Shown here in pieces: positions 1 to 64,000 of a DNA stretch of 64,000 nucleotides. Both the position numbers and the translations under genes were made by a program. Within the stretch, counting starts at the first letter, position 1. Each line of letters begins with the position of its first letter. The stretch is from Patellaria atrata CBS 101060. Its lineage: Eukaryota > Ascomycota > Dothideomycetes > Patellariales > Patellariaceae. The stretch covers positions 758,666 through 822,665 of the forward strand of contig MU006098.1 in NCBI GenBank assembly GCA_010093705.1. The letters are read 5' to 3'. The notes beneath the pieces were generated by a model. It saw only the letters and a program-made list of their open reading frames with translations, did no database searches and was not told the DNA's origin.

Positions 1-536
1 GGGTAATTCATGGGTTGTGACGGCAATGCCGTTAAGAGATGAATTGTTCAATCGACTAGTAGCCATGGGTGGGCAGAAGTGGGAGAGTTGGTAGGTTCCT
101 TATTTTTCCAAATAAGGATTTCGATGATTGAATTAGGAGGTGAGAGCATTGTTTTGGGTATACCCTTTTTTCACTCCTTGTTGTCTTCTATATTTAAGGT
201 GGCTGGTGCACATTATATCAAAGATCTCGCATTTGGTGGCTAATTGTTCTCTTCAGTCACTATTTGATTAATGAAATTGATGTAAATATGTACCGCCACA
301 CAGTAATGTCATTCTCATTCTTACCCTAAATGGTCCTAAGGAAGTAGATATGGCAATTTAGACCTCCTCTTTCTGCTCCCTTGCTTTAGTAAAGTAACAT
401 ATCGACATAAAGAATGTGTAGAATTATGGAACAAGGCTAGTAAATAGTAGAGAAAGGAAAAATGAAAGGATACGCTTCGAGATGACACCGCACATCCTAC
501 CATTCAGTACTCCTAAAGTCATACCTCGACTCCGTT
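1..536. other. intergenic, 3' of the polyketide synthase
   Basis: AT-rich non-coding sequence at the window edge, downstream of the polyketide synthase stop. I see no reading frame, RNA gene or repeat here. The cluster may continue to the left, outside the window. Confidence 0.6.
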
Positions 537-3500
537 TCAATTCTTCCCTATCTTCGTACTAACCCACCCCTCCACAATCAACGCTGACAAGCCTACAAAC
601 GTCATCCCTCCCTCCAACAACCCCAAAAATGGTACATCAACACCGAATTCCCTCCATCCCCAACTCCTCAGCTCAGCCCCTATCATAGAGTCCAGCCCAT
701 ACGACACTAGACTCTTCTCGGGATCAACTTTGTCCGCGGGCAGCAAAACGAGCTTCGAGAACCGGGCCAGGAGGAGCGTGAGAATAGCTTGATTGAGGGA
801 AGCGGGGTCCGCATGATAGACATCCGTAAGGAGTTGTTGAGTCGATTGAGCAGAAGAAGATGTAGCAGCAGCGGCGGAGGGGTTAGTATTAGAGGCAATA
901 GACGGGTTGAGGGATGAAGCGCTAGTGAGATCCATATGAAGGACCAAGTTCCGAAGTCGATTATCCCTCAACCACAGACTCTTTCCCCCGGCCCTACTGA
1001 TCCTCGTCGCGTCCACCCCCGTCACCACATGACTCGCAGTCGCCTTGTCGTACGCCCATCTCGCATCCACGGCCCCCAGATTGCGTCGTCGACACGCGAG
1101 ATCCATGTAGCGAAGGTACTCCGAGACTCCGATCCCGTACATCCCGTTCCGCAACAGCGCTTTCTCGACCTCCGGATGCTCTTCCACGTGACCGGCGCCG
1201 AGTATCATTCCGAGCGCGATGCTGGTCGCTTGTAGGCCGAGCGCGTGGCGGTGTCGCGCCATGTGGTCGAGGAAGGCGTTGGCAGCGCAGTAGTTTGCTT
1301 GAGTTGCGGTGCCGATTGCGCCGATGACCGAAGATGCCATGACGAAAAAGTCGAGGTCTTGGTCTTTGAGCTGCTCGTGCAGGTTCAGTGTTCCGAATAG
1401 CTTGGGCGAGATGACGGAGGTGTAGGCCTCATGTGACATGTGGGTGAAGATGCTGTCTTTGACGACCATGGAGGCTTGGATGACGCCTTTGATGGGTGTT
1501 GGGGCCGCAGCGATGGCGCAGGCGATGTCCTCGCACGAAGTTACGGAACCGCGGATTACGGTTATGTTGAGAGTGGGGTATTTGAGGGTGCGAAGCTCGT
1601 CGAGCTCGGAAATCAGTGCAGACGCGACGGGTTTGGAGGAGCCAGTGCGGGAGAGGTAGATGAGGTTGCGGGCGCCGTGGGAGACCATCCAGGCTGTTAG
1701 GCTGCGTCCCAGACCTCCGAGACAGCCTATTAGAAGATAGGAAGCTTCGGGGTTGAATTCGATCGGTGCTGGAGGTGTATAGATGGGAACCATTGTTGTG
1801 GGATTGCTTGATACTACCACACGGCCGTGGTAATCAGGGTTTTCGGCGACTATAATTGCATCTTTCAGTTCTGATAAGTCAAATGATTTTGATGGAATTG
1901 AAATAGTGTGCCGCCTTATCAAGCCAACTGCTTCCACTAGATATTCTTCCAGCCGTGAACTTTCAGCAGAGAGAACATCGAGGATATTTACACAATTTAT
2001 GTTCACAGCTCTTGAGAAAAGCGAAGCGGGGAGAGAAGCGAACTCTGCTGGTAGCATTTCGGAGAGGATAATGACCTGGCCACCCCGACGAACCATGCTT
2101 GGTAAGTTTTGCTGGAGCACTGAAGACGGGTTCGTGATGATTATGTCGAAAGTCGATTTATCTAGGATCCCGGTTAATTGGATTTTCGAACGATCAATGA
2201 CCTCGGCGGATTTGATTCCTATCAACGCTTTGTTTTCATCTTCCGATGCACATGTTACCAATACCTCTACACCTAGGTTCACCGCTACTTGAGCTAATGC
2301 AATATTCAAGACGTCCCCTGAACAATCTATCATGACCTTGTCCCCAGAATGGACCCCCAGGAACTTGCGAAGAATGTACACAGCAGCAACAGTAGGATAT
2401 ATCTTATCGACCATCCCTCTTGGATCCTCTGAGTATCTTAAAGGTACACAAAGATCTTCGTGTATTGTGAACGATGTGTCGAGCTTGTTTGGACGGAGAC
2501 AGACGATATAATCGTTGATTCCTAATTTGGTGACGCTCGGACTGATACTCTTAACAACGCCGGCGGCTTCTAAACTAAAGAAGGGGTGACTCTTTTGGCC
2601 TTTCATTGTACCAGATAGCTAGAGGGAGACCATTAGATGTAGAGAGATACACAAGAAATTGATAGGGCTTACCGATTTATCAAATGCGAAGGCTGTGGAT
2701 TCAACAAGCACTTCATTCGCGCCGAGGGGACTCTTTTCGGATTCCTTGAAGTAAAAACTGTCAATCTGACCTACTTTTTTGAAATCCAGATGGAGACTGG
2801 GTTGTAGTGGTAGGATCTCTGGATTTATATAAGATGAACGCTCAAATTGGAGATTTTCTAGATCATCAGTGTGGTAGCGGCTGATATATACGATACCGTC
2901 TTTTTCGACCAGTTCAGTATCCAAATCAGAGTCCGGGTTCTCAAAAAACCTGATTTCATGTTCGATGATCAGCTTTGCCGAACGTTCAAGGTCCGGAATA
3001 GCGTGCTCAAGATCGAAACTAGAGACATGGAAGCTGGGCTGCTCAACCATTACTGATTTAGCAATCCCAAATATCAGTGCCTTCTCAGGATCTTCTCCTT
3101 GTAGGACACCGCCATTCGTTACCCAGACTGAGGTTGATGCAAGTTCCATGTATTCCTGGGTCGCTTTCATCTCATATTCATTCATCCGAGCTAGAAGAGC
3201 GGTTTCAAGTTCGACAAGCATAATAGTTCGTGCTCCTTTCGACGATAGTTTTGAGAACTCCAGCAAGGCCACTCTTTGGGTCTGAATGCTTCTTTCCTCG
3301 TAGAGTGTTTCTAGAATTGTGAGTAAACGGTGTGGGCTCTCTTTGTAGACCTATAATACACATCAGCATATCAAAATGAAGGCTGAAGGATTCAAGGCCT
3401 TACCAGCCAGACTACAGGTTGTTTGTATTTATTTCGTTCCTCTTTAGATTCCACTAATTCAATGGCGCTAGTTGCTGCCCCTGATTCAGCACGTCTTCGA

Positions 3501-6500
3501 GAGATCATCAATGTTGTGCAATCGTTTGGCTCCGGATAATCGTTCAAGACAATATCAGTACCCGTAAATCCAGCTTCAATCAATCGAGCATCCCAAGCAG
3601 CCTTTGAGATGAACGGGCTTTCTGGTCTTCCGTCATCAGCTCCAAGCCAGTATCCGGGTAATGTTCCAAGCAAGTAACCCGTTACCAGTCTATTTTTAGT
3701 TGTCTCGATTATCAGGAGTCGACCACCGGGTTTGAGAAGCTTGTTACAGTTCTCTAGGGTTTTGGTTATGTTTCGAGTTGCGTGGATTACGTTAGATGCA
3801 AAGACAATATCAAATGACTCTAGCTCAAAACCTTGATCCACTGGATCTTTTTCAATATCCAACAAACGAAAATCAAATCTAGGGCGATCTTTGAATGCTT
3901 CCGCAGCACCGGAGAGGAAAGCGGTCGAAACATCTGTAAACACATACTTCTCATACTTCGCCAGAACATCGTGAGCACCGAGACCTTTAAGCATAGGCCT
4001 TGTCGCGCCTCCAGTGCCTGCACCTAGCTCAAGAATGTTCAGACGAGGCTCTTTGTGAGAGATAAGTTCCATCGTTTTTTGAAGTTTCGCATAGGCGCCA
4101 ACCTGGCCGAATCCTTCGCCATAGATACGTGTGATTAGGTCTTCCTCGACCATCACATCTAGAGCCCCTGTCTCGCCAGTAACAATCTCTTTCATTCTAG
4201 AGTTGAGTTTCGCGACCATAGCAGCTTCGGGAACCTGTGACCCGATCTCCTGAACAATCCTGGATATACGATGGTCTCTTTCATGCGTAGAAAGGAATCC
4301 AGTACCACTGGTAGAGAGATCCTTCGCTTTGTCCTTGAGCCACGCTACGAAGTTTTGCATATAGCCAGGGAGATTTTCCACGTGAAGATCATCCGGGAGG
4401 ATTTGAGAACTGTTCAGAATGGCTAAAGCAGCTACTTCCTCGAGCTTAGAGAAGTAATAGCGCGATTCATCAGCACCTTCAGAGCGAAATAAGGAGATTG
4501 CATTACTGTTACTCAAATGGTCGAAATCCGGTTTCCAAACTAACCTCGAGTAGGGCTGTGGAGTTGTGTCGCTCATCGCGGTGCCAAGGTTCGTCTCGAG
4601 CGAAAAGAAATTTATAGCAGCTTCTAAAAATACGTCTCCATTGTTGTTGATCATCCGTGTGGACGTATGTATGCTTCTGAGGCCTCGGCGTTCTCCATGG
4701 CCAATGGCCGTGACGTTCTCGCAGTCTAGTGTAGTAACTGAAGGCGAAATTAAGAACTTCTCGATGTGAACAGGAAGATAAGGTTTCTTAATGGTATCCG
4801 GGTTGCCTTGATGAGCAGCGACGACGGCAAGTTGAAGACATCCATCGATTGCAGTTGGATGTATCACATAATTTGACTCTTGCATCATCAGACCCTGCGT
4901 AGCGCGAAATGAAATCCTAGCTGATGCATCGAGAGTTTCTGGATTGGACCGTACGTCTTGGAGTGTTGTAAATGCTGGACCATAAGAAAGGCCCACACGA
5001 GACATTGCTTCATACCACAGACGATCATTTGCATCCTGATTAATGCCCGACCGAGTACCTTTGTAGGCGGACATATCGGATGGTGGTCCTCGTGATGCTA
5101 CGTGGCTCACTGAGATGTGCCCAGTGGCGTGCTCGGTCCATTTTCCTGATGTCACAGAGCTTACATTGAACGTAAAATTGAAATCCGAGCCAGAAAAAGA
5201 TTTTAGATCAAAGAGTATTTCGGTCTGTGAGTCGTCGTGAAGGATTATGGCTGAACTGATTTTCATGGTTTCGATTCTGTAAGTAACAGGTTGTGGATGC
5301 ACCGTCTGTCTGGCTGCCTCTACAGCCATTGCGATATAACCTGCAGCTGGAAAAACAATGTCATCACCGACCTATCATATCATTAGTGGAATATGAATGC
5401 ATTCTTGAAATTTAGACTAACCTTATGATCGCGGAGCCATGGGACATCATCAAGATGTAATATGTTCCTCCAGGTAGGTGAGTTTCTAGATGTCCCTAGA
5501 ATCCTACTTCCAAGTAAATCATGCCTTGGACACTGACGAAACCGAAGTTCGGTACTGAGACGGCTTTCATGCCATAGTATGTCTTCGTATACCCACTGGT
5601 AGCTAGGGAGATCGACAACTACTCTACTGTTGCAAATCCCTGGAGCGATACTGTTGTCCTCCACTTCTCCTGAAGTGATACTAGCGATATTGAGATCGTA
5701 TCCAGAAACGAAAAGAGACCCGACGAGGTTAAGCATATTCTCCGCGCCATCTCCATCACGCTTTAAGGTCGAATGATAGACCAATCGCTCCGTAGCAAAG
5801 CCCAGTGATTCCTTGATGTCTTTCATAGAACTACTGAGTGCCGGGTGTGGTCCGATCTCTATTATGTGGTTGATATCTGGATGTGATTTGAGGAGTTCCT
5901 GTGCAGCTTGATCGAATAGAACCGGAGATTCGAGGTTTTGACGCCAATAACTATGTTCAATTCTCGATACCGTGATAAGGCTACCAGTCACAGAAGAATA
6001 CATTCTGACTTCACTGTTCTCGAGGGGGATAGTGTACTCCTCTAACGAAAGTGATTGCTGTAACAACTTGTCATAGTCCTCGCCGGCATCTTTCATCAAT
6101 GGAGAGTGATAGGCGTTACCTGACGTTGCCAACTTTCTGTTGAAGACGCCAGCTCTTGACAGCATACCGCGAGCTTTGTCGATAGCCTCGTCTGTCCCAC
6201 TGAGAGTTACACTTTGAGGGGAATTATGACATGCGATTGCAATGTCATCGATGTTCTCAATAAATGGATTGACGTGATCAGCACCGAGACCAACTGCAAG
6301 CATCGCACCTGGGACGTTTCGTCTGGAAGCTGATATACCCCTCTGGTACGCAATTATAATTGCAGTACTAGCGGAAAGATAACCAGTAGTATAGGCTGCA
6401 GCAATTTCACCTAAACTCTGTAATTAATATGTCTCCTTTTCGCTCAAAAAGGCATCTTCACGTACCGGAGGAATGACCCACTACCGCTTTCGGCATTATT

Positions 6501-8982
6501 CCCCATACTCGAAGGAGGTCTACTATCGCTATCTGGACTGCCGTACACAAAGGTTGCGACAGTTCACTATTATTTATTCTACTAATAGATTTAGGGGCCT
6601 GTAATACTTCCATAATTGTCCATGAAGGAGGGTGTGGGGTAGAAGCAAGTATTCCGTCTAAATACTGAAAAGTTTCTAGTACAGAAGGATATTGCTTCGC
6701 GAGCGAAAGTCCCATCTGCGGCCAATGTGCGCCTTGTCCCGTGAAAATGAACGCCAGAATCGGGTCGGTACCTTTGATAGAACCGGCCTTGAAACGACTT
6801 TGAAAATGCTGGGAAGAATTCGCAGATACCTCCTCCTCGGATATTACTGCAAATGCTCTATTTGAAAATCTACCTCGGCGAGAGCTCAAGGTATAAGCTA
6901 GATTAGACAAGGAATATTCATACAGAACTTCGGAAACAGCTTCTATATTCTTGCGTAATGTAGCTTCATTGTGAGATGAGAAAAGTAGTAAATGTTTTCG
7001 CTTCTGAGGATCCAAAGTAGAAGGACTAAGACGTTTTTCTGAATTTCCGCTTTCGTAATCACTTTTGTAGATAATGCCATCCAGGATGCCGTCCGTAGAA
7101 CCATCCTTCAATTCATCTTCTTGTTTGACTTGATCTACAAGATTCTCTTCTTTGAGATTGGTATTGGAAGACCTATTGCTAATGACTTTATTTATAACAT
7201 GAAAATTTTGACTGCTTTCATTTGAAAGTTCACTAAGATTTTTATAGCCGTTGAGGGAACCATTGCAATCCGTATTTTCAAAAGTAGCAGAATCATATAT
7301 AGATAACGAAAGCCCAGTGACGAGGGGTTGAATACGGAGCGAAGAGTGGCTAGCGAAGTAAGACTCTACAGCGTCGAGGACAGCATGGGCATTAGCTCCT
7401 CCATATCCAAAGGAGTTAATACTTGCTCGTCGATAGGTTGCCCATTCCGGCCAAGGGGAGAGCGCTTGGACGACTTTAAGACTGCCGTTGCAAAGGTTGA
7501 GAGCCGGATTGAGCTTCTTTATACCAATAGTTGCGGGTATTAACCCTTTTTCCAGGCAAAGGACTGTCTTTATGATAGCAGGGATAGCACTAGCTGCTTC
7601 TCCGTGTCCTAAATTGGTTTTTACAGAGCCAAGTAGGAGCGGTTCCTGAGCAGTTCTCTCTTTTGAAAATACACGGCCAATTGCCTCCACTTCGAGAGGA
7701 TCACCAACTGGAGTTCCCGTTCCATGACATTCAAAATAGGCTGTCCGCTCGATAGATAAGTTAGCATTAGCATACGCTTGACGAATACAGCTCTCCTGGT
7801 CATCTTTGCTAGGATGGCTTATGCCCAGACTCCGACCGTTTCTGCTCTCCTAGTAAGTAACTAACAGTTGAATCATTGCGAACGCACTTACGCATTTATC
7901 GCAGTTCCCCGAATTACCGCTCGGATAGGGTCGTTATTTGCTATTGCTGCTGATAAACGCTTGATGTAAAGAGCCCCAACCGCCTCACCGCGGGCATAAC
8001 TATCAGGCGGAAAGAGTTTAGTGTAAATTCATTGGCCAAGCTTCAAGCCCCTTTTCCAGATCCGAGACTCACCCGTCTGCTGACTCATCGAATGTATGGC
8101 AAATGCTTGTCGGTGACAGCACTCCTAACCGTACACTTCCAATTTGCTGTTCCACACCGAATATGAGATTTGTGCCTCCGACTATGGCTGCTTCACAGTC
8201 TCCCGCTTGCAAGCTCTTGCAAGCGAGATGGAGAGCGTACATTGTACTCGAACAAGCGGTATCGATGGTGAAACTAGCCGGAACATGTCAATCTTTCGGA
8301 ACTACTGTCTTCTGTTGTTCTTGCGTGGAAGCCGACGATGTCATATAATAGGAGTCTTAACTCACCTAGGACCTTTCAGATTGAAGACATAGGAAATGCG
8401 GTTACTCAATATGGTTATCCCTCCACCCTAGATCAGCACAGTTAGCTAATATTTTACACTATCAATCAATTAAAGGCTCCCACTGTCATATGATAGGCTG
8501 CTCCGTATTCAACATCTCTAGCTTGCATCTGACCAATGTCCCAGGTAAAGTTACCTATATAGCACGCTGTATTCGATCCGGATAAATCCTCAGGTCTCGC
8601 GCCAGCGGATTCGAAACTTTCGTAGACCGTTTCTAACAGCTTTCGCTGTTGTGGATCCATGCTGGTTGCCTCCAATGGACTTATTCCAAAAAATGAGGGA
8701 TCAAACCCTCGATATGAATCATCATCGCCGAGGAAGTATCCTCCATGAGTATGAATGCTACCCGGTCGATGGGAATCTGGATGGTACCAGGAGCTGACAT
8801 TAAACCTATTCTTAGGGACATCAGATTGAGAAGACTTCTCATTCTCAAGGAGAGTCCAAAGTTTTGAGGGTGATGAAGCATCCCCGGGAAGCCGACATCC
8901 TGCTATCATTAGTCTACACTTGAACGATTAGGCAAACTTTCTCACCCATGCCCACAATAACTATGGGGTCGTTATCCTCCAT
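537..8982 (-). CDS. highly reducing iterative type I polyketide synthase (KS-AT-DH-cMT-ER0-KR-ACP)
   Basis: Builds a reduced, C-methylated polyketide chain from malonyl-CoA. Ten exons join in phase: 8982-8946, 8899-8484, 8427-8366, 8273-8073, 7999-7892, 7841-6466, 6410-5422, 5371-3404, 3350-2673 and 2618-537, giving about 2638 aa. The start gives [18 protein letters not shown], the normal KS N-terminus. Visible sites: KS Cys about 179 (DTACSS), His about 314 (HGTGT), His about 354 (NLGHGE); AT Ser about 732 (GHSSGE); DH His about 1062 (RDHKV) and Asp about 1239 (AIDGC); cMT SAM motif ELGAGTGG near 1510; KR nucleotide motif GCLGGLG near 2240 and Tyr in [13 protein letters not shown] Ser in GLDSM near 2597. 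The ER segment (about 1910-2220) has no GGVGQA-type NADPH motif (CSGDVLNIA stands there), so it is probably inactive. There is no thioesterase or reductase at the C-terminus. Product unknown. Confidence 0.96.
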
Positions 8983-9898
8983 TGCAGAACCAGTCACCAT
9001 ACTGAAGCGAAGGAGGCAGAAGACTTTACGAAAATCCACCGGTTGTCTGGATTAACATGTGTTACCCCGGCGGTGGCTACCTTTGTACCTAATGCTACAC
9101 AAACGACGAATAATTACGTCGGCTGGAAGACAATCTGAATGGCTGTCAGTTCCGCAGGATCGTGCGAGCAGCGTCGCTTTAATTATGCCTCCATAGGAAC
9201 TATCCAGATACTCCTAGTCGGTGATCACTCTCGGTCCAATTCTCGGAAATTTGTCTTTTCATTTGATACCTATTATCTGGATCCGCAAGTTTTTAATACC
9301 CATCATCAAATTGACTTAAAAACTCAACATTTATCCCAGTTCTACTGTTCAGAGCCCAGTCTTGCATCCAATCTTATGTTGAATGTCAAGTACCGAATAG
9401 TGACGCCCGTACAGACTACTCAATAGTACGTACGAAGTCCAGACCGTGTTTCGCTCCGTAGATTCTTCGTTAGAGGCAACTACTTGAGCAACAAGATCTA
9501 GACCGGATCTTGTATGACATGCTTCGTCAACGGGGGCCTTAATATGCTTTAAAATTTCAAAAGCTTGACGTCCCCTACACTACCCTTGCACGAGATCCAG
9601 GGTTTGTCAAGTCACTCTGGTTCTACCATAAAAAAGTTGAGGCAGTTGGAGTCGATCGATCAGATACTCCCCCACGTATCCTCCGCTCTCTCATTCGTCG
9701 CTTATAAGGCAGTTATAGATGTTATTGACGCCACTGGAACTCGTTTTGGGTGCTGCACAAGGTCCGTGCGCTTAGGATCTCCCCACAACAAACAATCCAA
9801 AACATTTATTTAAGGATTGACACCTTCTCAAGAAGCTCACCTGAGCATACCACAGATACACTAACCATAACCTATCTCTTTTTATCATAGATTCAGTT
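8983..9898. promoter_or_regulatory. divergent promoter region of the PKS and SDR genes, with a possible coding relic
   Basis: This 916-bp gap between the PKS and SDR start codons must hold both promoters. On the minus strand, about 9360-9575, one frame reads like protein (for example LDLVAQVVASNEESTERNT) for some 60 codons. It has no start and no partner exons that I can connect, so it may be the remnant of a lost cluster gene. The plus-strand frames here look random. Confidence 0.4.
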
Positions 9899-11013
9899 AT
9901 GAGCTTCCTTCCAGACCCTCTCCGCATGTTGGTCAAGAGCCCGTTCTTATTCGACTTCACATCCGATGGACCACTCCCTTTTGCTTTGCGTCAGAAGTTC
10001 TTCTGGGGCTGTGTCGAGCTCCCCGGTGAACACTTACTGAAGTCAAAACAGGTATTAATGACTGGAGCAACATCTGGGGTCGGACTTGAGGCTTCAAGAC
10101 AGTTACTCAAGCTTGGCACCAGATTGATAATGGGCATCAGAAACATTAAGAAGGCAGAGAAACTGAAGAAGGATTTGGAGGCTGAGATTACAGGCAGTTC
10201 CATCCAGATACTCCCGGTTGACATGGCCTCTTTTCAATCTATTGATCACTTCATTTCGATCTTGAAAGAAGGAGACATACAGATTGATATTGCCATTCTT
10301 AACGCTGGGTTCTTCTCGAGGGGGAACAGCCCAACTTCAGATGGATATGACCCACTTTTTCAGGTTGTCCAGCCCACATTTAACCCTGACGGGAATACTG
10401 ATTCTACAAGGTCAACTTTCTAAGTACCGCATATTTTTCTATGCTACTGATGCCTATTTTGCGACGGCCATCCGCTGTTAGCCGTGTGGTGTTTATCTCC
10501 TCTGAAGGCCACGCTTGGGCAGATACGTCGTCTACCGAAACCCTTTCATTCGAAGAATTCAAAGGGGTCAGGTCTGAAGATGAGGAAAATAACTATTGTT
10601 TATCCAAGCTCTTCATTGCGCTTTTCGCCCAGCGATTAGCAGAGTATACGAATCCGGATGAACTTGTCGTTGTGACCACAACTCCAGGTTTCTGTGCATC
10701 CAGCTTCTTTCCTGACTCCATGGGTTTACTTACCCGGATCATCAAGGTGATCTCTGCTCGCTCTGTGGAGCGCGGAGGTCGTCTCCACGTTCAAGCTGCT
10801 ATTACAGACGCCTCGATAGCACATGGAGCATATTTCAGGGATGGAACCCCATCAAGGTTGGTTACAAAGCATGCGGTGTATCCGTCTCGCTCTGATTACC
10901 GTGGTAGCTTATCTAGATTCGCCGAAAGTAAAGAGGGCAAGGCCTTGTCGAAGCACTTATGGCAAGAGGTGCAGAACTTCGCAAAGAGTCGAGGCAAGAC
11001 ATTCAACTCATAA
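9899..11013 (+). CDS. short-chain dehydrogenase/reductase (cluster tailoring enzyme)
   Basis: NAD(P)-dependent oxidoreductase of the SDR superfamily, about 355 aa. Exons 9899-10363 and 10411-11013 flank a 47-nt intron; both exon lengths are multiples of three and the join restores the conserved VNFLSTAYFS stretch. Seen: cofactor motif TGATSGVG near residue 56, the LNAG motif, and the catalytic YCLSK. The about 50-residue extension before the Rossmann fold is usual for fungal relatives of retinol dehydrogenase type. It is the first plus-strand gene beside the PKS and shares its promoter gap, so oxidation or reduction of a polyketide hydroxyl/ketone is the likely role; the substrate is unknown. 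The donor GTTGTC is weak, but phase and protein support it. Confidence 0.9.
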
Positions 11014-11740
11014 TCTGCATTTGGAAAGGATTATTGTGCTCTAGCTCACACAATGCGCTGTCATCTCTCACGAGGGCACTATGTATGCCCAAGGGAATAA
11101 TATGGTCCAGAGCAAGACCCGCACCGATCATCGAACGGCATGCTTTTATAACTATGTCATACATGAGACCGGAATCTCTCTTCCTGAAACTCCCACTTCC
11201 TATAGCAGCGAATCCTTTTGAAGCCCTATCATCCTGACACTTTTCCGTTTTGCCACGATAAGAATAACGCTATCACATATTGTCCTTTCTCTTGACGACT
11301 TCGTCTTCAATGTATCACACCATCTCATATATAACAACACGGCAATTTTGTACATGGATCCTCAGCGCAATATCAGTTTATAAAGCTCATAGGGTCACAC
11401 GGAGAGCTCACTATCCTGTAGTTCCGGGGGCCTAGACCCCAAGTGCGATGACGCATGTAACACAAGATAATCTAACAAGGTCCGGGATGGCTGCATATCG
11501 GGTTACCGGCTTGCTTACATACCCGATTAACTCGGGAAGAACCTTAAGGTGCCACACCTTATTCTTATTTGCACGAGCCTCGTGTGCGGGTTGACACGCA
11601 TCGGAGGTGTAGGTTCGGTAAGATTAGATCTACGCATCAAAACCATCCTAACTTTGTTGTTTATGCGATACGTCCTCAGTCCTCTAATTCCTATCCCTCA
11701 TATCGTCGACTGTCCGGCCAGAATAGCTGTAGAGCAAGAA
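11014..11740. other. intergenic, SDR terminator and FMO promoter
   Basis: About 730 bp without convincing coding sequence. It holds the 3' end of the SDR gene and the promoter of the monooxygenase gene. I see no repeat or RNA gene. Confidence 0.5.
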
Positions 11741-14055
11741 ATGTACGACCTTATAATCATCGGCGCAGGTATCTCCTCTCCGCATTACCCTCTCCAATAA
11801 CCCCTCCTTCACTTCCCCGCTCAACACCCCTCAATTTACTCTGAGCGCCAATTTTTCAAGTATTACTCTCCAAATACAAACATGGCCCTCGAAGCTCTCC
11901 TCACATGTAACGAGTCCAACAATCATGTTTCTTTTCATGATCATTACTCCCCTCTAACGTCTTGGTGACAAGCGTCTGTGAAATGTTACGTCCCAGATAC
12001 CACCCTTAAAGTATACCTGCTCCAAAATATTCATTCAATTGTTACTCCCCCGGAAGGATTAAAATTCACATGTGTCACTAGCCTAAAAACATTATGCTCC
12101 AGAATTATCACTTTTGAGAAGTGTTACTCTCTTACGAACACAATTTCCGCAAAACACTACATTCTTAAACATGATTTTCTCAAATGCCCCCCACTCCCGA
12201 GCCTTTCTCTTCTACTCAGAACCCAAAAACCCTTAATACGCAACTCCTTCTCCCTTCCCTCCACTAACTCTCGACAGGGCCCGCCGGTCTAATAACCGCA
12301 AAAACATATCTCCAGGCCTCTCCCACCGCCAGAGTCCTCCTTCTTGATTCTTCCAACACCCTCGGTGGTACGTGGTCACAAGACCGCCTGTATCCACATC
12401 TCCTCGCAGAGACCCGACATGGGCATTTCGAGTTCTCCGATCTCCGCATGGGGACCGAGGGTGTCAATTCCGACGGAACCGTGAGCGGGGATGCTATACA
12501 TGCGTACCTGGTGCGCTATGCGGAGAAGTTCAATCTTTTGAAAATTTTGAGAAACCAAACGAAGGTCATTCGGGTACAGAGGAAAGAAGGAGGAATGGGA
12601 TGGTATGTCGGGATCGTTCCAGTTAATGAGCAAGGGAAGGAATTAGGCGACGGCGAAGAAGTTCTCCGGGCGGAAAAACTCGTCGTCGCGACGGGAATGA
12701 CGTCGCACCCTTTTATCCCCTCAATCCCAGACTATGGGTTCCGGGGTCAGATAATCCATTCGAAAGAGATGGGCACAGAAACGACGAGGGAGCTACTGCG
12801 CAATGAGAAAATAAAAGCGGTAGTTGTGTACGGCGGCTCTAAATCTGCTTTCGACGCCGTGTACATGCTACTCAAAGCCGGCAAAGGAGTCGAGTGGGTT
12901 ATAAGACACGGAAACGGGACTGCGAATATGACACCCCTCACAATATGGGGGATGCCGACATCTCGTGCCTCTGCCACGCGCATCTGGGGTCTATTCTCCC
13001 CCTCTATCTTCGCAGAGGATAGTTGGTGGAAGCGATGGCTACAATCCAACCTCGTCATAAAGGGATACTGGAGATTCATGACTTACATGGTACAAAGGCC
13101 TGCACAGTACTGGAAAACGGAGAATGGTAGACGGCTAAGACCTGATATGGGATACGACAATTTGTTTTATAGTCCTGCGACCCAGGGGGTCTCAAATCAT
13201 CCCGAGTTCTGGGATATGGTACACAATGAAGAGAATGTCAAAGTGTGGAGAAATAGCATCCTTTCCTACGAAGAAAACAGTGTCATACTAGACAATGGCA
13301 CACAGCTCCCAGCGGAGCTAGTTGTCCTAGCAACCGGCTGGAAAGTCAAACAGAATTTATTCTCCGATCAAGATGCTCAGGCTTTAGGGTTACCTTCAGA
13401 AGCTCGGTTCGACGCGGAGACACGATCCAAATGGAGCAAGCTGAACGGAGACGCAGAAAAAGAGATTCTGCTTGAATATCCATCTCTGAGAGACTCACCA
13501 ACTGGAACCCTAAGTAGAGAAGAGAATGATTATTGTTTATATAGGTATCTCATCCCCTCTTCCTATCTAAACGACGATAGATCGATCGGCTTCATCGGAT
13601 TCTTACGTACAGCATCAAATCCAATGGTGTATGAAGCGCAAGCGTTATGGCTTACGGCGTACCTACTAGGGGTGCTAAATGTACCTTCTCAAGAAAAGAG
13701 AGAACGTGAAGTCGCCCGCTCAAACGCTTGGATGTGGCGACGTTACATGTCGGGCCGAAGAATGCCTTTTGCATTCTTCGATTTTATATCCGTAAGTCGG
13801 TCTTCCGAACCGTTGTCAATGCCAACGTTCCTGACTGGTGAATTTTAGTACGTAGATCTACTCTACAGAGACTTAGGCATCAATACCCGGAGAAAGAGTA
13901 ATATTTTAGCAGAATTATTCGGCCAGTACCAGCCGAGGGACTATCAAGGTGTAGTCGATGAGTGGTTACAGAAAACTCGGAAGGTGGAAAGAGTTCAAAT
14001 GCACAGCAACAAAGCGGGCAATGATCCCATAACCACATTAACAAGATGTACATAG
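11741..14055 (+). CDS. FAD-dependent monooxygenase (FMO-like), cluster tailoring enzyme
   Basis: Flavoprotein of the FMO / Baeyer-Villiger-like class that uses NADPH and O2 to oxygenate a small molecule. Exons 11741-11768, 12278-13791 and 13849-14055 join in phase to 582 aa. The first exon (28 nt) encodes MYDLIIIGA and one base of the next codon; the join completes the FAD motif GAGPAGL. Also seen: LGGTW near residue 42, a second dinucleotide site VVYGGSKSA, and the C-terminal LATGWK typical of FMOs. The first intron is 509 nt, long for this genome, and splits the FAD motif. It sits between the SDR and the stand-alone ER on the same strand, which supports co-regulation with the PKS. The substrate cannot be read from sequence. 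Confidence 0.9.
11769..12277 (+). repeat. oversized FMO intron with a loose repeated motif
   Basis: The 509-nt intron inside the FAD motif carries four copies of a TTACTCYC-like motif (near 11862, 11943, 12041 and 12122) spaced about 80-100 bp apart. Similarity outside the core is weak, so this may be an old, decayed tandem repeat or chance. The intron ends in a good branch site (CTAAC) and CAG. Confidence 0.25.
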
Positions 14056-14811
14056 GTCCTTCAAGGGTGGAGTGAGGTGTGGTGCGTATAACAATATAGT
14101 CCCAGACATATGGTGTCGTTCAAAGCTAGGTTGTTCGCGAATAGGAGTGAGAGTAAAGCGGAGCTAACCGAATGTGGAAGTAAATGCAGAAGCGCTCTAT
14201 ATGCGCTGTGTAACTTCAACAATATTGTAAAAAGATGCGTCTGGACTGAACTTTTGGAATTTGCCAGAGTGGCAGTGTGACCATCGTACGTCGTGGTCAT
14301 CAGGATCATGCACATAGATTGGGGGACCTTGGAGAGTCGGGTAGCATTCACGAGGGGAGAATTTCTCCTACGGGACAGAATGTTGCGTCATAAGGGAATC
14401 AGTTCATACTACTACGATAGAAAAATGTCGTCGCTGTTGAAACTGAGGCTCATGGAGAAGTTGCTGGTAGTCAACAGCTTAATCTCAAGAAGCGTTTACT
14501 CTAGATAGTTGACGAACTGATAAACACTTTTTGCTTACTGTACTCTCGTGACACAGATTGAAGTTTACCATCAGTTTGAAGCACCGATTGTCTTTCCACT
14601 TTCTGTTCTGTTCAGTTTGCTGTTCAGTTCAGCTGTGCTTCCATCTATCCGCTTCCTCGACCACTCCGCCCTCAAATTGCCCTACTGTTACCCCATAGAC
14701 CTCTTAATTGAATCGTGCAAAGGTGCTGCGTGATATCACAGTCCGAACTATCTCAGGTCATACCAGTCTATATTCAGTAATACAATATCAATTCAACATT
14801 GTGCATCTCCA
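14056..14811. other. intergenic, upstream of the stand-alone enoyl reductase
   Basis: About 755 bp with stop-rich frames on both strands. It contains short GTTCAGTT-type repeats near 14600-14635. It should include the promoter of the reductase gene; I recognise no regulator site. Confidence 0.5.
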
Positions 14812-15858
14812 ATGAAGGCCATTGTATCAACCGAGCCAAACACCGCCTCCCTCATCAACAACCGTCCACTCCCTCGCCTCAGAGACGACTACATCCTCGT
14901 GAAAGTCAAAGCCGTCGCGCTAAACCCTACAGACTGGAAACACATCGATCTAACCACAACATCAGGAATCCTCTACGGCTGCGACTACGCCGGCGTGGTA
15001 GAAGATATCGGAACAGGAATGACAAAGGACTTCCGCAAAGGCGACCGAGTATTCGGCTTCGTGCACGGCGGAAACAGCGCCGAGCCAGAAGATGGCGCCT
15101 TTGCGGAATACATCGTGGCGAAAGGAGATCTGCAGATGCGTATTCCAGACGGCATGAGTTTCGAAGAAGCGGCGGCATTTAGAGTCAGAGTCACGAGTGT
15201 AAGCCAGGGATTATATCAAACGTTGGGGTTACCTCTCCCGGATGATGGAAGGAGGACTACGGAGTCAGAGATACCGATTCTGGTTTATGGGGGGTCCACC
15301 GCTTCGGGGATTCTAGGGATCCAGTTCGCACGATTATCTGGATATGCACCGATTGTCACTTGTTCTCCGCATAATTTCGAGTTGGTTAAAGAGTATGGCG
15401 CTGTGGCAACCTTTGACTATGGAGACGATGACGCCGCTGAAGAAATACGGGAGTATACTAATGGGAAACTAAAGCTTATTTGGGATACCGTCTCTATATC
15501 TTGGAGCGCTGAGTTTTGCGCCAGTGTTATGTCCCCGGAAGGGGGGAAGTACGCCTCTCTCTTGCCCATGCGAATAAGCGCGGAGAATGTGGAGAGTACA
15601 ACGACGATGGCGTATACAGTATTTGGCGAGGACTGGAAGATGGGTTCGATGTTCTTCCCAGCGAAGAAGGAGAATTTCGAGTTTGGGAAAACGTGGTTTG
15701 CTTTGGTAGAGGATTTGATTAGCAAAGGAAGGATCGGACCGCATCGAATTGGCGTAGGGGAAAAAGGACTGGAGGGGGTGTTAGATGGGCTGCAACTGCT
15801 TAGAGATTCGAAGGTCAGCGGAAAGAAATTGGTTTATAGGATTGAGGACACTCCGTAA
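14812..15858 (+). CDS. stand-alone (trans-acting) enoyl reductase, LovC-like MDR family
   Basis: Medium-chain dehydrogenase/reductase without catalytic zinc, 348 aa, one exon. Known relatives (LovC type) reduce the alpha-beta double bond of chains held on a PKS whose own ER is dead. Seen: N-terminal substrate-binding fold with NPTDWKH near residue 40, [12 protein letters not shown] near 61, and the cofactor region VYGGSTASG near 163. Cys/His zinc ligands are absent, as expected. The C-terminus ([11 protein letters not shown]...[19 protein letters not shown], broken here) matches the family. The pairing with the neighbouring PKS, whose ER lacks its NADPH motif, is the best functional argument. 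That it works with this PKS is inferred from position. Confidence 0.88.
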
Positions 15859-16139
15859 TTGAAGGTATTGACATTGATTGATTCCAGTTAGCCAAAGTCT
15901 AATCTACAAATGCAATGTATCTATCATTGGTGGGTCTAATGTAGGTACTCAATCATTACCATCATGACCATATTTGCAACAAGTGTAGTCATTGTCCCCA
16001 TAACCGAGCTGGTCATCGTGATCTAAAATGACGCCTCAATTGTTTCCGAGATACCGTCTGGATCAACCTCGTGGGGACCCTTGCAATGTGGGAGGTGTCG
16101 TGCGCCGTTCCGGAAACAGCCTAGACACAGGTTCGGAAC

Positions 16140-17429
16140 TCATTCATATGCTGTATGCCAAAGGAGACTGAATTCCTTCTCCAGGTCGATAGCACAGACT
16201 GAGCACGTCCAAGTAAAGTGCGGAGGAGCTACGATTCGCCTATACTTCTCAGATGGCAAATCAGCCTTCGGCGCGTCCATAACGTATGTTGCGCAATCAG
16301 CCCAGTGAACCTGTATCGGCCATAGCTCCTTCTCTTCTAGGGCATTGATGATCTTAGCTAGAGTTGGATCAACGAGGCTGTTCGTGATCGTAGTTATGTC
16401 GTCCGTGAGCGTAGTTACGCTTTCCGGGACCGTAGCTATGCCGGACCGCTGTAACCGCAAGTGTCGCTCCAAATCACAGAGGATCTCAGCGAGCCGCTTT
16501 CCTTGGTGTATGTAAAACCAATCCTTCTGTTGAAAAAGTTCTGTAAGCTGGGAGCAGTCAGCACTTTCATCTAGCAGTAGAGCGACAATACAATGGATAC
16601 CCTAAGAGACGACGTCAAGGATCCCCTCCCTTCCCTTCTTAAGCTCATCTATAAAGAAATGAGTACCAATTTCTCAAGTACTAGATTGGGAGAATATAAT
16701 CTCACCGAGTAGGGTTTGAGGGAGTCGATCGACGAGTCGATTGACGAGATGACCGAGCGGTTGATCGGTGAGGGTATCAGGTGTCCTTTTATCAACCTTC
16801 TTAAAAACATATGGATAACGAAACATTGTTGTAATTGCCACTTTCTCGAAGATTTCAGTATCGCCCACGAGAAAAAATATTGCTAGGGTAGTTCTATCTT
16901 TATTCCCTGGAGATTCGATGAATCATTTGAGCCAAGTCGTGAAAAGAAAAAAAAGTGGCTTCAAAACAACAATATTTATCGCATATAAGAGCTAGCTTAA
17001 CTAAGTCCGATCGTTTAACATCGCCTATTGCCGGGAGACGATGGTTTTGGTGATATAACGCCCGGCATAACATATCCATTGCACCAGGGTTATCCTCTAG
17101 TAGAGGAATGTAATTAAAGCGCAACGACCTACGGTAGCAACAGTCAGGCAAAGAAGTGAATTGTACTGTTCGAATGGTACATACTTTCCAGATTGCGTAC
17201 GCTGGTCCCAGCGCTCGGATAGAAATTTCTTGAACACGGGTGATCCTAAGCACAGCACCGAGGAGGCCTGGAGATGAACTTGGAGATTCTTCCCGAGCTG
17301 AAGGATAGTATCACCTTCTGGATCGATGATTTCCAATTTAACGGTCGCATCATCAGATGTATCGAAGTTAGACGTATCGGAACCAAACAAAAGGTCCTCA
17401 CTCGGGTCCGGTTCCGTGATATCGTCCAT
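16140..17429 (-). pseudogene. decayed BTB/POZ-domain protein gene
   Basis: From the start at 17429 the frame encodes an acidic leader and the first half of a fungal BTB/POZ domain. A 56-nt intron (17171-17116, approximate) joins it to SLRFNYIPLLEDNPGAM. Past the conserved ICDKYCCFEA segment the frame is lost at a run of eight T, where one base too many puts the rest out of frame. The downstream part still reads as BTB-protein sequence (LAIFFLVGDTEIFEKV, then DELKKGREGILDVV), with a TGA where Trp is expected and a TAG near 16611. The stops fit C-to-T changes. Intact relatives run to 350-400 aa; this one would stop near 162. An intact paralogue type lies 3 kb away on the other strand. Confidence 0.7.
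16383..16445 (-). repeat. three 21-bp tandem repeats in the BTB relic
   Basis: Three diverged copies of a 21-bp unit (CGTGATCGTAGTTATGTCGTC and kin). In the relic's frame they read as repeats of a TVPESVT / TLTDDIT / TITNSLV type. The copies differ at about a third of positions. Confidence 0.6.
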
Positions 17430-19029
17430 CTTCTAATATACTGACAGTATCTCAATGAAGAGAAATGCGTCAGCGACGAGAGAAAGTTACAATGAGTTGA
17501 GTGTACCATGCAAGAAGATAGAAGTTGTGTAGCGAGGTGTAAAGAAGTAGTGGGCAGAAGATATGTTTGCGAAGATATCTGCGATGCGGAAAGAAAGATG
17601 TGGCGAAAACTGCGTTTGCGCAGTTGGTTGTGAAAGTTGTAGGCAGAATAAGCCCCTAAGATCGAAATCATAACAGATCGAAGAGTAGACATCAAACCTT
17701 CACATACACATTATTTCTTCAGCCATTTACATTTGCAATTCCATATACTGGGGAGCCCATTCACTTAAAACAGCCTACTTTTGACAAGAACAAGAAATGT
17801 CAAATCGGAAATAGTAGATCTAGCCTCAACTTAGAGACATCGACGGACGTAAGTGAGCAGCAATGGGCCTAGGACTCTCTTAGGACTGACTTTGCATCTA
17901 TAAAAACTGATGCAAGATCTACTAACAGTTGACACGAACCATATGGAATAGGGAAGAGAATTGACTTTTCATAAGGCCTTAGGTTTGGAAGGCTTGCTAT
18001 ACTTTGTCGCACCCGCGGCCGCAAGCAGTGGAACAAGTACTCTCTCGACACCAATTTCGCTCTTATAGCAACCATTGCAAGACTTTAACGGCTTTACAAG
18101 ATTCATTCGGAAGGTAGAAGGGTAACCCATAACCAAGCTCGAGAACATTTTACTCTTTACCGTATTCCATCGGACCCGCCATCCCGACCGAGCAGCAAGG
18201 GCCCGAAGGCTTTCTTCATGGGAACTGACTCAATGACATCTCAGGCACGAATCTGTTGAAAGTTTGCATGAATGGGAGGAAATAGAGAAGGGTATTATCA
18301 TGATATAGGACCCTTCAAGCTCGATATGGTGTACAGACTTCGTCAAAACGGGCACCGCAACCCGCATCCCCAAGTGAGCAGTAACTAGCCAAATTCCCCC
18401 TGGAAACGGTTTATGTTTACGGGATCCAAATAAGAAATTCAAAAGTAACATATGGAAGAGAGTTCGGAGTTATTTGGCCGTAGGGCGAACAAACTGAATG
18501 GATGCCGGACTCGTAGTTCCCAACGTAGCAGGAATGGGACAAGTACGCCCTTTTTATGAGGAATTCGCACCTATGGGTTCCAATATACGTCGACTAAAGA
18601 ACCATAAAAGAATCGTGTGGGATACCAGCGAGCGTTACCATTGAGACAGGAAGTTAGAATTAGAAGCATGAAGTGTCGTTGAACTCGGTCGGAGTCGGAC
18701 TCGGCCGCACAGGTCTCCATCGAGTCCAGTCCTGCTCTATGCTCGAAACTAACTAGCCTTGGATTTAATTATAGCATTTCGCTATGCTTTAACCTGCTTT
18801 TTAACCAAAACAATGCCGTGTGCCATCAATACAGCCAAATGGTGATGATGCTGTAATCAAGCAGCAGCCGAGCGAGGGGTTGAGAGACAAGTCGAAGCTG
18901 ACATGCTGGGCATTTTCAGGAGCTCCTGAGCTCCCCCCAGCCTTCGCGACCCGTCTCCCTCCCTTCCAACTTCTTCAGCTTTTCCTACAAACCAATTCTC
19001 ACCGCACACCTTCCAAACCGCTCATAAGC
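17430..19029. other. intergenic, no gene seen
   Basis: About 1.6 kb with only short, stop-rich frames. It contains the promoter of the acidic nuclear protein gene. A frame open from 18820 runs into that gene but has untranslated-leader composition. Confidence 0.5.
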
Positions 19030-19833
19030 ATGTCTACACGCAAGAGAAAGCAGGACGCTGAGGAGGAGCTCGTGGCTCTTCCTTCTGATGAAAGCGACGA
19101 GGAGGAAGAGTAGGTTCATTTCAGCTTTTGACGTCACTTATCATATCCCGTTCGTCTTACAACGTCGCGAAAACACTTCAATTGCTGTCGCACAGGTGCA
19201 TACAGACTCCACCTGTGTGAATTGCTCTCTTATAGTTCAGAGGCCTTTGTAGTGAGCTTCAAGCTTGCTTTAGCTTTCTGTCTGTTGATCAGATCCAGCG
19301 GAAGACGGTACCGAATAGCTTGCCCATTTAAGGTCTACTCCAGTCGTCTTCGGTTTTCTTCTTTTCTCTTCGCGAGATTTTGAAACTGAAATCGGGAGAA
19401 GTGGTTCAATCCCAACTCGTAACTGATCACCTCTCTTAGGTACGATGAGTCGGAAGGCTCTGAAGCCTCGTACGACGATGAAGAGGACGAGTCTGAAGAA
19501 GAGGCGGAAGCTCCCCCTCGTATGTCCTTATCCACTCCACTCTACTCACGATTATTACATCCTTGCGCTTGTACGCCTTCTTACACTCACCTTTGTACAG
19601 CTCCCCAGGCCAAGAAGCGCAAAACCGAGCCTCAGCCAGAAGAGGAAGACGAAGATGAAGAAGAGCCTGAAGTTCTCTCCGACGAGGAGGCAGAAGGTGA
19701 GGATGACGATGTAGAGGAAGATGCTCCTGCCGATACTGTAAAGAAGAGTGCTCCCGCTGCTACTGCTGCAAAGAGCGCAACTTCCAAGACTGCTCTTAAG
19801 GAAGCAGAGGTCAGCGAGGACGATGACGATTAG
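19030..19833 (+). CDS. small acidic nuclear protein, function unknown
   Basis: Exons 19030-19109, 19440-19519 and 19601-19833 give 130 aa with phase kept. The protein starts MSTRKRKQ, a basic nuclear-localisation-like patch, followed by long runs of Glu/Asp with Ser and Tyr, a second KKRK patch near residue 58, and an Ala/Lys/Thr segment before an acidic tail (SEDDDD). This composition is that of histone-chaperone-like or nucleolar acidic proteins, but I recognise no defined domain. The first intron is 330 nt and could hide an alternative exon. The upstream in-frame ATG at 18820 is rejected because the extension looks untranslated. Confidence 0.7.
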
Positions 19834-20642
19834 ATGTTGTCTCGGACTTAGGCATCAAATCTAGGTTTTGGCGGCTACAAAATTTTGGAAATCGATGTAA
19901 CACTATATGGGTAGAATGGTCGCGTTAGAAGAATATCCATACTTGGCGACCATTGACTACTTGATCTAAAAGCCCCTTGATTGAACAATGGAAGTCTTAT
20001 CTTAGAGTCCAAATCCTTCATCTTTCCTTCCTACGGTCGACTACCCTATGTTCATGTAGGCTTGCTATACGCCTCCTCGGTGGACATTCCCGTCGGATCT
20101 GAATCTCGATAGCTGTTTTGAAAAGTATACAGTTTGGGTTCTTTCTGTAAAATTTTACTCGCACTGGGAAGTCGAAGCGCACTTTTCGACCAATCCTACA
20201 GTAACCAAGCAGTACGACGGTAAGGGAAGAGATAATTGATCCTATGTGTGATACGTTTTACAATCTGCATCTCTCAATTTATATTTCATCATTTTCATTT
20301 CCATTCACGATATCCATTTTTCACAATATACATTCTTATGGTATATTTGTAGTGCTAGTTAACATCTACACCAGCCACTCATGAACTTGTATCCCTGGAT
20401 GCGGTTCCCCTACCTTGGAATATTTCAATTAGAACGCATGAACGACTCTCATTCAACTTCCCACCTGGTTCCTCTCCTAATACCACCCAGTTCTCGTCCT
20501 TCATCCACTCCCAGGTCAATTTTCTCCCATACATAATTTCATTCATCTTCATGCTACTTTATCCAGCTTCATAGATTACAAACCCCTCGTACAACTATTT
20601 CCCGCTAGCATACTTATCACGCTTCCCAGAAACCTGAACCCT
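19834..20642. other. intergenic between the acidic protein and BTB genes
   Basis: About 810 bp, AT-rich, with pyrimidine tracts near 20270-20330 and 20480-20560 of the kind common in fungal promoters. No coding sequence seen. Confidence 0.5.
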
Positions 20643-21949
20643 ATGATGGCTCAGGCAACCGAAAAAGACTACGAAAAAAATAAACAGGTTATTCACGTCC
20701 CCAGCCCGGACGTGACTTTTATCCTGCGTCAATCTCACAATACGCGTGTTTGCCTTCCAGTATCAAGCGAAATTCTATCTCAAGCGTCAAAAAAGTTCGA
20801 GGAATTATTCAAAGAAGAGATTATATCACAAAAAACACTGTACTGTATTCAGATCGCACCTGTTCCGTTCCTGTGCAATAAAAGTGCTGATGGTGACGGT
20901 ACAGTTATTCCCGGGGAAAACTCGAGATACACCTCGAGAGTATCGACTGTGAAGGGATGCACTATCTCTGCCACTTCATATACAAACGTAATGATTTGTA
21001 CCCTAAGAATTTGACACCAGGTTCCTTCTCGAGATTCGCGCTGGTTGTAGACACATTCGAGTGCCAACCTGCCATTGCCGAAGAACTGTACGGTTGGAGT
21101 TTGACTGCATTCAATCTCGAAACCCCTAGTCTTGCGATCGGTGACTTGTTAGGTGGCGCATATATCCTTCGCATCCCATCATTATTTGAAGCAATAACGG
21201 CGAGACTTCTAATCACGCACTGGGGGCCTTTTAGTATACTCTCTGAGAATCGGCTTGGCCAGCGTCTCCCAGGGGAACTCTTTGCCGCCTTGGAACACGC
21301 AAGATGCCAGGTCTACAACGAACTCGTGCAACAAATTGAGTTACCCGCTTACAATGTTCTCAAGAAGAAAGTTGTTTCCCTGTTTTGGCAATTCGACAGA
21401 GACCCAACAGTCGACATGGGAGACGTTTTTACACAGCTAGACGCGCTCAAGATTTCTGGGTACTTCAGACATCTTATTGAAAAAGGGATATGGCCCGTTA
21501 ATTCCAAGCTTCCACCCATCGACATTCTAAACCGCTTGAGAGAAGCGAAGACTGAAGGCATGAATCTCCCCCTTGGCGACAGTGAACCGGAATATTTTGA
21601 GGATTTTGCCACGCTCTGTAAGTGGGAAGAGGGAAGCCCTGACGGAGTATCCCCAGTGGGTGTGCAGCACCAGATCATCCAGGCCGTTTTCAGAAAAGTG
21701 AAAGGCATGTGTGTTGTGTGCACAGCTGCCAAAGCCGAGAAGACCTATAAAGAATGTGATCCAATGATGCACGGGTTCGGCGAGTTATATAGCTGCAGGA
21801 TGGCGGCAATCACGTCGCCAACTTTCTTCAACTGGCACCAACTTGGGATTCTAACAGCTTTTACAAATGCAACCGTAAAATTTGGAAGGGCGGAGTTGAT
21901 AAAGAATGCTCCCAATCCTGTGAATACTGACTATTCCAATCTCGTTTGA
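20643..21949 (+). CDS. BTB/POZ-domain protein
   Basis: Exons 20643-20839 and 20905-21949 around a 65-nt intron give 413 aa. The N-terminal third is a fungal BTB/POZ fold: DVTFILRQ, the VSSEILSQASKKFEELF helix, then LEIHLESIDCEGMHYLCHFIYKRN after the splice. BTB domains mediate dimerisation and often recruit cullin-3, but many fungal paralogues have no known role. The middle carries a predicted helical region and a Cys-containing stretch (MCVVCTAAKAEK, then ECDP, YSC). No second named domain is seen. It belongs to the same broad family as the decayed gene at 16140-17429, but the two proteins differ clearly. Confidence 0.8.
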
Positions 21950-23299
21950 AAGCCGGAAGATTTCCTTATCGAAAAGGTAGGGTGGGTGTTATAATGGGTG
22001 GAAACCATAGGATGTCACTCTGGACAATCATCAAGAATAACATATTCGTACAGTACATAACAACTCAGCAGTAAAACTACATATACTACACGAATCCCTC
22101 ATCCACTGCTAACATGACCTCTTTTTCACTACTAACAACTGCTGCCTCTAGACCCAGTCTATGAAAATTTCTAAAGCACACAGTACCGCGCCATCCGTAA
22201 TATCTCAACACCCGGATTATTGTTTTAATGGCATCCCCAAAACAAAGCAGCTGAGCAGCAGTTTATGGTTATAATAATATAATCTTTCTACTAGCGACAT
22301 CACTCCCGCAGGTCATCCAAAATTCCTCAAAACTGTCATCAGTATATCGATTACACAGACCCACACCCTAAAAAGAGAATTCCTAAACACCACAAACCAC
22401 TCATACGCACTACTTTACATCCTAAATAATGATCCTAACTCCACAAACCAACAGTATCAACAGCCCCAAACCCTCAGAAGACCCCAATTCCCATCCACCA
22501 AATTCTCATATCACTTCCACACCAGCCTCTCCCTCCCTACATCCTAAAACCCCATATCCCCCTCCCTATCCCCCATCTCACCTCATCCAAATGCCCTGAA
22601 CCTAATAGCGGAAACGCCACGAATCACTACCATCTCATTAACCTCCATCCCCCAAAACCAAACGACCGACCGACCTACCCCCCTTGAAGGACTGATCATT
22701 GGAGATGTGTTAAGTGGAAGGGGTTTAGTCTGGCTATAGCGAGGTATGGTTGATGAGTGATGAGTTTCCTCCTGGACGAGGAGGGCTGGGTAGAACGATG
22801 GCAAGACCGATGAAGAAGGACCGCTCACCTCCACTCCGACTTTCTCGATTAGCAGGCAGCGGTCACATATGGTCGTAAAAACAATCACTCACTCGCCAGC
22901 TTTATAGTATCGAAAGTAAGGCATCGTCAGATTTATTATCCGTCCTAGATAGCATATTCCCAAACATTTACTAGAAATCAACTCCGTCGCGGTCGCAGCG
23001 GGGCTAATTGGAGGGAGCGTTAACGATTGATCTCCGAGAAGATATCAAATAGAGATTACGAGCGGTTTTGAAAGTAGTGGTAAGGAAGTCAATACTCAAA
23101 ATTTCTTAGCCATCGATTTCGTATTAGTTACATTCAAACTCGATTACGATGACATTCTCTTGCTATCGCAGCCACGCAGTAGCTTCATGCCCATAGGTCA
23201 CTTGGTTGGTTTCCTATCATCGTGTAAGATAATAAACCATAGTAAAGAAACAGCCACAAAGCAATCAACCAACCTTCCATCCAAACGTGCCATTGCAGC
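21950..23299. other. intergenic, no gene seen
   Basis: About 1.35 kb, with a C-rich, A-rich plus strand at 22390-22590. A 101-codon minus frame at 22583-22888 has no coding character. Both flanking genes (BTB plus, pantothenate kinase minus) end here, so it should hold two terminators. Confidence 0.5.
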
Positions 23300-25097
23300 T
23301 CAACCCTTCTCACCCCTTGACCTGACTCTCTCCAAGAACCCACCAGCCTCCCCAAGACCATCAATACTCGCCCTCCTACCCCAATTTCTCGGCTGTCTTT
23401 TCAAAAAAGCTCCCACCGCACCCAAATATCCTTCATGACGAAGAAAATACGCCTGTTTCTCGCCCTTGGACCAGAACTTTATGGCATAAGAAAGGGTATT
23501 CATCGTCTGGCGATGACCACCGATGAAGGAGCCGCCAAAGTATATATGCTCGAGGTTGTGGAGTTTAGCTTGAAGGTAGGCGATTTGACCGATGTTGTTG
23601 CTGTTGGTAAAAGTGAGTGAGTATATTGCGGTCTTCATGCAGGAGAGATATTGTAGTGGGAAAAGAGAGGCGTAGGTACCTAATAGCATACAACAAGCTC
23701 TTACTAATATCCTCCGGCCTAAACTTATCCTCCTCATCCGCATTACGATTATCTCGATCCACACCCCCCTCTGGCGCCCCATCGTCATGACTCCAATCTC
23801 CATTCGCAAGTCCCCCATGATCTTCCGCATACTGCTCCGCCTGATACTTCTTCCTGTAAACCTTACCGAACGTACTGGCAATGGTAGTCTTCGTGAGTCC
23901 AATTTTGCCATAATCCGTGCCGTAGATATCGCCAACGAGCATGTCGACATTGGTGTTGTCTCCCTTTTCTGCCAGCGCGAGCATCTCGTCAAAGTTGCGG
24001 GCGCCGGTGAGGATGCCGAGGAGACCCCAGAGTGTGCCGCCCCCGAGCGCAGTACCGCCGACACGCTCGTAATTGCGAGGAGAGGAAACTTTGATCATGG
24101 AGACGCCCGAGCCGATGTTCACGAGGAGATAGGGGTAGATGTCGGGACGTGGGGGTAGGAAGGTGGGAGGAAAGGTTTCGGAATAGGTAAAGACCTCGGA
24201 AGGGATTTCGGTGATGAAGAAGTCGAGACCTAGATAGTTGAATCATAGTTAGCTCTGTAAATAGTATGGATATATTGAACGTAGTATTGAGGGGTGGGAG
24301 AACGGGATCCGGTTTGTTGGCATACCCATAATAAGACACTCCATCTCATCTTCCCTCAATACTTTAACACCTAAAGCTTCCTTGATCTGCTCATAAAACT
24401 TGAAAGCACCTCCACCTGTAGCCATAACGCAAAGTTCCGCAGCACCAGACCCATTCGAGGCATTGTATTTCCGTTGCAGTTGCTTCATAAACTCGAAGCA
24501 TGCGTTAATCTTAATGGTCTCAAACTTGAGAAAGTTGAGTCGACCACCAGGAGCACTGACTTGAGGGCCGAAGATAGCCTTGTGGGAAGTAGCAGAGGGA
24601 TTGGTAGCGGAAGGAGCCAAAGATGTCGATGGTTCGCGGGAGAAGTAGACAAGTTTTGCTAAAGATCCACCTATCTAAATACTCACAAAATATCGTCAGC
24701 GAATGTTCCTATAGATTATGGTAGTATATATCAAATGCGCTCCCTCTATTTACTAAGGGTATGGTTAACCTACATCAACAGCAATATGGCTAACAACCGC
24801 AGTCTGATTCGGAAGTCTAATATTACTATCAAATTTCACATCTCCGTCTTCTCCATTCTTCCAGTCTTCCCCTCCTCTTGGGCTGACTCCATCCTCATTA
24901 TCTACGATAAATGCACCCTCGACGTTGATATATACAGAGCCCGGTTGCCGAATAGCACTTTCAATATCTGCGTTTGAGGAAGCATGCGGACGCTTTAATA
25001 GAGGACGCAATGCTAAACTCGAGGAATTGGTACGAATTCGCGAAGACTCGGGTTCCGAAGCATTATGAGAGTTGGAAGGGGGTCTGTCGTCTGTCAT
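23300..25097 (-). CDS. CAB1: pantothenate kinase (eukaryotic, fumble type)
   Basis: Phosphorylates pantothenate, the first and rate-setting step of coenzyme A synthesis in the cytosol. Exons 25097-24770, 24670-24326, 24229-23680 and 23600-23300 sum to 507 aa in phase. Seen: [15 protein letters not shown] leader typical of fungal PanK, the ATP-site strand [17 protein letters not shown] made by the first splice, [36 protein letters not shown], the [11 protein letters not shown] loop, and [10 protein letters not shown] near the C-terminus. An in-frame ATG at 25187 would add 30 residues; I prefer 25097 (MTDDRPPS). A low-complexity acidic insert follows the [10 protein letters not shown] segment. 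Confidence 0.93.
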
Positions 25098-25590
25098 GGT
25101 CCTTGGGGTGCAGAAGGAGTGCAGTAAGGGACGGAGTGGGGTGGGGCCAAGGGGCGGAACCGGAGAGCGGAGGGAGAGAGAGATCACGATGGAGGTGGTC
25201 TCTCCATCTCCAGCGAAGCAGAAGAACAGGTTATGGTTTTAAGTTCATGGCATTGATTTACGATCAAAATGTTTGGCAAAGGTGTACCACCGGTCCACTA
25301 GGTAGACTATATACTACAACTCCACCAAATATTACGTCGGTGGAACAGGTAGATCAGTTTCAAAGTTCTCCAGTCAAGCTCCGTCGATCCGGATGCGTAA
25401 CAATTGAACAGAACATGAATGGAAACAATACTTAGATGAAGATAATAGGGCAGTGTATATTGCTGTAAAGGCATAGGGGTATATACCCACCGGTAGTACG
25501 CCGAAGTTCAAACGAAAGAACCACCCCCTGCGCCATAAAATAACTAAACACAACCCGGACAACAGCTCATTGGAGCAATCGTTGATACGT
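25098..25590. other. intergenic, promoter of pantothenate kinase
   Basis: Roughly 490 bp between the tandem minus-strand genes, holding the 3' end of the telomere-binding protein gene and the promoter of the kinase gene. Nothing else recognised. Confidence 0.5.
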
Positions 25591-28256
25591 TTAAGGACCA
25601 TAGTAATGGAATCCACCCTGTACAAGTTTATTTTTCAGCTTAGGACCAAGAGAAATGTACTCAAAATTCTTCGGCAATGTCACACCAGCTCTGAAGACAG
25701 TATCAGTAACAGTTATATGGAAGGACACGGTAGCGAAGCATTTTTAGAAGGAGAACTCACTTGATATAATCCATTTTCATATTCCTCGCCTTGTCCTTGA
25801 GATCCACTTGGCTGCGACGGCTTAATTTGGATTCATGATCTTCTTCTCCTGAGTCATCAAGCTCATCGTCCGTAGATTTGATCAACGCCCAACTACATCC
25901 GAGTTCCTCAATGTACTTCATCAAAGCATCTACTTCTTCATCAGTCCATCGCTGTCTCCCTTTTGGTTGCATTGGGTCGTTTCGTACAAGTGGTTGGGAT
26001 GCGACGCGAGCTTTTGCTATTTGGTTTACACTTCGATAGCCATTCGCCTCTTGAATCGGCTGGATCCTTGGCGAGATAATTACAGCGCTGAGTTCTCTTC
26101 GCTTTCGGTTCGGTGACGATTCAGGGCGTGGCGTAGAGGGGACCCGTCGGCGAGGAACAGGTGCATCTTTTCGACGAGCATTGTGATTAGTGACTGTAGT
26201 ATCCTCTTGGAACCCTTCATCTTCCGACACGTCATCCTCATCCTCGTCCTCGCGTCTTCTTTTTCCACTTGGTTCACTACTAATTTGGACAACTTTTGGA
26301 TTAGCTTCAATCTCTTCTTGGGTGGAAGCCTCGCTCCAATCCACTCGCTGCGCATTAGCTTGTCGGTCTATAAAAGAACGATTTTGCGGATTTCGAACTT
26401 TCCCAGCGCGGTTCTCCTTATTTTCTTTACCCATCTGACGAATCCGAGACAAACGCTCCTGTGCCGTGGACTGAACCAGATCTAGTTCAAGTTCTTCTAT
26501 TTCCTCGGGTGGATAAGAGATAATAGCATCTTCAATATCATCTTCCACCAATAGTATGTAATCATCGAGAGGGGCATCTAAGTCTTTACCTTCCCCAGGG
26601 TTCTCCTGTGTTATTTCAGAAGGCCGAGCGAATTGTCCAGAGTTACGGGTCCGCTCCTTTAGTTGTTGCATTAGATCCTTGTTGAAGCTGAAAGTTGTTA
26701 AAATAAATGTTGGATTTAGTCATAAGACGACTTACAATTTCGGAGCATTATCAGAGCGCTTTCCACCTTGTCTGGTTGGGGTAACCTTGATGTCACTGGT
26801 GAACGACGACCTCGCGCTCCCCATTTGACTAAGCTTAGTCTCCAGTTCATCTGCTATAATCTCAATGCCCCCCTTATCTTTGATCGCATTGGTTAATTCA
26901 TGGTTGCGTTCTCGTACCCACTCAAGTACGCTATAGGAAAAGTCCTCCCATGAGAACTCCTCCGAGAGGGATTCTAGACTGGTTTGAGCATCTTCGCCAT
27001 CCATGAAATGTCCTCGAATAAAATCTATACGCTGCATGATCTGCTGTCTAAATGAGTTTGAAAGTTCATCGTCCTCATCTTCACCTGGTGTGCTTTGTAA
27101 ACCACGAAGTTTACCATTCTGAAAGCTGTCTTGATACTCTGAGAGGCCGTCTGTCTTTTCAGCTGGCGGCATAAAGAACATTCGAGCAATGTGATCATCT
27201 GGATTGAAATTGGAACTCTGTTGGTGCTTGGATAACAACTGAACAGTAACTTGCGTTAATATGTCCAATGCAACCGAAAAGGTCAGGTCTCGAAGTGTAC
27301 TACTTCCTGTATAGCTCTTCGAGTCTGGTTCGGAGAACGACGTCAAAAAGTACTCGGGGAAGCCAGTGTGCAAGTCACTCAATGCGGAAGCCCTCGATTG
27401 ACGACTAGTATGGCTATTCAGTATCCTTAGAGCAATAGATGCTAAATTTGCTTTATAGAAGATTTCATCTGGTCTCCAAGGTCCATCATTAAGTGTTGTA
27501 AGGGAGTTTATACGGAACAACGCTCGGAGAAGTCGGTCGCGGTTAACGTACTCAAGACCGCCCAAAAAAATTTCCAAAGTTTGCTGAAAAGCAAGGGAGC
27601 GGCGCGAGATAGTCTTGTTCCATTTTGAGCCCGGAGTACGAATATCATTCAGGCGGTGCCTCAAATCGCCAGTCTCAGGAACAACGAGTTCGAGGACGCG
27701 ATTCGCACCGGAGAGAAGCTCGCGAAGAATATCTGGGATAAGATCCGGATCAATTAGTTCGGTATACTGGGCCGTGGATGAGATAGCGGTTGTTCCCGAT
27801 ATATTCGAAATTCGATGTGACGTGTGAAGGTTCTCTTTATTCCTTTGCTTAATGGGCATTGGTTCAGAAGCAGCTGCTTGTACTGTGATGGAACCGGCTG
27901 GTTGCGACAAAGGGTTCTCTTCAAGAGTGGATAACTCTGCTGTATCTAAGTGTTAGTACCCGATAGGATAGGGTCATCAACGGAATAAGCGAGCATTGAT
28001 TAATACCTCCGCTGGTTGCCTTTTTCCCTAGCCGTCGCGGAGGTCTGGCTGATCCATTGCTTCGATTACTCTCGACGCTTCCTTGTCTTACACTTCTACG
28101 TGTCGCAACAATACTAAGCTCAGTTCTTTCTGGAAGGTCGCGACTTTGGCTTCTAGTTGTGCGAGACGTGACTGTCGGCGCAGGATTTGTATGCACCGTT
28201 ACTGATGAAGGTTGTGGAGTGCGGTTCGAGCGCCGTGTTGAGCGTGGTTTTAGCAT
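25591..28256 (-). CDS. TBF1: telomere repeat-binding protein with telobox Myb domain (Tbf1/TRF-like)
   Basis: Nuclear DNA-binding protein predicted to bind TTAGGG repeats at telomeres and in promoters. Exons 28256-28007, 27945-26736, 26687-25761 and 25690-25591 give 828 aa. The N-terminus is basic and Ser/Thr-rich. A helical block (about 125-400, from LIPDILRELLSGANRVLELV) fits the TRF-homology dimerisation region. A low-complexity acidic/basic linker with KRRRED and NRKRRE patches follows. The C-terminal Myb repeat begins GRQRWTDEEVDALMKYIEE and ends with VDLKDKARNMK, the telobox signature. Two acceptors 6 nt apart (exon 2 at 27945 or 27939) both keep frame. The assignment to Tbf1 rather than another TRF-like paralogue is by domain order. 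Confidence 0.82.
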
Positions 28257-28962
28257 GACGCCAAACCAATGGAAGCTGACTGGCTAAGAGTTGTATAGCA
28301 ATGGACGTAGGAGCATTGAAGTTCTGGAGAAAAGAAGAAGAGAAGTTCCTGTGCTACGACTTGTTTTGATAGCAATGATACAGCATCGTTAGGGTTAGGG
28401 TTGGTTAGGGCTACTATTAGCGGTGAAATAGCCCATGTCTCCGCGCGGTCCCGTGATCAGCCACGTGATCTTCCCCTTTAGGATTTCCCCTTGTCTGATC
28501 TGCCCTCGGATATTTCTACCTTGGAGGTATATTATCCTTATCGATTTCTAAGGTCTTAGAACCTCATATCGAGTGCTGGCTCTCCCCCGTTATTATTGTG
28601 AGAGTTTTGTGTACATTTATTAAAAAAGAAAAGTGTTTAAAATATTTTGTTAACGTTAGGTTGCCACGCAGCCTCATCATTGCGGTTAGCCCCAGGACCG
28701 AACCCTAAAACCGCAAGTTGACATTCGAGATGAAGTAGCCCCCATACCTCGTATTATTAACATTTTCCACCTCCTGGACCTTACGTATCTCTCCACAACT
28801 CTTACCTCTCACTTGACCAACTACTTCCGCTCTTTTTAATACCTTTCTACTATAATCCGTTCAGTGTAAAGGGATTTCACATCAGCTGAAACAAGCCGTC
28901 TAGCCGGGCAATCGTATTTCTTTTGCGCTCCACTTTAAGAGGCGTCATTCAGCACACGCACC
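28257..28962. promoter_or_regulatory. divergent promoter TBF1 / GDT1
   Basis: The 706-bp gap contains the telomeric hexamers described separately, a palindrome-like CAGCCACGTGATC near 28458 with a CACGTG E-box, and AT-rich stretches around 28620-28660. No coding frame. Confidence 0.55.
28389..28410 (+). promoter_or_regulatory. TTAGGG repeats upstream of the telomere-binding protein gene
   Basis: TTAGGG-TTAGGG-TTGG-TTAGGG, three telomeric hexamers in 22 bp, 133 bp upstream of the minus-strand start at 28256 and in the shared promoter with the Gdt1-type gene. A single CCCTAA lies at 28703-28708 in the same gap. This is the known recognition sequence of Tbf1/TRF-type Myb domains, so autoregulation is plausible. 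Confidence 0.7.
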
Positions 28963-30685
28963 ATGAAATTCAGGAGACGACACTCTCCGTTATTAATCCT
29001 ATTACTTTCTACTCTAGCTATATCGCGCGCTATTGATATTGAAGATGTAGCAGACAAGACTTCTTTACAACAAGTCGCTCGAGACGCCTACCCCCCAGTT
29101 GCTACCTTGCCTGCACTATCTACCACCACGAGATCTGATGTAGGGACGAAAGATGCTCCTGTAGATGGTCAAGATGGTAAACCCCACGCAGGGCCATGGG
29201 TTGACGGCTCCACAGAGAAGCCTACAAAATTAAGCCCTGCAGTTGAAGACTTGGGATCAGACTCTACAGAGAGGACAAAACCCATACCGCTTTCAGATTT
29301 TAATGAAATGGATCCAGATGAAGCTAAAGAAGCTCTTAGGGGCTCTCCTAACCCTGACGGGGTTATGGATGACCTGAACAGAGAAACACCAAGGAAAGGG
29401 ACTACTGGGACAGAGGGGGGAGTAAGTGAGAAGGAAAGGGAAAGAAAACAACAAGAGGAGGAGTCTGGCACAAAGATTGATAGAATTCCTGATCCCCCGA
29501 AGGAGGCGCCTCCACTACCCCTCAGTGAGCAGGAAAGAATAGGGCTTGATGATGAGGAAGATGAAGATGAGGAGAGGCCAAAAGGTGCTGTGGGGCTAGA
29601 GGTATTTGCAGACCACAGCGTCCAACCAAGATATATAACTTATGTGGTGCTAATATTCAAAACCATAGAAACCCGCAGATCTCCCTGATAAGACCCACGA
29701 TATCCCCCTACCAGTTCCCCCAACACTACCAAATGATGAGGAACAAGGGACTACTCCCAGTACACAAAAACCGACCTCTGATGAAGAAGATCCCTCGGGA
29801 GTTATCCAGCCGTTCCATTCCTTCGTACTCTCGTTAGCCATGATTCTATTTTCGGAAGTTGGTGACAAGACCTTCCTTGTAGCCGCCCTTATGGCTATGA
29901 GACATCCTCGTCTGGTGGTTTTCTCCGCTGCGTTCTCTGCTCTTATTGCCATGACAGTGCTCTCAGCCGTACTGGGACATGCAGTTCCAACACTTCTTCC
30001 AAAACGTCTTACTAACCTTGCAGCGGCCATTCTCTTCTTTGTCTTTGGAGCAAAGCTTCTACGCGAAGGTCTTGCAATGAGCCCTGATGAGGGCGTAGGT
30101 GCGGAAATGAAAGAGGTCGAAGAGGAACTTGAAGAGAAGGAGCACCTCGCGCGCAGAAACAGCAGAAGACGATCATCCATCTCCCCGTACGCCCTTGAGG
30201 CCGGAAGAGGTCGCAAGTCCAGATCACATAATACCGGTCTCTCTGCTCCGCGCAGTCCTTCGTCCTCCCCTTCACGATCACCTTCTCCGAATGGCAGTTC
30301 TGTCACCAATGCTATTAACGGTCTCAACAACCTCCTTTCTCTCTTGCTTAGTCCTGCTTGGGTCCAGACATTCATCATGACGTTTCTTGGGGAATGGGGT
30401 GACAGGAGCCAGATCGCTACTATAGCAATGGCGGCGGGTCAGGACTACTGGTGGGTGACCGGTGGTGCGATCAGTGGACACGCTGTTTGTACAGGTGTTG
30501 CTGTTCTAGGTGGACGTGCCATTGCAGGAAGAGTGAGCATGCGCATGGGTAAGCAGTTCCCCGCAGTCATATCTGTATAACTTTTTGATACGGCTACTAA
30601 TAGTAATATAGTTACTCTCGGAGGCGCAGGTGCTTTCCTAATCTTCGGTCTCATTTACCTAATTGAAACAATGTATTCCGAGTAG
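28963..30685 (+). CDS. GDT1: Gdt1-type Golgi Ca2+/Mn2+ transporter (UPF0016/TMEM165 family)
   Basis: Moves Ca2+ and Mn2+ into the Golgi in exchange for protons; needed for glycosylation and Ca2+ homeostasis in yeast and human relatives. Exons 28963-29601, 29669-30548 and 30612-30685 give 530 aa. Seen: signal peptide (residues 1-23), a long hydrophilic Pro/Asp/Glu-rich segment (about 24-250), then the two family signatures SEVGDKTFLVAALMAMRHPR and GEWGDRSQIATIA in two membrane blocks separated by a basic Ser/Arg loop. The last exon supplies the final membrane helix (GAFLIFGLIYLIE). The N-terminal hydrophilic part is much longer than in yeast Gdt1. Confidence 0.92.
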
Positions 30686-32719
30686 ACGACTTATTTCCGC
30701 CACGCATGCGTTTCTAGGATATCTCCTTCGTATTAAAGACGGAAAGAAGCATAAAGAGCGTGTTCGCCTGTTTAGCGTCGCTAGATGTCTGTATCACTTT
30801 CATACTAATTCTCTGTACTATATTTCATCATCGAAAAACTAGGAGTCAATGGTATGATTACGGACCGAGCGAACATGTACCAGTATTTGGACGGAGTTCT
30901 CTGCTGAGCGGGAGGACGTGAAGAATCTCTCGAGATTGCGTTTATTTAAGTAGTGATGTTTAATACATGATGACAGATCTTTTTCTTGAATCGAACTTCG
31001 AAATAACACCTGCAACCTAACTGGAATCGCGTATTGAATATGGACGGGGCTATTCCCCTGATTGATGGTGACTTACTCATTCGGCACATCACGTGTAGCT
31101 CTAAAATTAACCTACCGTAATTTAAATTCTTCCTTTTTCCATCTCGCGACGCAAATTCCCACATTTCAAAATTCCCCCCCAAACACTTGAAAGACACTTG
31201 AAAGTTGAAGAAAAACGAAAAAGAAGAATAAAAATTCCATCGGCAACGTTGCGACTCAGAAACCCATGTTCTAGACCCCGGTGGCTCTCAGCCCTTAACG
31301 GTCTGACCCGCTTGCCCCTGAGCAAAAGCGAACACGCTTTTCCTAGGTCTGCTCTTTTGGGATGCTCAGCTGCGCCCATAAAGATAATGGAGTTTGCAGT
31401 TCGAGTCTTCGATAAGGAGTAGAAATGCAGTGTATGCTGATAAAATGGACTACAAATGAGGCTAATTCTAAGTTTACTGGACGGTACAATTGCGATCCAG
31501 ACAGAGAAACTACTTGGAGATTGGAGGAATTGTTCAAGATTTGAGAGTTCTGCACGAACTTGAGGTTCTGAGATGCTTGGGATGTGTTTAAAATCGGGTT
31601 ACGGTGAGTGTGATTTGTTACCAGTTTGGGACAGAAGCTCATGCATCGTGTTTTTGACAGGAGCTTATCTGCTTATGCTGTCTATTATATAAGCTTTAAG
31701 GATGAATATTGACGCAGTTTCAGAGACCAACAAGCGAGAATTGTGATTCCGAGTCAGCAAGCTTTAGTGCTCTGCTGATTCAAACACACATGGCACTATC
31801 ACAAGTAATGGAGCACTTGTGAAGTTTCATGAACGAGGTGAACCAAATTCTGATGTCCAAATAGCTGGATTCTCCACGATCTAGCCACGAGGCTCCCTCC
31901 TACTTGGAATCATGTTCGGGAGCTTATGGTTATCCCGGACCCTCTAAACGACAATCTTGCACGAGAACGTCCTAAGAGCATGTCGAACTCAACCGGCATC
32001 AAAGGTGAATGTGTGCATAGCGCCCGTTGCGCGAATCCCTCGATCCGATATAGGGTTCTTCAGAGGGTTGTGCACAGTGCACTTCTCTTTTCGGAAAGAC
32101 AAGTCCCAAAGCGGTAGTCCGGGCGCGAAAAGCCACATCAAAACAGTTGTTCGGTGCGATTCGGCTCGTCACGCTTTGTCTCAAGCTCCCAGCTCGTGCT
32201 TGTTTCAAATCTTTTCGGCTTTGAGTTTCTCGTCTTCTGATGCTTACCCTTCATGGCGTAATAGGTGCTCTTTGATAGGCAGCTTCGATAGAGAGGCTGT
32301 CTAATAAGGGGGGCATGATTGGTCAGTTCTTCTTTTGTTGCTCTACCGTATCTTAGCGCTTCGACACAAGAGCATTACTGAGGAAAATGTTGTCAAGGTC
32401 AGTACCGTAAGTCAGGTACCGAAGTACCACTATCTCCTCGATTTCAGTCTTCCATATCAATGAACGCACAGCATAGGGGTGAAGAAGGGGGATAGATATA
32501 TGGACACCTTCCCATCCTTGCTATCTAATTCCTCTCCCCTTCGCATTTTACTATCTCTTACTTTCTCTTCCTCTTCCCGGTATCTCGAGCATAGTTTTGC
32601 TCATCCACTCATTAGAAGGATATTGTCGATTGTACAATATCATACTGGCATAGTTCCAGTTCTTACACTCGTTCATTTCATTTTTACAATAATATCCATA
32701 CACCCTAATATATTTCACC
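30686..32719. other. intergenic, no gene seen
   Basis: Two kilobases without a convincing frame on either strand. A pyrimidine-rich stretch at 32500-32590 and the TATA-like sequence near 32700 belong to the peroxidase promoter. Confidence 0.5.
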
Positions 32720-33907
32720 ATGAAGTTCACCACCATCTCTTTACTTCTCCCTTCCCTCCTCCACTCCGCAGCAGCATGGCCACATATGTCCTCCGACTCC
32801 ACCCTCTCCCACATTCACCATAAACACCACCACGCCGACTTCCTCTCCGAGCTGAGCAAGCGAATCGCATCCCCCGAACCCCAACCCCAAAGCGGTAACG
32901 ACGGCGACGACAGTCCCGGGCCCCTAATTGGCGACCTCGTCAACGGCGCAACTACCCCCGTCGGCCGCTCCGTCACGAACATCCTCCAGGGGACTGAGTC
33001 CGCCGAATCCCACGAAGCAGGATACCGCCCGGCCCCCTTCATGAGCCGGGCCTGCCGCAAGGACACCTGCTGCATCTGGTCGCACATCTCGCGCGCCTTA
33101 ACCGCGTCATTCACGGGCCGCGGAGGCCGATGCAACAAATGGGCGCGTGCCGCCATCCGTCTCGGCTTCCACGACGCAGGGACATGGTCAAAGAGTCTCG
33201 CATCAAGGGGCCAGGACTTCGGAGGCGCAGACGGATCCATTGTCCTCAGTGGACAGGAAAAGGGGAGGCCGGAGAACAAAGGCCTCGAGGAGATCATCGA
33301 GATGGCGCGGCGCTGGCAGCGGATCTATGGGGTAGGCATGGGGGATCTGATACAATTTGCCGCCATCCACGCCGTGGTTACCTGTCCGCTCGGTCCACGA
33401 ATCCGCTTTTTCGCCGGTCGGAAAGATAGCTCGCGGCCCGCGCCCGATGGGCTGCTACCCGGTGTCTTCGCCTCGGCTGACAGTCTCATCAACCTGTTTG
33501 AAGATAAGACGATCAGTCCGCACGAGCTGGCCGCGTTATTAGGCGCACATAGCACGTCCAAGCAGTTCTTCATCGATCCACGGAAGAGCGGGGCCCCGCA
33601 GGATAGCACTCCCGGGGTGTGGGACACGCTGTTTTACAACCAGACCACCGCGGGAAAGACGCCGAGCCAGGTATTCAAGTTTCAGAGCGATGTGGTACTC
33701 GCCCAGGATCCGAGGATCAAGAGCGAGTGGGAGAGCTTTGCGGGCCAGGGGGGCCAGGAGCATTGGAATGAGGATTATGCGAGGGCATATACGAGACTCA
33801 GTCTCTTGGGGGTGAATAATATTAATGGCCTTACGGAGTGCTCGAAGGTGTTGCCGGCGGCGAAGAGGGGGTTTAGAGCGGGGCCGATGGATTTATTTGA
33901 TGATTGA
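32720..33907 (+). CDS. secreted heme peroxidase (plant/fungal class II-like)
   Basis: Extracellular heme enzyme of the plant-type peroxidase superfamily, oxidising phenols or other aromatics with H2O2. Single exon, 395 aa. Signal peptide MKFTTISLLLPSLLHSAAAW; a His-rich and acidic propeptide ends at LSKR, a kexin-like site. The catalytic core starts about residue 105: distal helix with Arg and His in RAAIRLGFHDAGTW, Ca-site-like GGADGSI, proximal His in ALLGAHSTSK, and a late Asp-rich turn. Cys residues in RACRKDTCC and elsewhere fit the fungal disulfides. I do not see a clear Mn site or surface Trp, so calling it a ligninase is not supported. GC-rich coding sequence compared with its flanks. 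Confidence 0.88.
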   Translation: MKFTTISLLLPSLLHSAAAWPHMSSDSTLSHIHHKHHHADFLSELSKRIASPEPQPQSGNDGDDSPGPLIGDLVNGATTPVGRSVTNILQGTESAESHEAGYRPAPFMSRACRKDTCCIWSHISRALTASFTGRGGRCNKWARAAIRLGFHDAGTWSKSLASRGQDFGGADGSIVLSGQEKGRPENKGLEEIIEMARRWQRIYGVGMGDLIQFAAIHAVVTCPLGPRIRFFAGRKDSSRPAPDGLLPGVFASADSLINLFEDKTISPHELAALLGAHSTSKQFFIDPRKSGAPQDSTPGVWDTLFYNQTTAGKTPSQVFKFQSDVVLAQDPRIKSEWESFAGQGGQEHWNEDYARAYTRLSLLGVNNINGLTECSKVLPAAKRGFRAGPMDLFDD

Positions 33908-34991
33908 GGTGGGATGTAGGTTGGATGGTCTGATGTAGATAGGAGCCCCTAGACTTTATGAAGCTGAAACCTTGGGTCACCTTGACCTAAGATAAAAAAG
34001 CTCACATCATTTGCGTGGCATGTCCCATAAATATGATCAGGTAGTTATAAGGATAATAAGATAGAGATAACCAGCTTTCTAAGGTAAGGTAAATTCGTTC
34101 ATTACTGATCCCGCTCGTGCCCATCTCTGATTTAGAGTTGACCCAATGGACTGGCTTATGAGACAACTTCTCTAAGGTATGAACGGTTAACAGTAAGGTA
34201 TTCTTGAATTGGAATATCCTGTCATAAGTGTTATCCGAACGGCCGGCCAGAGCTAACCGGTGAGACGTTTAGCCATTCGGCCCGCGGCAGAGTACCCGAC
34301 GAGCTGTTCGGCAAGAACTACAACCCGTTTCTTCCTCATCAATGAATACAGATATGCTGCTGTTTTGGAACATTTGTCGTCGTCGTACATATCACTTTTT
34401 ATACACATATAAAGTGAATGATAGGGTCACATTTATTCCCTCCAAGTCGTGCAAATAAGGAATTCGTAAACACGCAGATGTGCGAGTGATTCCGCCTTTT
34501 CTTCTGACTTGCGTAAAAGAGCCACCATTCCTAGTGATATACCCTCTGATCCTATGGATACTAATATCAAATGAAAATATTCTGTTGTCAGTAGATGACC
34601 TTAATTTAATTTGTTCATTCGCATGCTGTAATTAACGAGCAATGGGACAAGTGACTAGTATGAAAACCACCATCATGGAGGGAGTCCAGAATTGAGAAAG
34701 GATTTTTATTGTTTGATATAACTGGAGAGTTTAAGGGAAAACCACCCGCACTTGTTTTAGGCAATAGACTTCCATAGAACCGGGAATGAGTGTGCTTCCT
34801 GGCGGGAAAACGCATCTGATGTCGATCAACATCCTTCTTGTTTGTTTAATTCAATTACCCATTTTAATAGATAACGATTATACATACCATCAGTTTCATC
34901 AAGTACATAGAGATATCTCTAGGTAGAATGGATATGTGATTCCAGGTACCAAAACACCCTTACAACATTGCCGCATGAGTTTGATGATCCT
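33908..34991. other. intergenic, no gene seen
   Basis: About 1.1 kb, AT-rich, no frame with coding character. Confidence 0.5.
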
Positions 34992-35600
34992 TCACTCAAT
35001 TTTGAATCCATCGATAAATCTCTTCACGGATTCACCACGCATCTCCCTTTCGGCTCGTGCTCTAATCATCTCAGGGCCCTCAGTTATTGCAGACTCGTTG
35101 TCAGATCCGTTCGCGCCCGTTTCTTTTTCACATTCCAGTAGCGCGCGCATTGTATCCCTACTTCGACGTTCTTTCCTCAACTTTGGACGACGCAGTGACG
35201 CTTCGACCCAACGCGCAAAATCTTCATATGCGATATCCCAGTTGTGCTTTTGATTAAACCTATTGCATTCAGCCATGTGCTTCTTGACAAATCGGGAACA
35301 GCGTGGGGATCGTAGAGGTTCTCGATGAGTCTTGTTTCAATCGCTTTCAACTTGTCTTATTGTTCTTTCGTCACTTCTTTATAATCATGCACTCCATACA
35401 TGGGGTCCGTCTGATTTGGTCCCCATAGCTGTGTAGAAAGTTCTTCGTCCCCAAAACCCGCCTTATGAGCAAGAACCATCACTTTCCACATCTTCCTCAT
35501 AGACAGTTCATCGCTCGGTTTATTGGGCTCCGCATTGAATCTCGCATCGGGTCAATGGGTCCTCCATACCACTTGAGCTTTTTCTTGCTCTGATTGACTT
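34992..35600 (-). pseudogene. broken coding remnant, family not recognised
   Basis: Minus-strand frames carry protein-like sequence: a 3' part with NQKHNWDIAYEDFARWVEAS and a 5' part with MWKVMVLAHKAGFGDEELST. They lie in different frames with several breaks between them, more than introns explain easily. I do not recognise the family and cannot say whether it was a host gene or part of a mobile element. Confidence 0.45.
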
Positions 35601-36229
35601 TGGGTTGAGGTGCGATTTGAATGTAAACAATCAAAGGGTATGAAACAGTTGATGAAGAGTCCGAGCAAGAGAATGGTGATAATGACCTAGGGTGTGTTAT
35701 TTTGCAGTGACAATTTGACGGAAAGGTGGTAGCCTTTTGAGTTATATGAGGTGTTACGTAAAGCTTAGAATAGTCTAGTGACGAGCTCAAGTTTGGACAA
35801 GCACACGTTGGACATCTCGTGACTCACTGAGCTCCACAACATTCATTTAAACCAGACGACTGGATGTACTAAGTTAATTTCTAAGCAGCAATATCGAATA
35901 CTTTTCTTTGAAATATACCAGCAACGGAACAAATACATTTGCAAAAAAACAGCGACCGACTAAACCTCTTCCTTACGGCAATAACACGCTCTTCTAAGTC
36001 GACGATAGTGTAGACGAGTGCACCACTAATAAGACACAAAATGACATCTGCAGACCTGACGAAACGTTTCAACTGAATTGAACGGGACTTAATGAGAGGC
36101 TGCTTGTGGTTGCAAGCTGCCACCAAAACAATGATTCCAGGCTAAAAGGGAACAGAAGATGAAGAGTTAGATCTCATGTTCACGGTATATAATTATTGTA
36201 AGCATGATAACCCTGAAGGTAGATCCATC

Positions 36230-37050
36230 ACTAACCCAAAAGATAAACCGAAACTTCCATCTTGGATGAAACTATGCATAAGAGGATACAAGACTTTGCA
36301 GCCGAACTGGACCCTCCATTACAGTTTGAAGGTCCGGAAGACTTCAAAATTATCAAGCAGAGAATCCAAGCCCTGTAGGAACAAAATGCTCGTATCTGTA
36401 TCCCAGCCGCTGGAGCAACGCCTACCACCATCGGATCAGCCCATCCCACACTCGCTGGTGAGATAACTGCCACTCTCGTACTCCCTGGCGGCGAGATAGT
36501 ATCTACCCCTCTCAAGAGAAAGAGAGTACCAGAGGATACGGCCGAACAAAAAGAAACGGCGCCACTAATTCACATTGGGAGGACAATAGTTCCACCACTC
36601 TACGGCATCTTGTGCGTAAAGATATTGCAAAGGTTTATAGTATTACCTGGTTCTTACCCGGCGAAGCGCCCAAGCCCATACCTTCGGAAATGCGTCGAAC
36701 AATGGAAAAGGTTTCTCGACATGAGGTAAGGATGGTCGCGGTGGCAAAAGAGAAACGCTGTGACGATAGCGGTGACGCGTAAAATCGCTACAATGCTCAG
36801 GAAAGATGACCTGGAGGGGGCACAGGAAGCATTCGGACACCTTGCAGCGGCCCAGCGAAAGGGTCATCTGAACATAAGGAATGAGTGGCTCGTTTACCGA
36901 GACGACAAGGAGAGGTGGAACGCGGACTTCCCAAACAATACAATAAGCCTGCGCAATGAGGGAAGTGACAACGACCCGCTTCTTTCTGGCTGTGATCTTG
37001 GGGAAGATCTCGAAATTCCCGATATCTACAAAGTTCAACGCTAATTGATT
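36230..37050 (+). pseudogene. broken coding remnant, family not recognised
   Basis: Plus-strand frames across about 800 bp have coding character (for example MHKRIQDFAAELDPPLQFEG, and WFLPGEAPKPIPSEM) and continue one another through a few breaks to a stop near 37044. The family is not recognised; an old mobile-element gene is possible but not shown. Confidence 0.4.
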
Positions 37051-40000
37051 GAACTTGTTGATTGCGCGTTTTCGGGCAATGTATGGGGTGTCATCTCAAT
37101 GTATATATTCATTCAAGCACTTAGTTTCTGCGGTGGTCAGCACGTCCTTAAGGTAGAGTCCAGCATCGCAGCTCAAAATCACAGCAAAATTTTCATGGAG
37201 AAGCTACTCCTGTTACGAAATGATGACATAGTCAAAATCTCACACTTAAAATTTGACATCTGCTTCATATGGCAGATCTAATCGCAAGTTGATATTTTAA
37301 TTCCAAGCCCGCATCGTACAAATTGGCTCTTTCTTTCTCCTCCTCCCTTAGTCGACTCTCTTTTACTCACATTGATAGAGTGTTTCCTTGACTGGATTGT
37401 TTCACAGGGGACCCACAATATCTAGTGATGGCCATAGACAATAATTTCATGAGCTTTATCTGATAGACGAAATGAGGGAGGATAGAATTGTTTTCACCCA
37501 GTGAAATAAATTCGAAATGCGTCATATCGACTTCCGGTTGTTATGGGATCTGGAAGCATCCGAATCATTAGATTCAGGCGCAAGGCTAGAGTATTGGGAT
37601 GCCTAACTTCTAATGTAGCTAGAGTGATAGGTGTCACCATGCACTTAGGAGATATTGGTGGTATGGTTAATTGAAAGCTAGAATCCAAGAAGAAAGTAAA
37701 GGAGAAAAGGTCAGAGGAATGATGAAATCAAGTGCTCTATCGAATCTGCAGTTGAAAGTTGAAGTTGATAATAGCTTGAAGCTAAGAATGAAAAGGCTAG
37801 TGTCTGATTACTAAGGTAAACTGTCTTCCATTGCTTTTGTCCCCTCTTCAATGAAAGATTGAAAGTCAACAACTCTTTGAGTGTCTATCTCATTGACAAC
37901 TACTGGTTCGCTATTAGAATCATCCTGGCATGAACTCAGGAGACGGAGTCTTCGGACCGGTGTTTGATGAACTTCAACCCTGTCAGTAAAGCTGCGCAAT
38001 ATGCATTCAATATGCTGCAAGCACTTTCGGAGACTATGATGACATGTATCCAAGCTTTTGTGAAGCCGTAGAACATGATATCTTCGGTACTTGGAGGTGA
38101 ACGTACGGTCAAAGTTCAGAGGCCACACTTGCCGAGTATTTCGCGGTCATAGAAGCTTTCCGGCCGATCATTACGGATGAAGACGGCGACTGGACCCAAC
38201 TGCGCGTTCAAAAGAACAAGGACTTGCCAAAAAACGGGTAATGGTCGAACAAAACAAGATGACTGTCAGCCTAGATCGCCATCGGTGTAGTTCATTGTTA
38301 CGGTATCAGCCTCAGATTCCGGACTTCTATCTACTTCTCAATGAAGATTTCGTTACGACCACCCCGAATACTTGGTGAGTAGAAGATCTGTCATAGTAAT
38401 ACGGCAAGTTGATCTGGTTATGGCCCTATAGAGCGTGTCGAAGTTAACTCCTCTCCTGCTATAATTTGAACTTCTCATGCCTCTGTTGCTATACACCTAT
38501 CGTACATTCACCACGGAAGCCTCAAGTTTGAAGTATTATTACCTCTTGAAGATATGTACGTTTTAGGTAGGCAACTTTTTCTACAGTATCGCGCACCAAC
38601 AGTACTTCTCTCGTTTCGTTCATCAGCTAAGCTCATGCAATCATTGGTTAAATCCAGTATAAGTCAATTTAGAGGGAACCAAACTTGGTGAAATTGAGCC
38701 GAAGAGGTTCAATGAAGTATAACAAATGATAATTATGTTTGTGTCGATATTTACGACTTTTCTGACTACTCCAGGACTCCCTTGATGTCCAATTTGTGTC
38801 GCTTTCACCATAACGCACTATCCATAACCGCTGAACCTCGTATTGTCATGCACATCTCTGAATCCTTATTAAGGAGAGTATACGACAAGGAAAATGATAC
38901 AGATCGTGGCTGAGATAAGGAATACCACGAAAATGCGGGCCCATTCATATAGTGCATGTGTGGAAAGCTGAAGCGTGGCGTCTTCCGAGTAGGAGTGGCC
39001 TATGTAAATGTTAGATATTGACGATAAATCTTAATATACCTAGGCGATTTACAATAAGCGTTTCCTGTGCAGGAATCGGTATTACTGTTGTACGGAGACC
39101 TTGAGGGTTTATCGAAATATGAGTATATTAAAGGCGCTGTATATAGTTAGGATATATTTCTTACGATAGAAAGAAATTAGAATCCTTACAGTTTCCGGTT
39201 GAGCTCTTCCTGGAGTAGATTGAAGACGCGGTTGTTTAGACATGATATCCTTTCGCGTTGATTTCCTCTCGTCACTGGCTTTAGCGTTTGTTCCTCTGGG
39301 GTATAGAATATATACGAGGGAATATACGTATAAAGGAAGGTAACGAAGGAAGGCTATGAAGGAAGGTAACGAAGATAAGAATGAAGGGAAAGCATGCTAA
39401 TTTATGTCATGTAGAATCGTTGATAAAATCCTAAGTGATGCTCAACTTGGGAAATTAACTAATGTTCTACATAGTTCGTCCGGAATTTTCTGCCTTAACG
39501 TGACTAGCGTTCCTCAGCTGTATATCTTATCATTTCTGCACAACATTATCAGGACTTAAATACGTTTTGGCATACATGGATGCATAGTCCGTCTTGAGAG
39601 CAAGCGTGCAGTAAGTTATGAAAGAATTCTGGGACGAGAAGGGCGATAAGCATAGAGGCTTCTTCTTAGTCTCTCGACTTTTCACTCAAATATATAGAAT
39701 TCTGATACAGGCTAGACATAAGTGATGCGTTTCTTTAGAGTTGCAACCTCACCGCGCTGAGAACCGCAGATACTGGCTTTAAAATTTGAAGTTGTTTATT
39801 CAGTTTCATTATCAGGAATTTGTTTTCAAGCTGGGTAAGTTCTCCATCCCTCTATCTTTTTCTCTTGCATCTTCGATGACCATAGAGGTGAAACAATCCT
39901 CGATTGAAAGCCATCAGGATATTTCACCCGCTTCAACTGAGCTGAGATCGGGTATCTAGAAAGATCCTCAGGATCACACCCAATATCAAAGTCATCCATC

Positions 40001-40900
40001 TCACCACCCTCTACATGACCCTTTGGGAATACTAGTTCGTTCAGGAACTCCATATTCCAGGTCTCTTTAATCATCTGGATACACAAGACCATAATGATGT
40101 ACAATTAGAAACGAGCCTAGAGCAAACTGGGTGCAGATACCCCCAGATTACAAACCACGTCGTCTTTCCAATATGCTCCACCTCTCATGACCATGAGCTT
40201 TGAGCTTAGCTGTTATACAGTGTTTTAATTGTCTCCGACAAGAGCATACAGATTGACCAGATAGTATGGTACAACTTATCATTTTGTAGACAACTGAATG
40301 TGTAAAGAAAGGTGAACTGGTAGTGTTTACGAGATCATAGTAACCCGTCGTACATAAAGCAGATATAAATGATACTTCAATGCCAACCATGAAATGGAGA
40401 GAAGAGTATGATGCCGTTCTCTGAACGTTTATGAGATGGAAGAACGTGCTCGTTATGATTCATGCCAACGACTGGCATATTTTAATTAAGCATGCAGAAA
40501 GGGTTGAAAATTGAGAAGGTGGACTATTTGGCTAAGTGTGGAAGAGGTGTGGTTAGGAGTTCCGGATTTTCAGGAGGGCGAGATTGGCGAAATAAAGTAG
40601 TGGAAGGCAATAAGAGATGCCCTCCCATAATTAGAACTATTACAGCGCCGCCCACTATAACAGACGTGTCCTATGCAATACAGATTAAACCAAGCCTTAC
40701 AAAATAACACACGCGCAACAAGGATCAAGTTCACTAATGGACGCCTCACCTACTTCCACTCAAGCAGCGGTAACATAACGCACACATAGTACCTCAACAC
40801 AGTTGAAATGATACGCCATGCTCAGGTGATCTCCCAATCCTTCCACTTCTCCATAAAGAGGCAATATCCGTCATCGAACCCTCTAGGACAAGAGTCTTGA
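37051..40900. other. gene-poor region with faint remnants
   Basis: Nearly 3.9 kb, AT-rich, no intact gene. Short protein-like stretches occur near 38120-38230 (plus; FRPIITDEDGDWTQLRVQ) and 39830-40100 (minus; PKGHVEGGEMDDFDIGCDPE), neither recognised. A purine-rich repeat of GGAAGGTAACGAAG occurs twice at 39333-39390. Confidence 0.45.
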
Positions 40901-43900
40901 CTAAGGAATCCCCACGCCGCCAGCAGTGACCGTCACAGTCAGAGCGTCTGAGCACGGCGTGTTCGCCGAAGTTGACGGCCTGCTTGTTATCGTGCTTGTA
41001 ATGAAAGTTGAAGTTACCGTGGTAGCTTGAATGTCTGATTAGTTGAGATACATAGGATAAGGATTGAAAGCGGAGTAAAGTCCGCAAGGGTGCACTCACA
41101 GGTAGGGATTGGAGTCGATGTCACTGTCGTCATAGTGGCTAGATTTACATATTAGTAAAGCTCGTTTAAGAGGAATAGGCCAAAGAGCAGTCAAGTCCTC
41201 CCATAAGAAAGACTGGACAGGATTTCCCACGTTATAACGTGGCCCATCACTGTACGCTCGCTTTCAAAGTGTCCCCCGACTCTCCTGCATACGACTGTCA
41301 ATAACGTATAGCTGCGGCCTAGTCATACATACGTCTTGACTGTACAGACATTTGGAGGCCATCCGCGATCAGGAGCTAAGAATCTGCGAACAACCGTCCA
41401 ACAAGCGTATAGTGGCTGGGGCGTTGCTAACAGCAATAAAGGGGTATCAAAAGTTTACTCACTAGTTGGGAAAGGAGTTGAAGTAACTGTGGTCGTAGTA
41501 GCTAAGTTTATGCATTAGCTTGCTCTCTAGGGGACTAATTTTCTAGTCGGCTATCGGTCTGAGTAATGAAAGATACTTACTTGTTGGGATAGGAGTAGAG
41601 GTGATTGTAGTAGTAGTGGCTAGGTTCACGCATTAGCCTCTTCTCCCCAGCATAGATAACATAAAGCGAGTGTATCTTTCGTGAGAAACAAAGTCCACAA
41701 GGATTCACGTACTGGTAGGAATAGGAGTTGAGGTAATGGTACTTGTGGAATAGATAACCGAAGTGCTGCTGGAGTTTGAACTCGAGCCAAAGCCTGAACC
41801 TGTATCTGATGTTGAACTGAAGGCAGAGGTTGAACTCGAAGCTGCTGCTGAGCTCGAAGTGGAGCTTGACGAGGAACTGGTCACGGAGGTCACTGTCGTG
41901 GAGTGTGTACGCTCGGACAAGGGAACAGCGATTGTTTGTGTGATCGTAACAGCCCCTAAAGAAAATTGTTAGTGATTTGGAAAGAGGAGAAGCATGTCTC
42001 GAGATTTGAGATCATACCGACTACAGTTACTGTAGCTGGCGGTGGAGTTTGGGTTACGGCGGGTCCGGGAACGGTCTGGGTGACAGCCCCTCCGGGTACG
42101 GTTAAAGTGACGGAGCCGCCGGGTACAGTGATGGTGGCAGCTGCTGGAGTTTGGGTTATAGCCGGTCCTGGGATTGTTATGGTGACAGAGCCGGCCGGAA
42201 TTGTCACGGTAGCCGCCGCGGGGGTCTGGGTCACGGCGGGTCCCGGGACAGTAACAGTAATGGAACCGGCAGGAATGGTAAGGGTAGCGGCTGCCAGCGT
42301 TTGGGTCACAACCGGCCCGGGAACTGTCTGGGTGACTGGGAAAGTCTGGGTTACGGGTTGACCCGGTACGGTCACAGTAATAGAGCCGCCGGCAAGAGTT
42401 TGGGTGATAGGTTGACCAGGAACAGTTTGAGTTATGGGTTGACCTATTGAGAGGTTGGCAAGGCGTTAGGACAAGCTTATTGGCACAAAATTCTCACCTT
42501 GAACTGTCTGTGTTTCAGCTTGCCCAGGAATTGTGACAGTAACATAGATAATTTGCGGGCCGGCCCCAGAGGTGCTAGAATAAGTAGAAGTAACCGTTGT
42601 CGAAGCTAACGCGGGATTAGTCTAAGGGTTTAGATGGTAGCTCGGGACAAAACTTACTAGTTGTAGCTGGAGAGAGAAGATCATATTAGCGACATTTTCA
42701 TAGGAAGGGTATGAAAAGTCTTAAGCGAGAATGTACTCACTCGTAGCAGGATAGGTTGTAGTTTTTGCTGTTTGAGCTCCATTAGAATTACATTGTTAAA
42801 GATGATATCAGGAAAACTTGCTGGTTGTTGTCGACGCGTAGGTCGTCGCTAGTTAGAATTAGCTTAGACCCAGAGTCTCATTCTCCAATAGCAAACTTAC
42901 TTGTGGTGGTTGGAACATAATTTGTGGCTATAGAAGTCTGATTAGCTTCGTTCTTGGTTGAAGAACTCTCGGAATGCCTTACTAGTGGTTGTAGGCGCAT
43001 ATGCTGTCGCTAAGAGGAAATTAGTCAGGCGTCATCTCCCCTATTCTGGTAGAGAACTTGCTCGTAATGGTTGGAACATAAGTCGTTGCTATAAAAACTT
43101 CATTAGAGTCATTTTTCGTGAAAGAGCTCTCAAGTAAACTTACTTGTCGTTGTGAGGATAAATGTTGTCGCTAAATAGAAGTTAGCCTATATTTCATCCT
43201 TGCTTCTCTGATGAGGAACTTACTCGTAGTTGTTGGGACATAACTCGTGGCTATTATGGTTGATTAGTTCTGTTTCTAGATTAGGAAGGGACAAACTTAC
43301 TGGTTGTTGTAGGGATAAATGTTGTCGCTGAGTAGAAATTAGCATAGATTTTTGACTCTCATTCTTCTACAGGGAACTTGCTCGTAGCGGTTGTATTGTA
43401 CGTGGTCGCTTCAAGCAAGAAGTCAGCCTTATCCTTTATTCAGGGAATTGAGAGGGACAAACTTGTAGCTATCGGAGAAGTCAGCGAATTTGATCCACCA
43501 AGTGTAATCGTGTAGACGCATGCTGAAAACAAGGGGAGAAGACAGCAATTAGTTTCTATTTTATGGGACGCGTGCTCATCTTGGACTCTACTCACTCGTC
43601 TGAGGATCCGGTGAAAGTCCAGTTGCTAATTCTAGATTTAGCACTCATTACCAAAAACAAGGTTGAAGTAGGACCAACTCGTCGTAGCTAGAATAAATGT
43701 CAACATACCAACACTTCCGTAATTCATACTAAATGTACTAACTTGTTATAGGGTCTGCAGCAGTTGCTTATCCTAAATTTAGCACACATTCTTGAGCAGG
43801 AGTCAAGTAGAACAAACTTGTTGTGGTAGTCGTCGTTGCTTTAGAAGTAGATCAGCTTTCAAATCAGGTGGGATCTATCATAGAAGGAGCCTCACAAGTT

Positions 43901-44550
43901 GTGGTTGTCGGAATTGCCGTAGCTGGATTTCGAAAGTCAGTCTACTTATGTACATCCAAGATTCAAGATCAACGAACTTGTGATTGTCGTAGATGTCGTA
44001 GTTGTTGCTGATATATTCCATTAGTACGTTATATTAATCTACGATGAAGGTTGTCTTCATCATGATGAAGAGGTTAAAAGATGAAAGACCTACTCGTAAA
44101 ACTTGGAATAGCAGCAACCTTGATAAATTTCATCAGGGAGTTGTTGATAGCGTAAGAGCTGGCTGACGTCGGAAACGCCGACTTTTGCTGGCAATTCATC
44201 GCACCAGGTGCGTTTCCGATCTGCCCACCTGCGCACTGGGAACCGCGAAGTGTGCAGTTGCCCGCACACTGTTCGAAATTGAGGCCGGGAAGATCTTGTA
44301 GAGTGCTGTGGCCCGTGATGTTATAACATTCCATATAGTATATCCCTCCCTGGGGTGGTGAGTAGTATTGGCCAGTGAATCCGGGACATGATTGTTGAGT
44401 CGTGACCTGTCTTTTTGCGAGGCTCAACAAGTGATTGTATCGTGCAACCTCTTGATGATATGGTGCTGCAGATACAACCCCGGCACAAAAGAGATACGCA
44501 AGTAAAGTTGGAAGCCAAAACTTCCACAGTGGACTTCGGGCGCCAATCAT
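40901..44550 (-). CDS. secreted mucin-like protein encoded by about 25 exons, 21 of 27-60 nt or less unusual size
   Basis: Predicted cell-surface or secreted glycoprotein, about 642-652 aa. Exon 1 (to 44094) encodes a signal peptide (WLPTLLAYLFCAGVVSA), a kexin-like site LAKR, and a six-Cys domain resembling fungal PAN/apple domains (NFEQCAGNCTLRGSQC). Then come 17 short exons (9-60 nt) encoding a Thr-rich stalk, exons 42605-42498, 42443-42018 (25-residue PGPAVTQTPAAATVTIPAGS repeats) and 41955-41713 (Ser-rich), three 39-nt exons (41619-41581, 41501-41463, 41138-41100; TTTTT-ITSTPIPT type) and the last, 41025-40901, ending GVGIP. Every intron falls after the first base of a codon, so all internal exons are symmetric. 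Start 44550 is preferred; 44580 adds ten residues. No GPI signal seen. The exact set of very small exons needs transcript support. Confidence 0.75.
42658..42666 (-). other. 9-nt micro-exon
   Basis: CTACAACTA between a CCAG acceptor and a GTAAGT donor, adding Thr-Thr-Thr in phase. A second candidate of the same size, CTACGACGA, lies at 43679-43687 between TTCTAG and GTTGGT. Both are inferred from splice signals and phase. Confidence 0.5.
42741..43408 (-). repeat. tandem array of nine 80-bp exon+intron units
   Basis: Nine 27-nt exons begin (low coordinate) at 42741, 42822, 42901, 42983, 43062, 43144, 43224, 43301 and 43382: spacings of 81, 79, 82, 79, 82, 80, 77 and 81 bp. Each encodes nine residues of the pattern TT-x-Y/F-x-P-TTT. 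Introns of 50-55 nt are related too (AGTAGAAATTAG-like motif beside the acceptor). Two sub-types alternate: one with TTTATCC-like centres, one with TATGTTCCAAC-like centres, so the higher-order unit is about 160 bp. Confidence 0.8.
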
Positions 44551-45461
44551 CTTGAACTGCAGAACAGAACGAGTGTACACGGTCAGAGGAAATAAAGTTG
44601 AGGGCTAATTGCACGGGATAATAGATGGACTATTTAAAAGGGAGTTCTTTAAACGAATGTATTGCGGACGGGTTAATAGCACGGAGCGAGTGTGGTGTCT
44701 CAAAGAGTGACAAGAGGTTGAACCTACATCTCAAGTGCTCGAAGATCGAGACATGCTTTAAACATATAATTGCAACTGTTGTCGCGCACTAGCGCGCTAG
44801 TTCTAGTGTAGGAAGCTGTTTACATGGTGTACGTGCGTGGAATGTGCAAAGAATGGGAGTGGAACCTCTTCGGGAAAATTTGGAATGGAAAGGAAATTTG
44901 ACTCTTGAACAGAAAAATAGAGAACAGAGATAAGAGTTCCCTCAGTAGTGACAAACAAGCAGAACCTAAAATGGTGTGATATCTTTTTGAACGTCATTAA
45001 TCGTGAAGCGCAAGTACATAATGATAGATACACATCTGTACCTGCTTTCATCTGTCAGTCGCCCAGTATAGGAGGGGAATAATGCGAAATACACGCGCAA
45101 ATATGGCCTATTATAAACAAGGATTCTTATTACTAAACTCCTGCTGCCTTCACTCGGATAGACCTTAGGTCATTACAGTATAAGGATCAACGTCGTGAGT
45201 TACCCAGCTGGCAATGGACGTTGAGCATAGTCAGGATATTATGTCGCGTAGAGCACCGATTGATAGAATCAACTTTCTAGCCCGAACATCACGCAATCAG
45301 GTTTGATCGCCATAGGTATTATTCACACTGGTAGAGCTTGCCGATGTAAGGCGACTACATTGCTTACCAGCCACCAGAGATTGGACCCTTATACTTGGGT
45401 CTCGAATTTGCCAGGAGTACATTCCTGCTTGTTGCTGTAGCAGCCGAATCCGTAAGGGATT
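44551..45461. other. intergenic, promoter of the mucin-like gene
   Basis: About 900 bp without coding sequence: promoter of the mucin-like gene on one side, 3' end of the SDR gene on the other. Confidence 0.5.
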
Positions 45462-46518
45462 TTACATTTTTGCTTCCCTGATCTTCATACTGTCTATGCG
45501 GCGACCCTCATCCGCCTGTTCGGCAACTGTCAAGTCTGGAAAACGTGCTGGCATAATTCTCCTTGGTGTCGTGCCCGGCACAAGACTATAATGGGAAAAG
45601 TCCCGCACGCTAACCTTGCGTAAGAAGTCTTCGTCGAGTTCGAGACAACCGTTAACTTGTTCTGCGGGGGCCTTGAGGATGGCTAGAATCGCATCTGAGA
45701 AGATAGTCTGAACTCTCATATTAGCTTAATGTTCGCAGAAGAGTTTGTGAGGCTCACCGCTTTCCGAAGATCCTTTTGGATGGCTGGATCAGCGGTTGCA
45801 GCAGACTGGATTGCAACGGCGGGCCAGATGCTGGTAATCGCCATGCCAGTTCTATTATCGCGCTCAAAATCCATACCGAGACCTTTAGTAAGTACAGACA
45901 TGCCCACCTTACCAATAGCGTACGCAGTCTTTCCTCTGAAGAACCTTGAATATATTGGCGGACTAACGACCACAATCCTACCTTTCCACTCATTCCTCCT
46001 CCACCACTTCAAACAGTTTTGCACAGTGGCGTAAAGTCCCTCTACATTGACCTTTTGCATAAGGTGAAATCTTTTCATCGGTGTGCTCTCCACAGATGCC
46101 CACCAGATCGCCCCAGAATTATACACAAGCACGTCCAGTCCGCCGTAAGTCTCAATTGTCTTCTGCACCATGCGTTCGATGCTGTCGGGATCTCGAACGT
46201 CGACCTGGACGGCAGTGGCTTCGTCACCGGCTTCGTGAATCTCGCGTGCGACGGTGGTGATGGTGGAATGTGAGGAATTGGGGTCTGGAGGAAAGGGATG
46301 GAAATGGTCAGTTTGAGAGGAGGTGGATTTTGCGGCTACGACAACTAGAGAATTGTTAGATATAGTATTATATCATTGAAGATAAAAGGTTTGAAATGCG
46401 AGCAATGTGAAGGAGTATACATACCCGCATACCCATCCTTTGCGAGATCAACCGCGACTTGCCTTCCTATGCCTCTTGACGCGCCAACAACTAGAGCAAC
46501 GCGTTTCTTTTCAGTCAT
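45462..46518 (-). CDS. short-chain dehydrogenase, HSDL2-like
   Basis: NAD(P)-dependent SDR, 308 aa from exons 46518-46425, 46344-45758 and 45707-45462. Seen: GASRGIG cofactor motif near residue 13, VQVDVRDPDSIE, the active-site Ser in VVVSPP and catalytic YAIGK. The NAG motif reads NSG (VYNSGAIWW). The long segment after the catalytic site and the sequence KRFHLMQKVNVEGLYATVQ resemble HSDL2-type SDRs, often peroxisomal; the C-terminus (REAKM) is not a clear PTS1. The substrate is unknown. It is divergent from the kappa-class GST gene, sharing a 436-bp promoter. In-frame ATG at 46536 would add six residues. Confidence 0.88.
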
Positions 46519-46954
46519 CTTGCACTCTAATTCCAACTGAGGGGATAATTCCGATGTGTATTCAAGCTATCAATGCGTGAGTAGTATGCCAACGTGCAAC
46601 CTGGAAGTACAACCGACAACAGCATCACATCACCAATTCGAAGAGTTATACTCAGTGGATCAATACAGCGGACCAAGTCATCAGGGCGGTGATATGTGCC
46701 GCTCTTAAGCTATAATTGCTGTTTCCGATCACATTGGATGTCGAGCTTCAAGGTCTGGTGGATGGGATAATCTGATTACTGAACGCGATTACTGTACTTT
46801 TTAAATGCCTCGGTTCACCGAAAAGGGAAAGAATCCCAACTGAAGGTCATCAGCAAATAAATGATGTTGAGCAAACTTCACCAGCTATCACGCAGTCAAA
46901 GCGAATTATTTATCAACATTATCTATTCGTAGTTACTTTTTAGGACATTTTGAA
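46519..46954. promoter_or_regulatory. divergent promoter SDR / GST kappa
   Basis: A 436-bp gap with start codons on both sides pointing outward. Expression of the two oxidoreductase-type genes may be linked. No specific operator recognised. Confidence 0.5.
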
Positions 46955-47835
46955 ATGGGGAGAAAGATAGAGGCCTACCTTGACTGCGTGTCCCCATACA
47001 GTTACTTCGCATTCCTACATCTGCAACGACATGAGGAAGTTCTCAGGAGTCATAACGTAGAAATCGAGTATGCAATGAATTATATCATATTGAAAGGAGA
47101 AAAGGCCATATCAAACTATGCTAACATAACCCGCAACCTCCAGATATATCCCCGTATTCCTAGGCGGTATCAATGTCGGAAGTGGTATGTTCATCCAACC
47201 AAAATATCAGCCAAAACCAGAGATTGATAAAATCGGATCAGGAAATAAACCCCCTTGGACACTACCAGCCAAAGGAAAGTACAGCTCCTACGACACTGCG
47301 CGGGCAAAGAAGTACTTCGGGGTGCCAAACCTGCGCACGCCGTCCTTCTTCCCAATCCTTTCTCTCCTCGTAAGAACCAACATTCACCCAGCTACAGTGT
47401 TGTTACAAATGTGCATTATATTCAATTAACCTGACTTAGCCACAACGATGCATGACCCATGTCAAACACGCCTTCCCCCAAATCTATGCGTCCAGTTTTG
47501 GTTCCCTCTGGGCCGCAATGTGGGAAGAGGGTTTAGACATTTCCAAACCCGAGCTGATGGCGCAAACCCTCAGACGTCACTTTTCCCCTATCCAGGTTGA
47601 GCAAGTCATGGAGGCCGCGGGGAGCAAAGAAGTCAAGGACGAGCTGCTGGCGACGACGAGGAGGTGTGTGGAAGAAGGTGCATTTGGATGCCCTTGGTTT
47701 ATGGTTACAAATGGAGAAGGTAAACGAGAGCCGTTCTTCGGAAGTGACAGGTGGGTGTTTATGTGGGAGTTCTTGGGGTTGGAGTGGAAGGATGTTGAAA
47801 TTTGTCCGGGGACGGAGCTAAAGTCGAAGATTTAG
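46955..47835 (+). CDS. kappa-class glutathione S-transferase / DsbA-like thioredoxin-fold protein
   Basis: Glutathione-dependent enzyme of the HCCA-isomerase/GST-kappa family, usually peroxisomal or mitochondrial. Exons 46955-47067, 47144-47184, 47242-47369 and 47440-47835 give 225 aa. Seen: the thioredoxin-fold start with the catalytic Ser in YLDCVSPYSYFAF (residue 14), IPVFLGGINVGSGNKPPW formed by two splices around a 41-nt exon, the cis-Pro loop GCPWFMV, and the ending FFGSDRW typical of the family. The C-terminus KSKI is not a standard PTS1 (SKL). Confidence 0.92.
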
Positions 47836-50156
47836 CTTGTTAGTGGAATATGATGACTATAATAGGTAGGAAATTGTAACCAAATCAGATCTTAGACGAG
47901 TTGCCCCATAAAATTATCACGTCTATTAGCAGCCTTGGCAAAACCCCAGCTATTGTACTCAAATTGAATAGACAATAGCCCATTGCCTCCCAAACATATT
48001 CATGAAGCTAATAACCTAGTACATAGTGATTGAATGTCTTTCTAAAAGCGCAAGATGTATAGCGAGAAAGTAAGTGTTATGGCGATTTTATTCCTGAAAA
48101 CCTCTTAAGGAATTATACTCCACCATATTGCTACAAATTTTGTCTGACGGTGTATTCAAGCAAATGTGTGGATACTCAGCTCAATCTGATCAGGCAGTGA
48201 TGCAGGGCATCCTGAGCCAACAAATCGATTTTAGGAAAGGTTCACAGGTCCTAATCAGCCGGTAGTACAATACTAACGTCAATCTTTCGGCACGGGAGAT
48301 CCGCAATGCATTGCGTTTGACAGGCCATTTGGACCATGGTTTCGGTCACGCTTGCAAACACGTCCAGGAAGATACAACCAATAGATAAAACACTTGCCCC
48401 AGATTTCTACCTCATGCCTAAGTGCATAACGTTCCGTAAATCTTGCATAGGCAGGGCGGTTATAAAAGAGGGTTCCTACACTGGTGCCACAGGACTCGAG
48501 CATTGGCCTTCTTCCACGTTACATGCGAAGCTGAGAGAGTGCATTGCTGCAGATACTTCTTCCCCACACGTTGTAGGCCGTCTGCTTGTTTCCAGTTTCG
48601 AAGATGTTCAACTATTGATCTTGTCCGTTCAGTTGAGATGCTAACGGGGGTACTCAAGCTTATATCGATGTCGCAGATGAAAATAGCCATGTCTACCCTC
48701 AAGGAGAGACACGGTCTTTCATTTGGATAGGTGTCAAACAGTCATTCGGATAAAGTGTAAAATAGCCGATCTTGGTTGGTGGAGCACAGAGTCGTGGAGA
48801 AGCGATGTTGCACGCGTTTCGGTAAGACTATTTGGACGGATATCATCTACGCTTCGTCAGTCCTAAGAAGATACTCAGGTTCCTTGGAGAAATGTGTCTG
48901 GGGAGATCTTGCATAATGTGGGTTGACAGTTGTCAATGAACGTTGACAGCTGCAAAGAGCCGTAAATTTCTAGCGCATCTGTGGCACCACAGGTGGGCCG
49001 CGATTTGTAGACCTCAGACCAGAACCGACAGATCTAGTATTATGAAAAACTTTGCGGCTCTTTAGGTGCCCACTGTCAGTGAATACCACAAAACCCTGCA
49101 GCAAAAGTACGTCAATCGCAGAATCGTAAACGGGCAAACAAGGTGGTATAACGCTCCCGCCTATTGAATACATCCTAGATGCGTCCCTTCAGGATCCTCA
49201 TATGATGAACGGACAGAATTTCCGTAGAGAAATTATTAAAAATAAAATGGTTGAGCACCCCAAGATTCGCGTTCAACTCGTGGGGTTGAAAACCACTAGC
49301 ACAACGACACAGAAGTCCTTCATAATATAGTGACCTGGTGCAGTGCCAATTATTGATATTTCGGATCCTTCCCGTCGCCCTTGTTGAGAAATTAAATCAG
49401 AGTTCTCGCCCAAGAGCTTTCATCCCAGGCCAGAACATGACACCAAATGAGACCGGTAAGGGTTCAAAGTAGAAGGTTGTGATGAAATCTTCGCCGTTTA
49501 GAAGAATAGGTCGATATGGGGCTTGAATTAGCCTTGAGACATATTTGAATGCACAATTTCCGTATCTTCCGCTTCACAATTGGTATCTGCATGGCTCTTT
49601 TCTGTTTCTTGTTTCTCGCCTTTCTCTGGTCTAAGCGGCTCTTGTGTTTGACATCATAAGATCCGATCCGGGTACTATCTGAGTTGCCCTCACCTCTCAG
49701 TTTGTGCCAGTCCATTCCAAGGCCAATTCATCAGTAGGATCTCGACTTGGTCCATATCGAGATTGTTCACGAGTCCGTTCAATGTGGTCGTGATACTGCG
49801 TGGTTCGTCATATGGTGAGTTTCAAGTAAAGCTCATGCACTAGGTAAGGTTGCGAAAGGACTAATCCATCTAGCAGGCATATTACAGATCTTATCATATT
49901 GTCCTACCAGATACGAAGCAAGTAGAGAATTGGATCTAGTCCGTTCCTTCTTCTTCGCTTCGCCTCTTCATCTCTATAACAGTGAGTGTCAATAGACCCG
50001 GCTGACCTGCTAGCTCGGTTAACGATACAGCTAGACCAATTTCTAACCGTACGTGACATCCATTGTCTAACTGGCGGTATTTGATCTTACAATAGGGTCC
50101 TTGAACCATTGTGGATTTCACATGAAAGACACCTTCAGTTAATACGTCAGGTGGTC
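47836..50156. other. gene-poor interval
   Basis: About 2.3 kb with only short frames. A minus-strand frame near 48300-48500 has weak protein-like character but is not recognised. The last few hundred bases form the promoter of the Myb-like gene. Confidence 0.45.
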
Positions 50157-51856
50157 ATGCAGGAACCCTCGTCTATTCAGAATGACCTGATGCCGCCTAT
50201 GCACCTTATTCAGAACAATAGGCAAATGACAGAGCCCCAAACACATTGTCAAGCTTCAAGCTTCGGTAGCCAACACCACTTAAGCTCACTCACCCCTCCA
50301 TGTTCCACATCCGTTGTACCCCAAGCCACCATGAACGAAATGAACGACATGGGTGATTACGAGGTGAGTTTATATGGCGTTTAACAATAGGACTGAGCTG
50401 ACTGAACGTAGGCACAGTTCCAATGGGTATCTGAGCAGCGCCACAGCCAGCCTTCGGCATGTTTCGATAATTCCGAATTCACGTTTAACCCCAACGCCTT
50501 TCAGGTTCAAACGCAAATACAGAATGGTTTCAAGAATGCCTACGGTAGACAGTTGCAACACGGTGTTCTCTGTGAAAGTCCTGCAGTTGATCTCGGCGAC
50601 TATCAGGTTCAGACGCCAATCTACAACAATTTCGGAAACACTAATGCCGGACCATGGCAACAAGATGTCCTCTATGGAAACCAAGCTCATGTGGCGTCGT
50701 GGGCAGATCCCCGCATCCCAGACCTGAATTTCAATAATCAACTTCCTCTTTCTTCGAGTCTTGTCGAACGACTGCCTAACCAATTCTACGGTTCTGAGAC
50801 GCCGCAAGGAACATCATGGAAAGACTTGGGCACAACACACACGTTCGGGATCTTGATGCCAAATGCCAAGGTTTCAACCGTTCATAACGGCTTCCAATCT
50901 CAACCTCTAAACAACCAGGTCGACTTAGATGGCATGAATTTTCCATATGTCAACGGCAGGAGCACTCTTGATGCCCCCTTTCGCTTTGATGGATCATACG
51001 ACGTTTCTCAGATGGTATCTTCTACGGCGGCCGGTGTGAAGCACGAATTCGTCGAGTCCAGCGTCCATAATCTTGTTGAAGGAAATCCCGACTCCAGTCC
51101 CATGGGTCCCTCGAGCTCACAAGCCTGCACTCCTTGGACCGTTCTTGATGACAACAGTACGGCTCCTACAACGCCGTTCAACACGAGACAGAATTCCTTC
51201 GTCTTCAACAATGGCCAGACTCCAGGTTTGGCGTTTGACAACTCTCCACAAACAGATTGGACGGGAACATCTCCAGCCTCGACTGACAATGTGGGCGAGA
51301 ACCATGGGTCGTTGCCAATAACCGCAAGTTCTCCATGTCCTACCATGGATAGTACAACAAATGACTTAGCTATACCTGTCAAACGTAAAGTCAAACGGGC
51401 CAAAACTCCTGATATGGGGCCCCCTAACACGGATGAGTTCCTTCTCAGGGCGAAATGTGCTGGTTGGAGCTACAAAAGTATCCGCGAGAAGGGTGGCTTC
51501 ATTAGGACCGAGTCTACACTTCGTGGTAGGTACAGGATGTTGACTAAAGCAAAGGAGGACCGGGTCAGAAAACCAGTCTGGAAGCGTCAGGATGTAAGTT
51601 CCCCAGAATTCCTAATACCCAGCTCTTTACTAATTCCTTTTAGCACGGAGTCCTTGAGCGAGCCGTAAAGAAGTTCGCCAAGTATACCTCGGTGGACAAG
51701 GGAAACAAGACTACAATTCGCGTTATTGACCCGGAAAAGATATCCTGGAAGCAGGTGGCAGCGTATATTCCGGAGAACGGCGGCTCTTATCCATTTGGCG
51801 CCGCAACTTGCAAGAAGAAGTGGCTTGAACTTCATCCACGCGGTGAGACCAAGTGA
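50157..51856 (+). CDS. Myb/SANT-like fungal regulatory protein
   Basis: Predicted nuclear regulator, 533 aa from exons 50157-50363, 50412-51593 and 51644-51856. Residues 1-385 are Gln/Asn/Ser-rich and disordered, a common transactivation composition. A basic patch VKRKVKRAKTPDM precedes a conserved C-terminal unit: DEFLLRAKCAGWSYKSIRE followed by STLRGRYRMLTK, then, after the last splice, VLERAVKKF and ISWKQVAAYIPENGGSYPFGAATCKKKW. Both halves look like degenerate Myb/SANT helices, as in a family seen in filamentous ascomycetes. Targets unknown. The first ATG of the frame, at 50157, is used. Confidence 0.78.
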
Positions 51857-52511
51857 TAGGTATGTCTCGCGGTATCAGATCAGCGCAACGCTTTTATCTT
51901 CCAAAAATGTGGGACACTATTGCTGCCATCACTGGTGTATGCATGGCACTTGGTGTCCTTCAAAACTTTGAACGTATGGGTATGGTGAAGGATGAACAGT
52001 TCTCATTATATAGAACTTGGATATCCTGGGCACCGTCATTTTTGGGGTTTGGTTTGCGGAGTTGGTGGAACCCTTGGCCATGGTGGTACTGCTTTGATTT
52101 CTTCCATGGCGAAGCAGATAGAACTATCCTTAAAAAAGGTAAATAGTTGAATATATCGGAATTGCTTTGCACTGAAATCGCGGGATTGCGTATTGCCTTA
52201 AGACGTCGTTGCTCGGTGCCTTGGGTTCAGCTTGAGCTAACATGGTGTTATTCTTAGAATCGACCGTTGTAGTTGAAATAAACTACGAATTGCTTAGGGT
52301 TGGCGTCCCGGGGCGTTGCTGGTGCGCCGGACCAAAACAGTATGAGCTAACGCTCAGGCGTCATTGGCGTGATCAACCCATCTCGACTCGGGGAAGGGCA
52401 CCAGTCCTTCTTCCGCCGCATATAATTCCCCTCGAAGTCCGGACTTCATCTCTACATCACTCCATTACCATTCTATCACTCTCATTCATTACCTTTTCCA
52501 CTACCGTGAAG
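51857..52511. other. intergenic, promoter of the Ap4A phosphorylase gene
   Basis: About 650 bp; a 97-codon frame at 51853-52146 is Trp-rich and has no coding character. A pyrimidine-rich tract at 52440-52500 precedes the next start. Confidence 0.5.
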
Positions 52512-53681
52512 ATGTTGGATCTGTCTATCCCTCTCTCAACTCTGGTTGCGACGAGATTCAGAGGAGCAAAGGCTACCCCAAGCCTGATATTCTCCAAAAC
52601 CCAACTCACAGTCATTCGCACCTCATCAGGCGTTCCGGTATGTAAGTAGGATCGGCACGAGTCCGCTCCCATCACCTAGATTGACAATCCATACTGCAGT
52701 TTCAACTCCTCTATTGCCCCGCATTGGCGAAGAAAGAGAAGAAAGATGAACTGGACAAGAACAAACCCAAGAGCCCAATGCCTTACCGAGACCCATTTGA
52801 TATGCCGCAAGGACATTTGTTTATCGCAGAAGTTCCACAGACCGATCCCTCTCATGTCCTGGTTCTGAATAAGTATCCGGTGATCCAAGAACATTTTATA
52901 ATTACGACGAAAATCAACAAGCCTCAAACACACCTTTTGGAGCCGATCGACCTTGGCCTAACTTACAATTGTCTCGAAGCTTGGGAGGAACACAGTATTC
53001 CTCTGCACAGGAAACGTCTTTTCGCCTTTTTCAACTCCGGTCCGCTCAGCGGAGCCAGTCAGCCGCATCGGCATTTACAATTCCTCCCAGTCGAAAGTAT
53101 GACTCGAGGTGCTGATTCGAAAGGCTGGCACGTCCTCGCCGAATCCCTTGGAGATTCTCTAGCAGAGAAAGTAGCCTCAGGGGAAGCAGGTCCGCATTAA
53201 AATTGCGCCTTCATACCACCCTATACTTACTTTATTCCCAGATCCCCTAGTACCCCAATGCTCACCTCGTCTCCCCTTCCGCACATACGCCCTCCACGTC
53301 CCCGAAAATCCTACCCAAGATCAACTTTACACCATCTACATGAAGCTTTTCCGCATGGCCGAGTCGGCTGTGCGCGATTTCATTACCACAAACCCCGGTA
53401 AGCTCGAGCTCCACGATACCTCGACCGGCAACTCGCCGATAAGCTACAATCTCGCAATGACCCGGAATGTCATGATCATATGTCCGCGTCAGAATGGGGG
53501 CAAGCATTTCCAAACTAAGGAGGGTGAGGTTCTGGGATATATCGAGCTCAACGGAACCATACTGGCGGGTACGGTCATGGTTAAGTTGGAGAAAGAGTGG
53601 GAGCTCATGAAGAACGATCAGTCGCAGTTGGACATGCTGCTTTCGCATGTTGGATTGCCTCAGAAATGGTCGCACGAGTAG
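52512..53681 (+). CDS. APA2: ATP adenylyltransferase / Ap4A phosphorylase
   Basis: Breaks diadenosine tetraphosphate to ADP and ATP using phosphate; HIT-superfamily, cytosolic. Exons 52512-52637, 52700-53189 and 53242-53681 give 351 aa. Seen: the N-terminal FQLLYCPALAKK, PFDMPQGHLFIAEV, HVLVLNKYPVIQEHFII, the catalytic loop SGASQPHRHLQFLP (HxHxQ), and the C-terminal domain SYNLAMTRNVMIICPR with ILAGTVMVK. These match the yeast Apa1/Apa2 family; which paralogue cannot be said. The second intron uses an unusual donor, GTCCGC, but phase and the conserved DPLVPQ after it support the join. Confidence 0.93.
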
Positions 53682-56600
53682 GGTTGTATCATTGAGAGAT
53701 TGTGTCAGGGTTTATGTTACGCGGTGGATATCTGAGAGGGGTTTTGGCGCTTGATGATTATAATGATTGAGCATGGGGGATCATTTGGCACATACCGAAG
53801 TATCTAACGATGACGCATGAGTGGTTTTCTGCTTTCCATAGAATGCAATTCTCTTATTCCCTCGATTACCAATTGTCCTAGAGCAACATCCGCTAATTCT
53901 CAAATCCCAGAGTACAGTCCTTTCTTTGAGCAAGGCATCATTTCCCTCGAAAGTCACGTCTATACGTCCTCTTTCTAATCCTCCACCATCCACTGCTGAA
54001 AAACATTCCTATATCAAACCAGGGACCCAGCAGTAATTGCATCCTCCCTACCCGTCACTTCTTATCAACACTCCAACCGGCTCTCCATTTTGGAACCCGT
54101 CTCCCCCATGGGCAACGCACCGACCAAATTCGCCCGCACCCGCACTTATTTTCTCGGAAGCTCGGATCCTTAGCTCCCGGGTCCGGGATCCGAGCCGGAG
54201 ACCGAGACCGTGCGCTGAAAGGGGTCACGAAGATGGCATTGAGATGGGATCGTCTATATGCATCAAACACACTAGGTAGCGTAGGAGGGGTGTTAAGGAA
54301 GCGAGGGCACGCGTTCAGTTACCTGCGTTTACGAGGTCTTTAGTGTACTACGCGAGCCGATGGTGTCAACAAATGTTCACTCATAACTATTAGACGGCGC
54401 TCGACGGGAATTCAACGCCCTCGATTTGAAGCTCTTTGTCCGAACTCCCCGGTTCCTGTACTTTGCTGTCCAATTGCTGTACCCATGGCGCGGCAATAAG
54501 CCCCGTCCATTAAGAAATCATCAACTCTGTACTATTCACTTGGGAGATCTGCTGGACGTGAGATTACGCGAAGCCAGATGCACGGCAAGAGGGAATAGAT
54601 AACTATCTAACCAGACGGCGGAACAACTCCTATGATAAACCATTCCGTTGAATTCAAGTGGCTCACCCGTCATCAATGTATCTACCCAATTCTTCATCCT
54701 ATCCATCTGACCAATCCCTATTTGGGTTTCTGAATTCAGTATCACGGCACTGGCTACTTAATCCCGCTCCTATTGGGAAAGGAGCTCGTTTACTCAAAGC
54801 TAGAATCACGACATGCAACGCACGGTCACAACCCAAATCAAGAGTGCAAAGTTCTTCTATTCTATCTACGGCATGTTTCATAGACTTAAACCGCACCAGG
54901 TGCCCACCTCGAAACATAGCCGAAGTAACGTTTGATTTCGATTCGCCTCCACTCTCATCCACCGAAATATCAAGGAAGAAGAAAAGTTGCAATTGACTGA
55001 CTCTAAGTAGTCCCGTCGAGGCTGGCTAAGCTTAAGTAATTCTGGTGAAGGCGATGGACTAAAGTAGTTTTAATAAAGGTTTAGGCGTGTTGTGTAGAAT
55101 CATTGAGTTCGTAGTGTCGACTTGCTGAGGGTCTTTGGGCATTTTGTTGGAGTTTCCGCTTCGAGTAAGTATTCAGCCGTTGGTGCTCAAGCGACTCCTT
55201 GAGCAAAAGCGGGTTTGAGGTCGGTTACTAGGCGATCGCAAGTTGCTGAGGATACGAGTTGTAGTCAACGAGATTCCTTTCGATTGAGACGTTGCAGAAA
55301 GGGGAATAGCCCCAAAACCCCAGGGGAGATCAGACTTCGAACCAACGGAGTTCCGGTGACATTGACGGTGATTTTCTTTTTAGCTGAGAGATCAATTCAA
55401 GAGACGCTCAATAGACTCAGGAAACAGCCGACATTTGTGTGGTCTTCGTCAAGAGTATTCGTCTACTTCCTGGCTTGTGTGTGGTATGAATTTATTGTGT
55501 AAAAGTTGCGAGTTCGGTGGATTGGATCCCTTGCCTATGATTTTGATCGTGTGCTTTCGATCGCTCACAAGACTATGGGTTCTTAAATATGTAGCTCGAG
55601 CGCACTGTTTGACAGATGATATTACGGCACGGTGTAAATATCTGAAAGTAAACGACGTGATGAATGCTGCGGCCTTCGGTAAAAGTGGTTTTGCAATGCG
55701 AAGTATTGGCTTCATAGTCTCCATGTAAGGCTCCAGAGGACGCAGTGTAGCTTTCATTTCCGACTTTGTGATTCTAAACAACGAAAGATCGTAGATAATT
55801 TACGTTTCAAGCTTCCTTCGGGAGGTTCAGTCACTTGGTGTTCGAATGTTCTTTGGTGGTCGACAAAGGATATCGCATAGTGAGTTCTTCCCGATGGGAA
55901 GCGTTAGTCATTTGCAGATTAGATGGTACAATCCAAATTTACTCATTATTGTAGTTCACCTGAAACTTTCAGGCTACCAATGTATCAGAGTTCGAGTCTC
56001 CTCGGATGTTCAAGGCCGTTGTAGAAAGAAAGAAACGCTTCAGAAACCGCCGAAATCATTGCGGAGATACTATGAAGCTTAACTCTTTAAAGAGGTTGCG
56101 AGGCGAAATTTTCTCGGCTTATGGAGCTCATGCAGAAAGGTGTGGATCACACGGCGATGGTCGAAGCAATGTTGTTTGTGAATTTCTTTTTGAGTATGAT
56201 TCAACGTCCTATGGACTCTTCGATTCTAGTCTTCTATGCGTTTCAAATTAGTACCTTATGCAAAGTGATGGCGTGAATAGGTATTAACTCACATGTTCAT
56301 CATGAAGAGTGTCCTTGCGTTAAGAGTGTCTCCATTATTGCTGCCGTGACTTTCAAACTGACGAAATGTCCACACGGTAGTTGAGTTCGATCATCGGTAG
56401 CGTTACGTCCTGCTAGTTGACGCTGAAGCGAGTTGGACGATAGTTCAATTCTTTTTCGTACTGCGTTGGTCGTTGCTCAAGTGAATTGAGCGATAGTTCA
56501 CAAGCTGCACTAGGGTTTTCGAAATTGGCATCATAAGATGCTCTCTTCATGTCAGTGTTCAGCTTCTTTTTAGTCATATGATCACCGTTCCTAGTCGGCG

Positions 56601-59060
56601 CTGATGACTACTCTAGCTCTAGGTGAATCGTCAAGCCTCGGGGTTCTCAGCGCGACTGGGAACGATGGAGTGGATAGAAAAAGAAGAAGAAGAAACATGT
56701 GGCTCAAGAAAGTCTTTATTGCCGCAGCTCGGCAGCTGATGAGTCATACGACAAACGACAACCGCCTTGACTCCGAGCAGTGGGGTTGCCGTAGCAACCA
56801 AGTCAGGTGCGCAGCAAGACAGATAGAACCGCCCCTAAGTACTGCGGAGTATAGTACTCATGATGCTATGATCTCCTACATCAGTATATCAATCTGAGTA
56901 GGGGAATACCTTTCCGGTCTTGGGATTACTATTCTCGAATTCTTTCCGAGTATTGCATTGAAACGTTATCTAGTCTCCACAAGATTCTCCACGCCAAAAT
57001 CTCGTGCAAATTAGATAAACAGGGTTTGTAACACATAGATTCTTGAAAACTGATCGTGGAAGCCGTCTCGAATAGTTTGGGGGTTCAAGGGCGTTATTGC
57101 GGGCGAAAGGTTATTTTTCGTTTGAAGTTTCTATCAATTCCTCCTTGTACTGGCCAAACACTTGTTGTACCAGAAGTATTGCTGCGATAACAGCCGAAGC
57201 TCATATCGGACTTAGTCATTCATCCTTAACATCAGAGTAAAGGGGGATACAAGATGACTGAACTGTACAAGACTTACTGAACTGTACAAGGCTTACTGAA
57301 CTGTACAAAACCGGACAGTACAAGATCTACTGGACTATACAAGCTGACCAAACAATCAGCACACCTAAACAGCCATCCCAACCTCTATTCAATTACAGTA
57401 CACCTCCTATTTGAGCATACATACCTCGCCAGTCACGTTTCTATACAAGGCCAGTGAATAATCCTTCATGATCAAGGAGGTCTGAGATCGGCAGTCTTAC
57501 TATGCGCCGGAAAATCGCTATCCAGACGTAGAGCGTGTACAGTGGGCGAAGGTTCCATACTCCAATATGTGATGACGGAGGGATAGTACTGTGTTCAGGA
57601 ATACCGCAGCCTACCCGACGTCACATCTTCTTCTATGGTTATTCGGAAACTTTAAATTTGCAGAGGTATCTTTGTCATTGATGAGCCAAAATCACTGCCC
57701 CGCGGATGTAGGGTTCATCAGGGGGTAAACACTTTCTACCATGCGTGGTTCTGGATTGATCTACAGCATGGGAAGTGTACGTTCACGGTGTGTATCGCTT
57801 TGACTGATTGATAGTACCTTTGTGGTTTCGTTGCGGGTGGATGCTTGTGCTTGTGTTGTAAACTTCTTCCTTCACTCGGTAGTTGAAGGGGTCAACGAAT
57901 GGTTCGGAGGAGAAGAGCGCGAGGAAAGGTAGGTTCGAGATGTCTGTTGGCGTCTCCACCATCGTACCTATCATCAGTCTTGATCCTGGCCGCTAGTATT
58001 CAGACACGTGGGAAGAAAAGGGGTTTGAAAGGGAGCGACGTACGATGGGAGCGACGTACGATATGCAAGAGGCAAATCTTCAAGCAGTATCAAGGGGTAA
58101 GGTAGGGCAATGCATGTCGGACTGAAACATATCAACATAAGAGCGGTTACGGAGTCTAGAAGCCTGGATGAGATGTCTGAGTGGGAGGAAGTCATGATAC
58201 CTTCTATTCATCCGTCTTATTCTTGATTCTAGCCCCCTCATTAGCACTCAATCAAATAACACTCCACAAGACATGCAGACTCGGCAATCCACCGCAACGT
58301 AAGGGAATGCATGCGAAACAGGGAGACGATAGGAAGGAGTATGGCAGAGGCGAGACATGACTGGATGAGGGAACAATGGTGGTTCTAGACTCCAGGGTGA
58401 AATAGGAGGCATGGTTCGTGCAAGGCACCGCTTCCATCCAGATATTTACAGCGATAGAGGTAAGGAAAGGGTAAACGAGAGTTCGAAAGCGACAGATAAA
58501 CAGATGTGTCTACTTTTCGATGGGTGGCAGAGTACTTGAATGAACAGTCAAAGGTACAGGTGCGGCTGATAGACGCTCGTATTCGGGTTAGGGGGTATAG
58601 AGGGGGGTGCAGAAGGTCCTAAGGCTGACGCTGAAGCTGAAGCTGAGGCGCAGTGTAAGGGAAACTAACTCGGGACCAAGGTAGAAGCTATCGGGATAGA
58701 TGTAAAGGTCATTGAAATAGATGATCACTTTGAAATATGAAGACGAGAGATTGTTGCAGAGAAATAGGATGCCATTGCATCAACTATCTAGGCTAATGCG
58801 TCCGGCGCAAAAATTCAGCTGCCTCCCTAAGAGACAAGCAGAAAAGACACTAAACAATATCATGATCCATTAATTCCGATCCCAATCCTTTGTCTTGCCT
58901 GTAGATCCCAACCATGAGTATCATGAATCGTGACAAAACCGTGCTAGCAGAAAAGAGAGCAAATGGGTACTTGTGTCAAGAAAGCAAATCGCATGAAAAC
59001 CACAAGCAAGCCGACCACCGTATTAATACATCCTGTTGCACATCGATGGGAATAGATAGT
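53682..59060. other. gene-poor region with a coding remnant
   Basis: More than 5 kb without an intact gene. At 54536-54992 (minus) two overlapping frames read like the inner part of a fungal F-box-type protein (SAMFRGGHLVRFKSMKHAVD, then QIGIGQMDRMKNWVDTL), with no start region; a remnant is likely. Elsewhere the frames are short. Stop-rich AT-biased DNA at 55000-56900 suggests old, mutated sequence. A small tandem repeat is listed separately. Confidence 0.5.
57257..57345 (+). repeat. tandem repeat, about 19-bp unit
   Basis: About four and a half copies of ACTGAACTGTACAAGRCTT, the first three nearly exact and the later ones diverged (ACTGGACTATACAAGCT). Confidence 0.8.
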
Positions 59061-61589
59061 TTACACGACCATCTCACCCTCGAATCCGGGGACATTATCC
59101 ACGATCCAAGGTCCTTTTTCCTCCTCTGTCGCATTATGCAGCGCCTCCGCCTTTTTGAGAACCGTAACGTCCAAGTCGGTGATGTAACCATTTCCATCAC
59201 CAAGGGGCATGCGGACTTCATACTCTTGATCGAGCATCATCTCATCCTTCCACAAACGCCTTGGCCCATCGTAGACGCAAAGCACACGTTTCTTCATCTT
59301 CATCTTATCCGTCGCACAACCCCAGCTGACAGGATAATTCTTGCGCTTCTTGCGTCCAGATCCGACGAGAGCGACACCACCTTTGCTGAAGGTGAGTCCT
59401 GCTCGTCGAGCGGTGTTGCCGTTCTTTGTGTTTTTGGTGATGCCACCCCCGATGTGCTGCGCCGCGCCGACACCCCGGGGATGTGCTGATTGTCAACTTG
59501 AGTTGTTGCGGCGCGATTTGAGGGCGCCTTTGCCGGAACGGGCAGACCGAGCGCCGTAGTTTTCATCGTTCGCGTCATCAGCATCAACCTCTTCCTCTTC
59601 CTCCTCCTCATCCTCCTCATATGATGGAGCCGAGTATTCCATGGAAGTCGGTAAGCAGTGCATTTCCAAAGTATCCTTAACACCAGTATCATCAGCTACA
59701 GATGCGAGGAGCTTCTCGTTAATACCCTCCGAGGGCTCTATTTGTTGTACAACGCGGAGTACGCAATCGTCTAGATGCTCGTAGAACTCTTGAGCATTGG
59801 CAAAGGTTACTGAACAAGTGGAGCAAGTACCGGCGGAATTCTGTGGTGTGGTGGTGTAACTCTTCTTGGCGGTCTGAGGTGACTTCTTGCGGCTATTTGG
59901 AGGAGTCTGCTCCACACCGTGGACAGATGTAAGATGGCGCTTGAAGACATCGGCACGGTTGAAGCTCTTCTCTGCGGCGGAGCCAGAGCCAGGGCAGAAC
60001 CCACACACCATCGTACCCTTGTAATGGGTTAAAGTATGTCGGTTCTTGTCGTATTTCCTTGCAAATCCCTTCTGGTGGTACTCACAGGTAACGATCGGGC
60101 ATTTCTCAGGTCGTTCCGTTTGATGGGTTAGCATATGAGCTTTGAGATCTTTGAAAACTCGGCCGCACTCTGGAATGGGGCAAAGACCCTTCTCCTTTGA
60201 TTCCTCATCGAGCTCGTAGCTACCACTCCTTCGGCTGGCTTGAGAGTACTTGGAATGAACGGATGATAAAGATGGTCTCCTTGAACCTTGGTACTGGGGA
60301 TATGGGGCGAATTCAGCAGTGTGAAGATAGGGCGATTGGCTTCCATTCTTGAAATGTCTCGATCCAGAACGGTACTGACTCCTTACTGAGCCCATTGACG
60401 GAGCAGGGGATGGTGGCTGTTCGATATAAGGGAAGTGGGGTGAAGGTGTGGTGCGGATTTCTGGGTATGGAGAAGCTGCGAACGGAATCGGCGAGGGAAA
60501 TGGTTGGATAAGTGTCGGGTCTGGAAGAAACATTAGTCACAAGATTCTTCAATGAAATATGACGCAAGAGAATAGCAGAAAGATCTAGCTACAGAGTGAA
60601 AATACAGGGTAAGGAAACCAACAAGAAATTCCAAGTGGAGAATTGTAGTTTCTACTGCCTTGGTCGGGGAAGGAAATAGATTGACTATTAGGAGATATAG
60701 AGATGACTGATGGTGCAGGAGATGGCGCTGCCGGTGGCCATATTTGATGAGATAACAATGAATTTCTCCGCCGCTTGGTTGTTTCGCTGCCTTCCCATGG
60801 CGCATTTCTCTTTTGCGTGTTATTGAGCTTGACTGGAGGAATAGAAAAAGCCGAAGCTGGAGTACCAGGGGACTTGAATGTAGGAGAAGCACATGGAAGC
60901 TGCACCGATTGTTTTGCTACTTGAGCATCCCAAGGTGAATATGTAGAAGATTGAGAAACTGGACTTTCCGACATGGTTTTCGCAGTCGCTTTTTGTTGCG
61001 ATGAAGGTAATTGAGATGAAGCAACGCCTGATGATGACGAAGAAACTTTTGATGACTCACCGACGCAACCTGGCATCTTATCGGTCGCGACCATGGCCTC
61101 ATATTCAAAGCTCGAGGTAAAACTGTCTTGACTAACAAGACCCGGAGCGAGTCCAAGGCCTTGACCCATGACATTCCAGGAATCATGGTACTGCGGATTC
61201 ATGGAAGGAGACCCCATAGCTGAAGAAGAAGTGCTAGGAATTGAAGCGCCGGATTCTGATGCTGCTGATAGATGAGGAGGATGGATGTCGAAGGAATGAG
61301 AAGCAGAGTTGGCTGGCGATCCGGCGTCGCTGTAAGAATGGTAGCTATTCTTGATACTTTGCGGAATGCCGTCCAAGCTGAAGTTGAACTCCTGTGATCT
61401 TGGGGCGTTGGAGAACGCTTGTATCGATGACTGTGAGTCAAACGTGCTGTAGGTATGGTCAAATGCCGGAACAGCCATGTATGACTGGCTGGAAGTAAAT
61501 GCTTCTTGGTAATTCTCCTGCTGAGGATAGAGATCGAAATCTGCGGTCGGCATGGTAGTCGGTATCGAATATTCGGCGTATGAAACCAT
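59061..61589 (-). CDS. C2H2 zinc-finger transcription factor with an internal TGA (readthrough or unspliced intron)
   Basis: Predicted nuclear DNA-binding regulator. Exon 1 is 61589-60623, exon 2 starts at 60520; the join is in phase. The first half is Ser/Gln-rich and disordered with a KRRR patch. Three C2H2-type fingers follow (CPIPECGRVFKDLKAHMLTH, CPIVTCEYHQKGF...RHTLTH, CGFC...FKRHLTSVH), then a fourth CSTC...HLDDC motif and a Glu run. At codon 665 (59493-59495) the frame meets TGA, yet the same frame stays open for 143 more codons with clear protein character (KMKKRVLCVYDGPRRLW, MLDQEYEVRMPL), ending at 59061. A 99-nt in-frame intron, 59497-59399 (GTTGAC...GAGCAG), would remove the stop and give about 775 aa. 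Without splicing the product is 664 aa. Confidence 0.8.
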
Positions 61590-64000
61590 GTTAAGAGAAA
61601 ATTAATCCTCTACGATGCTTTAGTAAAGAGTAAAATGCGAGGCGCAGCCCCCAAGATATTTAACCAAAAAGTTGTAGCGCGGACTGTGATGCTGATGTTA
61701 TAAACATGGGGTGAAGTACCTCTTGGAATCACACGGGTGGCCTATTTAGCTAGAGATGCTTGGTAAAAGTACAAAGCACACGGTGGGTCAAATCGGAGGT
61801 TCCAGGAAGATCAAGGAAACGTGGTGATGCGGTCAAGATTTGGATCTTCCTTCTCTTTGCTGTTGTTGTCGAAAGGTGAGGTACTAGCGAAAGACCAAGC
61901 TCATAACCCGTGCCTTGAACAACTTGAAGATCGAATTGTTCCCGGAGCTTCTGGTGGTCACAGTAAAGTATGCTGATCAACTCTGGATTTGGGTGGTCTG
62001 AAATTCGGGGGCGAAGTTCGATTATGATATAAGAATATCTCGACGGCCCCCAGATGCGCAGCAAGTGTGAACGACTGGCACCACGGTCCACGGACCCTTG
62101 TATTGCCCTATGGGGTCGCGAGACAGCACGGCCATAGTCTGGCACGAGAAAGGCGCGAGAGGAGGAGAAAGCATTGACGCTAAAGGTGACCGAACTGTAG
62201 CAGACGGTGAATCCGCGCTAGGAAATTAAGAGAGACAGTATTGCTTTGCTTTGACGAGTTAACGAGTTGGGTGCCGCCGAAGTTTGGCAAGCAGATGTAC
62301 CTCCGCCTCTTTCGCCTGCTCCGGCTGCGCAGAAGGGCAGAAGTCTACCAGATTTTGCGGTGTGTCGCCAGACTCGCCAGAGGCCACTCTAAGCCCCCAA
62401 TCTGCGCAGCTGCAGCGCTAGTCCCTCACTGGTTTCCCCCACCTGCACAAGCACCTGCAGGTAGATACGTCGACGAGTGGGACGCTTGGGTAGAGAGGAC
62501 GAATTTCGAGCATCTGTGCCATCTCTGGGCCCAAGGAACCTTGCCTATCCAATTGATGGTCCTTGGTCCAAGGGGGTTGACCACCGAGACCACCCCCCAA
62601 GAAGCCTCCCTTGACCTCAATTTGACCCCTGTTCTGCAACTTCTGCCACTTCTCTCTAGGCGGCCCGCTTGTGTAGATCCCTGGCACTCCTCCCAAATAC
62701 GACATCGGCCGGCCCTTTCGTTTCATTAACGTGGACACTCCCCTCGCCAGATCGGGGAGAAATAAGCGGACGTGGCTCTTTCGGTGGCTTTTTTGGGAGA
62801 AGAGAGTTCTTGAAGATGCAATCACCGCCAACCACAAGCCTTCAATCTTGAGGATCGTGCTTCGGGTAGAAACACTTTCACTCTTTAGTCGTGGGACTCT
62901 CCCGTCAATGGAATACAGCCAAGAGAGGTTTAACCATACTCTCGGACACCACATGAGGTTCTGATTGGATTGGCCGCCGGCACACTGTGAGCACTGTCGC
63001 TCATGTCCGGGGCATGGGCATTATTCCACTACTGGCCTTTAGGGGATCTGTCTGTGGAGGGGTAGCCGGTAGCGAAACAGGTACAGTACAAAGAAAATGC
63101 ACATTTGACTGATTTGAGTAACTACCGGTAGTATCCGTAGCATCGTAGGTTTTACTGAACCCCCCCAATAGCTAGGCGAAATGATAAGTAAGATGTTGTG
63201 TGCCTAAGGCAAAACCAATCAGTGATCTTAACCGCTTCTCCGTATGGGTTGTTGATAGGGGTCGGGCCGAAATTCGTCACAGCTTGCACCTCAAACGATC
63301 CGTTTCGTAGCGGAGGGGGGTTTGTGCTCAGTCTGGCAGATGGTGCGTTGGACAGACTGGCGGGAGAATCATCAAGATCGTTCAGTCCGAGGGTTCTGAG
63401 TGGCCGTGATGCAGAATTTTGCCAGTCTCTCTCTTGATTGTATCTGTAGCTTGGCGCTCTCACTTATTAGTCTTCCATTCACGAGCGAATTAGTCCAAGT
63501 GTTAGCAAAGGCGGTGGAATGTAGGGTACCAAGACTTATGGAATTTTCTCTAACCCCTGGATGGAACCCTCATATCACCAAATTTACCTCATTTAGACTG
63601 AAGCCAAACCCTTTTGAGCGTACCGTTGCAGCATGCAAGCCTTAACCATGCGGCTTTGCAACGCACCGCCTCTGTTGTCACCGACTCGACTTTTCTCTTC
63701 CTTTTTTGCACATGATGCAGTGGAGGGATGTTAAATGTGTCTTTCATTCTATCCCTTTCTCCACCGACTGTCGTCACCGATTCCTCATAACAGTGATTTC
63801 AACGTGTGCTCATGTCCATGTCGTTATTGTTAGAGTCCAGTATCCTTCACCGTACAAAGGCTCGCACCGAAGTTAGGCTCCTGCAAGGGGTTTCACAACA
63901 CCATACACCCTCAATGAAAGGTCTATTAGATGCTTTTATTTTTGCAATTGCTCCAATCGATAGATGATACGTTGGATGCATGTTGATATAACCACCCGCG
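61590..64000. other. promoter of the zinc-finger gene and unassigned sequence
   Basis: The 5' flank of the zinc-finger gene plus 2 kb with no secure gene. On the minus strand, about 63205-63445, one frame (GLNDLDDSPASLSNAPSARL...FGPTPINNPYGEAVK, interrupted here) looks like an exon, bounded by a CTACAG acceptor-like and a GTTAAG donor-like site, but I cannot attach other exons. The long frame at 62418-62954 looks non-coding. Confidence 0.4.

What the first reader, a model, noticed from the sequence alone, without database searches (positions are those of the whole stretch)
40901..44550. A surface-protein gene built from an all-phase-1 series of tiny exons
Parsing splice sites on the minus strand gives 25 exons whose lengths (30, 27, 21, 24, 9, 30, 60, nine of 27, 9, 108, 426, 243, three of 39) are all multiples of three between the first and last, with all 24 introns after codon position 1. 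The summed length gives one open frame of about 650 aa. Fungal genes usually have few introns and exons of hundreds of bases; here any exon can be skipped, gained or lost without a frameshift, so stalk length could vary by splicing or by unequal recombination. The exon calls are mine and rest on splice consensus plus phase.
Basis: partly seen in the sequence, partly recalled or inferred. Interest (0 to 1): 0.92.

Follow-up and report, generated by a model that had tools for sequence, protein, structure and literature searches.

The report
Fungal gene of duplicated tiny exons
A fungal gene for a probably secreted, threonine-rich protein appears to be cut into 25 pieces, many only 9 to 39 bases long and all joined at the same point of a codon, because small exon-plus-intron blocks were copied in tandem; genes built like this are known from parasitic worms, aphids and ciliates.

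Summary
A splice-site parse blind to reading frame recovers 18 of 24 introns; 21 of its 22 internal exons of 120 nt or less are multiples of three (two of the 22 are spurious), against 101 of 273 in control stretches. The tiny exons evolve as coding sequence: across eight 27-nt copies, codon positions 1, 2 and 3 differ at 0.17, 0.22 and 0.69. No transcript data were available.

The array is a tandem duplication of exon-plus-intron DNA. A 306-column self-alignment (E 1.8e-25) puts exons 10-13 in register with 12-15, introns included: the copied block there is a two-exon unit of about 160 bp (54 coding nt). Uniform phase then follows largely by inheritance. Silent sites are much diverged, so recent gain or loss of units is not shown.

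Best reading: a secreted protein with a six-cysteine N-terminal domain on a long Thr-rich, probably O-glycosylated stalk, built by symmetric exon duplication. It works like schistosome micro-exon, aphid bicycle or Tetrahymena LRR arrays, without evidence of membership in any. Splice isoforms are untested.

The parts
40901..44550 (-). whole coding gene, 25 exons and 24 phase-1 introns, 642 aa
44094..44550 (-). exon 1 (457 nt): hydrophobic signal-like N-terminus, KR site, six-cysteine domain (C55, C75, C95, C99, C106, C120)
   Evidence: no Pfam match
43978..44007 (-). exon 2, 30 nt, Thr-rich
43896..43922 (-). exon 3, 27 nt, TTAIPTTTT
43818..43838 (-). exon 4, 21 nt, STTTTTT
43743..43766 (-). exon 5, 24 nt (weaker call)
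   Evidence: not found by the blind parse
43679..43687 (-). exon 6, 9 nt (weaker call)
   Evidence: not found by the blind parse
43596..43625 (-). exon 7, 30 nt
43463..43522 (-). exon 8, 60 nt, carries one Cys
43382..43408 (-). exon 9, 27 nt, TTTYNTTAT; start of array
43301..43327 (-). exon 10, 27 nt, TTTFIPTTT
43224..43250 (-). exon 11, 27 nt, TTSYVPTTT
43144..43170 (-). exon 12, 27 nt, TTTFILTTT (in register with exon 10)
43062..43088 (-). exon 13, 27 nt, TTTYVPTIT (in register with exon 11)
42983..43009 (-). exon 14, 27 nt, TTAYAPTTT (in register with exons 10 and 12)
42901..42927 (-). exon 15, 27 nt, TTNYVPTTT (in register with exons 11 and 13)
42822..42848 (-). exon 16, 27 nt, TTTYASTTT
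42741..42767 (-). exon 17, 27 nt, divergent
42658..42666 (-). exon 18, 9 nt, TTT
42498..42605 (-). exon 19, 108 nt
42018..42443 (-). exon 20, 426 nt: repeats of about 25 aa (VPGPAVTQTPAAATVT type) with no intron between them
41713..41955 (-). exon 21, 243 nt, Ser-rich, ends with a copy of the 13-aa unit
41581..41619 (-). exon 22, 39 nt, TTTTTITSTPIPT
41463..41501 (-). exon 23, 39 nt, TTTTTVTSTPFPT
41100..41138 (-). exon 24, 39 nt, TTMTTVTSTPIPT
40901..41025 (-). exon 25, 125 nt with stop; no hydrophobic C-terminal tail by eye
42894..43351 (-). tandemly duplicated exon-intron block: 43351-43055 aligns with 43194-42894 over 306 columns, exons 10-13 on 12-15, introns included
   Evidence: E 1.8e-25
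41139..41462 (-). intron 23, 324 nt, exceptional length (the other 23 introns are 50-93 nt)

Best explanation
A real spliced gene for a secreted protein: N-terminal signal-like segment and KR processing site, a small six-cysteine domain, then a long Thr-rich stalk broken by Val-Thr-Gln repeats and a Ser-rich stretch. The stalk grew by tandem duplication of genomic blocks made of 27-nt (and, later in the gene, 39-nt) exons with their introns, in the main array in two-exon register. Each copy brought a phase-1 intron on both sides, nearly always splitting a Thr codon (A|CN), so copies could be added without breaking the frame. Splicing by intron definition (short introns recognised as units; recalled for fungi) would let 9-27-nt exons be joined constitutively. 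Shown here: structure, phase, coding constraint, homology of exon-intron units. Inferred: secretion, an O-glycosylated stalk displaying the cysteine domain, constitutive splicing.
For: One frame of 642 aa with every intron phase 1; blind parse, 21 of 22 internal exons of 120 nt or less multiples of three versus 101 of 273 in controls; third-position excess in eight 27-nt copies and in three 39-nt copies (0.154, 0.051, 0.590 for positions 1, 2, 3), for the 27-nt copies 0 of 20,000 permutations; 23 of 24 introns carry an in-frame stop and the other, of 74 nt, shifts the frame; exons 9-17 are each exactly 27 nt while introns 8-16 vary from 50 to 55 nt; introns 8-16 resemble each other beyond shuffles (z 7.4), as do introns 21, 22, 24 (z 4.6) and 2-6 (z 3.1), while introns 1, 7, 17, 19, 20, which carry the same splice signals, do not (z 0.0); self-alignment in two-exon register, exons 84 of 108 and introns 127 of 184 identical; junction codons 20 Thr, 2 Ser, 2 Gly.
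Against: No transcript, no relative and no fungal genome could be examined. Introns 4-6 and the 324-nt intron 23 are weak or unusual calls, and the share of in-frame exons falls at laxer thresholds. The two-exon register is only moderate when introns alone are permuted: 67 of 2000 permutations reach it. Intron cores blasted one against another give only two pairs with E below 0.05. Identities in the self-alignment are those of a BLAST-selected segment. The cysteine domain has no Pfam match up to E 10 and its single-sequence model is unusable (pLDDT 35). Secretion and glycosylation were not run through any predictor.
Confidence: 0.74

Rival explanations
1. Isoform generator: the symmetric tiny exons are alternatively included, so one gene makes many stalk lengths, as proposed for schistosome micro-exon genes.
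For: Every internal exon is a multiple of three in one phase, so any skip keeps the frame; three GC donors, and alternative acceptors six and fifteen bases inside exons 14 and 23 that the blind parse chose, could weaken some junctions. A regulated microexon is reported in Trichoderma (PMC11121469, passages), and microexons are suspected of promoting alternative splicing in Phanerochaete P450 genes (PMC1184071, passages).
Against: The symmetry is expected from duplication alone. Of the two acceptors of intron 4, the proximal AG would bring an in-frame TAA (read from the sequence). No transcript data.
Confidence: 0.25
2. Contingency locus: unequal recombination between the repeated exon-intron blocks keeps changing the stalk length among strains.
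For: Tandem homologous blocks, introns included; repeat-length change in the yeast adhesin FLO11 alters its effect (PMC3899988, passages).
Against: Silent Thr sites differ at 96 of 137 comparisons over exons 9-16, the random level (0.701 against 0.696), and at 12 of 24 between copies two apart; no array is called by Tandem Repeats Finder here. The copies do not look recently homogenised.
Confidence: 0.2
3. Introns as insulation: breaking repeat-coding DNA with fast-changing introns lowers slippage and recombination, so a long repetitive stalk stays stable.
For: Silent divergence is slightly higher in intron-split 27-nt copies (112 of 168 identical-residue codons differ) than in four 15-aa stretches of the uninterrupted exon-20 repeats (39 of 67). 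That introns in repeat-coding DNA could lower the rate of new variants is suggested in PMC6162428 (passages).
Against: Small, uncontrolled difference between repeats of different age and composition; one gene only; intron-split 39-nt copies give 37 of 59, hardly above exon 20.
Confidence: 0.2
4. Independent intron insertion (introner-like elements) into an existing repeat-coding exon.
For: Introns of one group resemble each other.
Against: Similarity runs through introns and exons in register, best at every second unit; the introns sit at the same place of each unit; no copies elsewhere in the window at E 0.01; introns 1, 7, 17, 19, 20 show no similarity.
Confidence: 0.06
5. Splice-pattern illusion in noncoding or decayed repeat DNA.
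For: The splice matrix alone finds many chance introns anywhere (control mean 11.5 per 3650 nt at the same threshold).
Against: Multiples of three, codon-position pattern, one open frame joining large exons at both ends.
Confidence: 0.03

Closest known systems
Schistosome micro-exon genes (MEGs)
   Same: Many very small symmetric exons; products with a signal peptide, found in secretions (PMC4350168, passages)
   Different: Here exons of 36 nt or less are 16 of 25 exons but only 393 of 1929 coding nt; that paper says MEGs appear restricted to platyhelminths; alternative splicing is not shown here
Aphid bicycle genes
   Same: Many small internal exons, almost all starting at codon position 2, the same junction phase as here (PMC9168663, passages)
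   Different: Insect family of putative gall effectors; sequence relation not tested; Thr-rich low-complexity stalk here
Tetrahymena LRR genes with arrays of 90-bp exons
   Same: Tandem arrays of exons of one fixed length in one intron phase; the authors propose unequal crossing over (PMC6564038, abstract and passages)
   Different: Phase 2 introns, leucine-rich repeats, thousands of genes; here 27 and 39 nt, phase 1, one gene seen
Yeast FLO-type adhesins with Ser/Thr-rich tandem repeats
   Same: Ser/Thr-rich repeat units prone to O-glycosylation (PMC3899988, passages)
   Different: FLO repeats have no introns between units and end in a GPI signal (both recalled); no GPI-like tail seen here by eye
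Microexons in Phanerochaete chrysosporium P450 genes
   Same: Fungal genes with very small exons (2-10 aa) and small introns of 45-55 bp (PMC1184071, abstract and passages)
   Different: Microexons scattered among P450 genes; the passages seen describe no arrays of duplicated exons of one length and phase
Trichoderma virens Xlr2 microexon
   Same: A filamentous ascomycete splicing a tiny exon of 20 nt (PMC11121469, abstract and passages)
   Different: One regulated microexon in a transcription factor, not an array, and not a multiple of three

Membership tests
Schistosome MEG | most of the coding region in very small symmetric exons | tested here: not met
   393 of 1929 coding nt lie in exons of 36 nt or less, 570 in exons of 60 nt or less; 23 of 23 internal exons are symmetric
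Schistosome MEG | signal peptide | not tested
   hydrophobic N-terminus seen in the sequence; no predictor run
Schistosome MEG | variant proteins by alternative splicing | not testable with these tools
   no transcripts
Aphid bicycle genes | many small internal exons starting at codon position 2 | tested here: met
   criterion from PMC9168663
Aphid bicycle genes | homology to bicycle proteins | not tested
   no bicycle sequence was compared; the window looks fungal
Tetrahymena LRR exon arrays | exactly 90-bp exons, phase 2 introns, leucine-rich repeats | tested here: not met
   27 and 39 nt, phase 1, Thr-rich
PAN/apple-type cysteine domain | match to a Pfam profile | tested here: inconclusive
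   no Pfam family up to E 10; Cys spacing C-x3-C-x6-C-x13-C (positions) resembles the apple pattern as recalled; model of pLDDT 35 not usable
GPI-anchored FLO-type adhesin | C-terminal hydrophobic GPI signal | tested here: inconclusive
   none seen by eye: the protein ends SDALTVTVTAGGVGIP; no predictor run
Introner-like elements | near-identical introns at many unrelated sites | tested here: inconclusive
   gene against window at E 0.01: hits only inside the gene; the rest of the genome is not held

The most novel reading that the evidence does not exclude
Filamentous fungi have their own class of symmetric micro-exon genes: stalk proteins whose repeats are each carried by a 27-39-nt exon copied with its intron, in the main array in two-exon blocks, either to make splice isoforms of graded stalk length or to keep repeat-coding DNA stable by interposing introns.
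Probability: 0.3. Interest if true: 0.8.

Novelty: new variant of a known kind. Interest (0 to 1): 0.6.

Why it matters
Arrays of tiny same-phase exons are documented in flatworms, aphids and ciliates. [quoted passage not shown] My searches turned up no fungal array of duplicated symmetric exons. A 24-intron stalk gene in a fungus lets both routes to variable stalk length, splicing (steps of 27 nt) and recombination (steps of 54 nt), and the opposite idea, introns as stabilisers, be told apart by long-read cDNA and a strain survey. Gene finders may well miss or mangle such genes (inference).

Tried and rejected

Rejected: extra exons inside intron 23 (the blind parse makes 51- and 54-nt pieces there, both with stop codons); the proximal acceptor of intron 4 (in-frame stop); chance or noncoding origin; independent intron insertion as the main cause. 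Ten paper searches were made; some searches were aimed at fungal micro-exon or exon-duplication genes and their listings showed no such array. One search found SP7 effectors, where the passages shown mention one conserved intron before the first repeat. The library holds open-licence papers only, so absence from print is not claimed.
Full report
Observation. 24 of 24 introns end in AG; 21 start GT and 3 (introns 9, 13, 16) start GC. 23 of 24 would bring an in-frame stop if retained; intron 24, of 74 nt, has none but shifts the frame.

Is it more than chance? Phase was built into that parse, so I used one that knows nothing of frame: a generic recalled splice matrix, introns of 45-110 nt, best non-overlapping set. 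Six thresholds were tried on the gene and three on the controls. At the strictest (13) it finds 25 introns, 18 of them those of the model, and 23 of 24 internal exons are multiples of three; counting only exons of 120 nt or less, as in the controls, 21 of 22. In 64 half-overlapping control stretches of the same window it is 101 of 273; in 60 shuffles of the region, 172 of 512. Intron numbers are 25 here, mean 11.5 and maximum 17 in controls, mean 16.1 and maximum 22 in shuffles. At thresholds 12, 11, 10, 9 and 8 the share on the gene is 23 of 26, 25 of 29, 25 of 32, 23 of 34 and 23 of 34, as chance introns enter, mainly in exons 1 and 19-21; controls at 11 and 9 give 274 of 727 and 416 of 1184. 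One search lists the differences at 13: introns 4-6 are replaced by two others, introns 13 and 22 get another acceptor, and intron 23 is split, with two spurious pieces (51 and 54 nt) that contain stops; leaving those out, 21 of 22 exons of any length or 19 of 20 short ones are multiples of three. With introns up to 330 nt allowed, 17 of 24 are recovered and spurious long introns appear. A scan of both strands for chains of 5 or more same-phase introns with short in-frame exons finds this locus alone; its chains are 12, 14 and 13 long in phases 0, 1 and 2, because Thr-rich exons lack stops in any frame, so that scan does not itself fix the phase.

What fixes the phase is codon-position change. 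Among the eight 27-nt exons 9-16, the share of differing pairs is 0.167, 0.222 and 0.687 at positions 1, 2 and 3 of the proposed frame; with exon 17 added, 0.241, 0.275 and 0.698; among the three 39-nt exons 0.154, 0.051 and 0.590. None of 20,000 column permutations reaches the first contrast. Exons 9-17 are each exactly 27 nt while introns 8-16 range from 50 to 55 nt. The tiny exons therefore look like translated sequence under constraint, in the frame that joins them to the large exons at both ends.

How it arose. Introns of the array resemble each other beyond composition: the mean global score of introns 8-16 is z 7.4 above shuffles, introns 21, 22, 24 z 4.6, introns 2-6 z 3.1, while the set 1, 7, 17, 19, 20 is at z 0.0; the branch site was left in these sequences, but it is present in the last set too. 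A self-BLAST of the gene aligns 43351-43055 with 43194-42894 over 306 columns, E 1.8e-25, placing exons 10, 11, 12, 13 on 12, 13, 14, 15, with 84 of 108 exon and 127 of 184 intron columns identical; another alignment, exons 10-11 on 14-15, spans 131 columns. The register is thus two exons with two introns, about 160 bp. Thr-codon silent differences by lag, exons 10-16, are 25 of 29, 12 of 24, 16 of 20, 10 of 16, 7 of 10 and 2 of 6 for lags 1 to 6, lower at even lags. Against this, the register from introns alone is reached by 67 of 2000 permutations, and single intron cores blasted on each other give only two pairs below E 0.05. Exon 22 with its flanking intron ends aligns to exon 23 at 78% over 72 bp, so the 39-nt exons seem to have been copied in the same manner, and exon 21 ends in a further copy of their unit. 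Junction codons are 20 Thr, 2 Ser and 2 Gly. Uniform phase is then mostly inheritance; the independent events are far fewer than 24, so a naive probability for '24 of 24' would be overstated.

Age. Over exons 9-16, silent differences at Thr-Thr sites are 96 of 137, equal to the random expectation (0.701 against 0.696). The array shows no sign of recent homogenisation, and Tandem Repeats Finder does not list it. This tells against active unequal recombination in this allele, though not against rare events. Four 15-aa stretches of the uninterrupted exon-20 repeats are slightly less diverged at silent sites (39 of 67, against 112 of 168 for the 27-nt copies and 37 of 59 for the 39-nt copies). That would suit introns as stabilisers of repeat DNA, an idea voiced in PMC6162428 (passages), but the comparison is small and uncontrolled.

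What it encodes. By sequence: a hydrophobic N-terminus, a KR site, six cysteines at 55, 75, 95, 99, 106 and 120, then a long tail with 184 Thr in the last 492 residues. No Pfam family matches the domain or the full protein up to E 10. The Cys spacing recalls apple/PAN domains; that is recalled, not shown. Exon 20 carries repeats of about 25 aa without introns. The C-terminus has no hydrophobic tail by eye. I infer a secreted, probably O-glycosylated stalk protein; no predictor of secretion or glycosylation was run.

Surroundings. The neighbours read as an ascomycete (inference): polyketide synthase pieces between 540 and 7849 with ketoreductase, dehydratase, methyltransferase, ketosynthase and acyltransferase matches, a haem peroxidase at 32717-33904, an SDR at 45719-46372, a GDT1 transporter at 29669-30577 and an Ap4A phosphorylase in two frames at 52685-53678. 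Their open frames run from about 170 to 690 residues, unlike the tiny exons here. The species is not known to me and the genome is not held.

Comparison. Many small same-phase exons mark schistosome MEGs (PMC4350168, passages), aphid bicycle genes, whose internal exons start at codon position 2 as here (PMC9168663, passages), and Tetrahymena LRR genes with 90-bp exons (PMC6564038, abstract and passages). In fungi, PMC1184071 (abstract and passages) reports microexons of 2-10 aa spread among the P450 genes of Phanerochaete chrysosporium, and PMC11121469 (abstract and passages) says functional microexons had not been described in filamentous fungi before its own 20-nt case and that work on fungal microexons is limited. 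The present gene works like the arrays of the first three but is not shown to belong to any: exons of 36 nt or less hold only 393 of 1929 coding nt, the Tetrahymena length and phase differ, and homology to bicycle proteins was not tested. DeMarco 2010, Levdansky 2007 and Romfo 2000 were not held; I know them from reference lists and recall only. That fungal introns are paired by intron definition, which would make 9-nt exons spliceable, is recalled; the only support seen here is the title of Romfo 2000.

Verdict. A well-supported and unusual gene structure, best explained as tandem duplication of symmetric exon-intron blocks. Whether it yields isoforms or length variants is open and directly testable.

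Noticed in passing
41139-41462 (intron 23): An intron of 324 nt among introns of 50-93 nt; it holds a perfect 16-nt palindrome at 41227-41242 and has no convincing copy elsewhere in the window (one 17-nt match, E 0.2). Possibly a small insertion.
   Followed up: partly
introns 9, 13, 16 (donors at 43381, 43061, 42821): Three GC-AG introns of 24, all GCAAGT, all in the array; the usual rate in fungi is recalled to be near 1%.
   Followed up: partly
42018-42443: Repeats of about 25 aa in one intron-free exon; a single-sequence model shows a row of short strands at low confidence.
   Followed up: partly
540-15855: Polyketide synthase pieces followed by SDR, FMO-like and zinc-type dehydrogenase frames: a likely secondary-metabolite cluster.
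   Followed up: partly
32717-33904: Haem peroxidase (PF00141) in a single open frame.
   Followed up: no
57248-57343 and 39333-39387: Short tandem repeats of period 19-34 and 13-26 bp.
   Followed up: no
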